A DNA stretch of 64,000 bases. Origin: Pseudomonas sp. P8_241 (GTDB lineage: Bacteria; Pseudomonadota; Gammaproteobacteria; Pseudomonadales; Pseudomonadaceae). Shown piece after piece: positions 1-64,000 of this stretch (position 1 is the first letter of the stretch; the number at the start of each line of letters is the position of its first letter). The stretch covers positions 496,001 through 560,000 of the forward strand of contig NZ_CP125377.1 of the NCBI RefSeq assembly GCF_034008315.1, given 5' to 3'. The notes beneath the pieces are model-generated. The model was given only the letters and a program-made list of their open reading frames with translations, did no database searches and was not told the origin of the DNA. Both the position numbers and the translations under genes were made by a program.

Positions 1-3
1 ATC

Positions 4-1323
4 TCAGCGGCCGGACGTGATGCTCAGCCCTTTGAGCAGGCTCAGGGCCTGGGCCAATTGGTAATCGTCGTCCTGTGGCATCGGCTTGGCCTTGCCGCCG
101 GAACCGGTCGGTTTGTCGGCGCCGCCGTTGCCGTTGCCCAGGTGGCCCTGCAAGTCAGCTTCCTTGAAGTAATCGTTGTCCTGCTCGCTGGTGATCTTGG
201 CCTTGCGCACTTCGATGTCCGGCACGATGCCTTGAGCCTGGATCGAGCGGCCATTCGGCGTGTAGTACAACGCCGTGGTGATCTTCAGTGCGCGGTCGTT
301 GTTCAACGGCAGCACGGTTTGTACCGAGCCTTTGCCGAAGCTGGTGGTGCCCATGACGACGGCGCGTTTCTGGTCCTGCAGCGCACCGGCGACGATTTCC
401 GATGCCGAGGCACTGCCGCCGTTGATCAGCACGACCATCGGCACGGCTTCGCTTTCATCTTTACCCGTTGCGGAGAAGCGCAGTTCCGAGTTGGCGATGC
501 GGCCCTTGGTATAGACGATCAGGCCCTTGGTGATGAAGTGGTCGACCACTTCCACCGCTGCTTGCAGCACACCGCCAGGGTTGTTGCGCAGGTCGAGGAT
601 GATGCCTTTGAGCTTCTTGCCATTGTCTTTGCGTAACTTGGCGAGGGCCTTGGAAACCTCTTCGCCGGTCTTGACCTGGAACTGGGTGATGCGGATGTAG
701 CCGTAACCGGATTCCAGCAACTGGCTCTTCACGCTTTTCACTTGAATGACGGCGCGGGCCAGCGTGACGTCGAACGGCGTGCCACCATCGCGTACAAGGG
801 TCAGCGTGATTTTTTCGCCGATCTTGCCGCGCATCTTGTCCACGGCCTCGGTCATGCTCTGGCCCCGGGTTGGCTGGCCGTTGATCTTGACGATGAAGTC
901 GCCGGCCTGAATGCCTGCCTTGGAAGCCGGGGTGTCATCGATTGGCGATACGACTTTGATGAAGCCATCTTCAGCGCCGACTTCGATACCCAGCCCGCCG
1001 AACTCGCCGCTGGTGCTTTCCTGCAGCTCGGCGAAATCTTCCGGGCCAAGGTAAGCGGAGTGCGGGTCGAGGTTGCTGAGCATGCCCTTGATGGCGTTTT
1101 CCAGGAGGGTCTTGTCATCCACTGGCTCGACATACGCGGCCTTGATCCGGTCCATCACCTCGGCAAACGTGCGCAACTCATCCAATGGCAAGGGCGCCTT
1201 GGTGGTCGCAGCAGTGCCCGCAGGCGCGACCGCCGGGGCTGGTTGAGCGGCAAACGCCAAAGGCGCGCCGATCACCAGGGCGATCGTCAGGGCCAGCGAG
1301 GTAAGGCGGGACAGATGCAGCAT
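4..1323 (-). CDS. ctpA: S41 family C-terminal processing peptidase
   Basis: Periplasmic serine protease of the tail-specific protease family, which trims or degrades envelope proteins and cell-wall hydrolases. The 439-residue product starts with a clear signal peptide (about residues 1-26, ending AFA). It has a PDZ domain at about 105-185, with GLGIEV at its front edge, and then the S41 catalytic core. The core shows the GGSASASE motif with catalytic Ser306 and the FGKGSVQ motif with Lys331 and Gln335, so the Ser/Lys dyad is intact. The C-terminus is Gly/Pro-rich and probably disordered. It lies 31 bases downstream of envC on the same strand, and the two are probably cotranscribed; both act on peptidoglycan remodelling. 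The start is the only ATG in front of the signal peptide. Confidence 0.95.
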   Translation of the reverse strand: MLHLSRLTSLALTIALVIGAPLAFAAQPAPAVAPAGTAATTKAPLPLDELRTFAEVMDRIKAAYVEPVDDKTLLENAIKGMLSNLDPHSAYLGPEDFAELQESTSGEFGGLGIEVGAEDGFIKVVSPIDDTPASKAGIQAGDFIVKINGQPTRGQSMTEAVDKMRGKIGEKITLTLVRDGGTPFDVTLARAVIQVKSVKSQLLESGYGYIRITQFQVKTGEEVSKALAKLRKDNGKKLKGIILDLRNNPGGVLQAAVEVVDHFITKGLIVYTKGRIANSELRFSATGKDESEAVPMVVLINGGSASASEIVAGALQDQKRAVVMGTTSFGKGSVQTVLPLNNDRALKITTALYYTPNGRSIQAQGIVPDIEVRKAKITSEQDNDYFKEADLQGHLGNGNGGADKPTGSGGKAKPMPQDDDYQLAQALSLLKGLSITSGR

Positions 1324-1354
1324 GTCGAACGAACTCCTGAATTAGATGGCGCGC

Positions 1355-2650
1355 TTATCCTTGCGCGCGGCACCATTGTGCCGGATCACTCGGGTGACCC
1401 TGCTGGCGAATCGCAAAATACAGCGCTGGGGTGTCCTGTCCGCCACTGTTACCGACAGTGGAGATGGACTCACCGGCTTTAACCACATCACCCGCAGACT
1501 TGAGCAGCGTCTGGTTGTGACCATACAGACTCAAAAAACCGTTGCCGTGGTCGAGGATCACCAGCAACCCGGCACCTCGCAGCCAGTCGGCAAACACTAC
1601 GCGACCGCCATGCACCGCATGCACGGTACTGCCGGCAGACGCACTGATCATCACGCCGTCCCACTTGGTCCGGGTATCGTCGCCACGGCTTTCACCAAAA
1701 CGTGCCAACAGTCGACCATCGACAGGCCATGGAAGTTTGCCGCGGGTTGACGCAAAAGGGCCACCAAAGGTTTCGCCGGAACTGGAAACCAGCGCTCCGG
1801 GTGACGATCTGGCCGGTTTGCGTGGGGCGTCATCGCTGGCATCTGCCTGCGCCTGGGCCTCACGTAAACGCTTTTTTTCGGCTTCCTGCTGGGCAATCAG
1901 CGCTTTTTGCCGCGCTTCTTCTGCCTCACGAGCCTGGCGAGCCAGGGTTTCTTCGATGGTTTTAAGGACTTTAGACAGGTCTGCCTGATCCTGCTCGCGG
2001 GCTGCCAGCTTCTGGTCGCGAGCCTTCACATCATCATTGAGCTTGGCCAGCACTCGCTGGCGCTCCTGGCGGACTTTGTCGAGTTCGTCGCGCTGGGTGT
2101 CGAGACTGCTTTTCTGCACCAGCAGTTGCGCTTGCTGCAAGGCGATGTCTTTTTCGACATTGGCCAGCTGGCGCAGGGTTTCGTTGAAGTTCTTCAACTG
2201 CTCCAGGCGGGCTTGGCTCAGGTAATCGTAATAGGTGAGGGTGCGGGCGAATTTTTCCGGATTCTGCTGGTTGAGCAGCAGCTTCAGGTACTCCTGGCGA
2301 CCGTTCTGGTAGGCCGCACGGGCCTGAATGGCGATCAGGTGTTGTTGTTCAGTGCGCGCGCTCTGGAGTTTTTTTTTCTCGGCATCGAGTCGCTGCAACT
2401 CGGATTCGCTTTTCTTCAGCTCTTTTTGCAGGGTTTCGACCTGCTTTTCGAGCTTGCCCATCTCGGTTTCAGTGCCCTTGAGCTCTTTTTGCACGCCGGC
2501 TTTTTCTTCCTGGATCTTGCCCAGCAGTTTTTTCAGCTCGGCGATGTCCTGACGCGTGGCGTCCAACTGTTGTTGGGTGTCCGCACGCTCGTCAGCGAAA
2601 GCCGGTTGGAGCAGGCAGGTCAGGGCGAGGGCAATCAGGACGCGAAGCAT
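1355..2650 (-). CDS. envC: Murein hydrolase activator EnvC
   Basis: Periplasmic activator of cell-division amidases. The start is placed at the ATG opening a signal peptide (MLRVLIALAL...FADE), giving 431 residues; the reading frame stays open further upstream but only through a REP element and non-coding sequence. Residues about 25-270 form a long coiled coil rich in K, E and Q (KELKGTETEMGKLEKQ). A linker leads to a C-terminal LytM/M23 domain. In that domain the first zinc-ligand position reads KWDGV rather than HxGxD, and the final HxH position reads YFAIR, so the zinc site is degenerate. This fits a non-catalytic EnvC-type activator rather than a true endopeptidase. It is likely in one operon with gpmI upstream and ctpA downstream, as is common in gamma-proteobacteria. 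Confidence 0.93.
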   Translation of the reverse strand: MLRVLIALALTCLLQPAFADERADTQQQLDATRQDIAELKKLLGKIQEEKAGVQKELKGTETEMGKLEKQVETLQKELKKSESELQRLDAEKKKLQSARTEQQHLIAIQARAAYQNGRQEYLKLLLNQQNPEKFARTLTYYDYLSQARLEQLKNFNETLRQLANVEKDIALQQAQLLVQKSSLDTQRDELDKVRQERQRVLAKLNDDVKARDQKLAAREQDQADLSKVLKTIEETLARQAREAEEARQKALIAQQEAEKKRLREAQAQADASDDAPRKPARSSPGALVSSSGETFGGPFASTRGKLPWPVDGRLLARFGESRGDDTRTKWDGVMISASAGSTVHAVHGGRVVFADWLRGAGLLVILDHGNGFLSLYGHNQTLLKSAGDVVKAGESISTVGNSGGQDTPALYFAIRQQGHPSDPAQWCRAQG

Positions 2651-2784
2651 AGGGGCGGGCGGCACCAGGGAAAGGGACGGCCTAGTATGCCCGCCATGGG
2701 CGGCAAAAAAAATGCCCATTTCTGACTGTGTGATAACTGGCCCCAACGTCAGGTTGAATTTCATTTCGAAAACACCACAAACCA

Positions 2785-2875
2785 CTGTGGGAGCTGGCTT
2801 GCCAGCGATTGCGTCGGCACATTCAACATACCGTTGGTGCCAGATTGCTATCGCTGGCAAGCCAGCTCCTACAGG
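2785..2875. repeat. REPIN (paired inverted REP), GGCTTGCCAGCGA class
   Basis: Two copies of the motif GGAGCTGGCTTGCCAGCGAT lie head to head around about 45 bases of unrelated sequence. The pair sits between gpmI and envC on the minus strand, a typical intergenic Pseudomonas REPIN. Confidence 0.9.
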
Positions 2876-2901
2876 ATTTAATGGCGGTTGGGATATCCCC
2901 G

Positions 2902-4431
2902 TTACACCAGAATCGAAGTCCCGGTCATTTCCTTCGGCTGCTCCAGACCCAGCAGCTTCAGCATGGTCGGCGCCACGTCCGCCAACACACCGCCTTCACG
3001 GACTTTCAGGTCGCGTTTGCCGACATAGATGAAAGGCACCGGCTCAGTGGTGTGCGCAGTGTGCGCCTGGCCGGTGGTTTCATCGGACATTTGCTCGACG
3101 TTGCCGTGGTCAGCCGTGATCAGCGCTTCGCCGCCGACTTTTTCCAGTGCTTCGACGATGCGTCCAACGCACTGGTCCAGGCATTCAACGGCTTTGACGG
3201 CGGCGTCGAACACACCGCTGTGGCCAACCATGTCACCGTTGGCGTAGTTGACCACGATCACGTCGTAACGCTGGTTTTCGATGGCATCGACGATGCGGTC
3301 GGTGACTTCCGGTGCGCTCATTTCCGGCTGCAAGTCGTAGGTGGCGACTTTCGGCGACGGGATCAGGATGCGTTCTTCGCCGGGGAACGGTTCTTCGCGA
3401 CCGCCGGAGAAGAAGAAGGTCACGTGGGCATATTTTTCGGTTTCGGCGATGCGCAGTTGGGTCTTGCCGTTTTTCGCCAGGTAATCGCCCAGCACGTTTT
3501 CCAGGCTGCCGGCAGCGAAGGCCGACGGCGCAGGGATGCTGGCGGCGTACTGGGTCAGCATGACGTAGCCGGACAGCTTTGGCTGGCGCGCACGTTCGAA
3601 GTCGCTGAAATCGTCTTCGACGAACACGCGGGTCAGCTCGCGGGCGCGGTCAGCGCGGAAATTCATGAACACCACGGCATCGCCGTTTTCGACTTTCACC
3701 GGCTCGCCGATGGAAGTGGCTTTGACGAATTCGTCACTCTCGCCACGCGCGTAAGCCGCTTGCAAGCCTTCCTGGGCGGTGGCGGCGTTGAACTCGCCGT
3801 GGCCGTCAACGATCAGGTTATAGGCCTGGGACACGCGGTCCCAGCGGTTGTCGCGGTCCATGGCGTAGTAGCGGCCGATGATGCTGGCGATCCGTCCTTT
3901 GCCGAGCGCCTGGAACGTGGCGTCGAGCAACTCGATGGACGATTGTGCGCTTTTCGGCGGGGTGTCGCGGCCGTCGAGAAAGGCGTGCAGATAGATCTTT
4001 TCGGCGCCGCGCTTGTAGGCCAGTTCGGCCATGGCAACCAGGTGGTCCTGGTGGCTGTGCACGCCGCCATCGGACAGCAGGCCCATGAAGTGCACGGCTT
4101 TACCGGCAGCGACAGCCTTGTCCACCGCGGCGCAGATGGTCGGGTTCTCGAAGAATTCGCCGTCGCGGATCGATTTGGTCACGCGTGTGAAGTCCTGATA
4201 CACCACGCGGCCAGCGCCGAGGTTCATGTGGCCGACTTCGGAGTTGCCCATCTGGCCATCCGGCAGACCGACGTCCATGCCGCTGCCCGAGATCAGGCCG
4301 TTTGGCACGGTGGCCCACAGGCGATCCAGCACAGGCTTCTTCGCAGCAAAGATAGCGTTGGATTCGGGGTTATCACTGTGACCGAAGCCGTCGAGAATCA
4401 TCAGGACCAAAGGTTTAGGCGTGGTAGTCAT
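2902..4431 (-). CDS. gpmI: 2,3-bisphosphoglycerate-independent phosphoglycerate mutase
   Basis: Cytosolic glycolytic/gluconeogenic enzyme interconverting 3- and 2-phosphoglycerate with two manganese ions. The 509-residue protein begins [17 protein letters not shown], with the first metal-binding Asp in DGFG. The phosphoserine loop is visible in [17 protein letters not shown], and the C-terminal metal ligands are in TADHGN and [10 protein letters not shown]. The length is normal for the iPGM family. A GTG three codons further upstream is possible, but the ATG matches the usual N-terminus of pseudomonad homologues. The gene is divergent from the rhodanese-like gene at 4585. A REPIN separates it from envC. 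Confidence 0.97.
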
Positions 4432-4523
4432 GGAATCCACTCGTGGCTGAGGTAAAAGGGGTAATGAAAAAAGGGAGTCGCAGTTTAATGCGAAGTTCCG
4501 GCCACGTCACCGCCGGACGGGGT

Positions 4524-4558
4524 TTGGCCCACCATAGTGGCTGTGTATACTGGCCGAC
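4524..4558 (+). promoter_or_regulatory. Likely sigma-70 promoter for the rhodanese-grxC-secB run
   Basis: The hexamers TTGGCC (4524-4529) and TATACT (4546-4551) are separated by 16 bases, with a predicted start near 4558. This is 27 bases before the ATG at 4585. The -10 is strong and the -35 moderate. No experimental support. Confidence 0.5.
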
Positions 4559-4584
4559 ATTTTAACGCCCTGGAACCTCCTTCG

Positions 4585-4998
4585 ATGGTTGCTCACCTGA
4601 TTGAATTTGCCACTAACCACTACATTCTCGTCGGTATCTTCGTCGTACTGCTGGCGTTGCTCATTGCCTATCAAATGCAGGGCGGCGGCCGTAGCCTGAG
4701 CACCGGCGAACTGACCGGGCTGGTCAACAAGGACGCAGGCGTGGTGATCGACATTCGTCCGACCAAGGATTTCGCCGCCGGTCACATTGTCGGCGCGCTG
4801 AACATTCCTCAGGACAAACTGACCGCTCGCGTCGGTGAACTGGAAAAACACAAGGCCAAGACCATCATTCTGGTCGACGCCATGGGCCAGACTGCTGGCA
4901 CTCACGCCCGCGAACTGATGAAATCCGGCTTCACGGCCGCCAAGCTGTCCGGTGGTATCTCCAGCTGGAAAGCCGATAATCTGCCGTTGGTGAAGTGA
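4585..4998 (+). CDS. Membrane-anchored rhodanese-like domain protein (YibN type)
   Basis: A 137-residue protein with one N-terminal membrane helix (about residues 13-30, YILVGIFVVLLALLIAY) followed by a rhodanese-like domain (VVIDIRPTKDFAAGHIVGALNIP). The position that normally holds the catalytic Cys loop reads DAMGQTAG (about residues 98-105), so the sulfur-accepting cysteine is absent. It is therefore probably not an active sulfurtransferase; a protein-binding or regulatory role is possible. One base separates its stop from the grxC start, and secB follows. The yibN-grxC-secB order is conserved in gamma-proteobacteria. The start was chosen at the ATG just before the membrane helix, because upstream codons overlap the promoter. 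Confidence 0.88.
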   Translation: MVAHLIEFATNHYILVGIFVVLLALLIAYQMQGGGRSLSTGELTGLVNKDAGVVIDIRPTKDFAAGHIVGALNIPQDKLTARVGELEKHKAKTIILVDAMGQTAGTHARELMKSGFTAAKLSGGISSWKADNLPLVK

Positions 4999-4999
4999 G

Positions 5000-5254
5000 A
5001 TGAACAACGTCGTCGTCTACTCCAGCGATTACTGCCCTTACTGTTCGCGAGCCAAGTACCTGCTCGAGAACAAAGGCGTGGCCTTCGAAGAGATCAAGGT
5101 CGATGGCAAGCCGCAGGTGCGCGCCGCCATGGCTCAGAAAGCCGGACGCACGTCCGTGCCGCAGATCTGGATCGGCAGCACCCACGTCGGTGGTTGCGAT
5201 GATTTGTTCGCCCTGGAGCGCGCCGGCAAGCTCGACGCGCTGCTCAAGGCCTGA
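5000..5254 (+). CDS. grxC: Glutaredoxin 3
   Basis: Small thiol-disulfide oxidoreductase that uses glutathione to reduce protein disulfides and mixed disulfides. It has 84 residues with the dithiol active site CPYC at residues 12-15. The cis-proline loop TSVPQIWIG and the glutathione-binding GGCDDL motif complete the fold. It starts one base after the rhodanese-like stop, so it is translated from the same mRNA, and secB follows after 42 bases. Confidence 0.96.
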   Translation: MNNVVVYSSDYCPYCSRAKYLLENKGVAFEEIKVDGKPQVRAAMAQKAGRTSVPQIWIGSTHVGGCDDLFALERAGKLDALLKA

Positions 5255-5296
5255 ATTCCATACCCTATAAAAGCCCTAGATCACAAAGGATCTGAG

Positions 5297-5782
5297 ATGA
5301 CTGACCAACAGAACACTGCAGCTAGCGAAGAAGAAACCGCACCGCAATTCTCCTTGCAGCGCATCTACGTACGTGACTTGTCCTTCGAAGCGCCGAAAAG
5401 CCCGGCGATCTTCCGCCAGCAGTGGGAGCCGAGCGTCGGTCTGGATCTGAATACCCGTCAAAAGGCGCTGGAAGGTGACTTCCACGAAGTCGTGCTGACC
5501 CTGTCGGTTACCGTGAAAAACGGTGACGAAGTGGCATTCATTGCTGAAGTGCAACAGGCCGGTATCTTCCTGATCAAGAATCTGGACGACGCTTCGATGA
5601 GCCACACCCTGGGCGCGTTCTGCCCGAACATCCTGTTCCCGTACGCTCGCGAAACCCTGGACAGCCTGGTGATCCGCGGTTCGTTCCCGGCATTGATGCT
5701 GGCGCCGGTGAACTTCGACGCTCTGTACGCGCAAGAGCTGCAACGCATGCAGGCAGCCGGCGAGACGCCGACCGTTCAATAA
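5297..5782 (+). CDS. secB: Protein-export chaperone SecB
   Basis: Cytosolic tetrameric chaperone that keeps precursor proteins unfolded and hands them to SecA. The 161-residue protein has the SecB core ([19 protein letters not shown] near the N-terminus, then [11 protein letters not shown] and [17 protein letters not shown]) and an acidic, flexible N-terminal tail. The ATG is preceded by AAGGATCTGAG, a good ribosome-binding site. A strong intrinsic terminator follows 11 bases after the stop, so secB ends the operon. Confidence 0.97.
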
Positions 5783-5793
5783 ACGGCGGATGG

Positions 5794-5825
5794 AAAAAAA
5801 AGCGCCGTAACAGGCGCTTTTTTAT
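5794..5825 (+). terminator. Intrinsic terminator after secB
   Basis: The stem AGCGCC/GGCGCT with a six-base loop is flanked by an A-run and followed by TTTTTT. The symmetrical A and T runs could let it serve both strands, so it may also end the trmL message. Confidence 0.88.
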
Positions 5826-5860
5826 TGGGAAAACGAAGCCGTGTGATCCATGGAGACCTT

Positions 5861-5950
5861 TGTAGGAGCTGGCTTGCCAGCGAAGGGGCCGTAACATTCG
5901 ACATCTCTGTTGGCAGTTACATCGCTTTCGCTGGCAAGCCAGCTCCTACA
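5861..5950. repeat. REPIN, GGCTTGCCAGCGA class
   Basis: Inverted copies of TGTAGGAGCTGGCTTGCCAG flank a roughly 50-base spacer, in the convergent gap between secB and trmL. Confidence 0.9.
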
Positions 5951-5962
5951 AGGACGGTGGTG

Positions 5963-6418
5963 TTATTTGAAGTCGTTTTGACGCCAGGCTTCGTACACGG
6001 CAACGGCCACGGTGTTCGACAGGTTCAGGCTGCGGCAGCCTTCACGCATCGGCAGGCGCAGACGTTGATCGCTGGGCAGGGCGTCCAGCACTTCGGCGGG
6101 CAAACCACGGCTTTCCGGGCCGAACAGGAACGCATCGCCCGGAAGGAAACTGGCGTCGTGGAACGGTCGCGAGCCCTTGGTGGTGAAGGCGAACAACCGA
6201 GGATGACCGAGGCTTTCCAGGCAGCTGGCGAGATCTGCGTGGCGTTGCAGGGTGGCATACTCGTGGTAATCGAGGCCGGCCCGGCGCAGACGCTTGTCGT
6301 CCATCTCGAAGCCTAGCGGTTCGATCAAATGCAGGTGGCAGCCACTGTTGGCGCACAGCCTGATAACGTTGCCGGTATTCGGCGGAATTTCTGGTTGGAA
6401 AAGGATGACGTGAAACAT
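5963..6418 (-). CDS. trmL: tRNA (cytidine/uridine-2'-O-)-methyltransferase TrmL
   Basis: SPOUT-class enzyme that 2'-O-methylates the wobble base 34 of tRNA-Leu isoacceptors using S-adenosylmethionine. The 151-residue protein starts MFHVILFQPEIPPNTGN and ends with the trefoil-knot motifs LFGPESRGLP and LNLSNTVAVAVYEAWRQ. The start is set by GGAG six bases before this ATG and by family length. Its ATG shares bases with the ATG of the divergent gene at 6417: CATG is read in both directions. Confidence 0.95.
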   Translation of the reverse strand: MFHVILFQPEIPPNTGNVIRLCANSGCHLHLIEPLGFEMDDKRLRRAGLDYHEYATLQRHADLASCLESLGHPRLFAFTTKGSRPFHDASFLPGDAFLFGPESRGLPAEVLDALPSDQRLRLPMREGCRSLNLSNTVAVAVYEAWRQNDFK

Positions 6419-6857
6419 GCACGGCTCCGAAGGTAAAGATGAGCGGCATTCTACGCCGCAAGCCGACTTGCGTTCGAAACTATTCCTGCGGGTGATGGCA
6501 TCACTGGCGATTGTCGGTGTGATGGTGGGGCTGATGATTGGCCGCCTGACCACGCCAGACCCCAGCGAACTGCAGCAAATTGAAGTGACGAGCGACGGTC
6601 TGGTGGTGTGGTTCAACAATGAACCCAAGACCCACGGCGAGATCGTCGATGGCAGTGTGGCGCTGTTGTTCGGCGCCCAAGGCAAGACGCACAAAGGCCA
6701 GCTCAAGCTGGGCGACAAGGACGTGAACTGGCGGGTTCGTTTAAGTGATGAGGGGGTGTTGCTGACACTGGTTGCGGCCCGACCCCTGCAAGGCGAGTGG
6801 GCTGGTAGTGAGGTCGATGACCGCTGGCGGCTGGAGATCCATCTCCGAGAGCAATAA
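6417..6857 (+). CDS. Conserved hypothetical protein with one membrane helix
   Basis: I do not recognise a named family. The 146-residue product has a short charged N-terminus (about 24 residues), one hydrophobic helix (about residues 27-41, ASLAIVGVMVGLMIG) and a hydrophilic, beta-rich C-terminal part that is probably periplasmic (EVTSDGLVVWFNNEP, then DKDVNWRVRLSDEGVLLTLV). An AAGGA sequence 11 bases upstream supports the first ATG. A later ATG at the start of the hydrophobic helix (residue 27) would give a 120-residue version. It starts inside the CATG shared with trmL. Its stop codon lies at the predicted 3' end of the antisense sRNA gene at 6853-7081. Confidence 0.75.
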   Translation: MHGSEGKDERHSTPQADLRSKLFLRVMASLAIVGVMVGLMIGRLTTPDPSELQQIEVTSDGLVVWFNNEPKTHGEIVDGSVALLFGAQGKTHKGQLKLGDKDVNWRVRLSDEGVLLTLVAARPLQGEWAGSEVDDRWRLEIHLREQ

Positions 6858-7081
6858 AAGAGGGAATCCCCGGCCTGCCTGTACCAAGGTCCCCAAAACG
6901 TGCGGCTCGTCGCGAATGCGGGGTGAGCCTGGTGTAAAGAAGGAACCCCTGACCTGCCTGTATCAGGAGCCCCAAAACTGTTTGGGCTCGTCGCAAGTGC
7001 GGTATGAGCCCGTGTAAAGAGGGGAATCCCCGGCCTGCCTGTACCAAGGTCCCCGAAACCGGGTAGTGAACTGAATCACTG
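6853..7081 (-). ncRNA. nrsZ: Nitrogen-regulated sRNA NrsZ (predicted)
   Basis: The gap downstream of ntrC carries a sigma-54 promoter (7092-7107) and then about 230 bases made of 2.5 copies of an 80-base unit. Read on the minus strand, each full unit folds into two hairpins. One has GGCTC paired with GAGCC. The other has the conserved loop TACAGGCAGG, closed by CCTTGG/CCGGGG in the outer copies and CCTGA/TCAGG in the middle copy, so base changes are compensated. The last copy ends in CTCTTTTATT, which can act as the terminator. In P. aeruginosa, NrsZ is a repeat-containing sRNA of about this size, directly downstream of ntrC and dependent on NtrC and RpoN. Position, size, promoter and repeat structure match. 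The exact ends are predicted. Confidence 0.8.
6855..7058. repeat. 80-bp tandem repeat, 2.5 copies
   Basis: Units begin at about 6855, 6935 and 7015, each starting TAAAGA/TAAAAG followed by a GGAATCCCCGGCCTGCCTGT-like block (the middle unit is more diverged). The third copy is partial. It is the repeat body of the predicted sRNA. Confidence 0.9.
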
Positions 7082-7091
7082 AATGGACTAT

Positions 7092-7107
7092 TGCAGGCGG
7101 CGTGCCA
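7092..7107 (-). promoter_or_regulatory. Sigma-54 promoter of nrsZ
   Basis: The minus strand reads TGGCAC-GCCGC-CTGCA, with GG and GC 12 bases apart as sigma-54 requires. It matches the consensus TGGCAC-N5-TTGCW except for one base in the -12 element. Predicted start near 7081. Confidence 0.75.
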
Positions 7108-7147
7108 GTTTTCACAAAGTGAAACCAGAAACCGTTTTTGAAACGCT

Positions 7148-7182
7148 GAAAGCCCCTGAATTCGGGGCTTTCGTGTTTTTTC
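7148..7182. terminator. Hairpin with T-tract between ntrC and nrsZ
   Basis: A perfect nine-base stem GAAAGCCCC/GGGGCTTTC is followed on the plus strand by GTGTTTTTTC. The T-run favours plus-strand termination, although the only evident long transcript here (ntrC) comes from the other side, where the tract after the stem is weak. Confidence 0.55.
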
Positions 7183-7230
7183 GGAAGGGGTTCGATTGCG
7201 AAAGCAGGTTGGGTTTCGAAGCTGTTTTTG

Positions 7231-7267
7231 TGCGCGATTGCGGTTCACGGTGCATTGCGGCGGTGCA
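7231..7267 (-). promoter_or_regulatory. Two NtrC-type enhancer sites upstream of nrsZ
   Basis: TGCATT-GCGGC-GGTGCA (7251-7267) matches the NtrC consensus TGCACC-N5-GGTGCA at 10 of 12 positions. TGCGCG-ATTGC-GGTTCA (7231-7247) is a weaker copy two helical turns away. They lie about 150-186 bases upstream of the predicted nrsZ start, a normal enhancer distance. Confidence 0.6.
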
Positions 7268-7273
7268 CAAACA

Positions 7274-7350
7274 AAAAAGATCGCAGCCTTCGGCAGCTCC
7301 TACAGGGTCTTGCGCAGGCCTGTAGGCGCTGCCGAAGGCTGCGATCTTTT
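7274..7350. repeat. REPIN, GATCGCAGCCTTCGGCAGC class
   Basis: Inverted copies of GATCGCAGCCTTCGGCAGC flank a short spacer 28 bases beyond the ntrC stop. Same class as the elements at 19811, 55735 and 63861. Confidence 0.9.
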
Positions 7351-7377
7351 CGCTAATGGCTAATTTCTGAAGACGAC

Positions 7378-8814
7378 CTAGCCCTCATCCCCCTCATCTT
7401 CATCCCCGCCATCCACCTTCATCCCCAATTCCTTGATCTTGCGCGTCAGGGTGTTGCGCCCCCAACCCAGCAAGACGGCGGCATCGCGACGGCGACCGGC
7501 GGTGTGTTTGAGCGCAGTCTCGATCATGATCCGCTCGAAAGCCGGCACGGCACTGTCCAGCAAGCTCGACTGACCGCGAGACAGCGCCTGATCGGCCCAC
7601 TGACGCAGTGCCTGTTCCCAGTTGGTCACGGGCGCCGAGTCCTGCGGCAGGCTCAGCAGTTCAGGCGGCAGGTCGCCGATGTGCACTTCGCGACCCGAAG
7701 CCATCACCGTGATCCAGCGACAGGTGTTTTCCAGTTGCCGCACGTTGCCCGGCCAAGGCAGGTTCTTCAGGTATTCCTCGGTTTCGCTTTTCAGCAGCTT
7801 CGGCTCGACGGCCAGTTCCTGGGCGGCACGGCTGAGGAAGTGTTTGGCCAGGGTCGGAATGTCTTCGCGACGATCCGACAGGCGCGGGATGTGGATGCGA
7901 ATTACGTTGAGGCGGTGGAACAAGTCTTCACGGAATTTCCCGGCGTGCACCAGCGTTTCCAGATTCTGGTGGGTCGCGGCGATGATTCGCACATCGACCT
8001 TTACTGGCACATGACCGCCGACGCGGTAGAACTCGCCATCGGCCAATACCCGCAGCAAGCGGGTCTGGGTATCGGCCGGCATATCGCCGATTTCATCGAG
8101 GAACAGTGTGCCGCCATCGGCTTGCTCGAAACGCCCGCGACGCAGGTTGGCCGCGCCGGTGAATGCGCCTTTCTCGTGGCCGAACAGCTCGGACTCCATC
8201 AGGTCTTTCGGGATCGCCGCCATGTTCAGCGCAATGAATGGCGACGCGGCGCGAGGGCTGTGACGATGAAGGGCATGGGCTACCAGTTCTTTACCGGTAC
8301 CCGATTCACCGTTGATCAGCACGGTGATGTTGGAATGGCTCAGGCGCCCAATGGCGCGAAACACTTCCTGCATCGCCGGCGCTTCGCCGATGATTTCCGG
8401 GGTACGGGTCAGGATCGGGGCGACTTCCAGGCCTTGTTGTTCCTGGGCGTGCTGGTTGGCGCGCTTGACCAGGGAAACCGCTTCGTCGACATCGAACGGC
8501 TTGGGCAGGTACTCGAATGCGCCGCCCTGGTAGGACGCTACGGCGCTGTCCAGATCCGAGTGTGCCGTCATGATGATCACCGGCAGCCGTGGGTGCGATT
8601 CGCGAATCCGCGCCAGAAGGTCCAGGCCGCTGGCGCCGGGCATGCGGATGTCGGAGATGATCACATCCGGCTGCTGGCGCGCCAGGCGGCTCATCACGCC
8701 ATCGGCACTGTCGAAGCTTTGCGTGGTCATGCCTTCCTGTTGCAAGGCTTTTTCCAGGACCCAACGGATAGAACGGTCGTCATCGACGATCCACACGGTT
8801 TCACTACGGCTCAT
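7378..8814 (-). CDS. ntrC: Nitrogen regulation response regulator NtrC (NR(I))
   Basis: Sigma-54-dependent enhancer-binding protein that, when phosphorylated by NtrB, activates nitrogen-scavenging genes such as glnA. The 478-residue protein has a receiver domain with phosphoacceptor Asp55 (VIISDIRMPG) and an AAA+ domain. The AAA+ domain carries the Walker A sequence GESGTGKE, the sigma-54 contact loop GAFTGA and the Walker B sequence GGTLFLDEIGDMP. A Fis-type DNA-binding helix-turn-helix sits at the C-terminus (GRRRDAAVLLGWGRNTLTRKI). A short acidic tail (DGGDEDEGDEG) follows. It overlaps ntrB by four bases, indicating translational coupling. Confidence 0.97.
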   Translation of the reverse strand: MSRSETVWIVDDDRSIRWVLEKALQQEGMTTQSFDSADGVMSRLARQQPDVIISDIRMPGASGLDLLARIRESHPRLPVIIMTAHSDLDSAVASYQGGAFEYLPKPFDVDEAVSLVKRANQHAQEQQGLEVAPILTRTPEIIGEAPAMQEVFRAIGRLSHSNITVLINGESGTGKELVAHALHRHSPRAASPFIALNMAAIPKDLMESELFGHEKGAFTGAANLRRGRFEQADGGTLFLDEIGDMPADTQTRLLRVLADGEFYRVGGHVPVKVDVRIIAATHQNLETLVHAGKFREDLFHRLNVIRIHIPRLSDRREDIPTLAKHFLSRAAQELAVEPKLLKSETEEYLKNLPWPGNVRQLENTCRWITVMASGREVHIGDLPPELLSLPQDSAPVTNWEQALRQWADQALSRGQSSLLDSAVPAFERIMIETALKHTAGRRRDAAVLLGWGRNTLTRKIKELGMKVDGGDEDEGDEG

Positions 8815-9896
8815 GTCGATGTGGCTCCTTGTTCCAGTGGCAGAAAGATCGAGAAGGTGGTGTGGCCCGGGTGGCTGTCACATTCGATCAGGCCCTGGTG
8901 CTGACTGATGATGTTCTGGGTGATGGCCAGGCCGAGTCCGGTACCGTCCGGGCGTCCGCTGACCATGGGGAAGAAAATGGTTTCCTGCAGTTCAGCAGGA
9001 ATGCCCGGGCCGTTGTCGATGATCTCGATCTTGGTCACAAGGCGATGGCGCACATGGCCGATCGTGAACTGGCGCATGGCGCGGGTGCGCAGACTGATGC
9101 GGCCAAGGCGCAGCTCGTTCTGACTGCTGATGGCCTGCATCGCGTTGCGCACGATGTTCAGCACGGCCTGGATCATTTGTTCGCGGTCGATCAAGACGTC
9201 GGGAATGCTCGGGTCGTAGTCACGCACCAAAGTGATGCAACCCTGGCTTTCGGCCTCGACCAGATGACAAACGCGCTCCAGCACTTCGTGAATGTTGCAC
9301 ATCGCCAATGACGGCAATTTGTTGGAGCCGAGCATGCGGTCGACCAGGTTACGCAGGCGGTCTGCTTCTTCAATGATGACGTTGGTGTAATCCTTCAGAC
9401 TTTCTTCCGGTAGCTCTCGGGCCAGCAATTGCGCTGCTCCGCGAATTCCGCCCAGCGGATTCTTGATTTCGTGGGCGAGGCCGCGCACCAGCATCTTGCT
9501 GGTTTCCTGCTTCGACAGCTGCGCTTCTTCCTTGGTGATACGCAGCAAGCGGTCCCGCGGATGGACTTCAAGCAGCAGCAGGGTGTCGCCATTGCTCAGG
9601 ATTGGCGTAACCGCGTAATCGACGGTCAGGGTCTGACCGGTGAGGGCGGTGAGCATGGCTTCACGCTTGGTGAACGGGTGGGCCTGTTCAACCGCCTGAC
9701 GCAATGAATTGAGCGCCTCGGTGGATTCGGTAAACAGCTCGCTGATGAACTGCCCATGACTGCGCTGACCGCTGATGGCCAGTAACATTTCCGCTGCCGG
9801 GTTCATGTACTCAAGGCGCAGTTGCGCGTCGAGCAGAATGGTTGCGGTCGTCAAATTGTCGAGTAACAGACGATGCAGTGCGTCGCTGATGGTCAT
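8811..9896 (-). CDS. ntrB: Nitrogen regulation sensor kinase/phosphatase NtrB (NR(II))
   Basis: Cytosolic histidine kinase controlled by PII (GlnB/GlnK) that phosphorylates NtrC under nitrogen limitation and dephosphorylates it in nitrogen excess. The 361-residue protein has a PAS domain at about 10-115 and a dimerisation/phosphotransfer helix with phosphoacceptor His142 (GLAHEIKNPLGGIRG). Its HATPase domain shows the N box (QAVLNIVRNAMQA), G1 (IIDNGPGIP) and G2 (GTGLGLAIT) motifs. No membrane helix is present, as expected. It is the first gene of ntrBC. The upstream gap carries an NtrC-type site at 10096. Confidence 0.97.
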   Translation of the reverse strand: MTISDALHRLLLDNLTTATILLDAQLRLEYMNPAAEMLLAISGQRSHGQFISELFTESTEALNSLRQAVEQAHPFTKREAMLTALTGQTLTVDYAVTPILSNGDTLLLLEVHPRDRLLRITKEEAQLSKQETSKMLVRGLAHEIKNPLGGIRGAAQLLARELPEESLKDYTNVIIEEADRLRNLVDRMLGSNKLPSLAMCNIHEVLERVCHLVEAESQGCITLVRDYDPSIPDVLIDREQMIQAVLNIVRNAMQAISSQNELRLGRISLRTRAMRQFTIGHVRHRLVTKIEIIDNGPGIPAELQETIFFPMVSGRPDGTGLGLAITQNIISQHQGLIECDSHPGHTTFSIFLPLEQGATST

Positions 9897-10212
9897 TCAG
9901 GACCTCTTTTGGAGCAGGGCGCGCGCATGAATAAAGCGCTGATGCAGACAAAATGCAAAAACCAAACCAAGGCTCCGAAAAGAAGCGCTAAAGGCCTGAA
10001 ACAGGCGTTTGACGCTCGATTGCGTGGCGTTCTGCCAGCTTTGGCGGGTACTTTCGAACCAAAATGGGTTGGAGTTGTGCAGTAGTGTGATCGATTGCAC
10101 CAATATAGTGCTTAAAGCTGCGCGGTGTTATTGGAGTCTCAAGACCGATTCTGTCGTCGCTCAAGGCTATGGATGCTTAGCGCGGTGGCAGACAAGCGGT
10201 TAGCCATAGCCC
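9897..10212. other. Intergenic region between ntrB and the DUF4124 gene
   Basis: This 316-base gap must hold the ntrB promoter. I see the NtrC-type site at 10096-10112 and a TATATT hexamer inside it that could serve as a minus-strand -10. The stretch 10113-10212 shows no convincing gene or terminator, and no sigma-54 promoter pattern is visible on the minus strand. Confidence 0.5.
10096..10112 (-). promoter_or_regulatory. NtrC-type binding site upstream of ntrB
   Basis: TGCACC-AATAT-AGTGCT matches TGCACC-N5-GGTGCA at 10 of 12 positions and closely resembles the enteric glnA NtrC sites. On the minus strand TATATT lies inside it, so bound NtrC could block a sigma-70 promoter and restrain ntrBC transcription. 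This negative-feedback reading is inference. Confidence 0.6.
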
Positions 10213-10728
10213 TCAGCGTTTGTGTGCTCTTTGAACAGTGACGGTTGCGGTAGGGCTCTGCTGTACAACTCTTTCGCCGTCGATCACTTGCACCGCCAGA
10301 CCGTGTTCACCGCGATCAATGTTTATCAGTTGCAGGCTCGGTACGTTGCTCGGCTGGCCATAAGGTTGGCCATCGAGCAACAGGCGTAATAAATGCGTGC
10401 CTTGCAATCGCGGTTCAATCAGCACATCGACCGTGAAAGTACCGTTGTTGGCGCGCACGACTCCGGCGGTTGGCAGCCCGCTAAGCTCCAGGACGTTGTA
10501 GTCGTTGTGGGTCGGCCTGGAGCGGGTGCCTGCCGCTGGCTGTTCAGTATCGCTGGGTAGTTGGCGCTGGATGCTGTTGACGGGGGGCAAATCAACCGTC
10601 TGGGCGTCAACGCCATTGGGCGGTTGATTGCTGTAGGCCGTGTTGCCGGCGGCATCGGTGTATTTGAAGATTTGCGCCATCACGGGATAAGCGAGGGACA
10701 GCAACAGAAGTAATAAAAGTGGCCGCAT
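10213..10728 (-). CDS. DUF4124 domain-containing secreted protein
   Basis: A 171-residue protein with a signal peptide of about 18 residues (MRPLLLLLLLSLAYPVMA). It is followed at once by the DUF4124 signature QIFKYTDAAGNTAYSNQPP (residues 19-37), a small beta-rich domain of unknown function found in many pseudomonad envelope proteins. The rest is a linker and a beta-rich C-terminal region (GTHLLRLLLDGQPYG) without a family I can name. The start was chosen at the ATG heading the signal peptide; in-frame codons upstream run into the neighbouring gene. A DUF4124 protein next to ntrBC is a common Pseudomonas arrangement, but no functional link is known to me. Confidence 0.85.
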   Translation of the reverse strand: MRPLLLLLLLSLAYPVMAQIFKYTDAAGNTAYSNQPPNGVDAQTVDLPPVNSIQRQLPSDTEQPAAGTRSRPTHNDYNVLELSGLPTAGVVRANNGTFTVDVLIEPRLQGTHLLRLLLDGQPYGQPSNVPSLQLINIDRGEHGLAVQVIDGERVVQQSPTATVTVQRAHKR

Positions 10729-10753
10729 TTCGGACTCCCTGTGCGAAGCAAGA

Positions 10754-11179
10754 TTACTCCGCCAATGGAATGCCCTCGCTCCCAGCATAGAACACAATAA
10801 GTTCTACCGGTTCATCGCCGGTGACGCCGCGATGGGCGATATCGACCATTTCGGCCAGTGCTTCTCCTTGTTTGATGCGCCGGGTCTGGCCGTTGTCCCT
10901 GCCTTCGATGATCAGCTCACCTGAGAGGATGTAACCGGCGTTCGGAGTGGGGTGGGTGTGCCAGGGCAGCTGGGTGTTGGGCGGTATCCTCAGCTTGAGC
11001 AGCGTTAGCTCAGGCGCGGCACGCGGATAACGAGCGTAAGGTGTGCCATCCCAGGATTTGCTGCTTTGCAGCAGAATTTCCTTTTCGATTGCGGACGGTG
11101 GAGATTGTACGGAGCAGCCCTGGAGAGAGAGGGCGGCCAGTGCGATCAGCGGTGACCGGAACAGGGTGTTTTTCATCAT
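10754..11179 (-). CDS. Cupin-domain lipoprotein
   Basis: A 141-residue protein with a lipoprotein signal whose lipobox is LSLQGC (Cys at about residue 22). A single cupin fold follows, showing LPWHTHPTPNAGYILSGELIIEG, the first cupin motif with two histidines, and a weaker second motif near AHRGVTGDEP. The metal ligands appear to be present, so it could bind a metal or small ligand in the periplasm; the substrate is unknown. Two adjacent ATG codons follow the SD AAGGA, and either could be used. It lies 25 bases upstream of the DUF4124 gene on the same strand. Confidence 0.82.
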   Translation of the reverse strand: MMKNTLFRSPLIALAALSLQGCSVQSPPSAIEKEILLQSSKSWDGTPYARYPRAAPELTLLKLRIPPNTQLPWHTHPTPNAGYILSGELIIEGRDNGQTRRIKQGEALAEMVDIAHRGVTGDEPVELIVFYAGSEGIPLAE

Positions 11180-11294
11180 TCCATCCTTTGAATACAGGTA
11201 GTGATCAGGCTACGAGTGATTCAAGGTGTTTGATGCCAGACGTCGCCGCGTTTGCTGGAGGATATGGCGAAATAATTTGTCAGACGTTGCCCAC

Positions 11295-11326
11295 AAAAAA
11301 GGCCTCCCGAAGGAGGCCTCTTTTTG
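11295..11326 (-). terminator. Bidirectional intrinsic terminator after glnA
   Basis: The stem GGCCTCC/GGAGGCC with loop CGAA is flanked by TTTTTT on the minus strand and TCTTTTT on the plus strand. It lies 28 bases beyond the glnA stop. Confidence 0.9.
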
Positions 11327-11354
11327 TCACGCCGCGTGCCGCAGCGCTACCGGA

Positions 11355-12761
11355 TCAGCAGCTGTAGTACAGCTCGTATTCCAGTGGGTGTACGAAGGTA
11401 CGTACCTTGATTTCTTCTTCGCTTTTCAGAGCGATGTAAGTGTCGATGAAATCGTCGGAGAACACGCCGCCTTTGGTCAGGAACGCACGACCTTTGTCCA
11501 GCTCTTCCAGGGCTTCTTTCAGGCTGCCGCAAACTTGTGGGATCTCTTTCGCCTCTTCAGGCGGCAGGTCGTACAGGTTTTTGTCAGCTGCGTCGCCTGG
11601 GTGGATCTTGTTCTGGATGCCGTCCAGGCCAGCCATCAACAGTGCGGCGAAGCACAGGTAAGGGTTGGCAGCCGGGTCCGGGAAGCGTGCTTCGATACGG
11701 CGGGCTTTCGGGCTCGACACGTAAGGAATACGGATCGAAGCGGAACGGTTGCGAGCCGAGTAGGCCAGCATTACCGGAGCTTCGAAGCCTGGAACCAGAC
11801 GCTTGTAGGAGTTGGTCGCCGGGTTGGTGAAGCCGTTCAAGGCCTTACCGTGCTTGATGATGCCGCCGATGAAGTACAGGGCGGTGTCGGACAGGCCGGC
11901 ATAGCCTTCGCCAGCGAAGGTGTTCTTGCCATCTTTCCAGATGGACATGTGCACGTGCATACCCGAGCCGTTGTCGCCGTACAGTGGCTTAGGCATGAAG
12001 GTCGCGGTGCGGCCGTAGGCATCGGCTACGTTGTGTACAACGTATTTCAGGGTTTGAGTTTCGTCGGCTTTCTTCACCAGGGTGTTGAACTTGACGCCGA
12101 TTTCGTTCTGACCGGCAGTTGCCACTTCGTGGTGGTGAACTTCGACGGTCAGGCCCATTTCTTCCAGTGCGTTGCACATGGAGGTACGGATTTCGTGGTC
12201 GTGGTCGAACGGTGGAACCGGGAAGTAGCCGCCTTTGACGCCTGGGCGGTGACCTTTGTTGCCACCTTCGATGTCCTGGTCGGACATCCACGAACCTTGC
12301 TCGGAGTAGATTTTGAACATCGAGCCGGAGATGTCCGACTTGAATTTCACCGAGTCAAAGATGAAGAATTCTGGTTCTGGACCGGCGAACACGGTGTCAC
12401 CGATACCGGTGGCTTTCAGGTGCTCTTCGGCGCGCTTGGCGATCGCACGTGGGTCGCGGTCGTAGCCTTGCATGCTCGAAGGTTCGATGATGTCGCAGAC
12501 CAGGATCAGGGTCGGCTCTTCGGTGAACGGATCCAGAACAGCAGTGGAATCGTCCGGCAGCAGGATCATGTCGGAAGCTTCGATGCCTTTCCAGCCGGCG
12601 ATGGAGGAACCATCGAACATTTTGCCGACTTCGAAGAAGTCGTCATCCAGCGCGTCGCGAGCCGGCATGGTCACGTGGTGCTGAGTGCCTTTGGTGTCCG
12701 TGAAGCGCAGATCAATCCATTTGACGTCATGATCTTTGATGAGTTGAACCGACTTCGACAT
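11355..12761 (-). CDS. glnA: Type I glutamine synthetase
   Basis: Dodecameric enzyme that makes glutamine from glutamate, ammonia and ATP, the main ammonia-assimilation step. The 468-residue protein has the beta-grasp N-domain ([13 protein letters not shown]) and the catalytic signature segments [11 protein letters not shown] and [10 protein letters not shown]. The adenylylation site lies in NLYDLPPEE (Tyr near 397). The length equals that of enteric GSI-beta enzymes controlled by GlnE adenylylation. It has a sigma-54 promoter about 100 bases upstream (12861-12876) and an NtrC-type site beyond it. Unlike in enterics, it is separated from ntrBC by two genes but lies in the same block and direction. 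Confidence 0.98.
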
Positions 12762-12860
12762 AGTGTCCTCCGGGTGGCTTCGGGCTTAGTAATGGATAGC
12801 CCTTGGAATGTGGGTGATGCCGGCGCGAATACTCTGCCAAGGCAACCTGCCTCACAAGGG

Positions 12861-12876
12861 AGCAAATTGCATGCCA
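12861..12876 (-). promoter_or_regulatory. Sigma-54 promoter of glnA
   Basis: The minus strand reads TGGCAT-GCAAT-TTGCT, matching TGGCAC-N5-TTGCW with the required 12-base GG to GC spacing. Predicted start near 12850, leaving an 89-base leader. Confidence 0.82.
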
Positions 12877-12979
12877 GTGCCCCACCATGGGTTTTTTGCC
12901 CCAAAAACACGCTTATAAGCCTTCTATACGCGTTAAAGCAGAAAATACCGCCCTGTAATGTAGCGCTTAAATCACAAAA

Positions 12980-12996
12980 TGACCTGTTTTGGTGCA
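12980..12996 (-). promoter_or_regulatory. Probable NtrC enhancer for glnA
   Basis: TGACCT-GTTTT-GGTGCA has one perfect half-site and one weak half-site. It lies 130-147 bases upstream of the predicted glnA start. Confidence 0.5.
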
Positions 12997-13021
12997 CGAT
13001 AAACCTTCTGCACATTAACTG

Positions 13022-13050
13022 GTTAAACCTTGAGCAATTTCCGCTATAAT
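13022..13050 (+). promoter_or_regulatory. Likely sigma-70 promoter of thiI
   Basis: A perfect TATAAT (13045-13050) follows a weak -35, GTTAAA (13022-13027), at 17 bases. Start near 13057, 36 bases before the thiI ATG. Confidence 0.6.
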
Positions 13051-13092
13051 CCGCGCCCCCCTTTTTCGGCAGGCCATGCGCGCGCTGTTTCC

Positions 13093-14547
13093 ATGAAATT
13101 AATCGTAAAAGTCTTCCCCGAGATCACCATCAAGAGCCGCCCGGTACGGATGCGTTTCATCCGTCAATTGGCCAAAAACATCCGTGCCGTGCTCCGCGAT
13201 CTGGACCCGGCCGTGGTGGTGAACGGCGTGTGGGACAACCTCGAGCTGGAAACCCGTGTCGCCGAGCCCAAGGCCCTCAAGGAGATGACCGAGCGCCTGA
13301 GCTGTATGCCCGGCATCGCGCATTTCCTGCAAATTGATGAGTACCCGCTGGGCGATTTCGATGACATCGTCGAAAAGTGCAAGCAGCACTACGGTGATGC
13401 GTTGACCGGCAAGATCTTTTCGGTGCGTTGCAAACGGGCCGGCAAGCACCCATTCAGCTCCATCGATATCGAAAAGTATGTCGGCAGCCAGTTGCGCCGT
13501 CAGTGCGGCGCCGCCGGAATTGACCTGAAAAAGCCGGAAATCGAAGTCCGGATCGAAGTTCGCGACCAACGGTTGTTTGTGATCCACAGCCAGCACAACG
13601 GCATCGGCGGTTATCCGCTGGGAGCACTGGAGCAGACGCTCGTGCTGATGTCCGGTGGCTTCGACTCCACCGTGGCGGCCTACCAGATCATGCGCCGCGG
13701 CCTGATGGCGCACTTCTGCTTCTTCAATCTGGGCGGACGAGCCCACGAACTGGGCGTGATGGAAGTCGCGCATTTCATCTGGAAGAAGTACGGCAGCTCC
13801 CAACGCGTGCTATTTGTCAGTGTGCCGTTCGAGGAAGTGCTGGGCGAAATTCTCGGCAAAGTCGATAACAGTCATATGGGCGTAGTATTGAAGCGTATGA
13901 TGTTGCGCGCTTCCTCCCAAATTGCCGATCGACTGCACATCGAGGCATTGGTGACTGGAGAGGCGATCTCCCAGGTGTCGAGCCAGACGTTGCCGAACCT
14001 GAACGTGATCGACTGCGTGACCGAGAAGCTGGTCTTGCGCCCGCTGATCGCCAGCCACAAGCAGGACATCATCGACCTGGCCAACGAAATCGGCACCGCC
14101 GATTTCGCCCGGCACATGCCGGAATACTGCGGCGTCATCTCGGTCAATCCGAAGACCGCAGCCAAACGCCATCGCGTCGAGCATGAAGAGAAAGAGTTCG
14201 ACATGGCGGTGCTCGAGCGTGCGCTCGAAAACGCCAAACTGGTGCCGATCGATCGCGTGATCGATGAATTGGGCCAGGACCTGCAAATTGAAGAAGTCAG
14301 CGAGGCGCTGGCCGGTCAAATCGTCATCGATATCCGTCACCCGGATGCCGCTGAAGACGACCCGCTGGACCTGGCTGGCATCGAGGTACAAACGATGCCG
14401 TTTTATGCACTGAACGCTCGTTTCAAGGAACTGGACCCTACTCGCCAGTACCTGCTTTATTGCGACAAAGGCGTGATGAGTCGCCTGCATGCCCACCATT
14501 TGCTCAGTGAGGGGCATGCCAATGTGCGCGTTTATCGACCGAGCTAA
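13093..14547 (+). CDS. thiI: tRNA 4-thiouridine synthase ThiI (with rhodanese domain)
   Basis: Cytosolic enzyme that adenylates and thiolates U8 of tRNA and supplies sulfur for the thiamin thiazole. The 484-residue protein has an N-terminal ferredoxin-like/THUMP region (about 1-165). A PP-loop AMP-forming domain follows, with SGGFDS at 187-192, and a C-terminal rhodanese domain with the persulfide-carrying Cys457 in YCDKGVMS, equivalent to E. coli Cys456. The start is placed at [19 protein letters not shown]; the frame is open upstream but overlaps the TATAAT promoter. It is divergent from glnA. Confidence 0.96.
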
Positions 14548-14686
14548 GAGCCCGGGGCTGTATGCCTGTGGCCTGCGTCACCGGCCCCCCGACTCTGCCG
14601 TCAAGCTGTAACGGCAAGGCCTGACTCTACTGTAAATCGCTGCCAAGACTTGTCAGCACACCGAATCCTCTGATCGAGATACACAA

Positions 14687-16507
14687 GTGATCGAAAATCT
14701 ACGCAACATCGCCATCATTGCTCACGTTGACCATGGTAAGACCACCCTGGTAGACAAACTCTTGCGTCAATCCGGCACCCTGGAGCGCAACGAGCTCAAC
14801 GACGAGCGCGTGATGGACTCCAACGACCAGGAAAAAGAGCGCGGTATTACCATTCTGGCGAAAAACACCGCCATCAACTGGAACGGCTACCACATCAACA
14901 TCGTGGACACCCCGGGCCACGCCGACTTCGGCGGCGAAGTTGAACGCGTAATGTCGATGGTCGACTCCGTTCTGCTGCTGGTTGACGCTCAAGACGGCCC
15001 TATGCCGCAAACCCGTTTCGTGACCAAGAAGGCTTTCGAAGCCGGCCTGCGTCCGATCGTGTGCATCAACAAGGTTGACCGTCCAGGCGCGCGTCCGGAC
15101 TGGGTTCTGGACCAGATCTTCGATCTGTTCGACAACCTCGGTGCCACCGAAGAACAGCTGGACTTCAAAGTCGTCTACGCCTCGGCCCTGAACGGTATTG
15201 CCGGTCTGGACCACAACGAAATGGCTGAAGACATGACCCCGCTGTACCAGTCGATCGTCGACAACGTACCGGCGCCGGCTGTTGACCGTGATGGTCCGTT
15301 CCAGATGCAGATCTCCGCACTGGACTACAACAGCTTCCTGGGTGTTATCGGTGTTGGCCGTATCGCTCGTGGTCGCGTCAAGCCGAACTCCCCGGTTGTC
15401 GCTATCGGCGCCGACGGCAAGAAGCGTAACGGTCGTATCCTGAAGCTGATGGGTCACCACGGTCTGCACCGTGTAGACGTTGAAGAAGCTGCTGCAGGCG
15501 ACATCGTGTGCATCAGCGGTATGGACTCGCTGTTCATCTCCGACACCCTGTGCCACCCGGACACCGTTGAACCGATGAAGCCGTTGACCGTCGACGAGCC
15601 AACCGTTTCCATGACCTTCCAGGTAAACGACTCGCCATTCTGCGGTAAAGAAGGCAAGTTCGTGACTTCCCGTAACATCAAGGAACGTCTGGACAAAGAG
15701 CTGCTGTACAACGTTGCTCTGCGCGTTGAAGAAGGCGACTCGGCTGACAAGTTCAAGGTTTCCGGCCGTGGCGAACTGCACCTCTCGGTACTGATCGAAA
15801 CCATGCGTCGCGAAGGCTTCGAAATGGCTGTAGGCCGTCCGGAAGTGATCATCCGTCTGGTTGACGGCGTGAAGCACGAACCGTACGAAAACGTCACCAT
15901 CGACCTGCCGGAAGAATCCCAGGGCAAGGTGATGGAAGAGATGGGTCTGCGTAAAGGCGACCTGACCAACATGGTGCCGGATGGCAAAGGCCGTGTTCGT
16001 CTGGAATACAACATCCCTGCTCGTGGTCTGATCGGTTTCCGTAACCAGTTCCTGACCCTGACCAACGGTGCTGGCATCCTGACTTCGATCTTCGACCGTT
16101 ACGACGTGATGAAGTCCGGCGACATGTCCGGCCGTCAGAACGGCGTTCTGGTTTCGGTTGAAACCGGCAAGGCACTGACCTACTCCCTGGAAACCCTGCA
16201 GGCGCGTGGCAAGTTGTTCGTAGAACACGGTCAGGAAATCTACAACGGTCAGATCGTTGGTCTGAACAGCCGTGACAACGACCTGGGCGTTAACCCTACC
16301 AAGGGCAAGAAGCTCGACAACATGCGTGCTTCGGGTAAAGACGAAACCATCGCTCTGGTTCCACCTGTTCGCTTCACCCTGGAACAGGCTCTGGAATTCA
16401 TCCAGGACGACGAGCTGTGCGAAGTAACGCCTAAGTCCATCCGTCTTCGCAAGAAGATCCTGGACGAAAGCGAGCGTACCCGCGCTGCCAAGAAAGCCAA
16501 GAACTGA
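14687..16507 (+). CDS. typA: Ribosome-associated GTPase TypA/BipA
   Basis: Translational GTPase of the EF-G family that binds 70S ribosomes and helps 50S assembly under cold and other stress. The 606-residue protein starts at GTG ([19 protein letters not shown], which contains the P-loop AHVDHGKT) and shows the switch region RGITI, DTPGH (G3) and NKVD (G4). These are followed by domain II, EF-G-like domains III and V, and the TypA-specific C-terminal domain. The GTG is supported by GAG upstream and by alignment of the P-loop region. A 139-base gap separates it from thiI; it contains a short inverted repeat TGCCGT/ACGGCA at 14596-14616 of unknown role. A strong terminator follows. Confidence 0.97.
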
Positions 16508-16527
16508 GTTTTAGTTCCGGCTGAATG

Positions 16528-16563
16528 AAAACGCCCCCGGTCGAAAGGCCGGGGGCGTTTTTG
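16528..16563 (+). terminator. Intrinsic terminator after typA
   Basis: A GC-rich stem ACGCCCCCGG/CCGGGGGCGT with loop TCGAAAGG is followed by TTTTTG and preceded by an A-run. Confidence 0.92.
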
Positions 16564-16634
16564 TTTGTCTGGGGTTTGTGCGGTGTTTGTGCTAGCGATG
16601 GCGGCCGATCAGCTGCCAGGATTTTCAGGGCAGA

Positions 16635-17072
16635 TCAGAACCGCTCAATCGACCGAGAATTGCGCTCGCGCTCCACTTCTTTGGGCTTGTACGCGCAATA
16701 CCCCGGCCGCGGGCCGATTTTCGGGTGATTGCGGCAAGTATCCGGGCGCTTTTCATAAATAGTGCACAGACGGCTCTTACGATCCAGGTAGTAGCAATCG
16801 TTGTTGCTCATGCGCTGAAGGGTGAAGATGCCCGACTTCTGGTTAAAGCGCTCGACCAGGCCTTCCTTCTGCAGACGCTTGGCGATGTTCTTCGGCGGAT
16901 CGCCCAGCTCGAATTCATCGACGATGCCGATACGGATCAGATCCTTGATCTTGACCTCGACCGGCAGGGTGCAGCAGCTGGACATGCACGAGCCGCACAT
17001 CGGGGCAGAGTACTTGGCCCAGGTATCGAGTCGGTCGATCTCCGCGGCGGCGATCAGGTTGGGCTTCATCAT
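16635..17072 (-). CDS. YkgJ family cysteine-cluster protein
   Basis: A 145-residue cytosolic protein of the YkgJ/UPF0153 family, whose conserved cysteines are thought to bind a zinc or Fe-S centre; no reaction is established. The visible cluster is CGSCMSSCC (about residues 26-34), followed by CYYLDRKSRLCTIYEKRPDTC (about 93-113), where Cys spacing and the YExRPxxC motif define the family. Two adjacent ATG codons begin the frame and no clear ribosome-binding site decides between them. It is a single gene convergent with typA and divergent from glgP. Confidence 0.88.
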   Translation of the reverse strand: MMKPNLIAAAEIDRLDTWAKYSAPMCGSCMSSCCTLPVEVKIKDLIRIGIVDEFELGDPPKNIAKRLQKEGLVERFNQKSGIFTLQRMSNNDCYYLDRKSRLCTIYEKRPDTCRNHPKIGPRPGYCAYKPKEVERERNSRSIERF

Positions 17073-17327
17073 CGGTTGTTACCAGCGTGTGCATCAGGGC
17101 GCGCGATCATACCGGGACTGGTGGATTTTTGAACAACCTTTCGCCAGTTTTTTTCACGCTCGGTTCAAGAGGATCAAAATTCGGCACGGCCCCTGCATTC
17201 ATTCAGGCACACGACAACCTAATGTCGACCTGGCTCACACTCACTCGAAAAACTGCCGAACCAGAGCCTCTACCGCCTGTCAGACCGTCTAGGCTCAGAC
17301 AACCCAAGCTCGCTCGAGGTCTTATCG

Positions 17328-19778
17328 ATGACTCAAGAACCACTTGTTCGCGAAGCAGAGGTGGCCGCATTCCGCGACGCCGTCTTGACGAAACTCACCT
17401 ACGCGGTGGGCAAAGACCCGGATCACGCCTTTGACCATGACTGGTTCGAAGCCATTGCCCTTGCCGCACGTGATCACATGGTCGAGCACTGGATGGACCA
17501 TACGCGACAGATCTACCGCAAAGGTCAGAAGCGCGTTTATTACCTCTCCCTTGAGTTCCTCATCGGCCGGCTGCTCTACGACAGCTTGAGCAACCTCGGC
17601 CTGCTTGACGTCGCCCGCGAGGCGCTGACCGAGCTCGGTGTCGATCTTGAACGCATCCGCTTGCTGGAACCCGACGCGGCCCTGGGCAACGGTGGTCTCG
17701 GGCGATTGGCGGCGTGTTTCATGGAAAGCATGTCGACGCTCGGCATCGCTGGTCACGGTTACGGCATTCGTTACGAGCACGGCTTGTTCCGTCAGGCCAT
17801 CGTCGACGGCTGGCAGCAGGAACAAACCGAGCACTGGCTGGATTTCGGCAACCCGTGGGAGTTCGAGCGGCCGGAAGTTGTCTACACCATCGGTTTCGGC
17901 GGCAGTGTGCAGACCGTGACCGACGACGCCGGCAAGTCCAGGCAAGTCTGGCATCCGGCAGAGACCGTGCGAGCCATCGCTTACGACACGCCGGTGGTGG
18001 GCTGGCGCGGGGCGAGCGTCAACACCTTGCGGCTGTGGCGCGCCCGGGCCATGGAAGATCTGCATCTGGAACGCTTCAACGCCGGCGACCACCTGGGCGC
18101 CGTGGCCGAAGTGGCCCGGGCCGAAAGTATCTCCCGCGTGCTCTACCCGGCGGACAGCACCGAGGCCGGTCAGGAACTGCGTCTGCGTCAGGAATACTTC
18201 TTTGTCGCCGCCTCCTTGCAGGATCTGCTGCGCCGTCATCGCAACATGCACACCTCGGTACTGACCCTGGGCGACCACGCGGCGATCCAGCTCAACGACA
18301 CACACCCCTCGATTGCCGTGGCCGAACTGATGCGGCAACTGGTCGACGTGTACGACGTCGCGTGGGACGCGGCGTGGCAGGTCACTGTCGATACGCTGTC
18401 CTACACCAACCACACGTTGCTGCCTGAAGCGCTGGAAACCTGGCCGGTCGGCCTGATGGAACGCATGCTGCCGCGGCACATGCAGATCATCTACCTGATC
18501 AACGCCCAGCACATCGACTCCCTGCGCGCCAAAGGCATCCACGACTTCGACGTGTTGCGCGCGGTATCGCTGATCGAGGAGGACAACGGTCGCCGGGTCC
18601 GTATGGGCAACCTGGCGTTTCTCGGATCCCACAGCATCAACGGCGTGTCCGGGCTGCACACGCAACTGATGCGCCAGACGGTGTTCTCCGAACTGCACAA
18701 GCTCTATCCGGATCGGATCAACAACAAGACCAACGGCATCACCTTCCGCCGCTGGCTGTATCAGGCCAACGCCGAACTGACGTCGATGCTGGTTGATGCC
18801 CTCGGGCCTGAAGTACTGGATAACCCGGAAGACCGTTTGCTCGCCCTTGAACCGTTTGCCGAGAAATCCGCGTTCCGCAAGGCCTTCGCCGAGCAACGGC
18901 TGCATAGCAAGAAAGCCCTGGCGTATCTGATCCATGAGCGGCTGGGTGTGGCGATCAATCCAGCGGCGATGTTCGACGTGCAGGTCAAGCGGATCCACGA
19001 GTACAAGCGGCAGCTGCTCAACCTGTTGCACACCGTGGCCTTGTACCAGGCGATCCGTGCCGAGCCGGAAATCGACTGGGTGCCTCGGGTGAAGATCTTT
19101 GCGGGTAAGGCTGCAGCCAGTTATCACCAGGCCAAGTTGATCATCAAACTGACCAACGACATCGCCCGGGTGGTCAATAACGACCCAACGGTTCGCGGCT
19201 TGCTCAAAGTGGTGTTTCTGCCCAACTACAACGTCAGTCTGGCGGAGAGCATCATCCCGGCGGCGGATTTGTCCGAGCAGATTTCCACCGCAGGCTTTGA
19301 AGCCTCAGGCACCAGTAACATGAAATTCGGACTCAACGGTGCGCTGACCATCGGCACCCTGGACGGCGCCAACGTGGAAATGTGCGACCGCATCGGCGCC
19401 GAGCACATGTTCATCTTTGGCCTCAGTGCGCAGCAGGTGGAGGCGCGCAAGCAGAACCATGAGTTCAACGCCGCGTCGGACATTGCCGCGTCCCACCGTT
19501 TGGGCGATGTACTGCAAGCGATTCGCAGTGGGGTGTTTTCACCCGATGATCCGTCCCGTTACACCGGGTTGATCGATTCGCTGGTGGATCACGACCGCTT
19601 CCTGGTCTGCGCCGATTTCGACTCGTACTGGAACGCCCAGATGCGCGTCGAGGCTCATTGGCACGATTCGAAGGAGTGGTGGCGCTCTGCGGTGCTAAAT
19701 ACATCGCGGATGGGCTGGTTCTCATCGGACCGGACCATTCGCGAGTACGCCACGGAAATCTGGAAGGCGCTGGAGTAA
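17328..19778 (+). CDS. glgP: Glycogen/starch/alpha-glucan phosphorylase
   Basis: Releases glucose-1-phosphate from alpha-1,4-glucans using phosphate and pyridoxal phosphate. The 816-residue protein has family-wide motifs: RVYYLSLEFLIGR, GNGGLGRLAACFMES, NDTHPSIAVAELMR and the PLP-lysine signature EASGTSNMKFGLNGALTIGT. The length is normal for family GT35. GAGG lies eight bases before the ATG. No other glycogen gene (glgA, glgB, glgX) lies in the window, so it stands alone here. A REPIN follows the stop. Confidence 0.96.
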   Translation: MTQEPLVREAEVAAFRDAVLTKLTYAVGKDPDHAFDHDWFEAIALAARDHMVEHWMDHTRQIYRKGQKRVYYLSLEFLIGRLLYDSLSNLGLLDVAREALTELGVDLERIRLLEPDAALGNGGLGRLAACFMESMSTLGIAGHGYGIRYEHGLFRQAIVDGWQQEQTEHWLDFGNPWEFERPEVVYTIGFGGSVQTVTDDAGKSRQVWHPAETVRAIAYDTPVVGWRGASVNTLRLWRARAMEDLHLERFNAGDHLGAVAEVARAESISRVLYPADSTEAGQELRLRQEYFFVAASLQDLLRRHRNMHTSVLTLGDHAAIQLNDTHPSIAVAELMRQLVDVYDVAWDAAWQVTVDTLSYTNHTLLPEALETWPVGLMERMLPRHMQIIYLINAQHIDSLRAKGIHDFDVLRAVSLIEEDNGRRVRMGNLAFLGSHSINGVSGLHTQLMRQTVFSELHKLYPDRINNKTNGITFRRWLYQANAELTSMLVDALGPEVLDNPEDRLLALEPFAEKSAFRKAFAEQRLHSKKALAYLIHERLGVAINPAAMFDVQVKRIHEYKRQLLNLLHTVALYQAIRAEPEIDWVPRVKIFAGKAAASYHQAKLIIKLTNDIARVVNNDPTVRGLLKVVFLPNYNVSLAESIIPAADLSEQISTAGFEASGTSNMKFGLNGALTIGTLDGANVEMCDRIGAEHMFIFGLSAQQVEARKQNHEFNAASDIAASHRLGDVLQAIRSGVFSPDDPSRYTGLIDSLVDHDRFLVCADFDSYWNAQMRVEAHWHDSKEWWRSAVLNTSRMGWFSSDRTIREYATEIWKALE

Positions 19779-19810
19779 GTCTTCAGACAGGCGGATATAC
19801 TGGCGCGCCG

Positions 19811-19892
19811 AAAAAGATCACAGCCTTCGGCAGCTCCTACAGGATCGCGTCATACCGCGACTATGCAGGAGCTGCCGAAGGCTGCGATCTTT
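19811..19892. repeat. REPIN, GATCGCAGCCTTCGGCAGC class
   Basis: Inverted copies (one with GATCACAGCC) between glgP and the DUF2339 gene. The frame of the next gene stays open through the right arm, which argues for the downstream start at 19950. Confidence 0.88.
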
Positions 19893-19949
19893 ATGGATAC
19901 GGCTGAGCTAATCTTTCCGGATTGGCCAATGCGCTTAGGGATATCGACC

Positions 19950-22900
19950 ATGCAATGGATGTTCATGCTGACAGGGCTGGTGCTCGGCTGGATACTTGAC
20001 GAGTCATTCAGCGATGCACTGCTGGGCGCGTTACTCGGATTGGGTATCGGCCAGGCCCTGCGCATGGCTCGAATGGACTCGCAGGCCGTCGAGCAGCAAC
20101 GTTTGCTGGAGCAGGCGCAGGTAGCGCTGCAGGCGGTCGAGCAAAGGCTGGCGCTGCTCGAAGCATCGGGCGTCAAGGTGCCGGAAATCCGCGAACCCCT
20201 TGTCTCACCTGAAGCCATCCTCGATGAAGCATCTGCCGCAGCCACGGAGTTGCTCTGGGAGCTGCCACCCGAACTCGAGCCGATCGCCGCAGCGGCCACC
20301 GAAACCAATCGTGCGCAGCCCGCCGATGCCTGGAAGGCCGAGACGCTCGCCCGTCAGACACAACCACCTGTCCCCCCGCGCGGCCCGAACTTCATCGACC
20401 GAGCCATCAGCGGCGCCCGGGCCTGGTTGTTCGGCGGCAATACCGTGTTGCGGGTCGGCGTGGTGCTGCTGTTCCTCGGTCTGGCCTTTCTGCTGCGCTA
20501 TGCGACCGAAGGCGTGGTGGTCCCGGTTGAGTTGCGGTACGCAGGCGTTGCGGCGGCAGCCTTGGGGTTGCTCGGGTTGGGTTGGTGGTTGCGAGCGCGC
20601 AACAACAGTTATGCGTTGATCCTGCAAGGCGCCGGGATCGCCGTACTGTACCTGACGGTGTTTGCCGGGATGCGTCTGCATCCACTGCTCGACCCCTCGG
20701 CGGGGTTTGGCTTGCTGGTGGCGGTGACGGTCTGTTCGGCGATTCTCGCCATTACCCAGGACTCCCTGGGGCTGGCCGCCGCTGCCGCACTGGGTGGTTT
20801 CGCCGCACCACTCCTGGCCTCCACTGGCGCCGGCAGCCACGTCGCGCTGTTCAGCTACTTTGCCCTGCTCAATGCAGGCATCTTCGCCATCGCCTGGTTC
20901 AAGGCCTGGCGGCCGTTGAATGCCATCGGGTTCAGCGGCACCTTCGGCATCGGTTTCGCCTGGGGCCTGCGCACTTACTCGCCGGAGCAGTTGTGGAGCA
21001 CCGAGCCGTTTCTGATTTTGTTTTTCCTGATGTACCTGGCCATTGGTCTGCTGTTCGCCCGCCGCAGGCTGCTGGAAATGAGCGATGCACCGGCAGAGGG
21101 CAGTCGCCAGTCGCTGCTGCAATGGTCAGCGCGCAAGGGCAACTACGTCGACGGCACGCTGCTGTTCGGTCCGCCGCTGGTGGGTTTCGGCTTGCAGTTC
21201 GCACTGGTGCAGCATCTGGAGTTCGCGGCGGCATTCAGTGCCTTGGCGCTGGGCATGATTTACATGGGGCTGGCCCGTTGGCTGATGGCCGGGCGCACGC
21301 TGTTGCTGGGGGAAACCTGCCTGGCCTTGGGCGTGATCTTTGCCAGCCTGGCGATTCCGCTGGGGCTCGATGCACGCTGGACGACAGCGGCGTGGGCGGT
21401 AGAGGGCGCGGGGATCTTCTGGCTCGGCCTGCGCCAGCAAAGGCCCGTGGCCCGAGCCTTTGCCTTGCTCCTGCAACTGGGTTCGGCGCTGGTGTTTCTC
21501 AGCGAACTGCACGACAGCGAGAGCAGCCTGCTCGGCGGCGTTCCGCTAGGCGCGCTGTTACTGGGCGTCGCGTTGCTGTTCAGCTTCTACCAGTTGCGTA
21601 AGGCCCTGCCGGAACAGATCAGGCCTTGGGAACTGAAAGGCCTGCCAGTCCTGGCGTGCCTCGGGCTGGCGTTTCTCTATTTGCTGGCGCCGTTGTTTTT
21701 CTTCAGTCATGGCACGGTGATCAGTTGGGCCCTGTCCGGGGCGCTGACCTTGTTGGTTGGCCTGCGCCTGTCATCGCGCTCGTTCGTGTTCACCGCGCTC
21801 GCTGTTCAGCTGTTGGGTGGCGCGTTTTTCCTGGCGACGCGGCCGCTGTTCAGTGAAGGGCTGAATCCCTTGGCTCACGCTGGATTCTGGGCGCCACTGG
21901 TGCTGGGGCTGGCGGCGATGGCCGGAGCCTGGCGTTTGCAGATTGGTCATTCGCTCGCAGCGTTGGAGGGGCTAAACCTGTTGCGCCTGTCCCAGGCGCT
22001 GTTGGTGTGGGGCGCAGGCTGGTGGGCGTTGGCCTGGATCATCGAAGTGGTGCATTTTGCGCCGTTGACGATGTGGGCGACTTTGTTATTGGGCATCGCT
22101 GCCGTGAGTGTGGCGTTGTGGACAGTATTGGCGCTGCGTCTGAAATGGCCGTCACTGGGGGGACTCGGCACGGTGTTGATTCCCGCGGCGGCGCTGGTAC
22201 TGCTCGCGGCCTGGCACTCGCGTTATCACCCGGCGGCCAACTTTGGCTGGCTGGCTTGGGCCGCCGTGTTCGTCGTGCATTTCATGTCCCTGCACCGCCT
22301 GGCGCCAATGCTGCCAGCACGCGTGGCGAGCGTCGCCCATGTGCTCGGTTGTTGGCTCTTGATGGGTGTACTGGCTCTGGAGCTGCGTTACGGCTTGCTG
22401 GTGTTGTCCGAGCAATACAACGCCTGGCGCTGGTTGGGTTGGGCAATTCTGCCAAGTCTGTATCTGGTACTGATGGCGGCACCTCGCGCTTGGCCTTGGC
22501 CGGTGTCGGCGTATCCGCGTGAATACCGTATATACGCCGCCGCACCGCTGGCGTTGATGATGCTCGGCTGGTTCTGGTTGGCGAATGTCGCCAGTGACGG
22601 CAACGCCGACCCACTGCCCTACTTGCCATTGATCAACCCGCTGGAGCTGGGCCTGTTGTTCGCGTTGTTTGGCATCTATGTCTGGTCCCGCAGCGCCATG
22701 ACACAATTGGCGGTTCGCGAGGATTACGCCGTCATCGCCACTCAAGGGGCCGTAGGCGCCTCGCTGTTCGTGTTCTTTACCGCTTTGGTAATGCGTACGG
22801 CGCACCATTGGAGTGGGGTGCCGTTCGAGCTGGATCTGTTGTTGGCGTCGATGCGTGTACAAGCCGGTCTGTCCATCGTCTGGACCTTGATGGCCCTGAG

Positions 22901-23156
22901 CCTGATGATCGGCGGCCATTTGCGCCGTCGCCGCGAAGTCTGGTTGATCGGTGCGGCCTTGATCGGCGTGGTCGTGACCAAGCTGTTCTTTGTCGAATTG
23001 AGTAATCGCGGCGGGCTGGCGCGGATCGTGTCGTTTATCGGTGTCGGCGTGTTGCTGCTGGTGGTGGGCTATTTCGCCCCGCTGCCGCCCAAGCGTGCCG
23101 AACCTGTGCCGGATATCGAGAAACCGGTCACGGATGGCGAAGGAGTGTCGTCTTGA
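19950..23156 (+). CDS. DUF2339 polytopic membrane protein
   Basis: A very large inner-membrane protein of about 1068 residues. After a first hydrophobic segment (MQWMFMLTGLVLGWILDE) comes a soluble, Ala/Glu-rich cytoplasmic stretch of about 140 residues with coiled-coil character. From about residue 155 a long series of hydrophobic helices follows, probably more than 25, with the conserved FIDRAISGARAWLFGGNTVLRVGVVLLFLG region typical of DUF2339. The function is unknown. The size and helix number resemble transporters or envelope polymer proteins, but I cannot assign one. Its TGA overlaps the TTG start of the next gene, which encodes the DUF3999 partner. Start choice is tentative between 19929 and 19950. 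Confidence 0.85.
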   Translation: MQWMFMLTGLVLGWILDESFSDALLGALLGLGIGQALRMARMDSQAVEQQRLLEQAQVALQAVEQRLALLEASGVKVPEIREPLVSPEAILDEASAAATELLWELPPELEPIAAAATETNRAQPADAWKAETLARQTQPPVPPRGPNFIDRAISGARAWLFGGNTVLRVGVVLLFLGLAFLLRYATEGVVVPVELRYAGVAAAALGLLGLGWWLRARNNSYALILQGAGIAVLYLTVFAGMRLHPLLDPSAGFGLLVAVTVCSAILAITQDSLGLAAAAALGGFAAPLLASTGAGSHVALFSYFALLNAGIFAIAWFKAWRPLNAIGFSGTFGIGFAWGLRTYSPEQLWSTEPFLILFFLMYLAIGLLFARRRLLEMSDAPAEGSRQSLLQWSARKGNYVDGTLLFGPPLVGFGLQFALVQHLEFAAAFSALALGMIYMGLARWLMAGRTLLLGETCLALGVIFASLAIPLGLDARWTTAAWAVEGAGIFWLGLRQQRPVARAFALLLQLGSALVFLSELHDSESSLLGGVPLGALLLGVALLFSFYQLRKALPEQIRPWELKGLPVLACLGLAFLYLLAPLFFFSHGTVISWALSGALTLLVGLRLSSRSFVFTALAVQLLGGAFFLATRPLFSEGLNPLAHAGFWAPLVLGLAAMAGAWRLQIGHSLAALEGLNLLRLSQALLVWGAGWWALAWIIEVVHFAPLTMWATLLLGIAAVSVALWTVLALRLKWPSLGGLGTVLIPAAALVLLAAWHSRYHPAANFGWLAWAAVFVVHFMSLHRLAPMLPARVASVAHVLGCWLLMGVLALELRYGLLVLSEQYNAWRWLGWAILPSLYLVLMAAPRAWPWPVSAYPREYRIYAAAPLALMMLGWFWLANVASDGNADPLPYLPLINPLELGLLFALFGIYVWSRSAMTQLAVREDYAVIATQGAVGASLFVFFTALVMRTAHHWSGVPFELDLLLASMRVQAGLSIVWTLMALSLMIGGHLRRRREVWLIGAALIGVVVTKLFFVELSNRGGLARIVSFIGVGVLLLVVGYFAPLPPKRAEPVPDIEKPVTDGEGVSS

Positions 23157-24526
23157 GGCAGAAGCTGAACCTGGGTTGGCTGGGTGTTGTTGCCATGGGT
23201 GTGATGTTGTCGGCGGTTGCCCAGGAAAAACCGGCGGACTTCACCACCCAAGTGCCTTTGTCGGTGACGGGCGACGGTCCTTGGTATCGCCTTGAACTGC
23301 CCCTGAACGTACAACTGAGTGCACGGCAGGCCGACCTGAGCGACGTGCGTGTGTTCAATGCCGTGGGCGATGTTCAGGCTTATGCCTTGGCCAGGGAGTC
23401 GGCGCGGAGCAATGAAACGCGCACCTTGACCGAGGTGAAATGGTTTCCGTTGTACAACTCCATGGACGCCACTGAAACCGCGCCGAGCGTGCGGGTGCAA
23501 TCGAGCAGCAACGGCACATTGGTCCAGGTGCAGCCCTCCAGTCAGCTGGAGGCGGGTGAGGAGGAGTTGCGCGGCTGGTTGCTCGACGCTTCCGCTATCA
23601 AGGCGCCGTTGCAGCAGCTGGTTCTCGACTGGACCAGCGAGCGCGACGGCTTCCAGCGTTTCACCGTCGAAGCCAGCGATGATTTGCAGCATTGGCAGTC
23701 CTGGGGTGAAGGGCAGGTGGCGCGTCTGACCTTTTCCGACGAGCGGGTCGAGCAGCATGAAGTCAACCTGCCGGGCCAGTCGGCGCGTTACCTGCGGTTG
23801 CTGTGGATCACGCCGCATTCGGCACCGACACTGACTTCGGCACAACTGCAGAGCGCCAGTACTCGAAACCTGCCGCTGCCGTTGGTCTGGTCCCAGGCAT
23901 TGGCCGGCAGCAGCGTGAAGACAGGTGAGTACACCTGGCAGTTGCCGATGGGGCTGAGTGTCGAGCGGGTGCAGGTCGAGTTGAGCCAGCCCAACAGCCT
24001 TGCGCCAGTGAGTCTGGCCGGGCGGCGCGACAGCAGCCTGCCATGGCAGTCGTTGAGCAACGGATTGCTCTATCGCCTGACCCAGAATGGTCAGGACGTA
24101 GTGCAAAACGAACTGCAGTTGTCGGGGCAAATCGTCCAGCAATTGAAACTGAACGTGGACGAACGCGGTGGTGGCCTGGGTGATCAGGTGCCGGCGCTGA
24201 AGTTTGCCGTGCGTGCTACGCGACTGGTGTTTCTGGCGCGTGGGCCGGGGCCTTACACGCTGGCCGTGGGCAATACGACGGCGAAGGCGGCGAACTTGCC
24301 GCTGTCGACGCTGATCCCGGATTACAGTCCGGCGAAGCTCGCGACTTTGGGCCGGGCCAGGGTGGATGTCGGGGCGGTGGTGACGCAGCCGTCTACAAGC
24401 GCCGCGTCTGCGCCGATCGAGACCAACTGGAAGAAGTTCGGCTTGTGGGCGGTGTTGTTGCTCAGTGTGTTGTTTTTGGCGGCGATGGCGTTCAGCCTGC
24501 TGCGCAGACCATCAGAAAAATCCTGA
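23153..24526 (+). CDS. DUF3999 domain-containing membrane-anchored protein
   Basis: A 457-residue protein with an N-terminal signal (about residues 1-23, LGVVAMGVMLSAVAQ), a large periplasmic beta-rich part and one C-terminal membrane helix (about 432-448, FGLWAVLLLSVLFLAAMAF) followed by a short basic tail. The periplasmic part contains LVLDWTSERDGFQRFTVEASDDLQHW, resembling a galactose-binding-like (discoidin) sandwich. The start is TTG, supported by AAGGAG seven bases upstream and by the four-base TTGA overlap with the DUF2339 stop. Coupled translation suggests the two proteins work together at the membrane; the process is unknown. Confidence 0.85.
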   Translation: MRQKLNLGWLGVVAMGVMLSAVAQEKPADFTTQVPLSVTGDGPWYRLELPLNVQLSARQADLSDVRVFNAVGDVQAYALARESARSNETRTLTEVKWFPLYNSMDATETAPSVRVQSSSNGTLVQVQPSSQLEAGEEELRGWLLDASAIKAPLQQLVLDWTSERDGFQRFTVEASDDLQHWQSWGEGQVARLTFSDERVEQHEVNLPGQSARYLRLLWITPHSAPTLTSAQLQSASTRNLPLPLVWSQALAGSSVKTGEYTWQLPMGLSVERVQVELSQPNSLAPVSLAGRRDSSLPWQSLSNGLLYRLTQNGQDVVQNELQLSGQIVQQLKLNVDERGGGLGDQVPALKFAVRATRLVFLARGPGPYTLAVGNTTAKAANLPLSTLIPDYSPAKLATLGRARVDVGAVVTQPSTSAASAPIETNWKKFGLWAVLLLSVLFLAAMAFSLLRRPSEKS

Positions 24527-24546
24527 TGGTGGGTGCTGCGCACCCA

Positions 24547-24610
24547 ATCGCGAGCAGGCTCGCTCCTACAGTTGGAATGCGTACCCCTGTGCGAGCCTGC
24601 TCGCGATAGC
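24547..24610. repeat. REPIN, CGCGAGCAGGCTCGC class
   Basis: Inverted arms ATCGCGAGCAGGCTCGC and GCGAGCCTGCTCGCGAT between the DUF3999 gene and fbp. Confidence 0.88.
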
Positions 24611-24796
24611 GGTCGTCCAGTCAATAAAAATGCCGAAATGACCTCTGTTCGCAAGCTCACATCCAGCCCATTTCCATCTACGCTCAACCCCGCGCATGAA
24701 CTCTCTTTGGCCGATCACGTCTGATAGGAGGAAATGCGCCCCGACTCGCGTTAAACTGCGCGGGTTTTTAGCCCCCCCATTCCACCGGAGCCTTCC

Positions 24797-25807
24797 ATGT
24801 CCCGCGTTACCTTGAGTCGCTATTTGATTGAGCAGACCCGTAGCAACAACACTCCTGCCGATCTGCGCTTCCTGATCGAAGTGGTGGCGCGTGCCTGCAA
24901 GGAGATCAACCACGCCGTGTCCAAAGGCGCCCTCGGTGGCGTTCTGGGCAGCATGGGCACTGAAAACGTCCAGGGCGAAGTGCAGAAGAAGCTCGACGTG
25001 ATCTCCAACGAGATCCTGCTCGAAGCCAACGAATGGGGCGGTCACCTGGCCGGCATGGCGTCCGAAGAAATGGACAATGCCTACCAGATCCCGGGCAAAT
25101 ACCCGAAAGGCGCCTACCTGCTGGTATTCGACCCACTGGACGGTTCGTCGAACATCGACATCAACGCCCCGGTCGGCACGATCTTCTCGGTACTGCGTTG
25201 CCCGAACGAATACCTGAGCCAGAACGAGCCTTTGAATGAAAAGGCCTTCCTGCAGCCAGGCACCCAGCAAGTGGCCGCCGGTTACGCGATCTACGGTCCA
25301 CAGACCATGTTGATCCTGACCTTGGGCGACGGCGTGAAAGGCTTCACCCTGGACCGTGAAATGGGCAGCTTCGTACTGACCCATGAAAACATCACCATTC
25401 CTGAAGCGACCCAGGAATTTGCCATCAACGCGTCCAACCAGCGTCACTGGGAAGCGCCGGTACAGCGCTACGTCAGCGAGTTGCTGGCAGGCGATGAAGG
25501 CCCGTTGAAAAAGAACTACAACATGCGCTGGGTCGCGGCGATGGTTGCCGACGTGCACCGCATCCTGACCCGTGGCGGTCTGTTCATGTACCCACGTGAC
25601 AGCCGCGAGCCGTCCAAGCCGGGCAAACTGCGCCTGATGTACGAAGCCAACCCGATGTCGTTCCTGGTGGAACAAGCGGGCGGCGCATCCACCGACGGTC
25701 ACCAGCGCATCCTCGACATCCAGCCCGAAGGCCTGCACCAGCGTGTAGCGGTGTTCCTCGGTTCGAAAGAAGAAGTTGCCCGCGTCACGGCTTACCACAA
25801 GGAATAA
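24797..25807 (+). CDS. fbp: Class 1 fructose-1,6-bisphosphatase
   Basis: Gluconeogenic enzyme that hydrolyses fructose-1,6-bisphosphate to fructose-6-phosphate with magnesium. The 336-residue protein carries the metal-binding motif [21 protein letters not shown] (about residues 113-133) and the substrate-binding segment [16 protein letters not shown]. It ends with the family signature [21 protein letters not shown]. Pseudomonads growing on organic acids or amino acids (as with the hut genes here) need it for hexose synthesis. The DUF924 gene starts three bases after its stop, so the two are cotranscribed. Confidence 0.97.
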
Positions 25808-25810
25808 ACC

Positions 25811-26413
25811 ATGAACGCGCCCTGGCAGCCGTTGCTTGACTGGTGGTTCGGAAACTTCGAAACACCGGGTGAAGTGGCGGCGCAGCAGGGCAAGTTGTGG
25901 TTCGGCAAGCGCGACAGCCAGGACCTCGAAGCGCGCACGCGTTTCGGGGACCAGGTCGAGCAGGCACTGGCCGGCGGATTGACCGAGTGGATGCAATGTC
26001 CCGAAGGTTGGCTGGCGCTGGTGCTGTTACTCGATCAACTCCCACGAATGATCTTTCGCGACACGCCCAAAGCATTTTCCGGCGATCCCCAGGCACAGAC
26101 TCTTGTAGTCCAAGGCATTGCGGCGGATTTCGATCGGCAGTTGCGGCCGATTCAACGGGTGTTTATCTATCTGGTGTTCGAGCACAGCGAAAACCTCGCG
26201 GTGCAGAACGAAGGCGTCTGGCGTTACATCGAGTTGGTGGCGCAGCAGCCTGACGGTGATCGGGCGCTGTTTGCCGACTACCTGGATTACGCCGAGAAGC
26301 ACCAGAAAATCATTGCGCAGTTCGGACGGTTTCCCCATCGCAATGCGGTGTTGGGAAGGGAGAGTACTGCACAGGAACTCGTGTTTCTGTCGAAGCCGGG
26401 CTCTCGGTTCTGA
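25811..26413 (+). CDS. DUF924 family protein
   Basis: A 200-residue all-alpha, tetratricopeptide-like protein of the DUF924 family. Signature parts seen are WFGKRDSQDLEARTRFG near residue 35, ALVLLLDQLPRMIFRDTPKAFSGD near 70 and FIYLVFEHSEN near 117, followed by HQKIIAQFGRFPHRNAVLGRES near 165. The biochemical role is unknown. It follows fbp by three bases and is probably translated from the same mRNA. No signal peptide, so cytosolic. Confidence 0.88.
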   Translation: MNAPWQPLLDWWFGNFETPGEVAAQQGKLWFGKRDSQDLEARTRFGDQVEQALAGGLTEWMQCPEGWLALVLLLDQLPRMIFRDTPKAFSGDPQAQTLVVQGIAADFDRQLRPIQRVFIYLVFEHSENLAVQNEGVWRYIELVAQQPDGDRALFADYLDYAEKHQKIIAQFGRFPHRNAVLGRESTAQELVFLSKPGSRF

Positions 26414-26437
26414 TTTTTCGCTGTTGTTGATGCCGCC

Positions 26438-26513
26438 ATCGCTGGCAAGCCAGCTCCTACAGTAGATCTCCAGTACGACAAAGATCCCTGTAGGAGCTGG
26501 CTTGCCAGCGATG
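26438..26513. repeat. REPIN, GGCTTGCCAGCGA class
   Basis: Inverted arms ATCGCTGGCAAGCCAGCTCC and GGAGCTGGCTTGCCAGCGAT in the convergent gap between the DUF924 gene and the chemoreceptor. Confidence 0.9.
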
Positions 26514-26530
26514 AGGCCCGCGAGAGCGCC

Positions 26531-28423
26531 TCAGATCCTGAAACTACCCACCAACTGCTTCAACCGCGCCGCCTGCCGTTCAAGATCGGCACACGCACGC
26601 AAGGTCGACTGCAGGTTTTCCACACCTTCCTGGTTCAGCGTGTTGATCTCGGTGATGTCGACGTTGATCGACTCCACCACCGCCGTTTGCTCTTCTGTCG
26701 CGGTCGCAACCGATTGGTTCATACCGTCGATTTCACCGATGCGCTGGGTCACGCTCCCCAGTCGCTCACCCGCCTGGTTGGCGATGCCGACGCTGCTTTC
26801 GCTCTGGCGCTGGCTGTCGGTCATGATGCTCACCGCTGCCCGGGCGCCGACTTGCAACTCTTCGATCATCGTCTGCACTTGCTGCGCCGAGTCCTGGGTG
26901 CGGTGGGCGAGGTTGCGCACTTCATCGGCAACCACTGCGAAACCGCGACCTGCTTCACCGGCTCGTGCGGCTTCGATGGCGGCGTTGAGTGCCAGCAGGT
27001 TGGTCTGCTGGGAGATACTGGTAATCACTTCCAGGATCTGCCCGATGTTGACCGTGTTGCTGTTGAGCGTCTCGATATTGCCGCACGAATCGCTGATCTT
27101 CGCCGAGAGCTGTTGCATGGCGGCGATGGTTTTATCCACAACCTGTTGACCGTCTTCAGCCAGAGCGCGGGCGTCGCTCGAATGTTGCGAGGCAAGGGCG
27201 GCGTTCTGTGCGATTTCCTGGGCGGCGGCACCGAGCTGGTTGATTGCCGCGGCCACGCTGCTGGTGCGCGTGGCTTGCTGGTCGGAGTTGAACATCGACG
27301 AGTTGGACGCTGCTACAACACGCAGAGCGACTTCGTTGACCTGGCCGGTGGCCGAGGACACTTCGCTGATCGAGGTGTGAATACGTTCGACGAAACGATT
27401 GAACGACAGCCCCAGCGCGCCGAATTCGTCATGGCCGTGGATGATCAAACGTTTGGTCAAGTCACCTTCGCCTTCAGCAATGTCATGCATGGCGCGACCC
27501 ATGGTCAGCAGCGGTTGCATCAACAGGCTGATCAGCATGCCCAGCAACGCGATGATGATCACCACCGCGATCACCATGGCAATGATCGCCGAGGTGCGAA
27601 ACTCGCTGAGCATTGCGAACGCGGTGTCCTGGTCTAGCACCAGCGCCACGTACCAGTCTGCCGACGGTACGCCGTTGACGTGGGTGAACGAGATGAACTG
27701 GCGCTTGCCGTCGATCTCGACTTCTTTCATGCCCGGGCTGACTCTCGGCGCGCCGTTGGGATAGGCCTCGCTCAGGTTCTTGAGTACCAGTTTGTTGTCC
27801 GGGTGAATCAGGATTTTGCCGTCGGCGCCGACGATGAAGGCATGACCGTGACCGCCAAAATTCAGCGAATTGATGATCGCGCTGACGCTGGACAGGTCGA
27901 TGTCGGCCCCGGCCACGCCAATCATCTGGCCTTGACGCTGCACCGGGGTTGCCACGGTGATCACCAGTTTGCCGGACGAGGCTGCGATGTACGGTTCGGT
28001 GACGATAGTCTGTTGCGCGCTGTCCGCTGCCTTGTACCAGCCACGGGCGCGTGGGTCATAGTCCGCTGCGCGGTTACCGGCCGGGACGGAGAACATCACG
28101 CCCTCGGCACCGCCGAAGTAACTCAGCTGGAAATTACCGGTGTAGGCGGGCAGGTCGATGATGCGCTTCAGGCTGGCGGTCGCATTGCCGTCGGCACTGA
28201 CCTGTTGCGCCATCGATTGCAGCAACTGCATGCGGCTTTCCAGCCAGGTCTGGATGTTGCTGGTGGTCAGGCTGCCGAGCTCCTGCATCGAGGCTTCGGT
28301 GTTGCTGCGCAGGGTCTGGCGCTGGCGATAGTCGTTGAACAGGATGAAACAAGCGAATGCGACGGCCACCACGAGGGCGGCAGCCAGCAAGATCTTGTGG
28401 CTGAATTTCATGTTTCGGGTCAT
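26531..28423 (-). CDS. Methyl-accepting chemotaxis protein with dCACHE amino-acid-sensing domain
   Basis: Inner-membrane chemoreceptor of 630 residues. It has an N-terminal membrane helix (about 10-29), a periplasmic double-CACHE domain (about 35-280), a second helix (about 290-315), a HAMP domain and a long cytoplasmic signalling domain. The signalling domain carries the hairpin tip [31 protein letters not shown]. The ligand domain shows Y122, R127, W129, Y130, Y145 and D174, the same residues and spacing as the amino-acid recognition motif of PctA-type receptors, so amino acids are the likely attractants. The start is ambiguous: ATG at 28423 or 28411, neither with a clear ribosome-binding site. 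It faces the DUF924 gene and stands alone. Confidence 0.93.
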
Positions 28424-28463
28424 TGGATGAGCTACCGCAGAGGGGCTGGTCAACAAAGGAGAG

Positions 28464-28489
28464 GCAAACGTCACGTGCGTGGCGTTTGC
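28464..28489. promoter_or_regulatory. Inverted repeat upstream of the chemoreceptor
   Basis: The arms GCAAACG and CGTTTGC are separated by 12 bases, about 40 bases before the chemoreceptor start. It could be an operator or an RNA hairpin in the leader; no regulator is recognisable. Confidence 0.35.
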
Positions 28490-28617
28490 GTTGCACCTAT
28501 GTCGACTGTGCGGCGCCAAAGATTAGGCGGATTTGATGAAAATCGACGAAAAACCGGATAGACAAAAAAGGTGGCCTGTTTTTTCGCCGAGTGGCAGACG
28601 AGCGGGTCAATAAATAG

Positions 28618-28652
28618 CCCTGTCGTCAGGGAACCAGACAGGGGTTTTCTCT
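28618..28652 (+). terminator. Hairpin plus T-tract upstream of the small lipoprotein gene
   Basis: CCCTGTC and GACAGGG pair across 12 bases and are followed by GTTTTCTCTT. It precedes the lipoprotein gene by 54 bases and has no plus-strand gene close upstream, so it may be a leader hairpin or end an unseen short transcript. Confidence 0.45.
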
Positions 28653-28705
28653 TCTAAGGTTCAGCTTGGCAGTCATGCCATTCCCCTACACCCCGGAGTT
28701 ACACC

Positions 28706-28960
28706 ATGTCGCTGCGTTCCATCGCCCTGCTTTCCTTTTGCGTATTGTTGGCTGCGTGCAGCAAGGTCAATCAGGAAAACTATTCGAAGCTCTCGTCAGG
28801 AATGACCAAGGCCGAGGTCGAAACCCTGTTGGGCAAACCCGCCGATTGTTCCGGCGCGCTCGGCATGTCCAGTTGCACCTGGGGTGACAAGAACAGCTTT
28901 ATCAGCGTGCAGTATGCCGGTGACAAAGTGCTGATGTTTTCCGGCCAAGGCCTGAAGTAA
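28706..28960 (+). CDS. Small lipoprotein, BamE/OmlA (SmpA)-like
   Basis: An 84-residue lipoprotein with signal peptide and lipobox LLAAC (Cys at about residue 18). The mature part, VNQENYSKLSSGMTKAEVETLLGKP, has the GMTKAEVExLLGxP pattern shared by BamE/OmlA-type outer-membrane lipoproteins. The two further cysteines (CSGALGMSSC) could form a disulfide. It is shorter than true BamE and is probably a paralogue of unknown role. The start follows the hydrophobic signal exactly. The lipocalin gene follows after 31 bases, likely in the same operon. Confidence 0.85.
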   Translation: MSLRSIALLSFCVLLAACSKVNQENYSKLSSGMTKAEVETLLGKPADCSGALGMSSCTWGDKNSFISVQYAGDKVLMFSGQGLK

Positions 28961-28991
28961 ACCGGGGCGAGTTGCCCACGGGAGAAAAATA

Positions 28992-29561
28992 ATGAAGCGG
29001 TTGTTGATCATCCTTTTTGCCGGCCTGGTGTTGGCCGGCTGCGCCACGTCTGGCCACGATCCGTTGGCGCCCAAAACCGTCAACAGCGTCAACCTCAAGC
29101 GTTACCAGGGCACCTGGTACGAATTGGCTCGGTTGCCGATGTATTTCCAGCGCGATTGCGCGCAATCCGAAGCCCATTACACGCTCAAGCCTGACGGTAA
29201 CGTCGCGGTGTTGAATCGCTGCCTGACGCCGCAGTGGCAATGGGAGGAGGTCAAGGGCACGGCTTATCCGCAGGTACCGGGCAAGACCGACAAATTGTGG
29301 GTCGAGTTCGATACCTGGTTTTCCCGGTTGATTCCGGGCACGGCAAAGGGCGAATACTGGGTGTTGTACGTCAGCGATGACTACAAGACCGCCATCGTTG
29401 GTGATCCGAGCCGCAAATACTTGTGGCTGTTGTCACGCACACCAACCGTAAACGGTGTGGTGCGTGAAGAGCTGCTGAGCAAGGCGCGTCAGCAGGGTTA
29501 CGACACTACGCGGCTGATCTGGCGAGCATCGGATACGCAGATGGCGAAAACGTCGAACTGA
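28992..29561 (+). CDS. blc: Outer-membrane lipoprotein, lipocalin Blc
   Basis: Bacterial lipocalin of 189 residues, anchored in the outer membrane and thought to bind or carry lipids such as lysophospholipids under membrane stress. The lipobox is LVLAGC (Cys17), followed by the lipocalin signature around GTWYELARLPMYFQRDC (about residues 40-56) and the later TDKLWVEFD and YWVLYVSDDYKTAIVGDPSRKYLWLLSRTP strands. The length and motif order match E. coli Blc. A good ribosome-binding site (GGGAGAAAAATA) precedes the ATG. It probably shares a transcript with the small lipoprotein upstream. Confidence 0.93.
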   Translation: MKRLLIILFAGLVLAGCATSGHDPLAPKTVNSVNLKRYQGTWYELARLPMYFQRDCAQSEAHYTLKPDGNVAVLNRCLTPQWQWEEVKGTAYPQVPGKTDKLWVEFDTWFSRLIPGTAKGEYWVLYVSDDYKTAIVGDPSRKYLWLLSRTPTVNGVVREELLSKARQQGYDTTRLIWRASDTQMAKTSN

Positions 29562-29574
29562 CCACACATACCCC

Positions 29575-29665
29575 TGTAGGAGCTGGCTTGCCAGCGAAGA
29601 GGCCATCAGACCGCAACCGATGTGTTGCCTGACAGATCGCCTTCGCTGGCAAGCCAGCTCCTACA
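29575..29665. repeat. REPIN, GGCTTGCCAGCGA class
   Basis: Inverted arms TGTAGGAGCTGGCTTGCCAG and CTGGCAAGCCAGCTCCTACA in the convergent gap between blc and hutF. Confidence 0.9.
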
Positions 29666-29675
29666 GGGATTTGTT

Positions 29676-31040
29676 TCAGCCCAGGAGATCGCGCAGGACC
29701 TGAGTGAAGGCGCGGTTGCTTTCTTCTTCGTCCGCATGCCGACCGTCACGCACCACCCACTGCCCATTCACCAACACATCGCGCACTTGGCGATCCCCAC
29801 CGGCAAACAGCCAGCGATTCAAAATCCCGTCGCCATTGGCTGTCGCCAGGTACGGATCGTTGCCGTCCAGCACCAGCCAGTCGGCGCGCTTGCCGACTTC
29901 CAGCGCACCAATCGGTTGCCCCAGCGCCTGGGCACCACCGTCCAGCGCCGCATCAAACAACGTGCGCCCGACCATCGGCTGATCCGCGCCATACAAACGG
30001 TTGCGTCGCTGATCGCGCAGACGCTGGCCGTATTCCAGCCAGCGCAATTCTTCCACCACACTCAGCGACACATGACTGTCGGAACCGATGCCCATGCGTC
30101 CGCCCTGAGCGAGGAAATCCACTGCCGGGAAAATCCCGTCGCCGAGGTTGGCCTCGGTGGTCAGGCACAGGCCGGCGATGGCGCGACTCTTGGCCATCAG
30201 CGTGATTTCTTCCGGGTTGGCATGGGTCGCGTGGACCAGACACCAGCGCTGATCAACGTCGACATTTTCGTAAAGCCATTGCAACGGACGTCGGCCACTC
30301 CAGGTCAGGCAGTCTTCGACTTCTTTCTGCTGCTCGGCGATATGGATGTGCACCGGGCATTGCTGGTCGCTGGCCGCCAGCACTTCGCTGATTTGTTGCG
30401 GCGTAACTGCGCGCAATGAGTGGAAACACAATCCCAGGGACTGCGCGGGTTGCTGCGCCAGCATCGGTTGCAAGCGTGATTGCAGCGTGAGGTAGTTCTC
30501 GGTGCTGTTGATAAAGCGACGCTGACCCTCGTTCGGCGTCTGGCCACCGAAACCGGAATGGCTGTAAAGCACCGGCAGCAGGGTCAAGCCGATCCCGGCA
30601 GCGCTGGCAGCCTGGCTGATACGCAGCGCCAGTTCAGCCGGATCGGCGTAAGGCTGACCGTTGCGGTCGTGATGGACGTAATGAAACTCCGCCACCGAGG
30701 TGTAACCGGCCTTGAGCATTTCGATGTACAGCTGACGGGCGATGACGCCGAGTTGCTCCGGGCTGATTTTTCCGACGAGGCGATACATCAAATCGCGCCA
30801 GGTCCAGAAGCTGTCGTTCGGGTTGCCCGCCACTTCCGCTAGTCCTGCCATGGCCCGCTGGAAGGCGTGGGAGTGCAGGTTCGGCATGCCCGGCAGCAGC
30901 GGACCGCTCAGCCGTTCGGCGCCATCTGCGTTGGAATCGGCCTGAATATGGGTCAATACGCCGTCGGCGTTGACCTCAAGACGTACATTGTTGGCCCATC
31001 CACTAGGCAGCAGCGCGCGTTCGGCAAAGAAGGCGGACAT
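29676..31040 (-). CDS. hutF: Formimidoylglutamate deiminase
   Basis: Zinc-dependent amidohydrolase that converts N-formimino-L-glutamate to N-formyl-L-glutamate plus ammonia, the fourth step of the five-step histidine route; HutG then finishes it. The 454-residue protein has the N-terminal metal motif NLHSHAFQRAMAG, with two histidines, then VHIHIAEQQKEVEDC and VHATHANPEE, and the late GSDSHVSLSVVEELRWLEYGQRLR motif with the metal-binding Asp. It is transcribed divergently from hutC. The shared 107-base gap holds a HutC operator, so histidine/urocanate control is likely. Confidence 0.95.
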   Translation of the reverse strand: MSAFFAERALLPSGWANNVRLEVNADGVLTHIQADSNADGAERLSGPLLPGMPNLHSHAFQRAMAGLAEVAGNPNDSFWTWRDLMYRLVGKISPEQLGVIARQLYIEMLKAGYTSVAEFHYVHHDRNGQPYADPAELALRISQAASAAGIGLTLLPVLYSHSGFGGQTPNEGQRRFINSTENYLTLQSRLQPMLAQQPAQSLGLCFHSLRAVTPQQISEVLAASDQQCPVHIHIAEQQKEVEDCLTWSGRRPLQWLYENVDVDQRWCLVHATHANPEEITLMAKSRAIAGLCLTTEANLGDGIFPAVDFLAQGGRMGIGSDSHVSLSVVEELRWLEYGQRLRDQRRNRLYGADQPMVGRTLFDAALDGGAQALGQPIGALEVGKRADWLVLDGNDPYLATANGDGILNRWLFAGGDRQVRDVLVNGQWVVRDGRHADEEESNRAFTQVLRDLLG

Positions 31041-31064
31041 GGTTCAGCACCCCATCGTGTGTTA

Positions 31065-31078
31065 TTTGTATATACATA
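31065..31078. promoter_or_regulatory. HutC operator in the hutF/hutC gap
   Basis: TTTGTATATACATA contains the perfect palindrome TGTATATACA. It is similar to the operator at 32745 (TGTA..TACA half-sites). Placement between hutF and hutC fits autoregulation of hutC and co-control of hutF. Confidence 0.65.
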
Positions 31079-31147
31079 TACAGACGTTTGCCTGCTCGGT
31101 AAACTCCGGCAAGCTAGCGACATTCACTAAACGACCAAGGATTAACC

Positions 31148-31897
31148 GTGCCGACTCCGCCTCCAGTCTCTCCGTTGGCCGCGAACATGGGCGACAGTCC
31201 GGCGCCCTTGTACGCCCGCGTCAAACAGATGATCACCCAGCAAATCGACAGTGGTAACTGGCCGCCGCACTATCGCGTTCCGTCGGAAAGCGAACTGGTC
31301 AGCCAGTTGGGCTTCAGCCGCATGACCATCAACCGCGCCTTGCGCGAGATGACCGCCGACGGCCTGTTGGTGCGCATGCAAGGTGTCGGCACGTTCGTCG
31401 CCGAGCCGAAAAGCCAGTCCGCCCTGTTCGAAGTGCACAACATCGCCGACGAAATCGCCTCCCGTGGCCATCGCCACACGTGCAAGGTCATCACCCTCGA
31501 AGAAGAGGCCGCCGGCTCCGAGCGCGCTTTGGCGCTGGACATGCGCGAAGGCCAGAAGGTGTTCCATTCGCTGATCGTGCATTTCGAAAACGACATCCCG
31601 GTGCAAATCGAAGACCGTTTCGTCAATGCGCTGGTGGCGCCGGACTACCTCAAGCAGGACTTCACCCTGCAAACGCCTTACGCCTACCTCAACCAGGTCG
31701 CGCCGCTGACCGAGGGCGAGCACGTGGTCGAGGCGATTCTGGCCGAGCCGTCCGAATGCAAATTGCTGCAGATTGAAAAAGGCGAGCCGTGCCTGCTGAT
31801 TCGTCGCCGCACCTGGTCCGGTCGTCAGCCGGTGACCGCCGCTCGCTTGATCCACCCTGGTTCCCGTCATCGTCTTGAAGGTCGGTTCCACAAATGA
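31148..31897 (+). CDS. hutC: Histidine utilization repressor HutC (GntR family)
   Basis: Transcriptional repressor of the hut genes released by urocanate. The 249-residue protein has an N-terminal GntR winged helix-turn-helix (YRVPSESELVSQLGFSRMTINRALREMTADGLLVRMQGVGTFVA, about 38-81). The C-terminal UTRA ligand domain (about 95-240) contains FENDIPVQIEDRFVN. The GTG start follows AAGGA by six bases. Its stop overlaps the hutD start by four bases, so hutCD is one translational unit. Predicted operators lie at 31065 and 32745. Confidence 0.96.
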   Translation: MPTPPPVSPLAANMGDSPAPLYARVKQMITQQIDSGNWPPHYRVPSESELVSQLGFSRMTINRALREMTADGLLVRMQGVGTFVAEPKSQSALFEVHNIADEIASRGHRHTCKVITLEEEAAGSERALALDMREGQKVFHSLIVHFENDIPVQIEDRFVNALVAPDYLKQDFTLQTPYAYLNQVAPLTEGEHVVEAILAEPSECKLLQIEKGEPCLLIRRRTWSGRQPVTAARLIHPGSRHRLEGRFHK

Positions 31898-32463
31898 ATG
31901 AGTTGAAGGTTCTACGCGCCAAAGACTACCCGCGTATGCCGTGGAAAAACGGCGGCGGCAGCACTGAGGAAATTGCCCGTGACGCTGGTACTGGCCTGGA
32001 TGGCTTTGGCTGGCGCCTCTCGATTGCCGACATCGGAGAGTCGGGCGGGTTTTCCACCTTCGCCGGTTACGAGCGAGTGATCACGGTTTTACAGGGTGAC
32101 GGCATGAGCCTGACGGTGGATGGCCAGGACACTCGGTCACTGTTACCGCTGGACCCGTTTGCGTTCAGCGGCGAGAGCAAGGTTTCCTGCACATTGCTCG
32201 GCGGTCCGATCCGCGATTTCAACCTCATCTATGCACCGCAGCGTTATGCCGCGCGGTTGCAGTGGTTGAGTGGGGAGCAACGGTTCTTCAGTTCGGCGGG
32301 CACCGTGTTGGTGTTCAGCATCAGCGAAACGCTGGAAGTGAAAGTCGGTAACAGTGCTTCGCAACTGGGTCGCCATGATTGCCTTCAGCATGTTGGTAAC
32401 ATAGGTCTTCTCGAGGTTTCCATTCGCGGCGCCTGTTGCGTGATCGAATTGACAGAGCGCTGA
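31894..32463 (+). CDS. hutD: HutD family protein
   Basis: A 189-residue cupin-like (beta-barrel) protein of the HutD family. It is recognised by LRAKDYPRMPWKNGGGSTEEIARDAG at the N-terminus and DGFGWRLSIADIGESGGFSTFAGYERVITVLQGDGMSLTV. In P. fluorescens SBW25, HutD has been described as a governor that limits hut expression; the molecular mechanism is not settled. Its ATG overlaps the hutC stop by four bases, so its production is coupled to the repressor. Confidence 0.93.
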   Translation: MNELKVLRAKDYPRMPWKNGGGSTEEIARDAGTGLDGFGWRLSIADIGESGGFSTFAGYERVITVLQGDGMSLTVDGQDTRSLLPLDPFAFSGESKVSCTLLGGPIRDFNLIYAPQRYAARLQWLSGEQRFFSSAGTVLVFSISETLEVKVGNSASQLGRHDCLQHVGNIGLLEVSIRGACCVIELTER

Positions 32464-32472
32464 ACCCCACCC

Positions 32473-32537
32473 TGTAGGAGCCGGCTTGCTGGCGATAGCG
32501 ATCTTAAGGACGCTATCGCCAGCAAGCCGGCTCCTAC
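32473..32537. repeat. REPIN, GGCTTGCTGGCGAT class
   Basis: Inverted arms TGTAGGAGCCGGCTTGCTGG and CCAGCAAGCCGGCTCCTACG directly downstream of hutD. Confidence 0.9.
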
Positions 32538-32566
32538 GAAAAGCTGTTCCCCATCGCGCACCACTT

Positions 32567-32612
32567 TGTTACCGAACGCCCCAGAGTGGCTCAAAACCAC
32601 GCTTCAGTAACA
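32567..32612 (+). promoter_or_regulatory. Candidate activator half-sites (CbrB-like) upstream of hutU
   Basis: TGTTAC (32567-32572) and its complement GTAACA (32607-32612) form widely spaced inverted half-sites about 140-185 bases before the predicted hutU start, an enhancer distance. I recall TGTTAC/GTAACA as the CbrB half-site in P. putida; the spacing here (34 bases) differs from the one I remember, so this is tentative. Confidence 0.35.
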
Positions 32613-32724
32613 ATCGTCGCGACCTCCAAAAAATCCCCGCAGAAAATTTCATCTTCGCCAGAACCCTTGTTTCAGGGGCTCTCCAGCCATTTCAGAGTTT
32701 TTCTTGAACACCCATCCAGCAAGT

Positions 32725-32740
32725 TGGCCGCTTGATTGCA
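32725..32740 (+). promoter_or_regulatory. Sigma-54 promoter of hutU
   Basis: TGGCCG-CTTGA-TTGCA has GG and GC 12 bases apart and a perfect -12 element; the -24 element differs from TGGCAC at two of its last positions. Predicted start near 32751, giving a 139-base leader. hut transcription through sigma-54 with CbrAB or NtrBC is established for P. fluorescens. Confidence 0.72.
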
Positions 32741-32744
32741 TATG

Positions 32745-32758
32745 CTTGTATGTACAAG
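32745..32758 (+). promoter_or_regulatory. HutC operator overlapping the hutU start site
   Basis: CTTGTATGTACAAG has perfect six-base half-sites around TG. It covers the predicted +1 position immediately downstream of the sigma-54 -12 element, so bound HutC would block open-complex formation. Confidence 0.75.
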
Positions 32759-32889
32759 TAAAGACGTATGCGTATGAGTCACGAAGACTCAACCGTCGTC
32801 CACTGATTCGCCGGTGTGCACTGATGTCCATCGGCTTGCTCGCCCACTGCCTGGGTTGGTTTTGGATTGATTGCTGAGGAGTTCTTTTC

Positions 32890-34557
32890 GTGACTAAATT
32901 TCGTGACGTTGAAATCCGCGCTGCCCGCGGTAACACGCTGACCGCCAAGAGCTGGCTGACCGAAGCGCCGCTGCGCATGCTGATGAACAACCTCGACCCG
33001 GAAGTCGCCGAGAACCCTAAAGAACTGGTGGTTTACGGTGGTATCGGGCGTGCAGCGCGTAACTGGGAATGCTACGACAAGATCGTCGAAAGCCTGACCA
33101 ACCTGAACGACGACGAGACCCTGCTGGTGCAATCCGGCAAGCCGGTCGGCGTGTTCAAGACCCACAGCAACGCTCCTCGCGTACTGATCGCCAACTCCAA
33201 CCTGGTGCCACACTGGGCGAGCTGGGAACACTTCAACGAACTGGACGCCAAAGGCCTGGCCATGTACGGCCAGATGACCGCCGGCAGCTGGATCTACATC
33301 GGCAGCCAGGGCATCGTCCAGGGCACCTACGAAACCTTCGTCGAAGCCGGTCGCCAACACTACAACGATGACCTGAAAGGCAAGTGGGTCCTGACCGCTG
33401 GCCTGGGCGGCATGGGTGGCGCACAGCCGCTGGCTGCAACCCTGGCCGGCGCTTGCTCGCTGAACATCGAATGCCAGCAGGTCAGCATCGATTTCCGTTT
33501 GAAAAGCCGCTACGTCGACGAGCAAGCCACCGACCTCGACGACGCACTGGCCCGCATCGCCAAATACACCAAAGAAGGCAAGGCGATCTCCATCGCGCTG
33601 CTGGGTAACGCGGCTGAAATCCTGCCGGAGCTGGTCAAGCGCGGCGTGCGCCCGGACATGGTCACCGACCAGACCAGCGCCCACGATCCGCTCAACGGCT
33701 ACCTGCCGGCCGGCTGGACCTGGGACCAGTACCGCGCTCGCGCCAAGACCGAGCCTGCTGCTGTGATCAAAGCCGCCAAGCAATCGATGGCCGTGCACGT
33801 CAAAGCCATGTTGGACTTCCAGAAAATGGGCGTACCGACTTTCGACTACGGCAACAACATCCGTCAGATGGCTCAGGAAGAAGGCGTGGAAAACGCATTC
33901 GACTTCCCGGGCTTCGTACCGGCCTACATCCGTCCACTGTTCTGCCGTGGCATCGGCCCGTTCCGTTGGGCTGCACTGTCGGGCAACGCTGAAGACATCT
34001 ACAAGACCGACGCCAAGGTCAAAGAGCTGATCCCGGACGACGCTCACCTGCACAACTGGCTGGACATGGCCCGCGAGCGCATCAGCTTCCAGGGTCTGCC
34101 GGCACGTATCTGCTGGGTTGGCCTGGGTCTGCGCGCCAAGCTGGGTCTGGCGTTCAACGAAATGGTGCGCAGCGGTGAATTGTCCGCACCCATCGTCATC
34201 GGCCGTGACCACCTGGACTCCGGTTCGGTAGCCAGCCCGAACCGCGAAACCGAATCGATGCAGGACGGTTCCGACGCCGTGTCCGACTGGCCACTGCTCA
34301 ACGCTCTGCTGAACACCGCGAGCGGGGCGACCTGGGTTTCCCTGCACCACGGCGGCGGCGTCGGCATGGGCTTCTCCCAGCATTCGGGCATGGTGATTGT
34401 CTGCGACGGTACGGACGAAGCGGCAGAGCGCATTGCTCGCGTTCTGCACAACGACCCGGCGACTGGCGTTATGCGTCATGCCGATGCCGGTTACCAGATC
34501 GCCATCGACTGCGCCAAGGAACAAGGGCTGAACCTGCCGATGATTACCGGCAAGTAA
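32890..34557 (+). CDS. hutU: Urocanate hydratase
   Basis: NAD-dependent enzyme that hydrates urocanate to 4-imidazolone-5-propanoate, step two of histidine degradation. The 555-residue protein begins at GTG ([21 protein letters not shown], missing the first residue) with GAGGAG eight bases upstream. It shows the urocanase motifs [45 protein letters not shown] and [18 protein letters not shown]. The length is normal. It is preceded by a 426-base region holding a REPIN, candidate enhancer half-sites, a sigma-54 promoter and a HutC operator, so it is the main regulated entry point of the hut operon. Confidence 0.97.
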
Positions 34558-34566
34558 TGCTTGCCC

Positions 34567-34653
34567 TGTAGGGGCCGGCTTGCTGGCGATAGCATCAGTG
34601 CGTTGCACCAGACACACCGCGCCGCATGGATCGCCAGCAAGACGGCTCCTACA
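34567..34653. repeat. REPIN, GGCTTGCTGGCGAT class (diverged)
   Basis: Arms TGTAGGGGCCGGCTTGCTGG and CCAGCAAGACGGCTCCTACA are inverted with a few mismatches, between hutU and the NCS1 permease gene. Confidence 0.85.
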
Positions 34654-34696
34654 GGGGATTGTCCAACCCACAATAACAATCCACAGAGGTTGAACC

Positions 34697-36166
34697 ATGG
34701 CTGTCACCAGCGAACGTGCAGGCAACAAACCGTTGATCGAGAAACGCTCGATCGACTACATCCCGGAAGCGGAAAGACACGGTCGTCTGTTCAGCCAGTT
34801 CACCCTGTGGATGGGGGCCAACCTGCAAATCACCGCGATTGTCACCGGCGCATTGGCGGTGGTGCTCGGCGGTGATGTGTTCTGGTCGCTCATCGGTTTG
34901 CTGATCGGGCAATTGCTCGGCGGTGGCGTGATGGCGTTGCATGCGGCGCAAGGGCCCAAGCTTGGCTTGCCGCAGATGATCTCCAGCCGGGTGCAGTTCG
35001 GCGTTTATGGCGCGGCCATCCCGATTGTGCTGGTCTGCTTGATGTACCTGGGCTTTACCGCAACGGGAACCGTGCTTTCCGGCCAGGCGCTGGGCCAGTT
35101 GTTTGGGGTCAGCGACACCGTCGGCATCCTGCTTTTTGCCAGTGTCATCGTGCTGGTCACGGTGCTCGGTTATCGGGTGATCCATTGGATCGGCCGTGTT
35201 GCCAGTGTCATTGGCGTGATTGCCTTTGTTTATCTGTTCAGCCGTCTGATGAGCCAGGTTGACGTTGGCGCGCTGTTGCAAATCCGCCACTTCAGCTGGA
35301 GCAGTTTCCTGCTGGCGGTGTCGCTCGCGGCGTCCTGGCAGATCGCCTTCGGCCCCTATGTGGCTGACTATTCCCGCTACTTGCCGAGCAAAGTTTCCTC
35401 GGTAAAGACCTTTTTTGCCGCAGGCGCAGGTTCGGTCATTGGTGCACAGGTAGCGATGGTTCTCGGCGTGTTCGCTGCCGCGTCGGCCAACGGGCAATTC
35501 GCCGGCCACGAAGTGGCCTACATCGTTGGTCTGGGTGGTACCGGTGCTACCGCTGCGCTGCTGTACTTCAGCATCGCGTTCGGCAAGGTCACCATCTCCA
35601 CGCTGAACTCCTACGGCAGCTTCATGTGCATTGCGACCATCATCAGCGGCTTTCGCGGTGAGCTGAAAGTAACGCGCTTGCAGCGTCTGGTGTTCGTGCT
35701 GGTCATCGTCGGTGCTGCGACCCTGATGGCGTTGCTCGGCCAGCACTCGTTCCTCGGTGCATTCAAGTCCTTCATCCTGTTCTTGCTGGCGTTCTTCACG
35801 CCCTGGAGCGCGATCAACCTGGTGGATTACTACTGCATCACCCGCGAACGCTATGACGTGCCGGCGCTGGCCGATCCGAACGGTCGTTACGGCCGCTGGA
35901 ACACTCTCGGGATCAGCGTCTATGTTTTCGGTGTGTTGGTGCAGCTGCCGTTCATCTCCTCCAAGTTCTATACCGGTCCGCTGGTGGATGCCCTGGGGGG
36001 AGTGGATATTTCCTGGATCATCGGCCTGGTGCTGCCCGCCGCCCTGTATTACCTGTGCGCAAAAAAATGGCACGGCACAGTGCCCGATCAACTGATCCTG
36101 CCGGTCGAGCAGGACGCCGTCATCGAACAAAAGCTGAGCACCGGCCGCGCTGCGGCGCAGGCCTGA
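34697..36166 (+). CDS. NCS1-family cytosine/purine-type permease, likely urocanate transporter
   Basis: Inner-membrane secondary transporter of 489 residues with about 12 hydrophobic helices. It belongs to the nucleobase-cation-symport-1 family (CodB-like), seen in GRLFSQFTLWMGANLQI near the N-terminus, LLGGGVMALHAAQGPKLGLPQM and FLLAFFTPWSAINLVDYYCITR. In P. fluorescens SBW25 the equivalent position in the hut locus holds a permease implicated in urocanate uptake, which is the most likely role here. The general family substrates are cytosine, uracil, thiamine, allantoin and hydantoins. An AGAGG ribosome-binding site precedes the ATG. hutX follows. Confidence 0.88.
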   Translation: MAVTSERAGNKPLIEKRSIDYIPEAERHGRLFSQFTLWMGANLQITAIVTGALAVVLGGDVFWSLIGLLIGQLLGGGVMALHAAQGPKLGLPQMISSRVQFGVYGAAIPIVLVCLMYLGFTATGTVLSGQALGQLFGVSDTVGILLFASVIVLVTVLGYRVIHWIGRVASVIGVIAFVYLFSRLMSQVDVGALLQIRHFSWSSFLLAVSLAASWQIAFGPYVADYSRYLPSKVSSVKTFFAAGAGSVIGAQVAMVLGVFAAASANGQFAGHEVAYIVGLGGTGATAALLYFSIAFGKVTISTLNSYGSFMCIATIISGFRGELKVTRLQRLVFVLVIVGAATLMALLGQHSFLGAFKSFILFLLAFFTPWSAINLVDYYCITRERYDVPALADPNGRYGRWNTLGISVYVFGVLVQLPFISSKFYTGPLVDALGGVDISWIIGLVLPAALYYLCAKKWHGTVPDQLILPVEQDAVIEQKLSTGRAAAQA

Positions 36167-36235
36167 CTGGACGTGGACAGGGCTGGATGCCTTTTGACTG
36201 CCGTAAGCCCATTCATGATTAGGAGCGTCAAGACA

Positions 36236-37204
36236 ATGAAATCGAACAAGACCCTGCTGACCACATTGCTTTCCATGGGCCTGCTGGCCAGCGCCGGCGC
36301 CACGCAGGCGGCGGGTTGGTGCGAGTCGGGGAAACCTGTGAAATTCGCCGGTCTGAACTGGGAAAGCGGCATGCTGCTGACCGACGTGTTGCAGGTCGTG
36401 CTTGAGAAAGGCTACGACTGCAAGACCGACAGCCTGCCGGGTAACTCCATCACCATGGAAAACGCCCTGAGCAGCAACGATATTCAAGTATTCGCCGAAG
36501 AATGGGTCGGCCGCAGCGAGGTCTGGAACAAGGCCGAGAAGGCCGGCAAGGTCGTCGGTGTCGGCGCTCCTGTAGTCGGTGCTGTCGAAGGCTGGTACGT
36601 GCCGCGCTACGTGATCGAAGGCGATGCCAGCCGCAAGCTCGAAGCCAAGGCGCCAGACCTGAAAAACATCGCCGACCTGGGCAAGTACGCCACGGTGTTC
36701 AAGGATCAGGAAGAGCCGACCAAAGGCCGCTTCTACAACTGCCCGGCCGGTTGGACCTGTGAGCTCGACAACAGCGAAATGCTCAAAAGCTACGGCCTGG
36801 AAAGCACCTACACCAACTTCCGCCCAGGCACCGGCCCGGCGCTGGATGCCGCCGTGCTGTCGAGCTACAAGCGCGGAGAGCCGATCCTGTTCTATTACTG
36901 GTCGCCGACGCCGCTGATGGGCCAGGTCGACCTGGTCAAGCTTGAAGAAAAACCGGGCGTGGACAAGACCGTGACCATCAAGGTCGGCCTGTCCAAGACC
37001 TTCCATGACGAAGCCCCGGAACTGGTGGCCGTACTGGAAAAGGTCAACCTGCCGATCGACCTGCTGAACCAGAACCTGGGGCGCATGGCCAAGGAGCGGA
37101 TTGCTTCGCCGAAACTGGCGAAAATCTTCCTCAAGGAACATCCTGAAGTCTGGCACCAGTGGGTGAGCGAAGACGCTGCCAGGAAAATCGACGCGGCCTT
37201 GTAG
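36236..37204 (+). CDS. hutX: ABC transporter substrate-binding protein HutX (OpuAC/ProX family)
   Basis: Periplasmic binding protein of the glycine-betaine/proline class, here most likely for histidine. It has 322 residues with a signal peptide (MKSNKTLLTTLLSMGLLASAGATQAAG). The mature protein carries WESGMLLTDVLQVVLEKGY and GEPILFYYWSPTPLMG, typical of the OpuAC fold with its aromatic ligand box. The two cysteines in the N-terminal lobe could pair. The start follows AGGAG by ten bases; upstream ATGs lack one. A perfect hairpin lies in the gap to hutW. Confidence 0.9.
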   Translation: MKSNKTLLTTLLSMGLLASAGATQAAGWCESGKPVKFAGLNWESGMLLTDVLQVVLEKGYDCKTDSLPGNSITMENALSSNDIQVFAEEWVGRSEVWNKAEKAGKVVGVGAPVVGAVEGWYVPRYVIEGDASRKLEAKAPDLKNIADLGKYATVFKDQEEPTKGRFYNCPAGWTCELDNSEMLKSYGLESTYTNFRPGTGPALDAAVLSSYKRGEPILFYYWSPTPLMGQVDLVKLEEKPGVDKTVTIKVGLSKTFHDEAPELVAVLEKVNLPIDLLNQNLGRMAKERIASPKLAKIFLKEHPEVWHQWVSEDAARKIDAAL

Positions 37205-37217
37205 GTCGGGCTTCTCC

Positions 37218-37237
37218 GACTGCCGGCAACGGCAGTC
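37218..37237 (+). other. Perfect hairpin with GCAA tetraloop between hutX and hutW
   Basis: GACTGCCG-GCAA-CGGCAGTC is a perfect eight-base stem closed by a GNRA tetraloop, 14 bases after the hutX stop. No T-run follows, so it is probably not a terminator but an mRNA 3'-end stabiliser that raises hutX over hutWV. Confidence 0.7.
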
Positions 37238-37274
37238 TGATGCTTGATCGCAACCCCTTGATTGAGAGTCTCTT

Positions 37275-38126
37275 ATGTTTCCCGAAAGCTTTACCTTTTC
37301 CATCGCCGACTGGGTCAACGGTTGGGTCGATTCGCTGGTAACCAATTACGGCGACGTGTTCCGCAGCATCTCCGACACCCTGTTGTGGGCCATCGTCAAT
37401 CTCGAAGGCCTGCTGCGTGCGGCACCGTGGTGGCTGATGCTGGCGATCGTGGCCGGCGTGGCCTGGCACGCAACCCGCAAGGTGGTGACCACCGCGGTGA
37501 TCGTCGGTTTGCTGTTCCTGGTCGGCGCGGTCGGCCTCTGGGACAAACTGATGCAGACCCTGGCGCTGATGATGGTGGCGACGGTCATTTCGGTGCTGAT
37601 CGGCATCCCGCTGGGCATCCTCTCGGCGCGCAGCAATCGCCTGCGTTCGGTGTTGATGCCGCTGTTGGACATCATGCAGACCATGCCGAGCTTCGTGTAC
37701 CTGATCCCGGTGCTGATGCTGTTCGGTCTGGGCAAGGTCCCGGCGATTTTCGCCACGGTGATCTATGCCGCACCGCCGCTGATCCGCCTGACAGACCTGG
37801 GCATTCGCCAGGTTGACGGCGAAGTGATGGAAGCGATCAACGCTTTCGGTGCCAACCGCTGGCAGCAATTGTTCGGCGTGCAACTGCCGCTGGCCTTGCC
37901 AAGCATCATGGCGGGTATCAACCAGACCACCATGATGGCCCTGTCGATGGTGGTGATTGCCTCGATGATCGGTGCCCGTGGTTTGGGTGAAGACGTGCTG
38001 GTGGGGATTCAGACCCTCAACGTCGGACGCGGCCTGGAGGCGGGTTTGGCGATTGTGATTCTGGCAGTGGTCATCGACCGCATTACACAGGCGTACGGTC
38101 GGCCACGGCATGAGGTGAGCAAATGA
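37275..38126 (+). CDS. hutW: ABC transporter permease HutW (ProW family)
   Basis: Inner-membrane permease of the HutXWV importer, 283 residues with about seven helices. The conserved coupling loop reads EAINAFGANRWQQLFGVQLPLALPSIMAGINQT. The N-terminal amphipathic part (FTFSIADWVNGWVDSLV) resembles ProW of betaine/choline/histidine transporters. Its stop overlaps the hutV start by four bases, so permease and ATPase are coupled. Confidence 0.92.
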   Translation: MFPESFTFSIADWVNGWVDSLVTNYGDVFRSISDTLLWAIVNLEGLLRAAPWWLMLAIVAGVAWHATRKVVTTAVIVGLLFLVGAVGLWDKLMQTLALMMVATVISVLIGIPLGILSARSNRLRSVLMPLLDIMQTMPSFVYLIPVLMLFGLGKVPAIFATVIYAAPPLIRLTDLGIRQVDGEVMEAINAFGANRWQQLFGVQLPLALPSIMAGINQTTMMALSMVVIASMIGARGLGEDVLVGIQTLNVGRGLEAGLAIVILAVVIDRITQAYGRPRHEVSK

Positions 38127-38953
38127 ACAACGCATCCGTAAGCAAGATCGAAGTCAAAAACGTCTTCAAGATTTTCGGTAACCGTTCCAAGGACGCGCTG
38201 GCCATGGTCGGCCAGGGCAAGACCAAGGAGCAAGTGCTGTCCGAGACGGGTTGCGTGGTCGGCGTGAACGATCTGTCCCTGAGCATCGGCAGCGGCGAGA
38301 TCTTCGTGATCATGGGGTTATCGGGTTCAGGAAAATCCACTCTGGTGCGCCACTTCAACCGCCTGATCGATCCGACCAGCGGCGCGATCCTGGTGGACGG
38401 CGTGGACATCCTGCAATACGACATGGAAGCCCTGCGCGAATTTCGTCGGCGCAAGATCAGCATGGTGTTCCAGAGCTTCGGCCTGTTGCCGCACAAGAGC
38501 GTGCTGGATAACGTCGCCTATGGCTTGAAAATCCGTGGCGAAAGCAAAGCCCTGTGCAACGAACGGGCGCTGCACTGGATCAACACCGTGGGCCTCAAGG
38601 GCTACGAAAACAAATACCCGCATCAGCTGTCCGGTGGCATGCGTCAGCGTGTAGGCCTGGCTCGCGCCCTGGCGGCGGACACCGACATCATTCTGATGGA
38701 CGAAGCGTTCAGCGCCCTCGATCCGCTGATCCGCGCCGAGATGCAAGACCAGTTGCTGGAGCTGCAAAAGACCTTGCACAAGACCATCGTCTTCATCACC
38801 CACGACCTCGACGAGGCCGTGCGCATCGGCAACCGCATCGCGATCCTCAAGGACGGCCGCCTGATCCAGGTCGGCACGCCGCGAGAGATCCTGCATTCGC
38901 CGGCGGATGAGTATGTCGACCGCTTTGTGCAGCGTCGGGCGGCGGTGGTTTAA
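38123..38953 (+). CDS. hutV: ABC transporter ATP-binding protein HutV (ProV family)
   Basis: ATPase of the HutXWV importer, 276 residues. It shows the Walker A sequence GLSGSGKST, the Q-loop MVFQSFGLLPHKSV, the ABC signature LSGGMRQRVGLARALA, the Walker B sequence IILMDEAFSALD and the switch His in FITHDLDEA. It ends shortly after the nucleotide-binding domain and lacks the pair of CBS domains that ProV/OpuAA use for osmotic gating. This fits a nutrient rather than an osmolyte transporter. Confidence 0.93.
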   Translation: MNNASVSKIEVKNVFKIFGNRSKDALAMVGQGKTKEQVLSETGCVVGVNDLSLSIGSGEIFVIMGLSGSGKSTLVRHFNRLIDPTSGAILVDGVDILQYDMEALREFRRRKISMVFQSFGLLPHKSVLDNVAYGLKIRGESKALCNERALHWINTVGLKGYENKYPHQLSGGMRQRVGLARALAADTDIILMDEAFSALDPLIRAEMQDQLLELQKTLHKTIVFITHDLDEAVRIGNRIAILKDGRLIQVGTPREILHSPADEYVDRFVQRRAAVV

Positions 38954-38976
38954 GAAATTTGTGGTGGTTGTGCTGG

Positions 38977-39050
38977 CCCCCATCGCTGGCAAGCCGGCTC
39001 CTACAAGGTGTACACAATCCCTGTAGGAGCTGGCTTGCCAGCGATGGGGT
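38977..39050. repeat. REPIN, GGCTTGCCAGCGA class
   Basis: Inverted arms CCCCATCGCTGGCAAGCCGG and GCTGGCTTGCCAGCGATGGG between hutV and the first HAL-family gene. Confidence 0.9.
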
Positions 39051-39088
39051 CAGTGAAGCTGCATCAATATTCAGGTACGAGGTTAAAG

Positions 39089-40612
39089 ATGTCCCAGGCT
39101 GAAAAAATCGTTATCACCCAAGCGCAAGTCACTTGGCAGGATGTGGTGGCCGTGGCCCGCGATGGCGCACCGCTTGAGCTGTCGGCGCCGATCTGGACAC
39201 GCATCGAAAACGCTCAGGCCATCGTCCAGCGCATCGTTACCAGCGGCGAACGCGCCTATGGCATCAACACCGGTCTGGGCGCGCTGTGCAACGTCTCGCT
39301 GCAGGACGAGCAACTCAGCCAGTTGTCGCGCAACACGCTGCTCAGCCACGCCTGCGGCGTTGGCACACCGCTGACCAACGAACAGACCCGTTCGATCATG
39401 TGCGCCGCCGTCATTAACTACAGCCATGGCAAATCCGGCCTGCACCGCCAGGTCGTCGAAGCGCTGTTGGCGCTGCTCAACCGTGGCATCACTCCGCAAG
39501 TACCGTCCCAGGGTTCTGTGGGCTACCTGACCCACATGGCTCACATCGGCATTGCGTTGTTGGGCGTCGGCAATGTCAGCTATCGCGGGCAGATCGTTTC
39601 CGCTCAGCAGGCATTGGCGGAAGAAGGCTTGCAACCAGTCAAACTCGGTGCCAAAGACGGTTTGTGCCTGGTCAACGGCACACCGTGCATGACCGGCCTG
39701 AGCTGCCTGGCGATTGCCGACGCCACGCGCCTGCTGGAATGGGCCGACGTGGTCGGTGCCATGAGCTTCGAAGCCCAACGCGGACAAATCGACGCGTTCG
39801 ATGCCGAGATCATCGCGCTCAAACCGCACCCTGGCATGCAGCAGGTCGGGATCAACCTGCGAGCCTTGCTCGACGGCAGTGAAGTGATCGCCCAGAGCAA
39901 GGGCATTCGCACGCAAGACGCCCTGAGCATTCGCTCGATCCCGCAGGTGCACGGCGCCGCGCGCGATCAACTGGCGCACGCGACCAAGCAGATCGAAACC
40001 GAGCTCAACAGCGCCACCGATAACCCATTGGTGCTGGGCACCGCGGACAACTACCGCGTCGTTTCCCAGGCCAACCCGCACGGTCAGTCCGTGGCAATGG
40101 CAGCGGATTTGCTGGCCATCGCGATGGCAGAAATCGGCTCCATCGCCGAACGTCGCCTGGACCGCTTGATCAACCCGCATGTCAGCGGTCTGCCGGCGTT
40201 TCTGGTGGCCAACCCGGGAGTGAATTCCGGGATGATGATCGTGCAATACGTCGCCGCCTCGCTGTGCGCGGAAAACCGCCAGTTGGCGCAACCGGCAGTG
40301 TTGGATAACTACGTGACGTCGGGTCTGCAAGAAGACCACCTGAGCCTGGGCACCAACGCGGCGCTGAAACTGCACCGCGCCTTGGAAAACTGCACGCAGA
40401 TCCTCGCCATCGAGTATCTGCTGGCGGCCCAGGCGTTTGAATTCCTGAAAGAGCAGCGCTTCGGCGCGGGCACCGATGCCGCGTGGCGTCTGCTGCGTGA
40501 GCGCGTTCCGGCTTACGATCAGGATCGTTGGCTGGCGCCGGATATTGCCGCTGCTGCTGGCGTTTTGAAAGAAGCGAATTTGCTGCACAAGGTTTTGCCG
40601 AACCTGAACTGA
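39089..40612 (+). CDS. Histidine ammonia-lyase-family paralogue lacking the MIO triad (probable pseudoenzyme)
   Basis: A 507-residue member of the HAL/PAL family, but with its cofactor site missing. Active HALs cyclise Ala-Ser-Gly within [12 protein letters not shown] into the MIO electrophile. Here the segment reads SQGSVGYLTHMAHIG (residues 141-155), so exactly ASG is gone, and downstream alignment resumes without other gaps. The catalytic Tyr of DPYSLR is Leu279 (DALSIR) and the Phe of GNFHxE is Pro330. Tyr57 (YGINTG), His87 (LSHACGVG), the NGT Asn196 and QEDH are kept. Codon use matches its neighbours and the frame is intact, so it is maintained rather than decaying. GAGG precedes the chosen ATG by seven bases. 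It corresponds in position to the first of two hutH genes in related strains. Deamination of histidine by the usual route is not expected. Confidence 0.9.
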   Translation: MSQAEKIVITQAQVTWQDVVAVARDGAPLELSAPIWTRIENAQAIVQRIVTSGERAYGINTGLGALCNVSLQDEQLSQLSRNTLLSHACGVGTPLTNEQTRSIMCAAVINYSHGKSGLHRQVVEALLALLNRGITPQVPSQGSVGYLTHMAHIGIALLGVGNVSYRGQIVSAQQALAEEGLQPVKLGAKDGLCLVNGTPCMTGLSCLAIADATRLLEWADVVGAMSFEAQRGQIDAFDAEIIALKPHPGMQQVGINLRALLDGSEVIAQSKGIRTQDALSIRSIPQVHGAARDQLAHATKQIETELNSATDNPLVLGTADNYRVVSQANPHGQSVAMAADLLAIAMAEIGSIAERRLDRLINPHVSGLPAFLVANPGVNSGMMIVQYVAASLCAENRQLAQPAVLDNYVTSGLQEDHLSLGTNAALKLHRALENCTQILAIEYLLAAQAFEFLKEQRFGAGTDAAWRLLRERVPAYDQDRWLAPDIAAAAGVLKEANLLHKVLPNLN

Positions 40613-40729
40613 TTTCCATACAAAAACCAGCGTGCCAAGGCGCGGCTCCCCATAAGGTAGACGCGACGGACAACGGACATCTCCGGAGCGTCTGGTAGTT
40701 GATAACAAACTCTCAAAAGGAGCACATAA

Positions 40730-42262
40730 ATGACTGCCCTAAACCTGATTCCCGGCCAACTGACCCTCGCTCAGCTGCGTGATGTCTTTCAACAGCCGGT
40801 ACAACTGACCCTCGACAACAGCGCCTCGGCGCAGATCGAAGCCAGCGTTGCCTGCGTGGAACAAATTCTCGCCGAGAACCGTACCGCCTACGGGATCAAC
40901 ACCGGTTTCGGCCTGCTGGCCTCGACCCGCATCGCCAGCGAAGACCTGGAGAATCTGCAGCGTTCGCTGGTGCTGTCCCATGCCGCCGGTGTCGGCCAGC
41001 CGATCAGCGATGAGCTGGTCCGCCTGATCATGGTGCTCAAGGTCAACAGTCTGAGCCGAGGTTTCTCCGGCATTCGTCGCGTGGTGATCGATGCGCTGAT
41101 CGCGCTGATCAACGCCGAGGTTTATCCGCACATTCCTTTGAAAGGCTCGGTCGGTGCGTCCGGTGATTTGGCGCCTCTGGCGCACATGTCGCTGGTGCTG
41201 CTGGGCGAAGGCAAGGCGCGCTACAAGGGCGAGTGGATGGAAGCCACCGAAGCGCTGAAAGTCGCCGGCCTGACTCCGCTGACCCTCGCCGCCAAAGAAG
41301 GCCTGGCGCTGCTCAACGGCACGCAGGTGTCGACCGCGTTTGCCCTGCGTGGCCTGTTCGAAGGCGAAGATCTCTTTGCGGGTGCCTTGGCTCTCGGCGG
41401 CCTCACCGTTGAAGCGGTCCTGGGCTCGCGCTCGCCGTTCGACGCACGCATCCACGCGGCCCGTGGTCAGAAAGGCCAGATCGACGCCGCCGCTGCTTAC
41501 CGCGATCTGCTGGGAGAGCGCAGTGAAGTGTCCGATTCCCACGAGAACTGCGAGAAGGTGCAAGACCCTTATTCCCTGCGTTGCCAGCCGCAAGTCATGG
41601 GCGCCTGCCTGACTCAGTTCCGTCAGGCCGCCGAAGTGTTGGCCGTCGAAGCCAACGCGGTCTCCGACAACCCGCTGGTGTTCGCTGCTGAAGGTGATGT
41701 GATTTCCGGCGGCAACTTCCACGCTGAACCGGTGGCCATGGCGGCCGACAACATGGCGCTGGCCATCGCTGAAATCGGTTCTCTGAGCGAGCGTCGCATC
41801 TCGCTGATGATGGACAAACACATGTCGCAACTGCCGCCGTTCCTGGTGGCCAATGGCGGCGTCAACTCCGGTTTCATGATCGCCCAGGTGACGGCTGCTG
41901 CTCTGGCCAGCGAGAACAAGGCACTGTCCCATCCGCATTCGGTGGACAGTCTGCCGACCTCCGCCAACCAGGAAGATCATGTTTCCATGGCTCCGGCGGC
42001 GGGCAAGCGTCTGTGGGAAATGGCCGAGAACACTCGCGGGATTCTCGCGGTGGAATGGCTGGCGGCGGTGCAGGGGCTGGACTTGCGCAATGGCCTGAAG
42101 ACTTCGACCAAACTGGAACAGGCTCGCGCCATTCTGCGTAAAGAAGTGCCGTTTTATGAGAAGGACCGGTTCTTTGCACCGGACATCAATGCGGCGACTG
42201 AACTGTTGGCTTCGCGGTGCCTGACTGAGCTGGTTCCAACCAAGCTTTTGCCTAGCCTGTGA
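40730..42262 (+). CDS. hutH: Histidine ammonia-lyase
   Basis: Cytosolic tetrameric lyase that converts L-histidine to urocanate and ammonia, the first step of the pathway. The 510-residue protein has the intact MIO-forming triad Ala143-Ser144-Gly145 in [15 protein letters not shown]. It also has Tyr54 (YGINTGFG), His84 (LSHAAGVG), the NGT asparagine, [15 protein letters not shown] and QEDHVSM, that is, every catalytic residue known for the P. putida enzyme. AAAAGGAG lies nine bases before the ATG. It follows the MIO-less paralogue by 117 bases with no transporter gene between them. Confidence 0.97.
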
Positions 42263-42269
42263 TGCCCCC

Positions 42270-42334
42270 ATCGCTGGCAAGCCGGCTCCTACAGGGGTTC
42301 GTATTCACCCTGTAGGAGCCGGCTTGCTGGCGAT
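42270..42334. repeat. REPIN, GGCTTGCTGGCGAT class
   Basis: Inverted arms ATCGCTGGCAAGCCGGCTCC and GGAGCCGGCTTGCTGGCGAT between hutH and hutI. Confidence 0.9.
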
Positions 42335-42363
42335 TCGATTTTGAATACTGTGGAGACTAAGGG

Positions 42364-43587
42364 ATGAAAACCCTCTGGCAACACTGCCACGTCGCAACCA
42401 TGGCCCAAGGCGTCTACTCGATTATCGAGGACGCGGCCATCGTGACGTCCGGTGCGCTCATCGAGTGGATCGGCCCTCGCGCTGAACTGCCGGCGGGCGA
42501 GTACCCGGCGGTCAACGATTTGAACGGGGCCTGGGTCACGCCGGGCCTGATCGACTGCCACACCCACACGGTGTTCGGCGGTAACCGCAGCGGCGAATTC
42601 GAGCAGCGTCTGCAAGGCGTCAGCTATGCGGACATCGCAGCCAGCGGTGGCGGCATCGCCAGCACAGTGCGTGCCACCCGCGCTGCGAGTGAAGACGAGC
42701 TGTTCGCCAGCGCAGCCAAGCGCCTGAAAAGCCTGATGCGCGATGGCGTTACCAGCATCGAAATCAAATCCGGCTACGGCCTGGACCTGGCCAACGAACG
42801 CAAGATGCTGCGTGTGGCCCGTCGCCTCGGTGCAGAATTGCCGGTCAGCGTTCGCAGCACCTGTCTGGCGGCTCATGCCTTGCCGCCGGAATATGCCGAT
42901 CGTGCCGACGATTACATCGATCACATCTGCGCTGAAATGCTCCCGGCCCTGGCCGCCGAAGGCTTGGTGGACGCCGTGGATGCGTTCTGCGAGTACCTGG
43001 CGTTCTCCCCGGCGCAGGTCGAGCGCGTATTCATCACCGCTCAGAAGCTGGGTTTGCCGGTGAAGCTGCACGCCGAGCAGCTGTCGTCGCTGCACGGCTC
43101 GAGTCTGGCGGCGCGTTACCAGGCGTTGTCCGCCGATCATCTGGAATTCATGACCGAAGACGACGCCATCGCCATGGCCAAGTCCGGCACCGTCGCGGTG
43201 CTGTTGCCCGGGGCCTTTTACTTCCTGCGCGAAACCCAATTGCCGCCGATGGAAGCCCTGCGCAAGCACGGCGTGAAAATCGCCATCGCCAGCGACCTCA
43301 ACCCCGGCACCTCGCCGGCGCTGTCATTGCGCCTGATGCTGAACATGGCCTGCACCTGTTTGCGCATGACCCCGGAAGAAGCCCTGGCCGGTGCGACGAT
43401 CCATGCCGCCACTGCATTGGGCATGGCCGACACCCACGGTTCGCTGGAAGTCGGCAAGGTCGCGGACTTCGTCGCCTGGCAAATCGATCGTCCGGCCGAC
43501 CTGTGTTACTGGCTCGGCGGCGACCTGGAAAAACGCGTCGTGCGCCACGGCGTCGAATCAAGTTTGCAGGAGATCTGCTGTGGATAA
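42364..43587 (+). CDS. hutI: Imidazolonepropionase
   Basis: Metal-dependent amidohydrolase that opens 4-imidazolone-5-propanoate to N-formimino-L-glutamate, step three of histidine degradation. The 407-residue protein has the metal motif [16 protein letters not shown] (about 62-77), the substrate-loop [16 protein letters not shown], the metal His in LHAEQLS and the late Asp in [15 protein letters not shown] lies eight bases before the ATG. Its last eight bases overlap the hutG start, so hutIG is translationally coupled. Confidence 0.97.
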
Positions 43588-44383
43588 GGTTCTGAACTTC
43601 AAACAAGGCCGCGTGCCGCTGCTGATCAGCATGCCCCACGCTGGCGTGCGCCTGACGCCTGCGGTCGAAGCCGGGTTGATCCCTGACGCGAAAAGCCTGC
43701 CGGACACCGACTGGCACATTCCGCAGCTCTACGACTTCGCCGCCGAACTGGGCGCCAGTACCCTGGCCGCCGAGTATTCGCGGTTCGTTATCGACCTGAA
43801 CCGCCCGTCCGACGACAAACCGTTATATGTCGGCGCGACCACCGGCCTGTACCCGGCCACGTTGTTCGATGGCGTGCCGTTGTTCCGCGAAGGGCAGGAG
43901 CCTTCCAAAGAACAACGCGCGATTTATCTGGAGCAGATCTGGACGCCGTACCACAGCACACTGCAAAACGAGCTGGCGCGTCTGAAGGCCGAATTTGGCT
44001 ACGCGCTGCTGTTCGATGCGCACTCGATCCGCTCGATCATCCCGCACCTGTTCGACGGCAAGCTGCCGGACTTCAACCTCGGCACCTTCAATGGCGCCAG
44101 TTGCGATCAGCAGTTGGCGACGCAACTGGAAGCCATTTGTGCGCGTCATGACCAATACACCCACGTGCTGAACGGTCGCTTCAAGGGCGGCCACATCACC
44201 CGGCATTACGGCAACCCGGCCGAAAACATCCACGCCGTGCAGCTGGAGCTGGGGCAGTGCACGTATATGGAAGAGTTCGAGCCGTTCCGCTACCGGCCGG
44301 ACCTGGCGGAGCCGACGCAGGTTGTGTTGAAGGAATTGCTGCAAGGGTTGTTGGCGTGGGGCGAAAAGCACTACAGCGCTTAA
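43580..44383 (+). CDS. hutG: N-formylglutamate deformylase
   Basis: Hydrolyses N-formyl-L-glutamate to glutamate and formate, the last step of the five-step route that begins with the HutF product. The 267-residue protein begins at GTG ([20 protein letters not shown] after the first residue), inside the end of hutI, with AGGAG eight bases upstream. Features include [32 protein letters not shown] and a C-terminal part with the acidic [11 protein letters not shown] segment. The presence of both hutF and hutG shows the Pseudomonas-type deiminase pathway rather than direct formiminoglutamase. Confidence 0.95.
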
Positions 44384-44409
44384 ACACGAAACGCTGGCAA
44401 GTGGGCTTT

Positions 44410-44543
44410 TGTGGCGAGGGAGCTTGCTCCCGTCCGGCGGCGAAGCCGTCGTAAACCCGGACAGTCAGGTGTATCTGACAAAACTCGGTTGAAGGGTTTT
44501 GGGGCTGCTACGCAGCCCAGCGGGAGCAAGCTCCCTCGCCACA
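44410..44543. repeat. Long REPIN, TGTGGCGAGGGAGCTTGCTCCC class
   Basis: Inverted arms TGTGGCGAGGGAGCTTGCTC and GAGCAAGCTCCCTCGCCACA enclose about 90 bases that hold two further small palindromes (GACGGCTTCGCCG type and GGGCTGCTACGCAGCCC). A different class from the other elements. Located between hutG and pip. Confidence 0.85.
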
Positions 44544-44666
44544 GGTTTGATTGCGAACTCTTGCCAGGCTGGGCATGCTCATTGACGTAAATCGGGTTTA
44601 TGATGCCCCACGGCAGAATAATAGAAGTCCCCCCAGGGATGACCTCGACCCCTTACGGAGCGCGCA

Positions 44667-45638
44667 ATGCAGACTTTGTACCCGCAGATCAAACCCTACG
44701 CCCGGCACGATCTGGCTGTCGATGCGACCCACACCCTGTATGTCGATGAAAGCGGTTCTCCGCAAGGTTTGCCGGTGGTGTTCATCCACGGTGGCCCCGG
44801 TGCCGGATGTGATGCCCAGAGTCGGTGCTTCTTTGATCCGAACCTGTACCGCATTGTCACCTTCGACCAGCGCGGTTGCGGTCGTTCCACTCCCCACGCC
44901 AGTCTGGAAAACAACACCACCTGGGATCTGGTTGCCGACCTTGAGCGGATTCGCCAGCATCTGGGCATCGAAAAATGGGTGCTGTTTGGCGGGTCCTGGG
45001 GTTCGACCCTGGCGCTGGCCTACGCGCAAACTCACCCGGAACGGGTGCACGGTCTGATCCTGCGCGGGATCTTTCTTTGCCGTACGCAGGAAATCGAATG
45101 GTTCTACCAGGCGGGCGCCAGTCGTCTGTTCCCCGACTACTGGCAGGACTACATCGCGCCGATCCCGCTGGACGAGCGTGACGACTTGCTCAAGGCTTTC
45201 CACAAGCGCCTGGTCGGCAACGATCAGATTGCCCAGATGCATGCGGCCAAGGCCTGGTCCACGTGGGAGGGGCGCACCGCAACCCTGCGTCCGAACCCGC
45301 TGGTGGTCGATCGTTTCTCCGAGCCGCAGCGTGCGTTGTCCATCGCACGCATCGAGTGTCATTACTTCAGTAACAACGCTTTCCTTGAACCGAACCAGTT
45401 GATTCGCGACATGGGCAAGATCGCCCATTTGCCGGGGGTGATCGTGCACGGTCGCTACGACGTGATCTGCCCGTTGGACAACGCCTGGGAGTTGCACCAG
45501 GCCTGGCCGAACAGTGAACTGCAGGTGATTCGTGATGCCGGTCACGCCGCTTCCGAGCCAGGCATCACTGACGCGCTGGTTCGGGCCGCCAATCAGATGG
45601 CGCGCCGCCTGCTCGACCTGGCGCCCGAAGAAGCATGA
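44667..45638 (+). CDS. pip: Prolyl aminopeptidase (proline iminopeptidase)
   Basis: Alpha/beta-hydrolase (family S33) that removes N-terminal proline from peptides in the cytosol. The 323-residue protein has the oxyanion-hole motif HGGPGAGC, the nucleophile elbow [17 protein letters not shown], the Asp in HGRYDVICP and the late catalytic His in [10 protein letters not shown]. The length is typical of the 320-residue Pip class. Its stop overlaps the dtd start by four bases. Confidence 0.95.
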
Positions 45639-46072
45639 AAGGCTTGTTGCAACGGGTGCGTGGAGCACGGGTCGAGGTAGCGGGCGAGGTGGTGGGTGCC
45701 GTCGATCAGGGTTTGTTGGTGCTGGTGGCCGTCGAGCCCGAAGACACTCGGGCCAGTGCCGACAAACTTCTAAATAAGCTGCTTAACTATCGGGTATTCA
45801 GCGATGCCGTGGGCAAGATGAACCTGTCCCTGGCGGATGTCGGCGGCGGGTTGCTGCTGGTCTCTCAGTTCACCCTCGCCGCCGACACCAGGAGCGGGCT
45901 GCGTCCGAGTTTCTCGACCGCGGCCCCTCCGGCCCAGGGAGAGGAACTTTTCAACTACCTATTAGACAAAGCGAAACAGGTGCATGGCACTGTGGCATCA
46001 GGTAGATTCGGCGCGGATATGCAGGTGCACCTGGTCAACGATGGCCCGGTTACCTTCCTGTTACAGACCTGA
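45635..46072 (+). CDS. dtd: D-aminoacyl-tRNA deacylase
   Basis: Proofreading enzyme that frees tRNAs mischarged with D-amino acids or glycine. The 145-residue dimeric protein shows the active-site motif [25 protein letters not shown] and the chirality-sensing Gly-cisPro motif near the C-terminus (NDGPVTFLL). The length matches E. coli Dtd. It is coupled to pip by a four-base overlap; pip-dtd linkage is common in pseudomonads. Confidence 0.96.
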
Positions 46073-46393
46073 AAGCCCTTGAAACATCTTTTTAAGCGCT
46101 TTTCGGCTGAAAACAGGCGTTTTCCCCGATAAATACTTTGTTACGCCTGATGCGTTGTAACGCGGCCTACTAGATAATCGCGCGCTACGGGGATCGGCGT
46201 TCGTTGGTCCATTTTGACTTAGGTAGAGACTTGTCCTGATCCGATTGGGGAATCATTTTGCCCCAGCGGAGTCGGAACAATGCTCGCCAACTTGGCAAGA
46301 GTGGTTTGTAAGGCCGGTTTTTTTACGCCGGGATCCGCACAAACCCTTCAACTGGCCGTTGGTTTTTTGATCTGTTTTCGGCGAGGGTTGCTC
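46073..46393. other. Non-coding region between dtd and opgG
   Basis: These 321 bases contain no gene I can support. I see an imperfect inverted repeat (GTTACGC / GCGTtgTAAC, about 46139-46161) and a -35-like TTGACT at 46214-46219 without a good -10. There is no REP element. It probably carries the opgGH promoter and a long leader. Confidence 0.4.
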
Positions 46394-48211
46394 GTGATTG
46401 TTAGTCCCTGTAATGCACCAAAATTGTCTGCCAAACGGTTACGTAGCGCACTGGTAGCGGGCTCTGCACTGCTCTGCCTGCTCAGCGCCGGCCAACTTTG
46501 GGCATTCAATCTGGATGATGTGTCGGTCAAGGCAAAAGAGCTGGCCGGGCAGAAGTACGAAGCGCCGCGCAGTAACCTGCCGAACGAATTTCGTGAAATG
46601 AAATTCGCGGACTATCAGAAAATCCGTTTTCTGACCGAAAAAGCCGAATGGGCTGATCAAAAGACGCCGTTCAAGCTGTCCTTTTATCACCAGGGCATGC
46701 ATTTCGATACGCCGGTGAAAATCAATGAAATCACCGCGAACACCGTCGAAGAAATCAAATACGACCCAAGTCGTTTCGACTTTGGCGACCTGAACTTTGA
46801 TCCTAAGGCCACCGAACAACTGGGCTATGCCGGTTTCCGTGTGCTGTACCCGATCAACAAGGCCGACAAGCAAGACGAAATCATGACCATGCTCGGCGCG
46901 AGCTACTTCCGCGTCGTGGGCAAGGGTCACGTCTACGGCTTGTCCGCCCGCGGCATGGCACTCGATACCGCCTTGCCGTCCGGAGAAGAGTTTCCGCGTT
47001 TTCGCGAATTCTGGATTCAACAGCCAAAACCGGGCGACAAGCACCTGGTGATCTTTGCACTGCTGGATTCGCCGCGTGCCACCGGCGCCTATCGCCTGAC
47101 CTTGCGTCCGGGCAGTGACACCATTGTCGACGTCAAGGCGCAGATGTATCTGCGTGACAAGGTCGGCAAACTGGGTATCGCACCGCTGACCAGCATGTAC
47201 CTGTTCGGCGCCAATCAGCCGTCGAAAGTGCTGAACTACCGTCGTGAACTGCACGACTCCAGCGGTCTGGCAATCCATGCCGGTAACGGCGAGTGGATCT
47301 GGCGTCCGCTGAACAATCCCAAACACCTGGCTGTCAGCAACTTCTCGGTCGAGAACCCGCGTGGTTTCGGTCTGCTGCAACGCGGCCGCGACTTCAGCCA
47401 CTATGAAGACCTCGACGACCGTTACGACAAGCGCCCGAGCGCCTGGATCGAGCCCAAGGGTGATTGGGGCAAGGGCACCGTCGATCTGGTCGAAATTCCG
47501 ACCGCCGACGAAACCAACGACAATATCGTAGCCTTCTGGAACCCGGAAAAATTGCCGGAACCTGGTCAGCCGCTCGATGTCGCTTATCGTATGCACTGGA
47601 CCATGGACGAGGCTTCGATCCACGCCCCGGACAGCGCCTGGGTCAAGCAGACCCTGCGTTCTACCGGTGACGTCAAACAGTCCAACCTGATTCGTCAGCC
47701 GGACGGCAGCGTTGCTTACCTGGTGGATTTCGAAGGTCCGTCCCTGGCTGCTTTGCCAGCCGATGCGGAGGTTCGCAGTCAGGTCAGCGTTGGTGATAAC
47801 GCCGAACTGGTCGAGAACAGTGTGCGTTACAACCCTGAAACCAAGGGCTGGCGCTTGACGCTGCGTATGAAGATCAAGGATCCGGGCAAGGCTACTGAAA
47901 TGCGTGCCGCGCTGGTGCAGAACATCGTGCCTGCGGACCTGGCCAAGACTTCGATTCCAGCGTCCAACTCCTCCGTTGCCAAGGCTGACAAAGTCGCCGC
48001 CAAGCAGCAGGAAAAAGCCGACAAGGAAGCCAAGGCCGCCGAGGCCAAGCAGGCCGACGTCAAGCCGGTTGCAGATGCCAAGGACAAGGCCAACAACAAA
48101 GACGCCCAGCAGCCTGCCGCTGCCGGCGCGGCCCCAGTCACACCGGAATCGGCACCGACTGAAGAAGTCCTGACCGAAACCTGGAGCTATCAGTTGCCTG
48201 CCGATGAGTAA
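46394..48211 (+). CDS. opgG: Glucan biosynthesis protein G
   Basis: Periplasmic protein needed for synthesis and branching of osmoregulated periplasmic glucans. The 605-residue protein starts at GTG with GAGGG upstream. Its signal peptide ends about residue 37 ([12 protein letters not shown]). The MdoG domain covers about 38-515, seen in [52 protein letters not shown] and [13 protein letters not shown]-terminal tail of about 85 residues rich in Lys, Ala, Glu and Asp ([20 protein letters not shown]) extends beyond the usual MdoG end and is probably disordered or coiled coil. Its stop overlaps the opgH start by eight bases. Confidence 0.95.
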
Positions 48212-50774
48212 TTCCCAAGTACAGCCAGAAACTCTTGCCGAGTATCTGGCGCATCTGCCGATGAGCGACCAGCAACGTGCGGAACTCGCCGGTTGCCAGT
48301 CCTTCAGCGAACTGCATGAACGCCTGTCGTCATCGACGTTCGACGCCCCGACCGAGGCCGCTCAGGCTTCGGTGGGCAAGCGCCTGACGCTGAGCACTGC
48401 CGAAGAATTGCAGGACGCGGAAATGCTGGCGCTCGACGCCAGCGGTCGGATCTGCCTCAAGGCGACCCCGCCGATTCGCCGCACCAAGGTCGTGCCGGAG
48501 CCGTGGCGCACCAACATCCTGGTGCGAGGCTGGCGCCGGATGACCGGTCGTACCAACCCGCCGAAGCCGCCCAAGGACGAACGTGTCCTGCCGGCCGCAC
48601 GCTGGCGCACCGTAGGTTCGATCCGTCGCTACATTCTGTTGGTGCTGATGCTCGGCCAGACCATCGTCGCCGGTTGGTACATGAAAGGCATCATGCCTTA
48701 CCAGGGCTGGTCGTTCGTCGACCTCAACGAAGTGCTGCATCAACCGCTGCTGCAAACCGCCACGCAAGTGCTGCCGTATGCCTTGCAGACCAGCATCCTG
48801 ATTCTGTTCGGGATTTTGTTCTGCTGGGTCTCGGCCGGTTTCTGGACCGCGCTGATGGGGTTCCTTGAGTTGCTCACCGGTCACGATAAGTACCGTATCT
48901 CCGGTAAAAGTGCCGGTAACGAGCCGATTGCGAAAGATGCGCGCACCGCACTCGTAATGCCGATCTGTAACGAAGACGTGCCGCGGGTATTCGCCGGCCT
49001 GCGGGCGACCTTCGAGTCGGTTGCGGCCACGGGTGACCTGGACCGTTTCGATTTCTTCGTCCTCAGCGACAGTAACGACGCCGATATCTGTGTCGCCGAG
49101 CAACAGGCCTGGCTGGATGTTTGCCGCGAAGCCGGGGGCTTCGGCAAGATCTTCTATCGCCGCCGTCGTCGTCGCGTAAAACGTAAAAGCGGCAACCTCG
49201 ACGACTTCTGCCGTCGCTGGGGCGGTGACTACAAGTACATGGTCGTACTCGACGCCGACTCGGTGATGAGCGGTGAGTGCCTGACCAGTCTGGTGCGTTT
49301 GATGGAAGCCACGCCGGACGCCGGGATCATCCAGACCGCGCCGCGTGCGTCGGGCATGGACACCCTGTATGCGCGCATGCAGCAGTTTGCGACCCGTGTG
49401 TACGGTCCGCTGTTCACCGCCGGTCTGCACTTCTGGCAGCTGGGCGAGTCGCATTACTGGGGCCATAACGCGATCATCCGCATGAAGCCGTTTATCGAGC
49501 ACTGCGCCCTGGCGCCGTTGCCGGGCAAGGGTGCGTTTGCCGGTGCGATCTTGTCCCACGACTTCGTTGAAGCCGCGCTGATGCGTCGTGCCGGTTGGGG
49601 CGTATGGATTGCCTACGATTTGCCGGGCAGCTACGAAGAGCTGCCGCCGAACCTGCTGGACGAACTCAAGCGTGACCGTCGCTGGTGCCACGGCAACCTG
49701 ATGAACTTCCGCCTGTTCCTGGTCAAGGGCATGCACCCGGTGCACCGTGCAGTGTTCCTGACCGGCGTGATGTCTTATCTGTCGGCGCCGTTGTGGTTCT
49801 TCTTCCTGGTATTGTCGACGGCGCTGCTGGCGGTCAATACGTTGATGGAGCCGCAATACTTCCTTGAGCCGCGTCAGCTCTATCCGCTGTGGCCACAATG
49901 GCATCCGGACAAAGCGATCGCGCTGTTCTCGACCACTGTCGTGCTGCTGTTCCTGCCGAAGCTGTTGAGCATCATCCTGATTTGGGCCAAGGGTGCGAAA
50001 GAGTTCGGCGGCAAGTTCAAGGTGACCCTGTCGATGCTGCTGGAGATGCTGTTCTCCATGCTGCTGGCGCCGGTGCGGATGATTTTCCACACCCGTTTCG
50101 TCCTCGCCGCGTTCCTGGGCTGGGCCGCGACCTGGAACTCGCCGCAACGTGACGACGACTCCACGCCGTGGAGCGAAGCGGTCAAACGCCACGGTCCGCA
50201 AACCTTGCTGGGCTTCTTCTGGGCCTTGCTGGTGATCTGGCTGAACCCGAGCTTTCTCTGGTGGCTGGTACCGATCGTCGGTTCGTTGATGCTGTCGATC
50301 CCGGTGTCGGTGATCTCCAGTCGAGTTGGCCTGGGCCTCAAGTCCCGTGACGAAAGCCTGTTCCTGATCCCTGAGGAATACAATCCGCCACAGGCGTTGC
50401 TGGCGACTGACCAGTACACCCACGAAAACCGTTGGCATGCGCTGAACGACGGCTTCGTCCGGGCAGTGGTCGATCCACAGCAGAACGCCCTGGCGTGCTC
50501 GCTGGCGACTTCTCGTCACGGTCAGGCCGAGCCGATCGAGTGGCTGCGGATCGAGCGGGTTCGTCACGCCATGAAAGTCGGCCCTGAAGGGTTGACCAAC
50601 AATGAGCGTGTGCAACTGCTCAGCGACCCGGTGGCTCTGGCGCGCCTGCATGAGCAGGTCTGGAGCGAAGGTCACCCTGAGTGGCTCGGTGCGTGGCGCA
50701 AATCGGTCAAGGCCGATCCCCATGCGCCGCTGCTGCCGCTCAAGCCCTTGAGCGTGCAGGCACAACCGGCCTGA
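48204..50774 (+). CDS. opgH: Glucans biosynthesis glucosyltransferase H
   Basis: Inner-membrane family 2 glycosyltransferase that polymerises UDP-glucose into the beta-1,2 backbone of periplasmic glucans and exports it. The 856-residue protein has a cytoplasmic N-terminus of about 140 residues, two membrane helices, a cytoplasmic GT2 domain and a C-terminal block of about five to six helices. The GT2 domain has [27 protein letters not shown] and the RW motif [14 protein letters not shown]. Its ATG lies in the last codons of opgG, so the two are coupled. A strong terminator begins two bases after the stop. Confidence 0.96.
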
Positions 50775-50776
50775 TG

Positions 50777-50808
50777 AAAAAACCCCGCTATCCAGCGGGG
50801 TTTTTTTT
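50777..50808 (+). terminator. Intrinsic terminator after opgH
   Basis: The stem AACCCCGCT/AGCGGGGTT with loop ATCC is followed by TTTTTTTT and preceded by an A-run. Confidence 0.93.
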
Positions 50809-50966
50809 GCCTGATCGTCCCCAAACCCTTGTGCAAACAGACGAGTGCGTTAGGATCCGTCCCCGAATTGGTGTGCCCGGATAATTTTTGTCCGTAGGGG
50901 TGCGTTTCCTTCAGGGGAGCTGCCTTTTTGCGCGCCTCACAACGCAATGTTTTTGGGGACTTTAAG

Positions 50967-51764
50967 ATGAAGAAGTATCTGTCGATGCTGCTGGTCGGCG
51001 TCACGGCATTGGTCGCAGTCAGCACGGCGCAAGCGGGTGCCATCGATGACGCGGTCAAGCGCGGCACATTGAAAGTCGGCATGGATCCGACCTACATGCC
51101 CTTCGAAATGACCAACAAGCGCGGCGAGATCATCGGTTTCGAAGTCGACCTTCTCAAAGCCATGGCCAAGGCCATGGGCGTCAAGCTGGAGCTGGTGTCT
51201 ACCGGCTACGACGGCATCATCCCGGCCTTGCTGACCGACAAATTCGACATGATCGGTAGCGGCATGACCCTGACTCAGGAACGCAACCTGCGCCTGAACT
51301 TCAGCGAACCGTTCATCGTGGTCGGCCAGACCCTGCTGATCCGCAAAGAGCTGGAGGGCACCATCAAGTCCTACAAAGATCTGAACACTGCCGACTACCG
51401 CATCACTTCCAAGCTGGGTACCACCGGCGAGATGGTCGCCAGGAAGCTGATCTCAAAAGCCAAGTACCACGGCTATGACAACGAGCAGGAAGCCGTGCTC
51501 GACGTGGTCAACGGCAAGGCCGATGCCTTCATCTACGACGCACCGTACAACGTCGTTGCGGTGAACAAGGTCGGCGCCGGCAAGCTGGTGTTCCTCGACA
51601 AGCCGTTCACCTACGAACCACTGGCTTTCGGCCTGAAGAAGGGTGACTACGACAGCATCAACTTCATCAACAACTTCCTGCACCAGATCCACGAAGACGG
51701 CACCTACGATCGCATCCATGACAAGTGGTTCAAGAGCACCGAGTGGCTCAAGGACATGGAATAA
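50967..51764 (+). CDS. Amino-acid ABC transporter substrate-binding protein
   Basis: Periplasmic family 3 solute-binding protein of 265 residues. It has a signal peptide (about 1-23, MKKYLSMLLVGVTALVAVSTAQA). The polar amino-acid-binding signature GFEVDLLKAMAKAMGVKLELV is followed by IPALLTDKFDMIGSGMTLTQERNLRLNFSEPF. The exact ligand cannot be read from sequence; polar or acidic amino acids, glutamine and cystine are all possible. The start was chosen at the ATG heading the signal peptide, with TTGGGGAC upstream. The permease and ATPase follow after a REPIN, an arrangement that usually gives excess binding protein. Confidence 0.92.
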   Translation: MKKYLSMLLVGVTALVAVSTAQAGAIDDAVKRGTLKVGMDPTYMPFEMTNKRGEIIGFEVDLLKAMAKAMGVKLELVSTGYDGIIPALLTDKFDMIGSGMTLTQERNLRLNFSEPFIVVGQTLLIRKELEGTIKSYKDLNTADYRITSKLGTTGEMVARKLISKAKYHGYDNEQEAVLDVVNGKADAFIYDAPYNVVAVNKVGAGKLVFLDKPFTYEPLAFGLKKGDYDSINFINNFLHQIHEDGTYDRIHDKWFKSTEWLKDME

Positions 51765-51792
51765 GGCCGGTCAGAAAGACCGAGTCGCTCCC

Positions 51793-51858
51793 ATCGCCAG
51801 CAGGCGGGCTCCCACAATGAAATGCATTCCCCTGTGGGAGCCAGCCTGCTGGCGATGA
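51793..51858. repeat. REPIN, CCTGCTGGCGAT class
   Basis: Inverted arms ATCGCCAGCAGGCGGGCTCC and GGAGCCAGCCTGCTGGCGAT between the binding-protein and permease genes. Confidence 0.9.
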
Positions 51859-51892
51859 TGGCCTTCAAGGCAACACAAACCCGGAACTTGCA

Positions 51893-52852
51893 ATGACACT
51901 GAAAAAAGCCCAATGGCCCTGGCACGTGCTGACCGTGCTGGTGCTGATCGGCCTGGCCGGCGCGTTGTATTACGCCACCTCGCTGATGTCCTACGAATGG
52001 CGCTGGAACCGCGTGCCGCAATATTTCGCCTATCACGCCGAAGAGTCCCAGCGCGCTGCCGACATTTCCACTGTCAGCGAACTGGTGCGCAAGGGCGACA
52101 AGGCTGAGGTCACCCTGCGCAATGACGCGGGTGAAGAACAACACCTGATTGTTGACGACAACAGCCTGCAAGTCGCTCAGGGCGATGACGTGGCTGAAGG
52201 TGACGTGATTGGCGTGACCCGGCACTGGGCCGCCGGACCGCTGTTGTGGGGGCTGTGGACGACGCTTTGGTTGTCTGTCGTGTCGGGCGTTCTGGGTCTG
52301 CTGATTGGCTTGGCGACCGGCCTTTGCCGTCTGTCGAACAACCCGACCCTGCGCGACCTCTCGACGATTTACGTCGAACTGGTGCGCGGTACGCCGCTGC
52401 TGGTGCAGATTTTCATTTTCTACTTCTTCATCGGCACGGTGATGAACCTGTCCCGGGAATTCGCCGGGATCGCCGCGTTGTCGCTGTTTACCGGTGCCTA
52501 CGTGGCGGAAATCATCCGTTCCGGCGTGCAGTCGATTGCTCGTGGCCAAAATGAAGCCGCGCGTTCGCTGGGCTTGAGCGCCGGGCAGTCGATGCGCCAC
52601 GTGGTGTTGCCGCAAGCCTTCAAGCGCGTATTGCCACCGCTGGCCGGGCAGTTCATCAGCCTGGTCAAGGACACGTCTCTGGTGTCGGTGATCGCGATTA
52701 CCGAACTGCTGAAAAGCGGCCGTGAAGTCATCACCACTTCGTTTTCACCGTTCGAAATCCTGTTCTGCGTCGCCGGCCTGTACCTGTTGATCAACCTGCC
52801 GCTGTCGAAAATCGCCAGCCGTCTTGAGCGGAGGCTCGCGCAAAGTGATTGA
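51893..52852 (+). CDS. Amino-acid ABC transporter permease with inserted soluble segment
   Basis: Inner-membrane permease of 319 residues from the HisM/GlnP family. The C-terminal about 210 residues are a standard permease core ([37 protein letters not shown], coupling loop [29 protein letters not shown]). Between a first hydrophobic helix (about 11-30) and this core lies a hydrophilic, beta-rich segment of about 85 residues ([21 protein letters not shown]). Most relatives are only 220-250 residues and lack it. It would sit in the periplasm if the first helix inserts normally. The last eight bases overlap the ATPase start. Confidence 0.9.
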
Positions 52853-53579
52853 AGTCCGTGATCTGGTAAAAGTGTATGACACCCGCGGGCTGGTGGTGCG
52901 TGCGGTGGATAACGTCAGCACCAACGTCGCCAAAGGCGAAGTGCTGGTGGTGATCGGCCCCTCCGGCTCCGGCAAATCGACCTTCCTGCGTTGCCTCAAT
53001 GGACTGGAGGAGTTCGACTCGGGTTCGGTAAGCATCGACGGCCTGCAACTGGCCGACCCGAAAACCGACGTCAACGCCTATCGCCGCGAAGTCGGCATGG
53101 TGTTCCAGCATTTCAACCTGTTCCCGCATATGACCGTGCTGGAAAACCTCTGCCTGGCCCAGAAAGTCGTGCGCAAGCGCGGCAAGAAAGAGCGCGAGGC
53201 CAAAGCCATGGCATTGCTGGAAAAGGTCGGGATTGCACAGAAGGCCAACGAATTCCCATCACGCCTGTCCGGCGGACAGCAGCAGCGCGTGGCGATTGCC
53301 CGGGCGCTGGCGATGGAGCCCAAGGTCATGCTGTTCGATGAGCCGACCTCGGCGCTCGATCCGGAAATGGTCGGCGAAGTGCTGGACGTCATGAAGAACC
53401 TGGCTGTGGAAGGCATGACCATGGTGTGTGTCACACACGAAATGGGCTTCGCCCGGGAAGTGGCGGACCGGGTGTTGTTCTTCGATCACGGGAAGTTGCT
53501 GGAAGATGCGTCGCCAGCGCAGTTCTTCGATTCGCCGAAGGATCCGCGGGCGCAGGCGTTTTTGCGGCAGGTTCTCTAA
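52845..53579 (+). CDS. Amino-acid ABC transporter ATP-binding protein
   Basis: Cytosolic ATPase of 244 residues in the polar amino-acid uptake family. It has the Walker A sequence GPSGSGKST, the Q-loop [18 protein letters not shown], the signature [16 protein letters not shown], the Walker B sequence [20 protein letters not shown] and the His switch [15 protein letters not shown]. The start is taken as the GTG inside the end of the permease gene ([14 protein letters not shown] follows), with GGAGG upstream. A TTG seven codons earlier is possible but less likely. Confidence 0.94.
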
Positions 53580-53602
53580 AGGCCGCGGCCTTGGGGTCGC
53601 TA

Positions 53603-53679
53603 ATCGCCAGCAGGCTGGCTCCCACAGAGAGTTTGTAGTGTTGATGCCAAACCCTGTGGGAGCCTGCCTGCTGGCGATT
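53603..53679. repeat. REPIN, CCTGCTGGCGAT class
   Basis: Inverted arms ATCGCCAGCAGGCTGGCTCC and GGAGCCTGCCTGCTGGCGAT in the convergent gap between the ATPase gene and the chemoreceptor. Confidence 0.9.
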
Positions 53680-53721
53680 GCATCACTTCGGTCCATAGCG
53701 AACCGAGGCAGATGAATCACC

Positions 53722-55638
53722 TCAAACCTTGAATCTGCCCACCAGCATCTGCAAATGCGTCCCCAGCCGCGCCAGCTCAACGCTGGACGCCGCGGTCTCT
53801 TCACTGGCCGCCGAGGTCTGATCCGACACATCCCGTACATTCAGCACGCTACGGTTGATCTCTTCCGCCACTGCACTTTGCTGTTCAGCGGCAGCGGCGA
53901 TCTGCTGGTTCATCGCCTGAATTGCGGAGACAGTGCGGGTGATGCTCTCGAGCGAACCCCCCGCACGACGGGTCAGTTCGACGCTGCTGTCGGTCAGGTT
54001 GCGGCTGTTGTCCATGATGCTCGCAACTTGCTGCGTGCCGTTTTGCAGGCCGACGATCAGCTCTTCGATTTCCTCGGTGGATTTCTGGGTACGCTGGGCC
54101 AGGCTGCGGACCTCGTCAGCCACCACGGCAAAACCGCGACCCGCTTCGCCGGCCCGTGCGGCTTCAATCGCCGCGTTCAGCGCCAGCAGGTTGGTTTGCT
54201 GGGCCACGGACTTGATGACGTCCAGGACACTGCCGATCTTGTCGCTTTCGCGTTTGAGCTCGCCCATCGCTTCGGTGGAGTGGCCGACTTCCAGGGCCAG
54301 GCGCTCGATTTGGGCGATGGCTTCGCCAACCACTTTGTCGCCCTCACGCGCTTGCTGGTCTGCGGCGACGGCGGCCTCGGAGGCTTCCTCGGCGTTGCGC
54401 GCGACTTCCTGCACGGTGGCGGCCATTTCGTTCATGGCGGTCGCGACCTGATCGGTTTCTATTTTCTGATTGTTGACCCCGGCACTGGTCTGCTCGGTGA
54501 CGGCGGACAGCTCTTCGGCGGCGCTAGCGATTTGAGTCACGCCATCGCTGATGCCGCCAATCAGTTCACGCAAGCCCTGGGTCATGCTCTGCATGGCACG
54601 CTGCAGCTGGCCGAGTTCATCGCGACGCTTGGAGACGAGGTTGTGGGTCAGGTCACCGCTGGCCACGCGCTGGGCCACGGCCAGGGTCTGGTTCAGCGGA
54701 ATGATGATCTGGCGGGTGATCGCCCAGGCGGCCAGCAGGCCGAAAGCGATGGCCAGCACGGTGGCGAGGGCCAGCATGTCCTTGGCGTGTGCAGCATCGG
54801 TGTCGCGCACTACGGTTTGCGAGGCAGTGAGTTTTTCGCTCACATCCAGCAGGATGTTGCCCTGGGCAGCCATGGTCACCAAGGCCTTGGCGCTGGCCGA
54901 TTGGGCATCGCGGAACTGGCTGACAGCGGCGCGATAGGCCTTGAGCGAGTCGGTTGCCTGTTGCAGGTTGGCGAGATGCTCCTCAGGCAGTTTGGCCGGC
55001 AGGCTCTCGAGATTTTTCAGGGCATCATCGATAGCGTTCAACGCGGGTTGTTCGGCTTCGCTCTTGCCGCTGTAGGTGTAGCCGCGAACCTGGAAACGAG
55101 CCTGCTGGATCAGCTTGGTCAGATCGATCACGCTGTTGAAGGCGCTCACGCTGTCGCCTTGCAGCATGGATTTTTCCACGTCGGCCACGCGGGCTATGGC
55201 GTTGTCGGCGGTGACGCCGAGTTTGCCACGAGCCTCTTCGCGGTGGGCGCCGGCCTGGGTCATATCGCTGAACGCGCGACGGTACTCGGCGACGGCCGCC
55301 AATTGCTGATCGACCTTGGCGGCGTCAGCGGGTTGCTCAATCAGGGTGCGAGCGGTCTGCAGGCTGGTTTCGAGCTTGCTGAGCAAGTCGTTGACGACGC
55401 CCGGGCCTTGTTCGCCGCGGCGCATTTCGTAGTCCAGGCGCGCGATGCGCAGGTCTTTGGTCAGCCCGTTGATCTCGGAAATGAAACCCAGTTTATCGCC
55501 GCGACTGGTCACGCCGGTCAGGCCGGTCCAGCCAGTGAAGGTAATCAACAGGGTCAGTAACAGCACCAGACCAAAGCCGATCCCCAGTTTGCGTTTGACG
55601 CTGACGTTTCCCAGATTCTCGGCTAACCATTGATACAT
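53722..55638 (-). CDS. Methyl-accepting chemotaxis protein with helical bimodular (HBM) sensor domain
   Basis: Inner-membrane chemoreceptor of 638 residues. After a membrane helix (about 18-38, [18 protein letters not shown]) comes an all-helical periplasmic region of about 245 residues, the size and character of the HBM domain of McpS-type receptors for TCA-cycle acids. It contains [19 protein letters not shown] and [24 protein letters not shown] second helix (about 285-305), HAMP and the signalling domain with [31 protein letters not shown] follow. The ligand is inferred only from domain type. A sigma-28 promoter lies upstream, tying it to the motility regulon. Confidence 0.93.
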
Positions 55639-55679
55639 GCTGAAACTCCCCCGGACCTTAATTTGGTATCACGGGGGGT

Positions 55680-55707
55680 ATATCGGCCGTTGTCGGCCAA
55701 TCTATAG
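55680..55707 (-). promoter_or_regulatory. Sigma-28 (FliA) promoter of the HBM chemoreceptor
   Basis: The minus strand reads CTATA-N15-GCCGATAT, against the consensus CTAAA-N15-GCCGATAA. It lies about 42 bases before the ATG. Confidence 0.68.
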
Positions 55708-55734
55708 GGGTCGTCGGATAGACGGGAAGGCGAG

Positions 55735-55814
55735 ATAGGAGCTGCCGAAGGCTGCGATCTTTCGACTTTGATTGTTCAAGATCAAGAGATCGCAGCCTGC
55801 GGCTGCTCCTACGG
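55735..55814. repeat. REPIN, GATCGCAGCCTTCGGCAGC class
   Basis: Arms GCTGCCGAAGGCTGCGATCT and GATCGCAGCCTGCGGCTGCT are inverted, between the chemoreceptor promoter and rsmE. Confidence 0.88.
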
Positions 55815-55826
55815 GGGTGGTGTTGG

Positions 55827-56534
55827 TTAGAACAGCCGTGCCAGCAGGGCGGTCACGGCGGTTTCGACGCGCAGGATTCGATCGCCCAGTTGCACCGCTT
55901 GCAGGCCGGATTTGCCCAGCAAGTCGATCTCGTAAGGAATCCAGCCACCTTCCGGGCCGATGGCGAGGGTTACCGGTTCGCTGAGGGCGCGGGGGCAGGG
56001 TGGGTAGTTGCCGGGGTGGCCAACCAGACCGAGCGTGCCTTCGGCGATTGCGGGCAGGCGGTCTTCAACGAATGGTTTGAAGCGTTTCTCGATCATGACT
56101 TCCGGCAGCACGGTGTCCCGGGCCTGTTCGAGGCCAAGAATCAGCTGTTCGCGAATCGCTTCAGGCTCAAGGAACGGTGTCTGCCAGAAGCTCTTCTCGA
56201 CGCGATAGCTGTTGACCAGCATGATCCGCGGCACACCCATGGCCGCCACGGTCTGAAACACCCTGCGCAGCATTTTGGGCCGCGGCAGGGCCAGCACCAG
56301 TGTCAGCGGCAGCTTGGCCGGAGGCGGTTGATCGAGGGTGACGCGCAGTTCGGCTTCATCGGCGTCCAGACGCAGCACTTCGGCCGAGCCCATCAGCCCG
56401 CCGATTCGCCCGACGCGCATGCTGTCGCCGACTTCACAGCGGTGAACTTCCTGCATGTGCGTCAACCGGCGATCACGCAGGATCGCCCGGTCGGCCGCAA
56501 TGAAATCGGCCTCTTCGAGGAGCAGCAGGTTCAC
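55827..56534 (-). CDS. rsmE: 16S rRNA (uracil(1498)-N(3))-methyltransferase
   Basis: SPOUT-class methyltransferase that modifies U1498 of 16S rRNA. The 235-residue protein has an N-terminal PUA-like RNA-binding part ([23 protein letters not shown]) and the C-terminal knot motifs [21 protein letters not shown] and [17 protein letters not shown]. Its start overlaps the tatC stop by four bases, making it the last gene of the hisIE-tatABC-rsmE run. Confidence 0.95.
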
Positions 56535-57325
56535 GCTTGGGTCGCTGGTGGCTGGTCGTTGTGATCGTCAGCCGTTTGATCGTCCGGATGCTCGCCACGC
56601 TTACTGATCAGGCTGCCAAACAGGATGCCGACTTCGAACAGCATCCACATCGGTATGGCCAGCAGGGTCTGCGAGAAGATGTCCGGCGGAGTCAGGATCA
56701 TGCCGACCACGAAGCAGCCGATGATCACGTATGGGCGGATTTTCTTCAGGTACTTAACGTCGACCACGCCGATCCACACCAGCAGCACCACGGCCACCGG
56801 GATTTCGAACGCCACGCCGAAGGCGAAGAACAGCGTCATGACGAAGTCGAGGTAGCTGGTGATGTCGGTCATCATTTCCACGCCGGCCGGGGTGGCGGCG
56901 GCGAAGAACTTGAAGATCAGCGGGAACACCAGGAAATAGGCGAAGGCCATGCCGGCGTAGAACAAAAAGATGCTGGAGACCAGCAAGGGCACGGCGATGC
57001 GTTTTTCATGCTTGTACAGGCCTGGAGCGATGAAGCCCCAGATCTGATGCAGGATCACCGGGATCGCCAGGAACAGCGAAACCATCATGGTCAGCTTCAG
57101 TGGCGTCAGGAATGGTGACGACACATCGGTGGCAATCATCGTCGCGCCGGCGGGCAGATAGGCACGCAGCGGCGTCGAGACAAAGGTGTAGATCTGCTGG
57201 GTGAAAGCAAACAGCCCGGCAAAGATGATAAAGATCGCCGCTACGCAACGCAGCAGACGGGTACGCAACTCGGTGAGATGCGAAACCAGCGGCATGTGCT
57301 GGTCGTTTTCAGGGAGATCGCTCAT
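56531..57325 (-). CDS. tatC: Sec-independent protein translocase subunit TatC
   Basis: Inner-membrane core of the twin-arginine translocase, which recognises RR signal peptides with TatB. The 264-residue protein has six helices; the N-terminal cytoplasmic signature [12 protein letters not shown] (about 16-27) and the periplasmic/loop signature [27 protein letters not shown] are present. The C-terminal tail is hydrophilic ([15 protein letters not shown]). It overlaps tatB upstream and rsmE downstream by four bases each. Confidence 0.97.
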
Positions 57326-57765
57326 GGGGCTCGCGGCGGCAAAGTGGTGTCAGTAGGCGCTGGCGTTGTCGGCGCGGCGGCTGGAGCAACGGGTTCAACC
57401 GGCATCGCTGCCACTGCCGGCGCAGGTTCCGCTATCGGAGCAGGTGTCGGTGGGACTGCTGCGGCAGGCGTTTGAATCGTCTGCTCGCCCACGTGCTCGA
57501 CAGGCGTCGGTTCTTGCTGGGTCGGCGTGAAGATCTTCCGCGCTTCCTGCTCAAGCGACAGGATGTGTTCGTTGTGCAGTTGCCGACGAATTTCGTCAGC
57601 ACCGATTTCCCGTTCAACTTCCTGTTTGATCGCGTTGAAGCTGCGCTTCAGGCGCCCGACCCACAGGCCGGCGGTGCGCGCTGCGCCCGGCAGGCGCTCG
57701 GGACCCAGCACCAGCAGGGCGACGAGGCCGACAAGCAGCAGTTCAGAGAAGCTGATACCAAACAT
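57322..57765 (-). CDS. tatB: Sec-independent protein translocase subunit TatB
   Basis: Partner of TatC in the twin-arginine signal receptor. The 147-residue protein has one N-terminal helix ending in the TatB hinge ([25 protein letters not shown], residues 2-26), then a basic amphipathic helix and a long Pro/Ala-rich tail ([15 protein letters not shown]) that is probably disordered. The Glu in the membrane segment and the GPERLP motif separate it from TatA. Ten bases separate it from tatA, and it overlaps tatC by four bases. Confidence 0.96.
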
Positions 57766-57775
57766 TAGTCAGTGC

Positions 57776-58048
57776 TCACACGTCTTTGCGGATCGGCTCT
57801 TCGACTTTCTGCGCCTGCACGTCAATGGTGTGCGGCTGGTTCACAGAGGCTTGTGGCTGAACAGGCGGAACCGGTTGCGCCGGGGTCGCGTTCGGGTCGG
57901 CCGGCTTTTCGTCATCGTTCATGGCCTTGCGAAAGCCTTTGATCGACTCGCCGACATCAGTGCCGAGGTTTTTCAGTTTCTTGGTGCCGAACACCAGTAC
58001 GACAACAACCAGGATGACGATCCAGTGTTTCCAGTCAAAAATGCCCAT
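57776..58048 (-). CDS. tatA: Sec-independent protein translocase subunit TatA
   Basis: Forms the size-variable pore or membrane-thinning element of the Tat system. The 90-residue protein has the N-terminal helix [21 protein letters not shown] (FGTKKL hinge, so TatA type), an amphipathic helix ([15 protein letters not shown]) and an Asn/Pro/Val-rich tail. AGAGAGGAG lies upstream of the ATG. It follows hisE by 25 bases in the same direction. Confidence 0.96.
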
Positions 58049-58073
58049 GTTGCTGCTCCTCTCTAATAGTTAT

Positions 58074-58406
58074 TCAGGCGGACGGTCGCGAGGCTTTCTC
58101 GGCGTGCCCGGACAGACCGAAGCGACGGTCCAGTTCATCGAGTACAGCCTGAGGATGCTGCCCCAGTTGGGCGAGCATGACCATGCTGTGGAACCACAAA
58201 TCGGCGGTTTCGTAGATCACATCACTGCAGTCACCGCTGACGGCGGCGTCCTTGGCGGCAATGATGGTTTCGACCGACTCTTCGCCGACTTTTTCCAGAA
58301 TCTTGTTCAAGCCCTTGTGGTACAGGCTGGCGACATACGAGCTGTCGGCGGCGGCGCCTTTGCGCTCCTCCAGTACCTCGGCCAGACGGGTCAGAGTGTC
58401 ACTCAT
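58074..58406 (-). CDS. hisE: Phosphoribosyl-ATP diphosphatase
   Basis: Removes pyrophosphate from phosphoribosyl-ATP, step two of histidine biosynthesis. The 110-residue, all-helical MazG-like protein has the metal-binding EExxE pattern in [15 protein letters not shown] and [17 protein letters not shown]. It is separate from hisI here, as usual in pseudomonads (fused in enterics), but starts inside the hisI end (eight-base overlap). Confidence 0.96.
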
Positions 58407-58800
58407 GTTTGTGTCCTGCGGAATAGATGGCGTGCGGATCTTTCAGGACCGGGTCGACTGTTGTCCAGTCGCCGTTCTCATAGACGCGGTAGAAGCAGCT
58501 CTGACGGCCGGTATGGCAGGCGATGTCGCCGATCTGCTCGACCATCAGGATGATGACGTCGGCGTCGCAGTCCAGGCGCATCTCGTGCAGGGTTTGCACA
58601 TGACCGGACTCTTCGCCCTTGCGCCACAGCTTGCCACGGGAACGCGACCAGTAAATGGCACGGTTCTCGGTAGCGGTCAGTTCCAGTGCTTCGCGGTTCA
58701 TCCAGGCCATCATGAGGACGCGCCCGGTCTTGTAATCCTGGGCAATCGCCGGCACCAGGCCGTCGGCATCCCACTTGATCTCGTCCAGCCAGTTTTTCAT
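58399..58800 (-). CDS. hisI: Phosphoribosyl-AMP cyclohydrolase
   Basis: Zinc enzyme that opens the adenine ring of phosphoribosyl-AMP, step three of histidine biosynthesis. The 133-residue protein shows [18 protein letters not shown], the magnesium-site LDCDAD and the zinc-cysteine motif [11 protein letters not shown]. The start is the ATG after GGAG at seven-base spacing; the frame is open nine codons further upstream but lacks support. It overlaps hisE by eight bases. Confidence 0.96.
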
Positions 58801-58881
58801 CTTTGACTCCGACAGTGAGCCCCACACTTCAATAGTCGAGCTCAGGCGTTGAAACAGTGTGCCAGTCGTTCACACAACTGG

Positions 58882-60486
58882 CTATCGGCGAACGACCAGA
58901 TACAAACCCACGGCCATCATGATGCCGGCGGGCCAATAGGCCAACTGGTTCAATGGCCCACCAGCGGCTAGGATGGCGCCACCGGCCAGGTGCGCGGTGC
59001 CGAGCAGGCGCAGGAACCAGTCGTCGCGGCGTCGGTGCCACGGTGGTGGCGGGTCGTAGGCGTGGGGCTGGGACATGCGTTCGAGCAGGTCGCGGGCCAT
59101 GTTGGCCAGATGCGGCAGTTGTTCAAACTGGCTCTGCACGTTGCCGAGCAGGGCTTTGGGGCTGACGCGCTCGCGCATCCAGCGCTCCAGGAACGGTTGC
59201 GCGGTGTTCCACAGGTCAAGCTCCGGATACAACTGACGGCCCAGACCTTCGATGTTCAACAGGGTTTTCTGCAAGAGAACAAGCTGCGGCTGCACTTCCA
59301 TGTTGAAGCGGCGCGCCGTCTGGAACAGGCGCATTAGCACCTGGCCGAAGGAAATATCTTTTAACGGTTTTTCGAAGATCGGCTCGCACACGGTGCGGAT
59401 TGCCGCTTCGAATTCGTTGAGCTTGGTTTCCGCCGGCACCCAGCCCGAATCGATGTGCAGCTGCGCTACACGACGGTAATCGCGCTTGAAGAAGGCAAAC
59501 AGGTTGCGCGCCAGGTAGTCCTGGTCTTCCGGCGTCAGGCTGCCGACGATACCGCAGTCGATCGCAATGTATTGCGGGCTCCACGGGCTCACGGTGCTGA
59601 CGAAGATATTGCCGGGGTGCATATCGGCATGGAAGAAGCTGTCGCGGAACACCTGGGTGAAGAAGATCTCCACGCCGCGTTCAGCGAGCATCTTCATGTC
59701 GGTGCGCTGGTCGGCCAGGGTCGTCAGATCGGTGACCTGGATGCCGTAGATTCGCTCCATCACCAGCACTTTCGGCCGGCACCAGTCCCAGTAGACCTGT
59801 GGCACGTACAGCAGCGGTGAGCCTTCGAAGTTACGCTTCAACTGGCTGGCGTTGGCCGCTTCGCGCAGCAGGTCGAGTTCGTCGTAGATGGTTTTTTCGT
59901 AGTCGCTGACCACGTCCACCGGGTGCAGCAGGCGCGCATCGGCCGAGAGTTTTTCGGCGGCGCGGGCGAGGATGAACAGCCACGCCAGATCCTGGGCGAT
60001 GATCGGTTTGAGGCCCGGACGAATCACTTTGACGACGACTTCTTCGCCGGTTTTCAGTTGCGCGGCGTGTACCTGAGCCACCGAAGCCGAGGCCAGTGGT
60101 TCGACGTCGAAACGGCTGAACACTTCGCTGATCTTCTTGCCGAGTTGTTCTTCGATCAACTTGACCGACACCTGCGAATCGAACGGCGGCACGCGGTCCT
60201 GGAGTTTCATCAGCTCATCGGCGATGTCTTCCGGCAGCAGGTCGCGGCGGGTGGACAGGATCTGTCCGAACTTGATGAAGATCGGCCCCAGGTCCTGCAA
60301 CGCCAGACGCAAGCGCGCGCCACGGCTCAGGTCCAGGGTCTTGCGCGGGAACCAGCGCCACGGCAAGGCATAACGCAGCGCCCGCAGGAACCAGGGCAAT
60401 GGCAGGGCGAACAGCAGGTCATCGAGGCGGTAGCGGATCACGACGCGCTGGATGCGCAACAAACGGCGGACGGCAAGCAGCTTCAT
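58882..60486 (-). CDS. ubiB: Ubiquinone biosynthesis regulatory kinase/ATPase UbiB
   Basis: Member of the ABC1/COQ8 atypical kinase family required for ubiquinone synthesis, acting as an ATPase that helps early ubiquinone steps. The 534-residue protein has the KxGQ motif in [16 protein letters not shown], the alanine-rich loop [23 protein letters not shown] with the invariant Lys, [11 protein letters not shown] and the metal motif AIDCGIVG. Two C-terminal membrane helices (about 495-530, [23 protein letters not shown]) anchor it. It overlaps ubiJ by four bases. Confidence 0.97.
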
Positions 60487-61106
60487 GCGTTATCGCTTGG
60501 GTCGAGGGATCGGGAAAGGCGCTCGAAACGCGCCTCGAGACGTTCCAGATCGAGCTTGATCTGGTCCAGTTCACTGAATCGGGCTTCGGCTTCGCGCTGA
60601 CCGACAAGGGTGCGCGATTCTTCGGCCAGGTATTCGCCCAGGTTCTGGCCCAGACTGGCAAATCCTTGCTGATACCAGCGGGCGCGACTGCGCAAATGAC
60701 CGCCGACCAGTTGCGTGGCCACCGGGCCGAGCCAGCGCGAGAGTTCGTACTCCCAGTCCAGCTCCAGGTCCTGAAGGATTGCCGCCAGCTCCAGCAGCAC
60801 GCCGCTGTCGCCGTCGAGTTCGACTTGCGGGCCATGCAAAACGGAAGTCTTGTCCTTGCTCATCGCCAGTTTCAACAGGCTCGAAGCCGGTGCGCGCAAT
60901 GTGCAGTCGGCGCCGGTTTCCCACTGGGAGGCGAGCATCAGACCTTCGTCGCTGGGCAGGATGAACAATTGCAGCGCCGGGCCCCGGCAGTCGACGGCAA
61001 TCACTTTGCCGGTCAAATGCGCGAGCCGCGGCAACGCCGTGCTGTCAAGGCGCAACACCCGGTTCAGGCCGAGTTCAACGCTGGCGAGCAGGCCGGCGAG
61101 CAACAT
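60483..61106 (-). CDS. ubiJ: Ubiquinone biosynthesis accessory factor UbiJ
   Basis: Lipid-binding assembly factor of the soluble Ubi complex; its SCP2 domain is thought to carry the prenyl-phenol intermediates. The 207-residue protein has an SCP2-type domain (about 15-120, [39 protein letters not shown]). A C-terminal coiled coil (about 165-200, [27 protein letters not shown]) follows and would bind UbiK. Its ATG shares one base with the ubiE stop and its stop overlaps the ubiB start. Confidence 0.94.
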
Positions 61107-61876
61107 CAGGGCTTGATGCCGCGGTGCAGGGCGACGATGCCTGCAGTCATGTTGTGATAAGTGACGCGGTCGAAACCGGCTTCCACCATCATCGACTTCA
61201 GGGTTTCCTGATTCGGATGCATGCGGATCGATTCGGCCAGGTAGCGATAACTTTCCGAGTCGTTGGTGATCAGCTTGCCCATCAATGGCATGAAGGCGAA
61301 CGAGTAAGCGTCGTATGCCTTGGACATCAGTGCGTTGGTCGGCTTGGAGAATTCCAGCACCAGCAAGCGCCCGCCCGGCTTGAGTACACGCAGCATGGAG
61401 CGCAGGGCGTCTTCCTTGTGCGTGACGTTGCGCAGGCCGAAAGCGATGGTCACGCAGTCGAAATGGTTGTCCGGGAACGGCAGCTTTTCAGCGTCGGCCT
61501 GAACGAACTCGACATTGCCGGCCACACCCAGATCCAGCAGGCGGTCGCGACCGACCTTGAGCATGGATTCGTTGATGTCGGCCAACACGACCTGGCCGGT
61601 CGGGCCTACCAGGTGCGAGAATTTTTTGGTCAGGTCACCGGTGCCGCCCGCGATGTCGAGCACTCGGTTGCCGGCACGAACGCCCGACAATTCGATCGCA
61701 AAGCGCTTCCACAGACGGTGCATGCCGCCCGACAGAAGGTCGTTCATCAGGTCGTACTTGGCGGCTACCGAATGAAAAACCTCAGCGACTTTTTCCGCTT
61801 TCTGGCTTTCCGGAACGTTTTTGAAGCCGAAGTGAGTGGTGGGTTCGGCATCGCTGCCTTTGCGCTGATCAGTCAT
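61106..61876 (-). CDS. ubiE: Bifunctional demethylmenaquinone/2-methoxy-6-polyprenylbenzoquinol C-methyltransferase
   Basis: S-adenosylmethionine-dependent C-methylase of ubiquinone (and, where present, menaquinone) synthesis. The 256-residue protein has the family signature [18 protein letters not shown], the SAM motif [15 protein letters not shown] and the later [19 protein letters not shown]. The ATG chosen (MTDQRKG) gives the family-typical length; an upstream open frame of 21 codons overlaps the likely promoter. It heads the ubiEJB operon and is divergent from the PHA-region gene at 62032. Confidence 0.97.
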
Positions 61877-62031
61877 ATCGCTGTCACCAAAAGAGAATGC
61901 GCGACATTCTAATCCCCAAGGGATGCTTTGTCTTGGCAAGGCTGAAGGTAAGATGGATCAACCTCGGGACGTTTTGCCGCAGCGGCGGTCAAGATTTACC
62001 GAACAGGCATTCATAAAGCAGGAGTCATTCA

Positions 62032-62307
62032 ATGGCCCGTATTAGTGTTGAGCGTGCCCACGGCCTGGGCAAGGAAGCGGCCCGCGAGAAGGCCGACCAG
62101 TTGGCGCAGAAACTTTCCGACCAGTATGGCCTGGAGCCGCAATGGTCCGGCGACACCCTGAACCTCAAGCGTTCGGGCGTGAAAGGTGCGGTACATGTCA
62201 GCGAAGATTCGATCAAGGTCGATGTGGAGTTGGGCCTGATGATGTCGGCCATGAGCGGCATGATCAAAGCGGAAATCGAAAAGGCGCTGGATAAAGCCCT
62301 CGCATAA
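62032..62307 (+). CDS. Polyhydroxyalkanoic acid system family protein
   Basis: A 91-residue small protein of the PHA-granule-region family, recognised by its length, N-terminus (ARISVERAHGLGKEAARE) and location between ubiE and the phasin genes in pseudomonads. It has an alpha/beta layout: an amphipathic helix (AREKADQLAQKLSDQYGL), beta strands (GVKGAVHVSEDSIKVDVELG) and a C-terminal helix (MIKAEIEKALDKALA). The role in PHA granules is inferred from location only. AGGAG lies seven bases before the ATG. Confidence 0.9.
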   Translation: MARISVERAHGLGKEAAREKADQLAQKLSDQYGLEPQWSGDTLNLKRSGVKGAVHVSEDSIKVDVELGLMMSAMSGMIKAEIEKALDKALA

Positions 62308-62316
62308 ACGCGCTCT

Positions 62317-62404
62317 TGTAGGAGCAAGCTTGCTCGCGATGCAGGCAACTCGGTATTTCAGTTGCACCGAGGTGATGCCATCGCGAGCAAGCTTGCTCCT
62401 ACAG
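62317..62404. repeat. REPIN, GAGCAAGCTTGCTCGCGAT class
   Basis: Inverted arms TGTAGGAGCAAGCTTGCTCG and CGAGCAAGCTTGCTCCTACA between the PHA-region gene and phaI. Confidence 0.9.
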
Positions 62405-62530
62405 TCAGAGGCAACCCTCTGTCCATGTCAGTTGTTAGGGTGCCGTTTCTAATTTTTCTCCCTACCTTTGTGCCCAAGCCCGACACTTCTTGCGGGCAGT
62501 TCCTCAAACCTTCTGCGCGTGAGGTGCACC

Positions 62531-62953
62531 ATGGCCAAAGTTATTCTGAAGAAAAAAATCGACGCATCGACCACTGCTCTGGGCGACGTCAAATCCTATG
62601 CCCGCAAGATCTGGCTGGCAGGCCTGGGTGCCTACACCAAGGTCGGCCAAGAGGGTAGCGAGTACTTTCAAGAGCTGATCAAGGCTGGTCAAGTTGTTGA
62701 AAAAAATGGCAAAAAAGTAGTCGCTGAAAAACTCGAAGCGGCGAATGCCGAGATCGATGAAGCCAAGACCGAAGTGAGCACTTTCAAAGGTCGCGTCGAA
62801 GTTCAACTCGACAAAGTCGAGAAGGCGTTCGACACGCGTGTCGCAAGTGCCTTGAATCGTATCGGTATTCCGTCTAAACATGACGTTGAGACACTCTCTG
62901 CTAAGCTCGATGAGCTGACGGCATTGCTCGAACGTGTCGCGCGTAAATCTTAA
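62531..62953 (+). CDS. phaI: Phasin family protein PhaI
   Basis: Phasin coating medium-chain-length polyhydroxyalkanoate granules. The 140-residue protein has the phasin motif SYARKIWLAGLGAYTKVGQEGSEYF (about 22-46) and a long amphipathic/coiled-coil helix to the C-terminus (KVEKAFDTRVASALNRIGIPSKHDVETL). The ATG follows GAGG by seven bases. Ten bases separate it from phaF, whose N-terminal half is clearly homologous. Confidence 0.95.
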   Translation: MAKVILKKKIDASTTALGDVKSYARKIWLAGLGAYTKVGQEGSEYFQELIKAGQVVEKNGKKVVAEKLEAANAEIDEAKTEVSTFKGRVEVQLDKVEKAFDTRVASALNRIGIPSKHDVETLSAKLDELTALLERVARKS

Positions 62954-62963
62954 GGAGAACGGG

Positions 62964-63803
62964 ATGGCTGGCAAAAAGAATACTGACAAAGAAGGCAGCT
63001 CGTGGATCGGGAAAGTCGAAGACTACTCCCGCAAAATCTGGCTGGCTGGCTTGGGCGTGTACTCGAAGATCGACACTGACGGCAGCAAGCTCTTCGATAC
63101 ACTCGTTAAAGACGGCGAGAAAGCCGAGAAGCTCGCCAAGAGCGCTGTTGGCAACAAGGTCGACGACGTCAAGGATTCCGCTTCTTCCGCCAAGTCGCGC
63201 ATCAGCGGCGTGAAAGATCGCGCACTGGGCAAGTGGGATGAGCTGGAAGGGGCTTTCGACAAGCGCCTGAACAGCGCCATTTCGCGCCTGGGCGTGCCGA
63301 GCCGCAACGAAGTCAAGGCTCTGCACAGCAAGGTCGATACCCTGACCAAGCAAATCGAAAAACTGACCGGCGCCAAGGTTGCGCCTGTTGCGGCGAAAAC
63401 TGCAGCAGCCAAACCAGCCGCCAAAACCGCGGCAAAACCACTGGCTAAAGCAGCTGCAAAACCAGCGGCCAAGACAGCGGCAGCAAAACCTGCTGCAGCC
63501 AAGCCAGCGGCCAAACCAGCTGCCGCGAAAGCCGCCGCTAAACCGGCTGCCAAGCCAGCAGCTAAACCTGCGGCCAAAACTGCAGCGGCCAAACCTGCTG
63601 CGGCCAAACCTGCTGCGGCGAAAAAACCAGCTGTGAAAAAGCCGGCTGCACCGAAAGCTGCTGCGCCAAAACCAGCAGTGGCTGCCGCCAAACCGGCAGC
63701 CCCGGCACCTGCAGCCAGTTCGTCGAACTCTGCGTCCGCGCCGACCCCTGCTGTAACCCCGACTGCCGCGCCAGCTCCATCGACGCCAACCAGTCAGTCC
63801 TGA
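62964..63803 (+). CDS. phaF: Phasin PhaF with histone-H1-like C-terminal domain
   Basis: Granule-associated phasin that also binds DNA and helps distribute PHA granules at cell division. Of 279 residues, the first about 140 are a phasin domain (DYSRKIWLAGLGVYSKIDTDGSKLF) and the remainder is a Lys/Ala/Pro-rich tail built of KPAAK/KPAAA repeats, like histone H1 and AlgP. The tail ends in a Ser/Ala/Pro stretch. AAGGAG precedes the ATG by six bases. A terminator follows, and phaD converges from the other side. Confidence 0.95.
   Translation: MAGKKNTDKEGSSWIGKVEDYSRKIWLAGLGVYSKIDTDGSKLFDTLVKDGEKAEKLAKSAVGNKVDDVKDSASSAKSRISGVKDRALGKWDELEGAFDKRLNSAISRLGVPSRNEVKALHSKVDTLTKQIEKLTGAKVAPVAAKTAAAKPAAKTAAKPLAKAAAKPAAKTAAAKPAAAKPAAKPAAAKAAAKPAAKPAAKPAAKTAAAKPAAAKPAAAKKPAVKKPAAPKAAAPKPAVAAAKPAAPAPAASSSNSASAPTPAVTPTAAPAPSTPTSQS
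63390..63690 (+). repeat. Coding tandem repeat (KPAAK/AAKPA units) in phaF
   Basis: The sequence repeats degenerate units such as GCCAAACCTGCTGCG that encode about 20 Lys-Pro-Ala-Ala steps. Such tracts often vary in copy number between strains. Confidence 0.85.
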
Positions 63804-63818
63804 TTCTCAGGGCTCAAG

Positions 63819-63851
63819 AAAACGCCCGGCCTGTAAAGGTCGGGCGTTTTT
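63819..63851 (+). terminator. Intrinsic terminator after phaF
   Basis: AACGCCCGGCC pairs with GGTCGGGCGTT around TGTAAA, followed by TTTTTG and preceded by an A-run. Confidence 0.9.
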
Positions 63852-63860
63852 GTTTGTGCA

Positions 63861-63893
63861 GAAAAAGATCGCAGCCTTCGGCAGCTCCTACAG
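63861..63893. repeat. Single REP, GATCGCAGCCTTCGGCAGC class
   Basis: One copy of GATCGCAGCCTTCGGCAGCT without a partner, between the phaF terminator and the phaD stop. Confidence 0.85.
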
Positions 63894-63896
63894 ATC

Positions 63897-64000
63897 TCAT
63901 TGGTCTTCAAGGTACTCCATCGCCATCTGTTCGGTCGCCACTTTCATCGACGCAAGCAGGTGCGGCGCCACCAGCATCATGATCTGGTAAATCACCAGTC
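63897..64000 (-). CDS. phaD: C-terminal end of a TetR-family regulator, probably PhaD (partial)
   Basis: The minus strand carries an open frame of 33 residues before a TGA stop, continuing beyond the window edge. It reads LVIYQIMMLVAPHLLASMKV followed by ATEQMAMEYLEDQ, a helical segment of the kind found at TetR C-termini. In pseudomonads the phaC1-Z-C2-D operon ends facing phaF, so phaD is expected exactly here. The identification rests mainly on gene order. Confidence 0.7.
   Translation of the reverse strand, partial: LVIYQIMMLVAPHLLASMKVATEQMAMEYLEDQ

Follow-up and report, generated by a model that had tools for sequence, protein, structure and literature searches.

A MIO-less relative of histidine ammonia-lyase in the Pseudomonas hut operon: a candidate hercynine lyase

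The hut operon of Pseudomonas sp. P8_241 contains two adjacent genes of the histidine ammonia-lyase (HAL) family, and the first of them encodes a protein, P0001, that lacks the Ala-Ser-Gly triad from which the MIO cofactor is built. Judging from sequence, the MIO-less protein may be no dead histidase but a working HAL-fold lyase that needs no MIO and converts hercynine (histidine trimethylbetaine) to urocanate and trimethylamine, a reading to which a probability of about 0.5 is assigned. The sequence itself, its conservation, the genome context and the co-occurrence with other genes were observed, and it is from these that we infer the activity, the substrate, the leaving group and the roles of single residues.

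The MIO-less gene and its operon

The MIO-less gene lies at positions 39089..40612 on the plus strand of the window, which is the whole 64-kb stretch of DNA that was analysed. It encodes 507 aa in a reading frame that is open throughout, with a full-length match to PF00221 (558.6 bits), and its codon use resembles that of its operon neighbours (r 0.93, GC3 0.77). At the MIO loop the protein reads GSVG-YLTHMAH, three residues shorter than HutH of the same operon, with which it shares 39% identity. The replacing segment covers codons 145-152 (39521..39544, plus strand; Gly-Tyr146-Leu-Thr-His149-Met-Ala-His); its new Tyr can be aligned to the Ala or to the Asp of HutH, and Ala-Ser-Gly is absent both ways. 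Tyr57, His87, Asn196, Gln414, Glu415 and His417 are kept, with Leu279 in place of Tyr and Pro330 in place of Phe. The intact, MIO-type hutH (40730..42262, plus strand) starts 117 bases after the stop of the MIO-less gene. The original prediction had described the clean deletion, these substitutions and kept residues, the distance to hutH and an intact frame with host-like codon use, and all of this holds. Residue numbers compared below with those of P. putida HAL (Tyr280, Phe329 and others) follow the numbering of that enzyme.

The operon opens with hutF (29682..31040, minus strand), followed on the plus strand by the repressor gene hutC (31187..31894), hutD (31903..32385), the urocanase gene hutU (32890..34557), an NCS1/cytosine-permease family transporter (34697..36166), hutX (36233..37204), hutW (37275..38126), hutV (38123..38953), the MIO-less gene, hutH, hutI (42364..43587) and hutG (43586..44383, start position tentative); for hutF, hutC and hutD the coordinates are the extents of the matches. 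HutU, whose gene is the only urocanase-like one within the window, would take the product of the MIO-less enzyme through the next step. Inverted repeat pairs of the GCTGGCAAGCC / GGCTTGCCAGC type, REP-like by eye, are present at about 38976-39049 in the interval between hutV and the MIO-less gene, and a second site of the GCTGGCAAGCC / GGCTTGCCAGC type is present at about 42264-42336, between hutH and hutI.

The same operon layout is described in Pseudomonas (PMC8871633), and the NCS1-family gene corresponds by position to hutTu, the urocanate transporter gene of SBW25. SBW25 hutH1 is taken to be the orthologue of the MIO-less gene, being identified by its place behind hutXWV in the hut operon and not by its sequence. 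In the available text of PMC8871633, hutH1 is called a histidase, is dispensable for growth on histidine and is given no other function, and HutXWV contributes to histidine uptake in SBW25. The dispensability of hutH1 counts for a hercynine lyase. It also agrees with the earlier expectation that no HAL chemistry would proceed without MIO, and the protein is probably no longer a histidase.

In Pseudomonas sp. J380, iron limitation raises the expression of both genes named hutH (PMC8069873), so that a second gene of this name is expressed in that strain. PA5093 of P. aeruginosa should presumably be the MIO-less gene, judging by its annotation and by gene order. It is listed as hutG in the available text of PMC12772324, possibly through a slip of the locus tag.

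The host genome holds four HAL-family matches, namely the MIO-less gene, HutH and two more paralogues with TSG and ASG triads. The curated hutH models TIGR01225 and NF006871 (NCBIfam) both accept P0001 above their cut-offs, which probably explains the database name HutH, or histidine ammonia-lyase, for the MIO-less protein.

A conserved clade in three proteobacterial classes

Three protein searches, from each of which the best 120 of 6757-7980 matches were taken, yielded 327 distinct proteins after merging. The MIO triad is absent in all 327 of these listed proteins; 323 carry the clade motif, three have GSAGYLIHNAH and one has GSVAYLTHMAH. The MIO-less gene is present in 80/80 loci kept, out of 405 relatives found, and clade members occur in 119 of 298 Pseudomonadaceae genomes, two of them at 49% identity. 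A 14-member profile matched at 718-907 bits in 27 of 397 Pseudomonadota genomes (11 Pseudomonadaceae, including the genome of the window, and 16 others), the next match of any kind scoring 476. Plasmid records extend the family to Erwinia, Burkholderia, Rhizobium and Sinorhizobium.

A tree of 68 rows was built from 65 representatives (85%, from 370 HAL-family ORFs) together with P0001, HutH and ergothionase, the columns of the MIO loop, of Tyr280 and of Phe329 being masked. In this tree the 32 rows of the MIO-less clade, which spans gamma-, beta- and alphaproteobacteria, form one side of a 100/100 branch, and the MIO-type HutH group also stands apart at 100/100. The dN/dS of the MIO-less gene has a median of 0.075 and a maximum of 0.139 (3239 of 3240 pairs from 81 sequences, the remaining pair being excluded for a dS under 0.05), compared with medians of 0.040 for hutH and 0.059 for hutV; hutI and hutU yielded just 6 and 7 rows after the filters, and their values were not used.

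A decaying duplicate or a sequencing error would have nothing in its favour beyond the deletion itself, and this explanation is already refuted. The deletion is common to all 327 listed homologues, dN/dS is low and one clade extends across three classes, so the loss of the triad is no local accident. The original prediction had proposed that the deletion would define an orthologous clade under purifying selection, and this was found; neither Ala-Ser-Gly in near-identical relatives among the 327 nor a dN/dS near 1 was encountered.

Two candidates for unusual gene structures were set aside. An apparent HutV-lyase fusion with both Pfam domains (P0284 and P0285) is out of frame within HutV in P0285 and lacks part of HutV in P0284, and these single copies are treated as frame errors. 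The long frame of L094 is just an open frame upstream. Among the open-licence texts consulted, none was found that describes the clade as MIO-less or as a hercynine lyase.

Active-site residues and MIO-free chemistry

Y57, S86, H87, N196, Q276, R282, M383 and E415 are invariant in the representatives of the clade and of MIO-type HutH alike. According to the available text of PMC11432326, Y52, H82, N194 and E411 of Geobacillus HAL, equivalents of clade invariants, are essential, and recognition of histidine in HAL is linked to the Ser-His pair. With the substrate and catalytic residues of HAL among the shared invariants, the clade looks like a lyase that still recognises imidazole but has shed MIO and the residues around it. 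Sixteen alignment columns are class-specific (32 clade versus 24 MIO-type HutH representatives, with each state shared by 94% or more of its group), including the MIO loop (Tyr146, three gaps, His149), Leu279, Ala328, Tyr387, Leu413 and Leu418; Tyr146 and His149 are invariant in 32/32 clade representatives. P0001 therefore shares with HutH (TIGR01225, EC 4.3.1.3) the PF00221 fold family, the histidine-binding and base residues and the hut operon, and differs from it in the new Tyr146 and His149, in its separate clade (100/100) and in the joint loss of Ala-Ser-Gly, Tyr280 (replaced by Leu) and Phe329 (replaced by Pro or Ala).

A histidine ammonia-lyase that dispenses with MIO, or that forms it by another route, would agree with the TIGR01225 score of P0001 (548.4 bits against a cut-off of 539.15) and with the adjacent HutXWV, which can carry histidine (PMC8871633). 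Such an enzyme is nevertheless very improbable, as the loop has no Ala-Ser-Gly and Phe329 is Pro or Ala in the clade, while F329G of P. putida HAL is cited in the accessible part of PMC11432326 as unable to form MIO. SBW25 hutH1 is not required on histidine (PMC8871633), and a MIO-deficient PAL mutant lost hydroamination of both substrates tried, as far as the available text of PMC12535398 describes it. The latter result fits a need of ammonia for MIO.

For a hercynine lyase, the following steps are proposed. The compound imported by HutXWV would be a quaternary derivative of histidine, hercynine (N-alpha-trimethyl-L-histidine) being the likeliest. The enzyme would hold the imidazole via the Ser-His motif (S86-H87) and Glu415, and the carboxylate via Arg282 and Gln276, and Tyr57, the base of HAL, would remove the beta-proton. 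Trimethylamine would then depart; since ammonia is by far the poorer leaving group of the two, the MIO electrophile is proposed to be unnecessary. The residues that build or face MIO (Ala-Ser-Gly, Tyr280 and Phe329) would have been replaced, with the new invariants Tyr146, His149 and Tyr387 filling the site, and the urocanate would enter HutU, HutI, HutF and HutG and relieve HutC repression. The roles of Tyr57, Arg282 and Gln276 in the MIO-less enzyme are assumed to carry over from HAL. A quaternary histidine derivative would explain together the carrier type, the kept imidazole and carboxylate sites, the dispensable MIO and the delivery of urocanate, and hercynine is chosen as the simplest such compound. 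In the HAL mechanism, according to the text available of PMC11432326, MIO has the further role of making the beta-proton more acidic by way of the imidazole. A good leaving group might therefore not be enough by itself, which counts against a hercynine lyase.

MIO-free chemistry in the HAL fold is known from ergothionase, a HAL relative without MIO that splits ergothioneine into trimethylamine and thiourocanate (PMC13405746, in the part available). Like P0001, ergothionase (Treponema denticola, PDB 6s7j/6s7q; also Burkholderia sp. HME13) has no MIO triad and has Leu at Tyr280, and like the clade it keeps the equivalents of Tyr53, His83, Gln277, Arg283 and Glu414. Its mechanism reportedly consists of substrate activation with acid/base catalysis. 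Unlike P0001, it retains Phe329, has Ser for Asn195 and a GEGD loop instead of the Tyr, and acts on ergothioneine; the two proteins are 28% identical and belong to separate clades (100/100). In the tree, 6s7j groups at 100/100 with the genes of L205, L206, L207 and L199, without P0001. This position of the MIO-less clade counts against its reading as a betaine lyase, although P0001 is proposed, by analogy, to work like ergothionase.

A single group of all MIO-less rows is neither rejected nor demonstrated (p-AU 0.50), and at least two changes fall on the tree, the backbone of which is made unsure by the long branches of L003, L004, L210, 6s7j and L208. A search with the L205 protein brought 6s7j into the alignment; 6s7j is not among the alignments listed for searches with P0001, L144, L118, L208 and two pieces of P0001.

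Transporters, substrate and other MIO-less lineages

The nearest recognised upstream gene of the clade gene is a transporter in 120 of 126 cases, at most 257 bases away. The 126 are distinct clade genes whose available upstream sequence reaches 4 kb or more (63 shorter loci and one duplicate were left out), and 77 of them are close Pseudomonas relatives from the 80-locus set, so the counts are not independent events. The upstream transporter is HutXWV in 97 cases, an amino-acid ABC system in 17 and a BCCT carrier in six; six genes have none. Relatedness within Pseudomonas inflates these counts, and the swap of carrier type in distant groups is the stronger point. Hut genes are present in 118 of the 126 loci and in none of the six loci without a direct upstream transporter. 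In L155, the nearest gene upstream of the clade gene belongs to the second MIO-less family (family 2) described below.

In the window, HutX is a ProX/ChoX-like substrate-binding protein of the quaternary amine type, HutW a ProW/ChoW-like permease and HutV an ATPase of the betaine/proline/choline family above the TIGR01186 cut-off. All three match ProXWV/ChoXWV models, and HutX also matches glycine-betaine-binding structures; the betaine-type curated cut-off is passed by HutV alone and the other matches lie below, which points to the type of carrier, not to its substrate. The BCCT genes of L199, L192, L114 and L116 have the betaine BCCT model as best match, below cut-off, and the 17 amino-acid ABC systems look like importers of Lys/Arg/Orn/His and not like betaine carriers. 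HutXWV and EgtU, the ergothioneine transporter, are both carriers of the quaternary-amine type, and EgtU holds a histidine betaine by cation-pi contacts (PMC9732360, in the text available). EgtU is, unlike HutXWV, a different, Firmicutes system; HutX is likened to it by carrier type, its specificity for hercynine being conjectural.

HutX (at least 564 bits, 76% identity) occurs in 109 of the 298 Pseudomonadaceae genomes, and the MIO-less gene is present in 109/109 of them. With HutX at 65% identity or more, there are 123 genomes, 11 of which are without the MIO-less gene. In genomes whose only match is at HutH level, G039 among them, both are absent. This co-occurrence suggests that within Pseudomonadaceae the presence of the carrier follows that of the MIO-less gene and not that of hutH. 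Ten genomes have the MIO-less gene without such a close HutX: it stands with an amino-acid ABC set in G005, G091 and G096 and with a BCCT carrier in G089, G163 and G285, has an ABC set downstream in G241 and lies outside hut in G175 and G201, while the locus of the tenth, G076, was too short for the upstream count; G005, G076 and G096 also hold a HutX of 66-67% identity. S. meliloti was considered as a possible example of HutXWV in the absence of the MIO-less gene; its pSymB region (L231), with hutI-hutH-hutG-hutU and no HutXWV match, decides nothing. Several points count against a hercynine lyase, namely the amino-acid type of 17 of the 120 carriers, the 6 of 126 genes without an upstream transporter, the 11 of 123 HutX genomes without the gene and the share of HutXWV in SBW25 histidine uptake (PMC8871633).

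The original prediction favoured a maintained pseudoenzyme that might sense histidine or urocanate or form mixed tetramers with HutH; a buffer that binds either compound would be a further role of this kind. Binding residues kept with MIO lost, at least one further HAL-family match in each of the 119 carrier genomes and the dispensability of SBW25 hutH1 (PMC8871633) would suit such a role. It is still rather improbable: the MIO-linked residues are lost, but the invariant base and binding residues include Tyr57, Asn196 and Glu415, which correspond to residues that HAL cannot do without (PMC11432326). Moreover, the occurrence of the gene across Pseudomonadaceae follows HutX more closely than it follows hutH, in L149, L150 and L195 it has its own transporter with no hutH in the stretch fetched, and HAL relatives lacking MIO can be catalytic, as with ergothionase (PMC13405746). 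The gene is maintained, as predicted, and the sensor or HutH partner gives way as first choice to what had been the third option, a different MIO-free reaction, which is favoured by the kept HAL residues, the transporter linkage and the ergothionase precedent.

A MIO-free lyase with the same chemistry might instead act on another histidine-like amine, such as ergothioneine or its sulfonate, dimethyl- or monomethyl-histidine, or a ring-methylated betaine. The active-site logic would be the same, ergothionase is a relative at 28% identity, and a SolA-type N-methyl amino acid oxidase follows the MIO-less gene in L153, L204 and L229, which could hint at less methylated substrates. This is unlikely, though, given that the clade lies outside the ergothionase clade, that the neighbours are ordinary hut enzymes for which the entry compound is plain urocanate, and that the window has one urocanase-like gene only.

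At least four separate-looking MIO-less lineages of the HAL fold occur here, namely the MIO-less clade, the ergothionase clade, the Klebsiella-plasmid type of L208 and family 2, to which the L144 gene belongs, and several are paired with quaternary-amine carriers. A broader proposition, put at slightly under even odds, is that MIO loss marks a change of leaving group from ammonia to trimethylamine, so that MIO-less HAL-fold proteins would be betaine lyases, hercynine would have an entry to urocanate and many database entries would be misnamed. If true, soil and plant bacteria would possess a hercynine-to-urocanate entry to the hut pathway, and hercynine could be broken down to glutamate, releasing trimethylamine on the way. 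Hercynine is made by fungi and actinobacteria en route to ergothioneine. A large set of proteins named HutH would then do other chemistry, at least one of which (P0001) the curated hutH model scores as true, and they would offer natural comparative material on an enzyme fold doing without its electrophilic cofactor.

Klebsiella pneumoniae plasmid NZ_CP138808.1 (L208 461-10334) carries a hut cluster with a different MIO-less HAL-like gene, which has GSVGYLIATAH and Leu at Tyr280 and stands beside a ProV-like ATPase and an OsmF-like betaine-binding protein. The ergothionase-clade gene of L199 is likewise near an OsmF-like binding protein, and the betaine-type carriers beside these two genes count for a betaine lyase. 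Ergothionase-clade genes lie at L199 4513-6051, L205 5992-7497, L206 about 6001-7500 and L207 about 6001-7560; those of L206 and L207 start with an apparent signal peptide, by eye, and their products may act outside the cytoplasm.

Family 2 comprises genes at L144 6774-8318, L155 8824-10344, L156 6458-8002, L157 6914-8452 and L209 6977-8551. Their loops read GSVGYLGPEGH or GSVGYLAVEGH, and Tyr280 and Phe329 are kept in the three representatives L144, L155 and L209. The Pseudomonadaceae copies adjoin an amino-acid ABC set, and the neighbours in L156 are a Rieske-type oxygenase, a GbcB-like reductase and an S-(hydroxymethyl)glutathione dehydrogenase, which suggests N-demethylation nearby. Finally, the Haloarcula plasmid locus L210 (2001-3482) contains an archaeal HAL-like gene with GSADNACELAN at the MIO loop, beside hutU and an ABC set.
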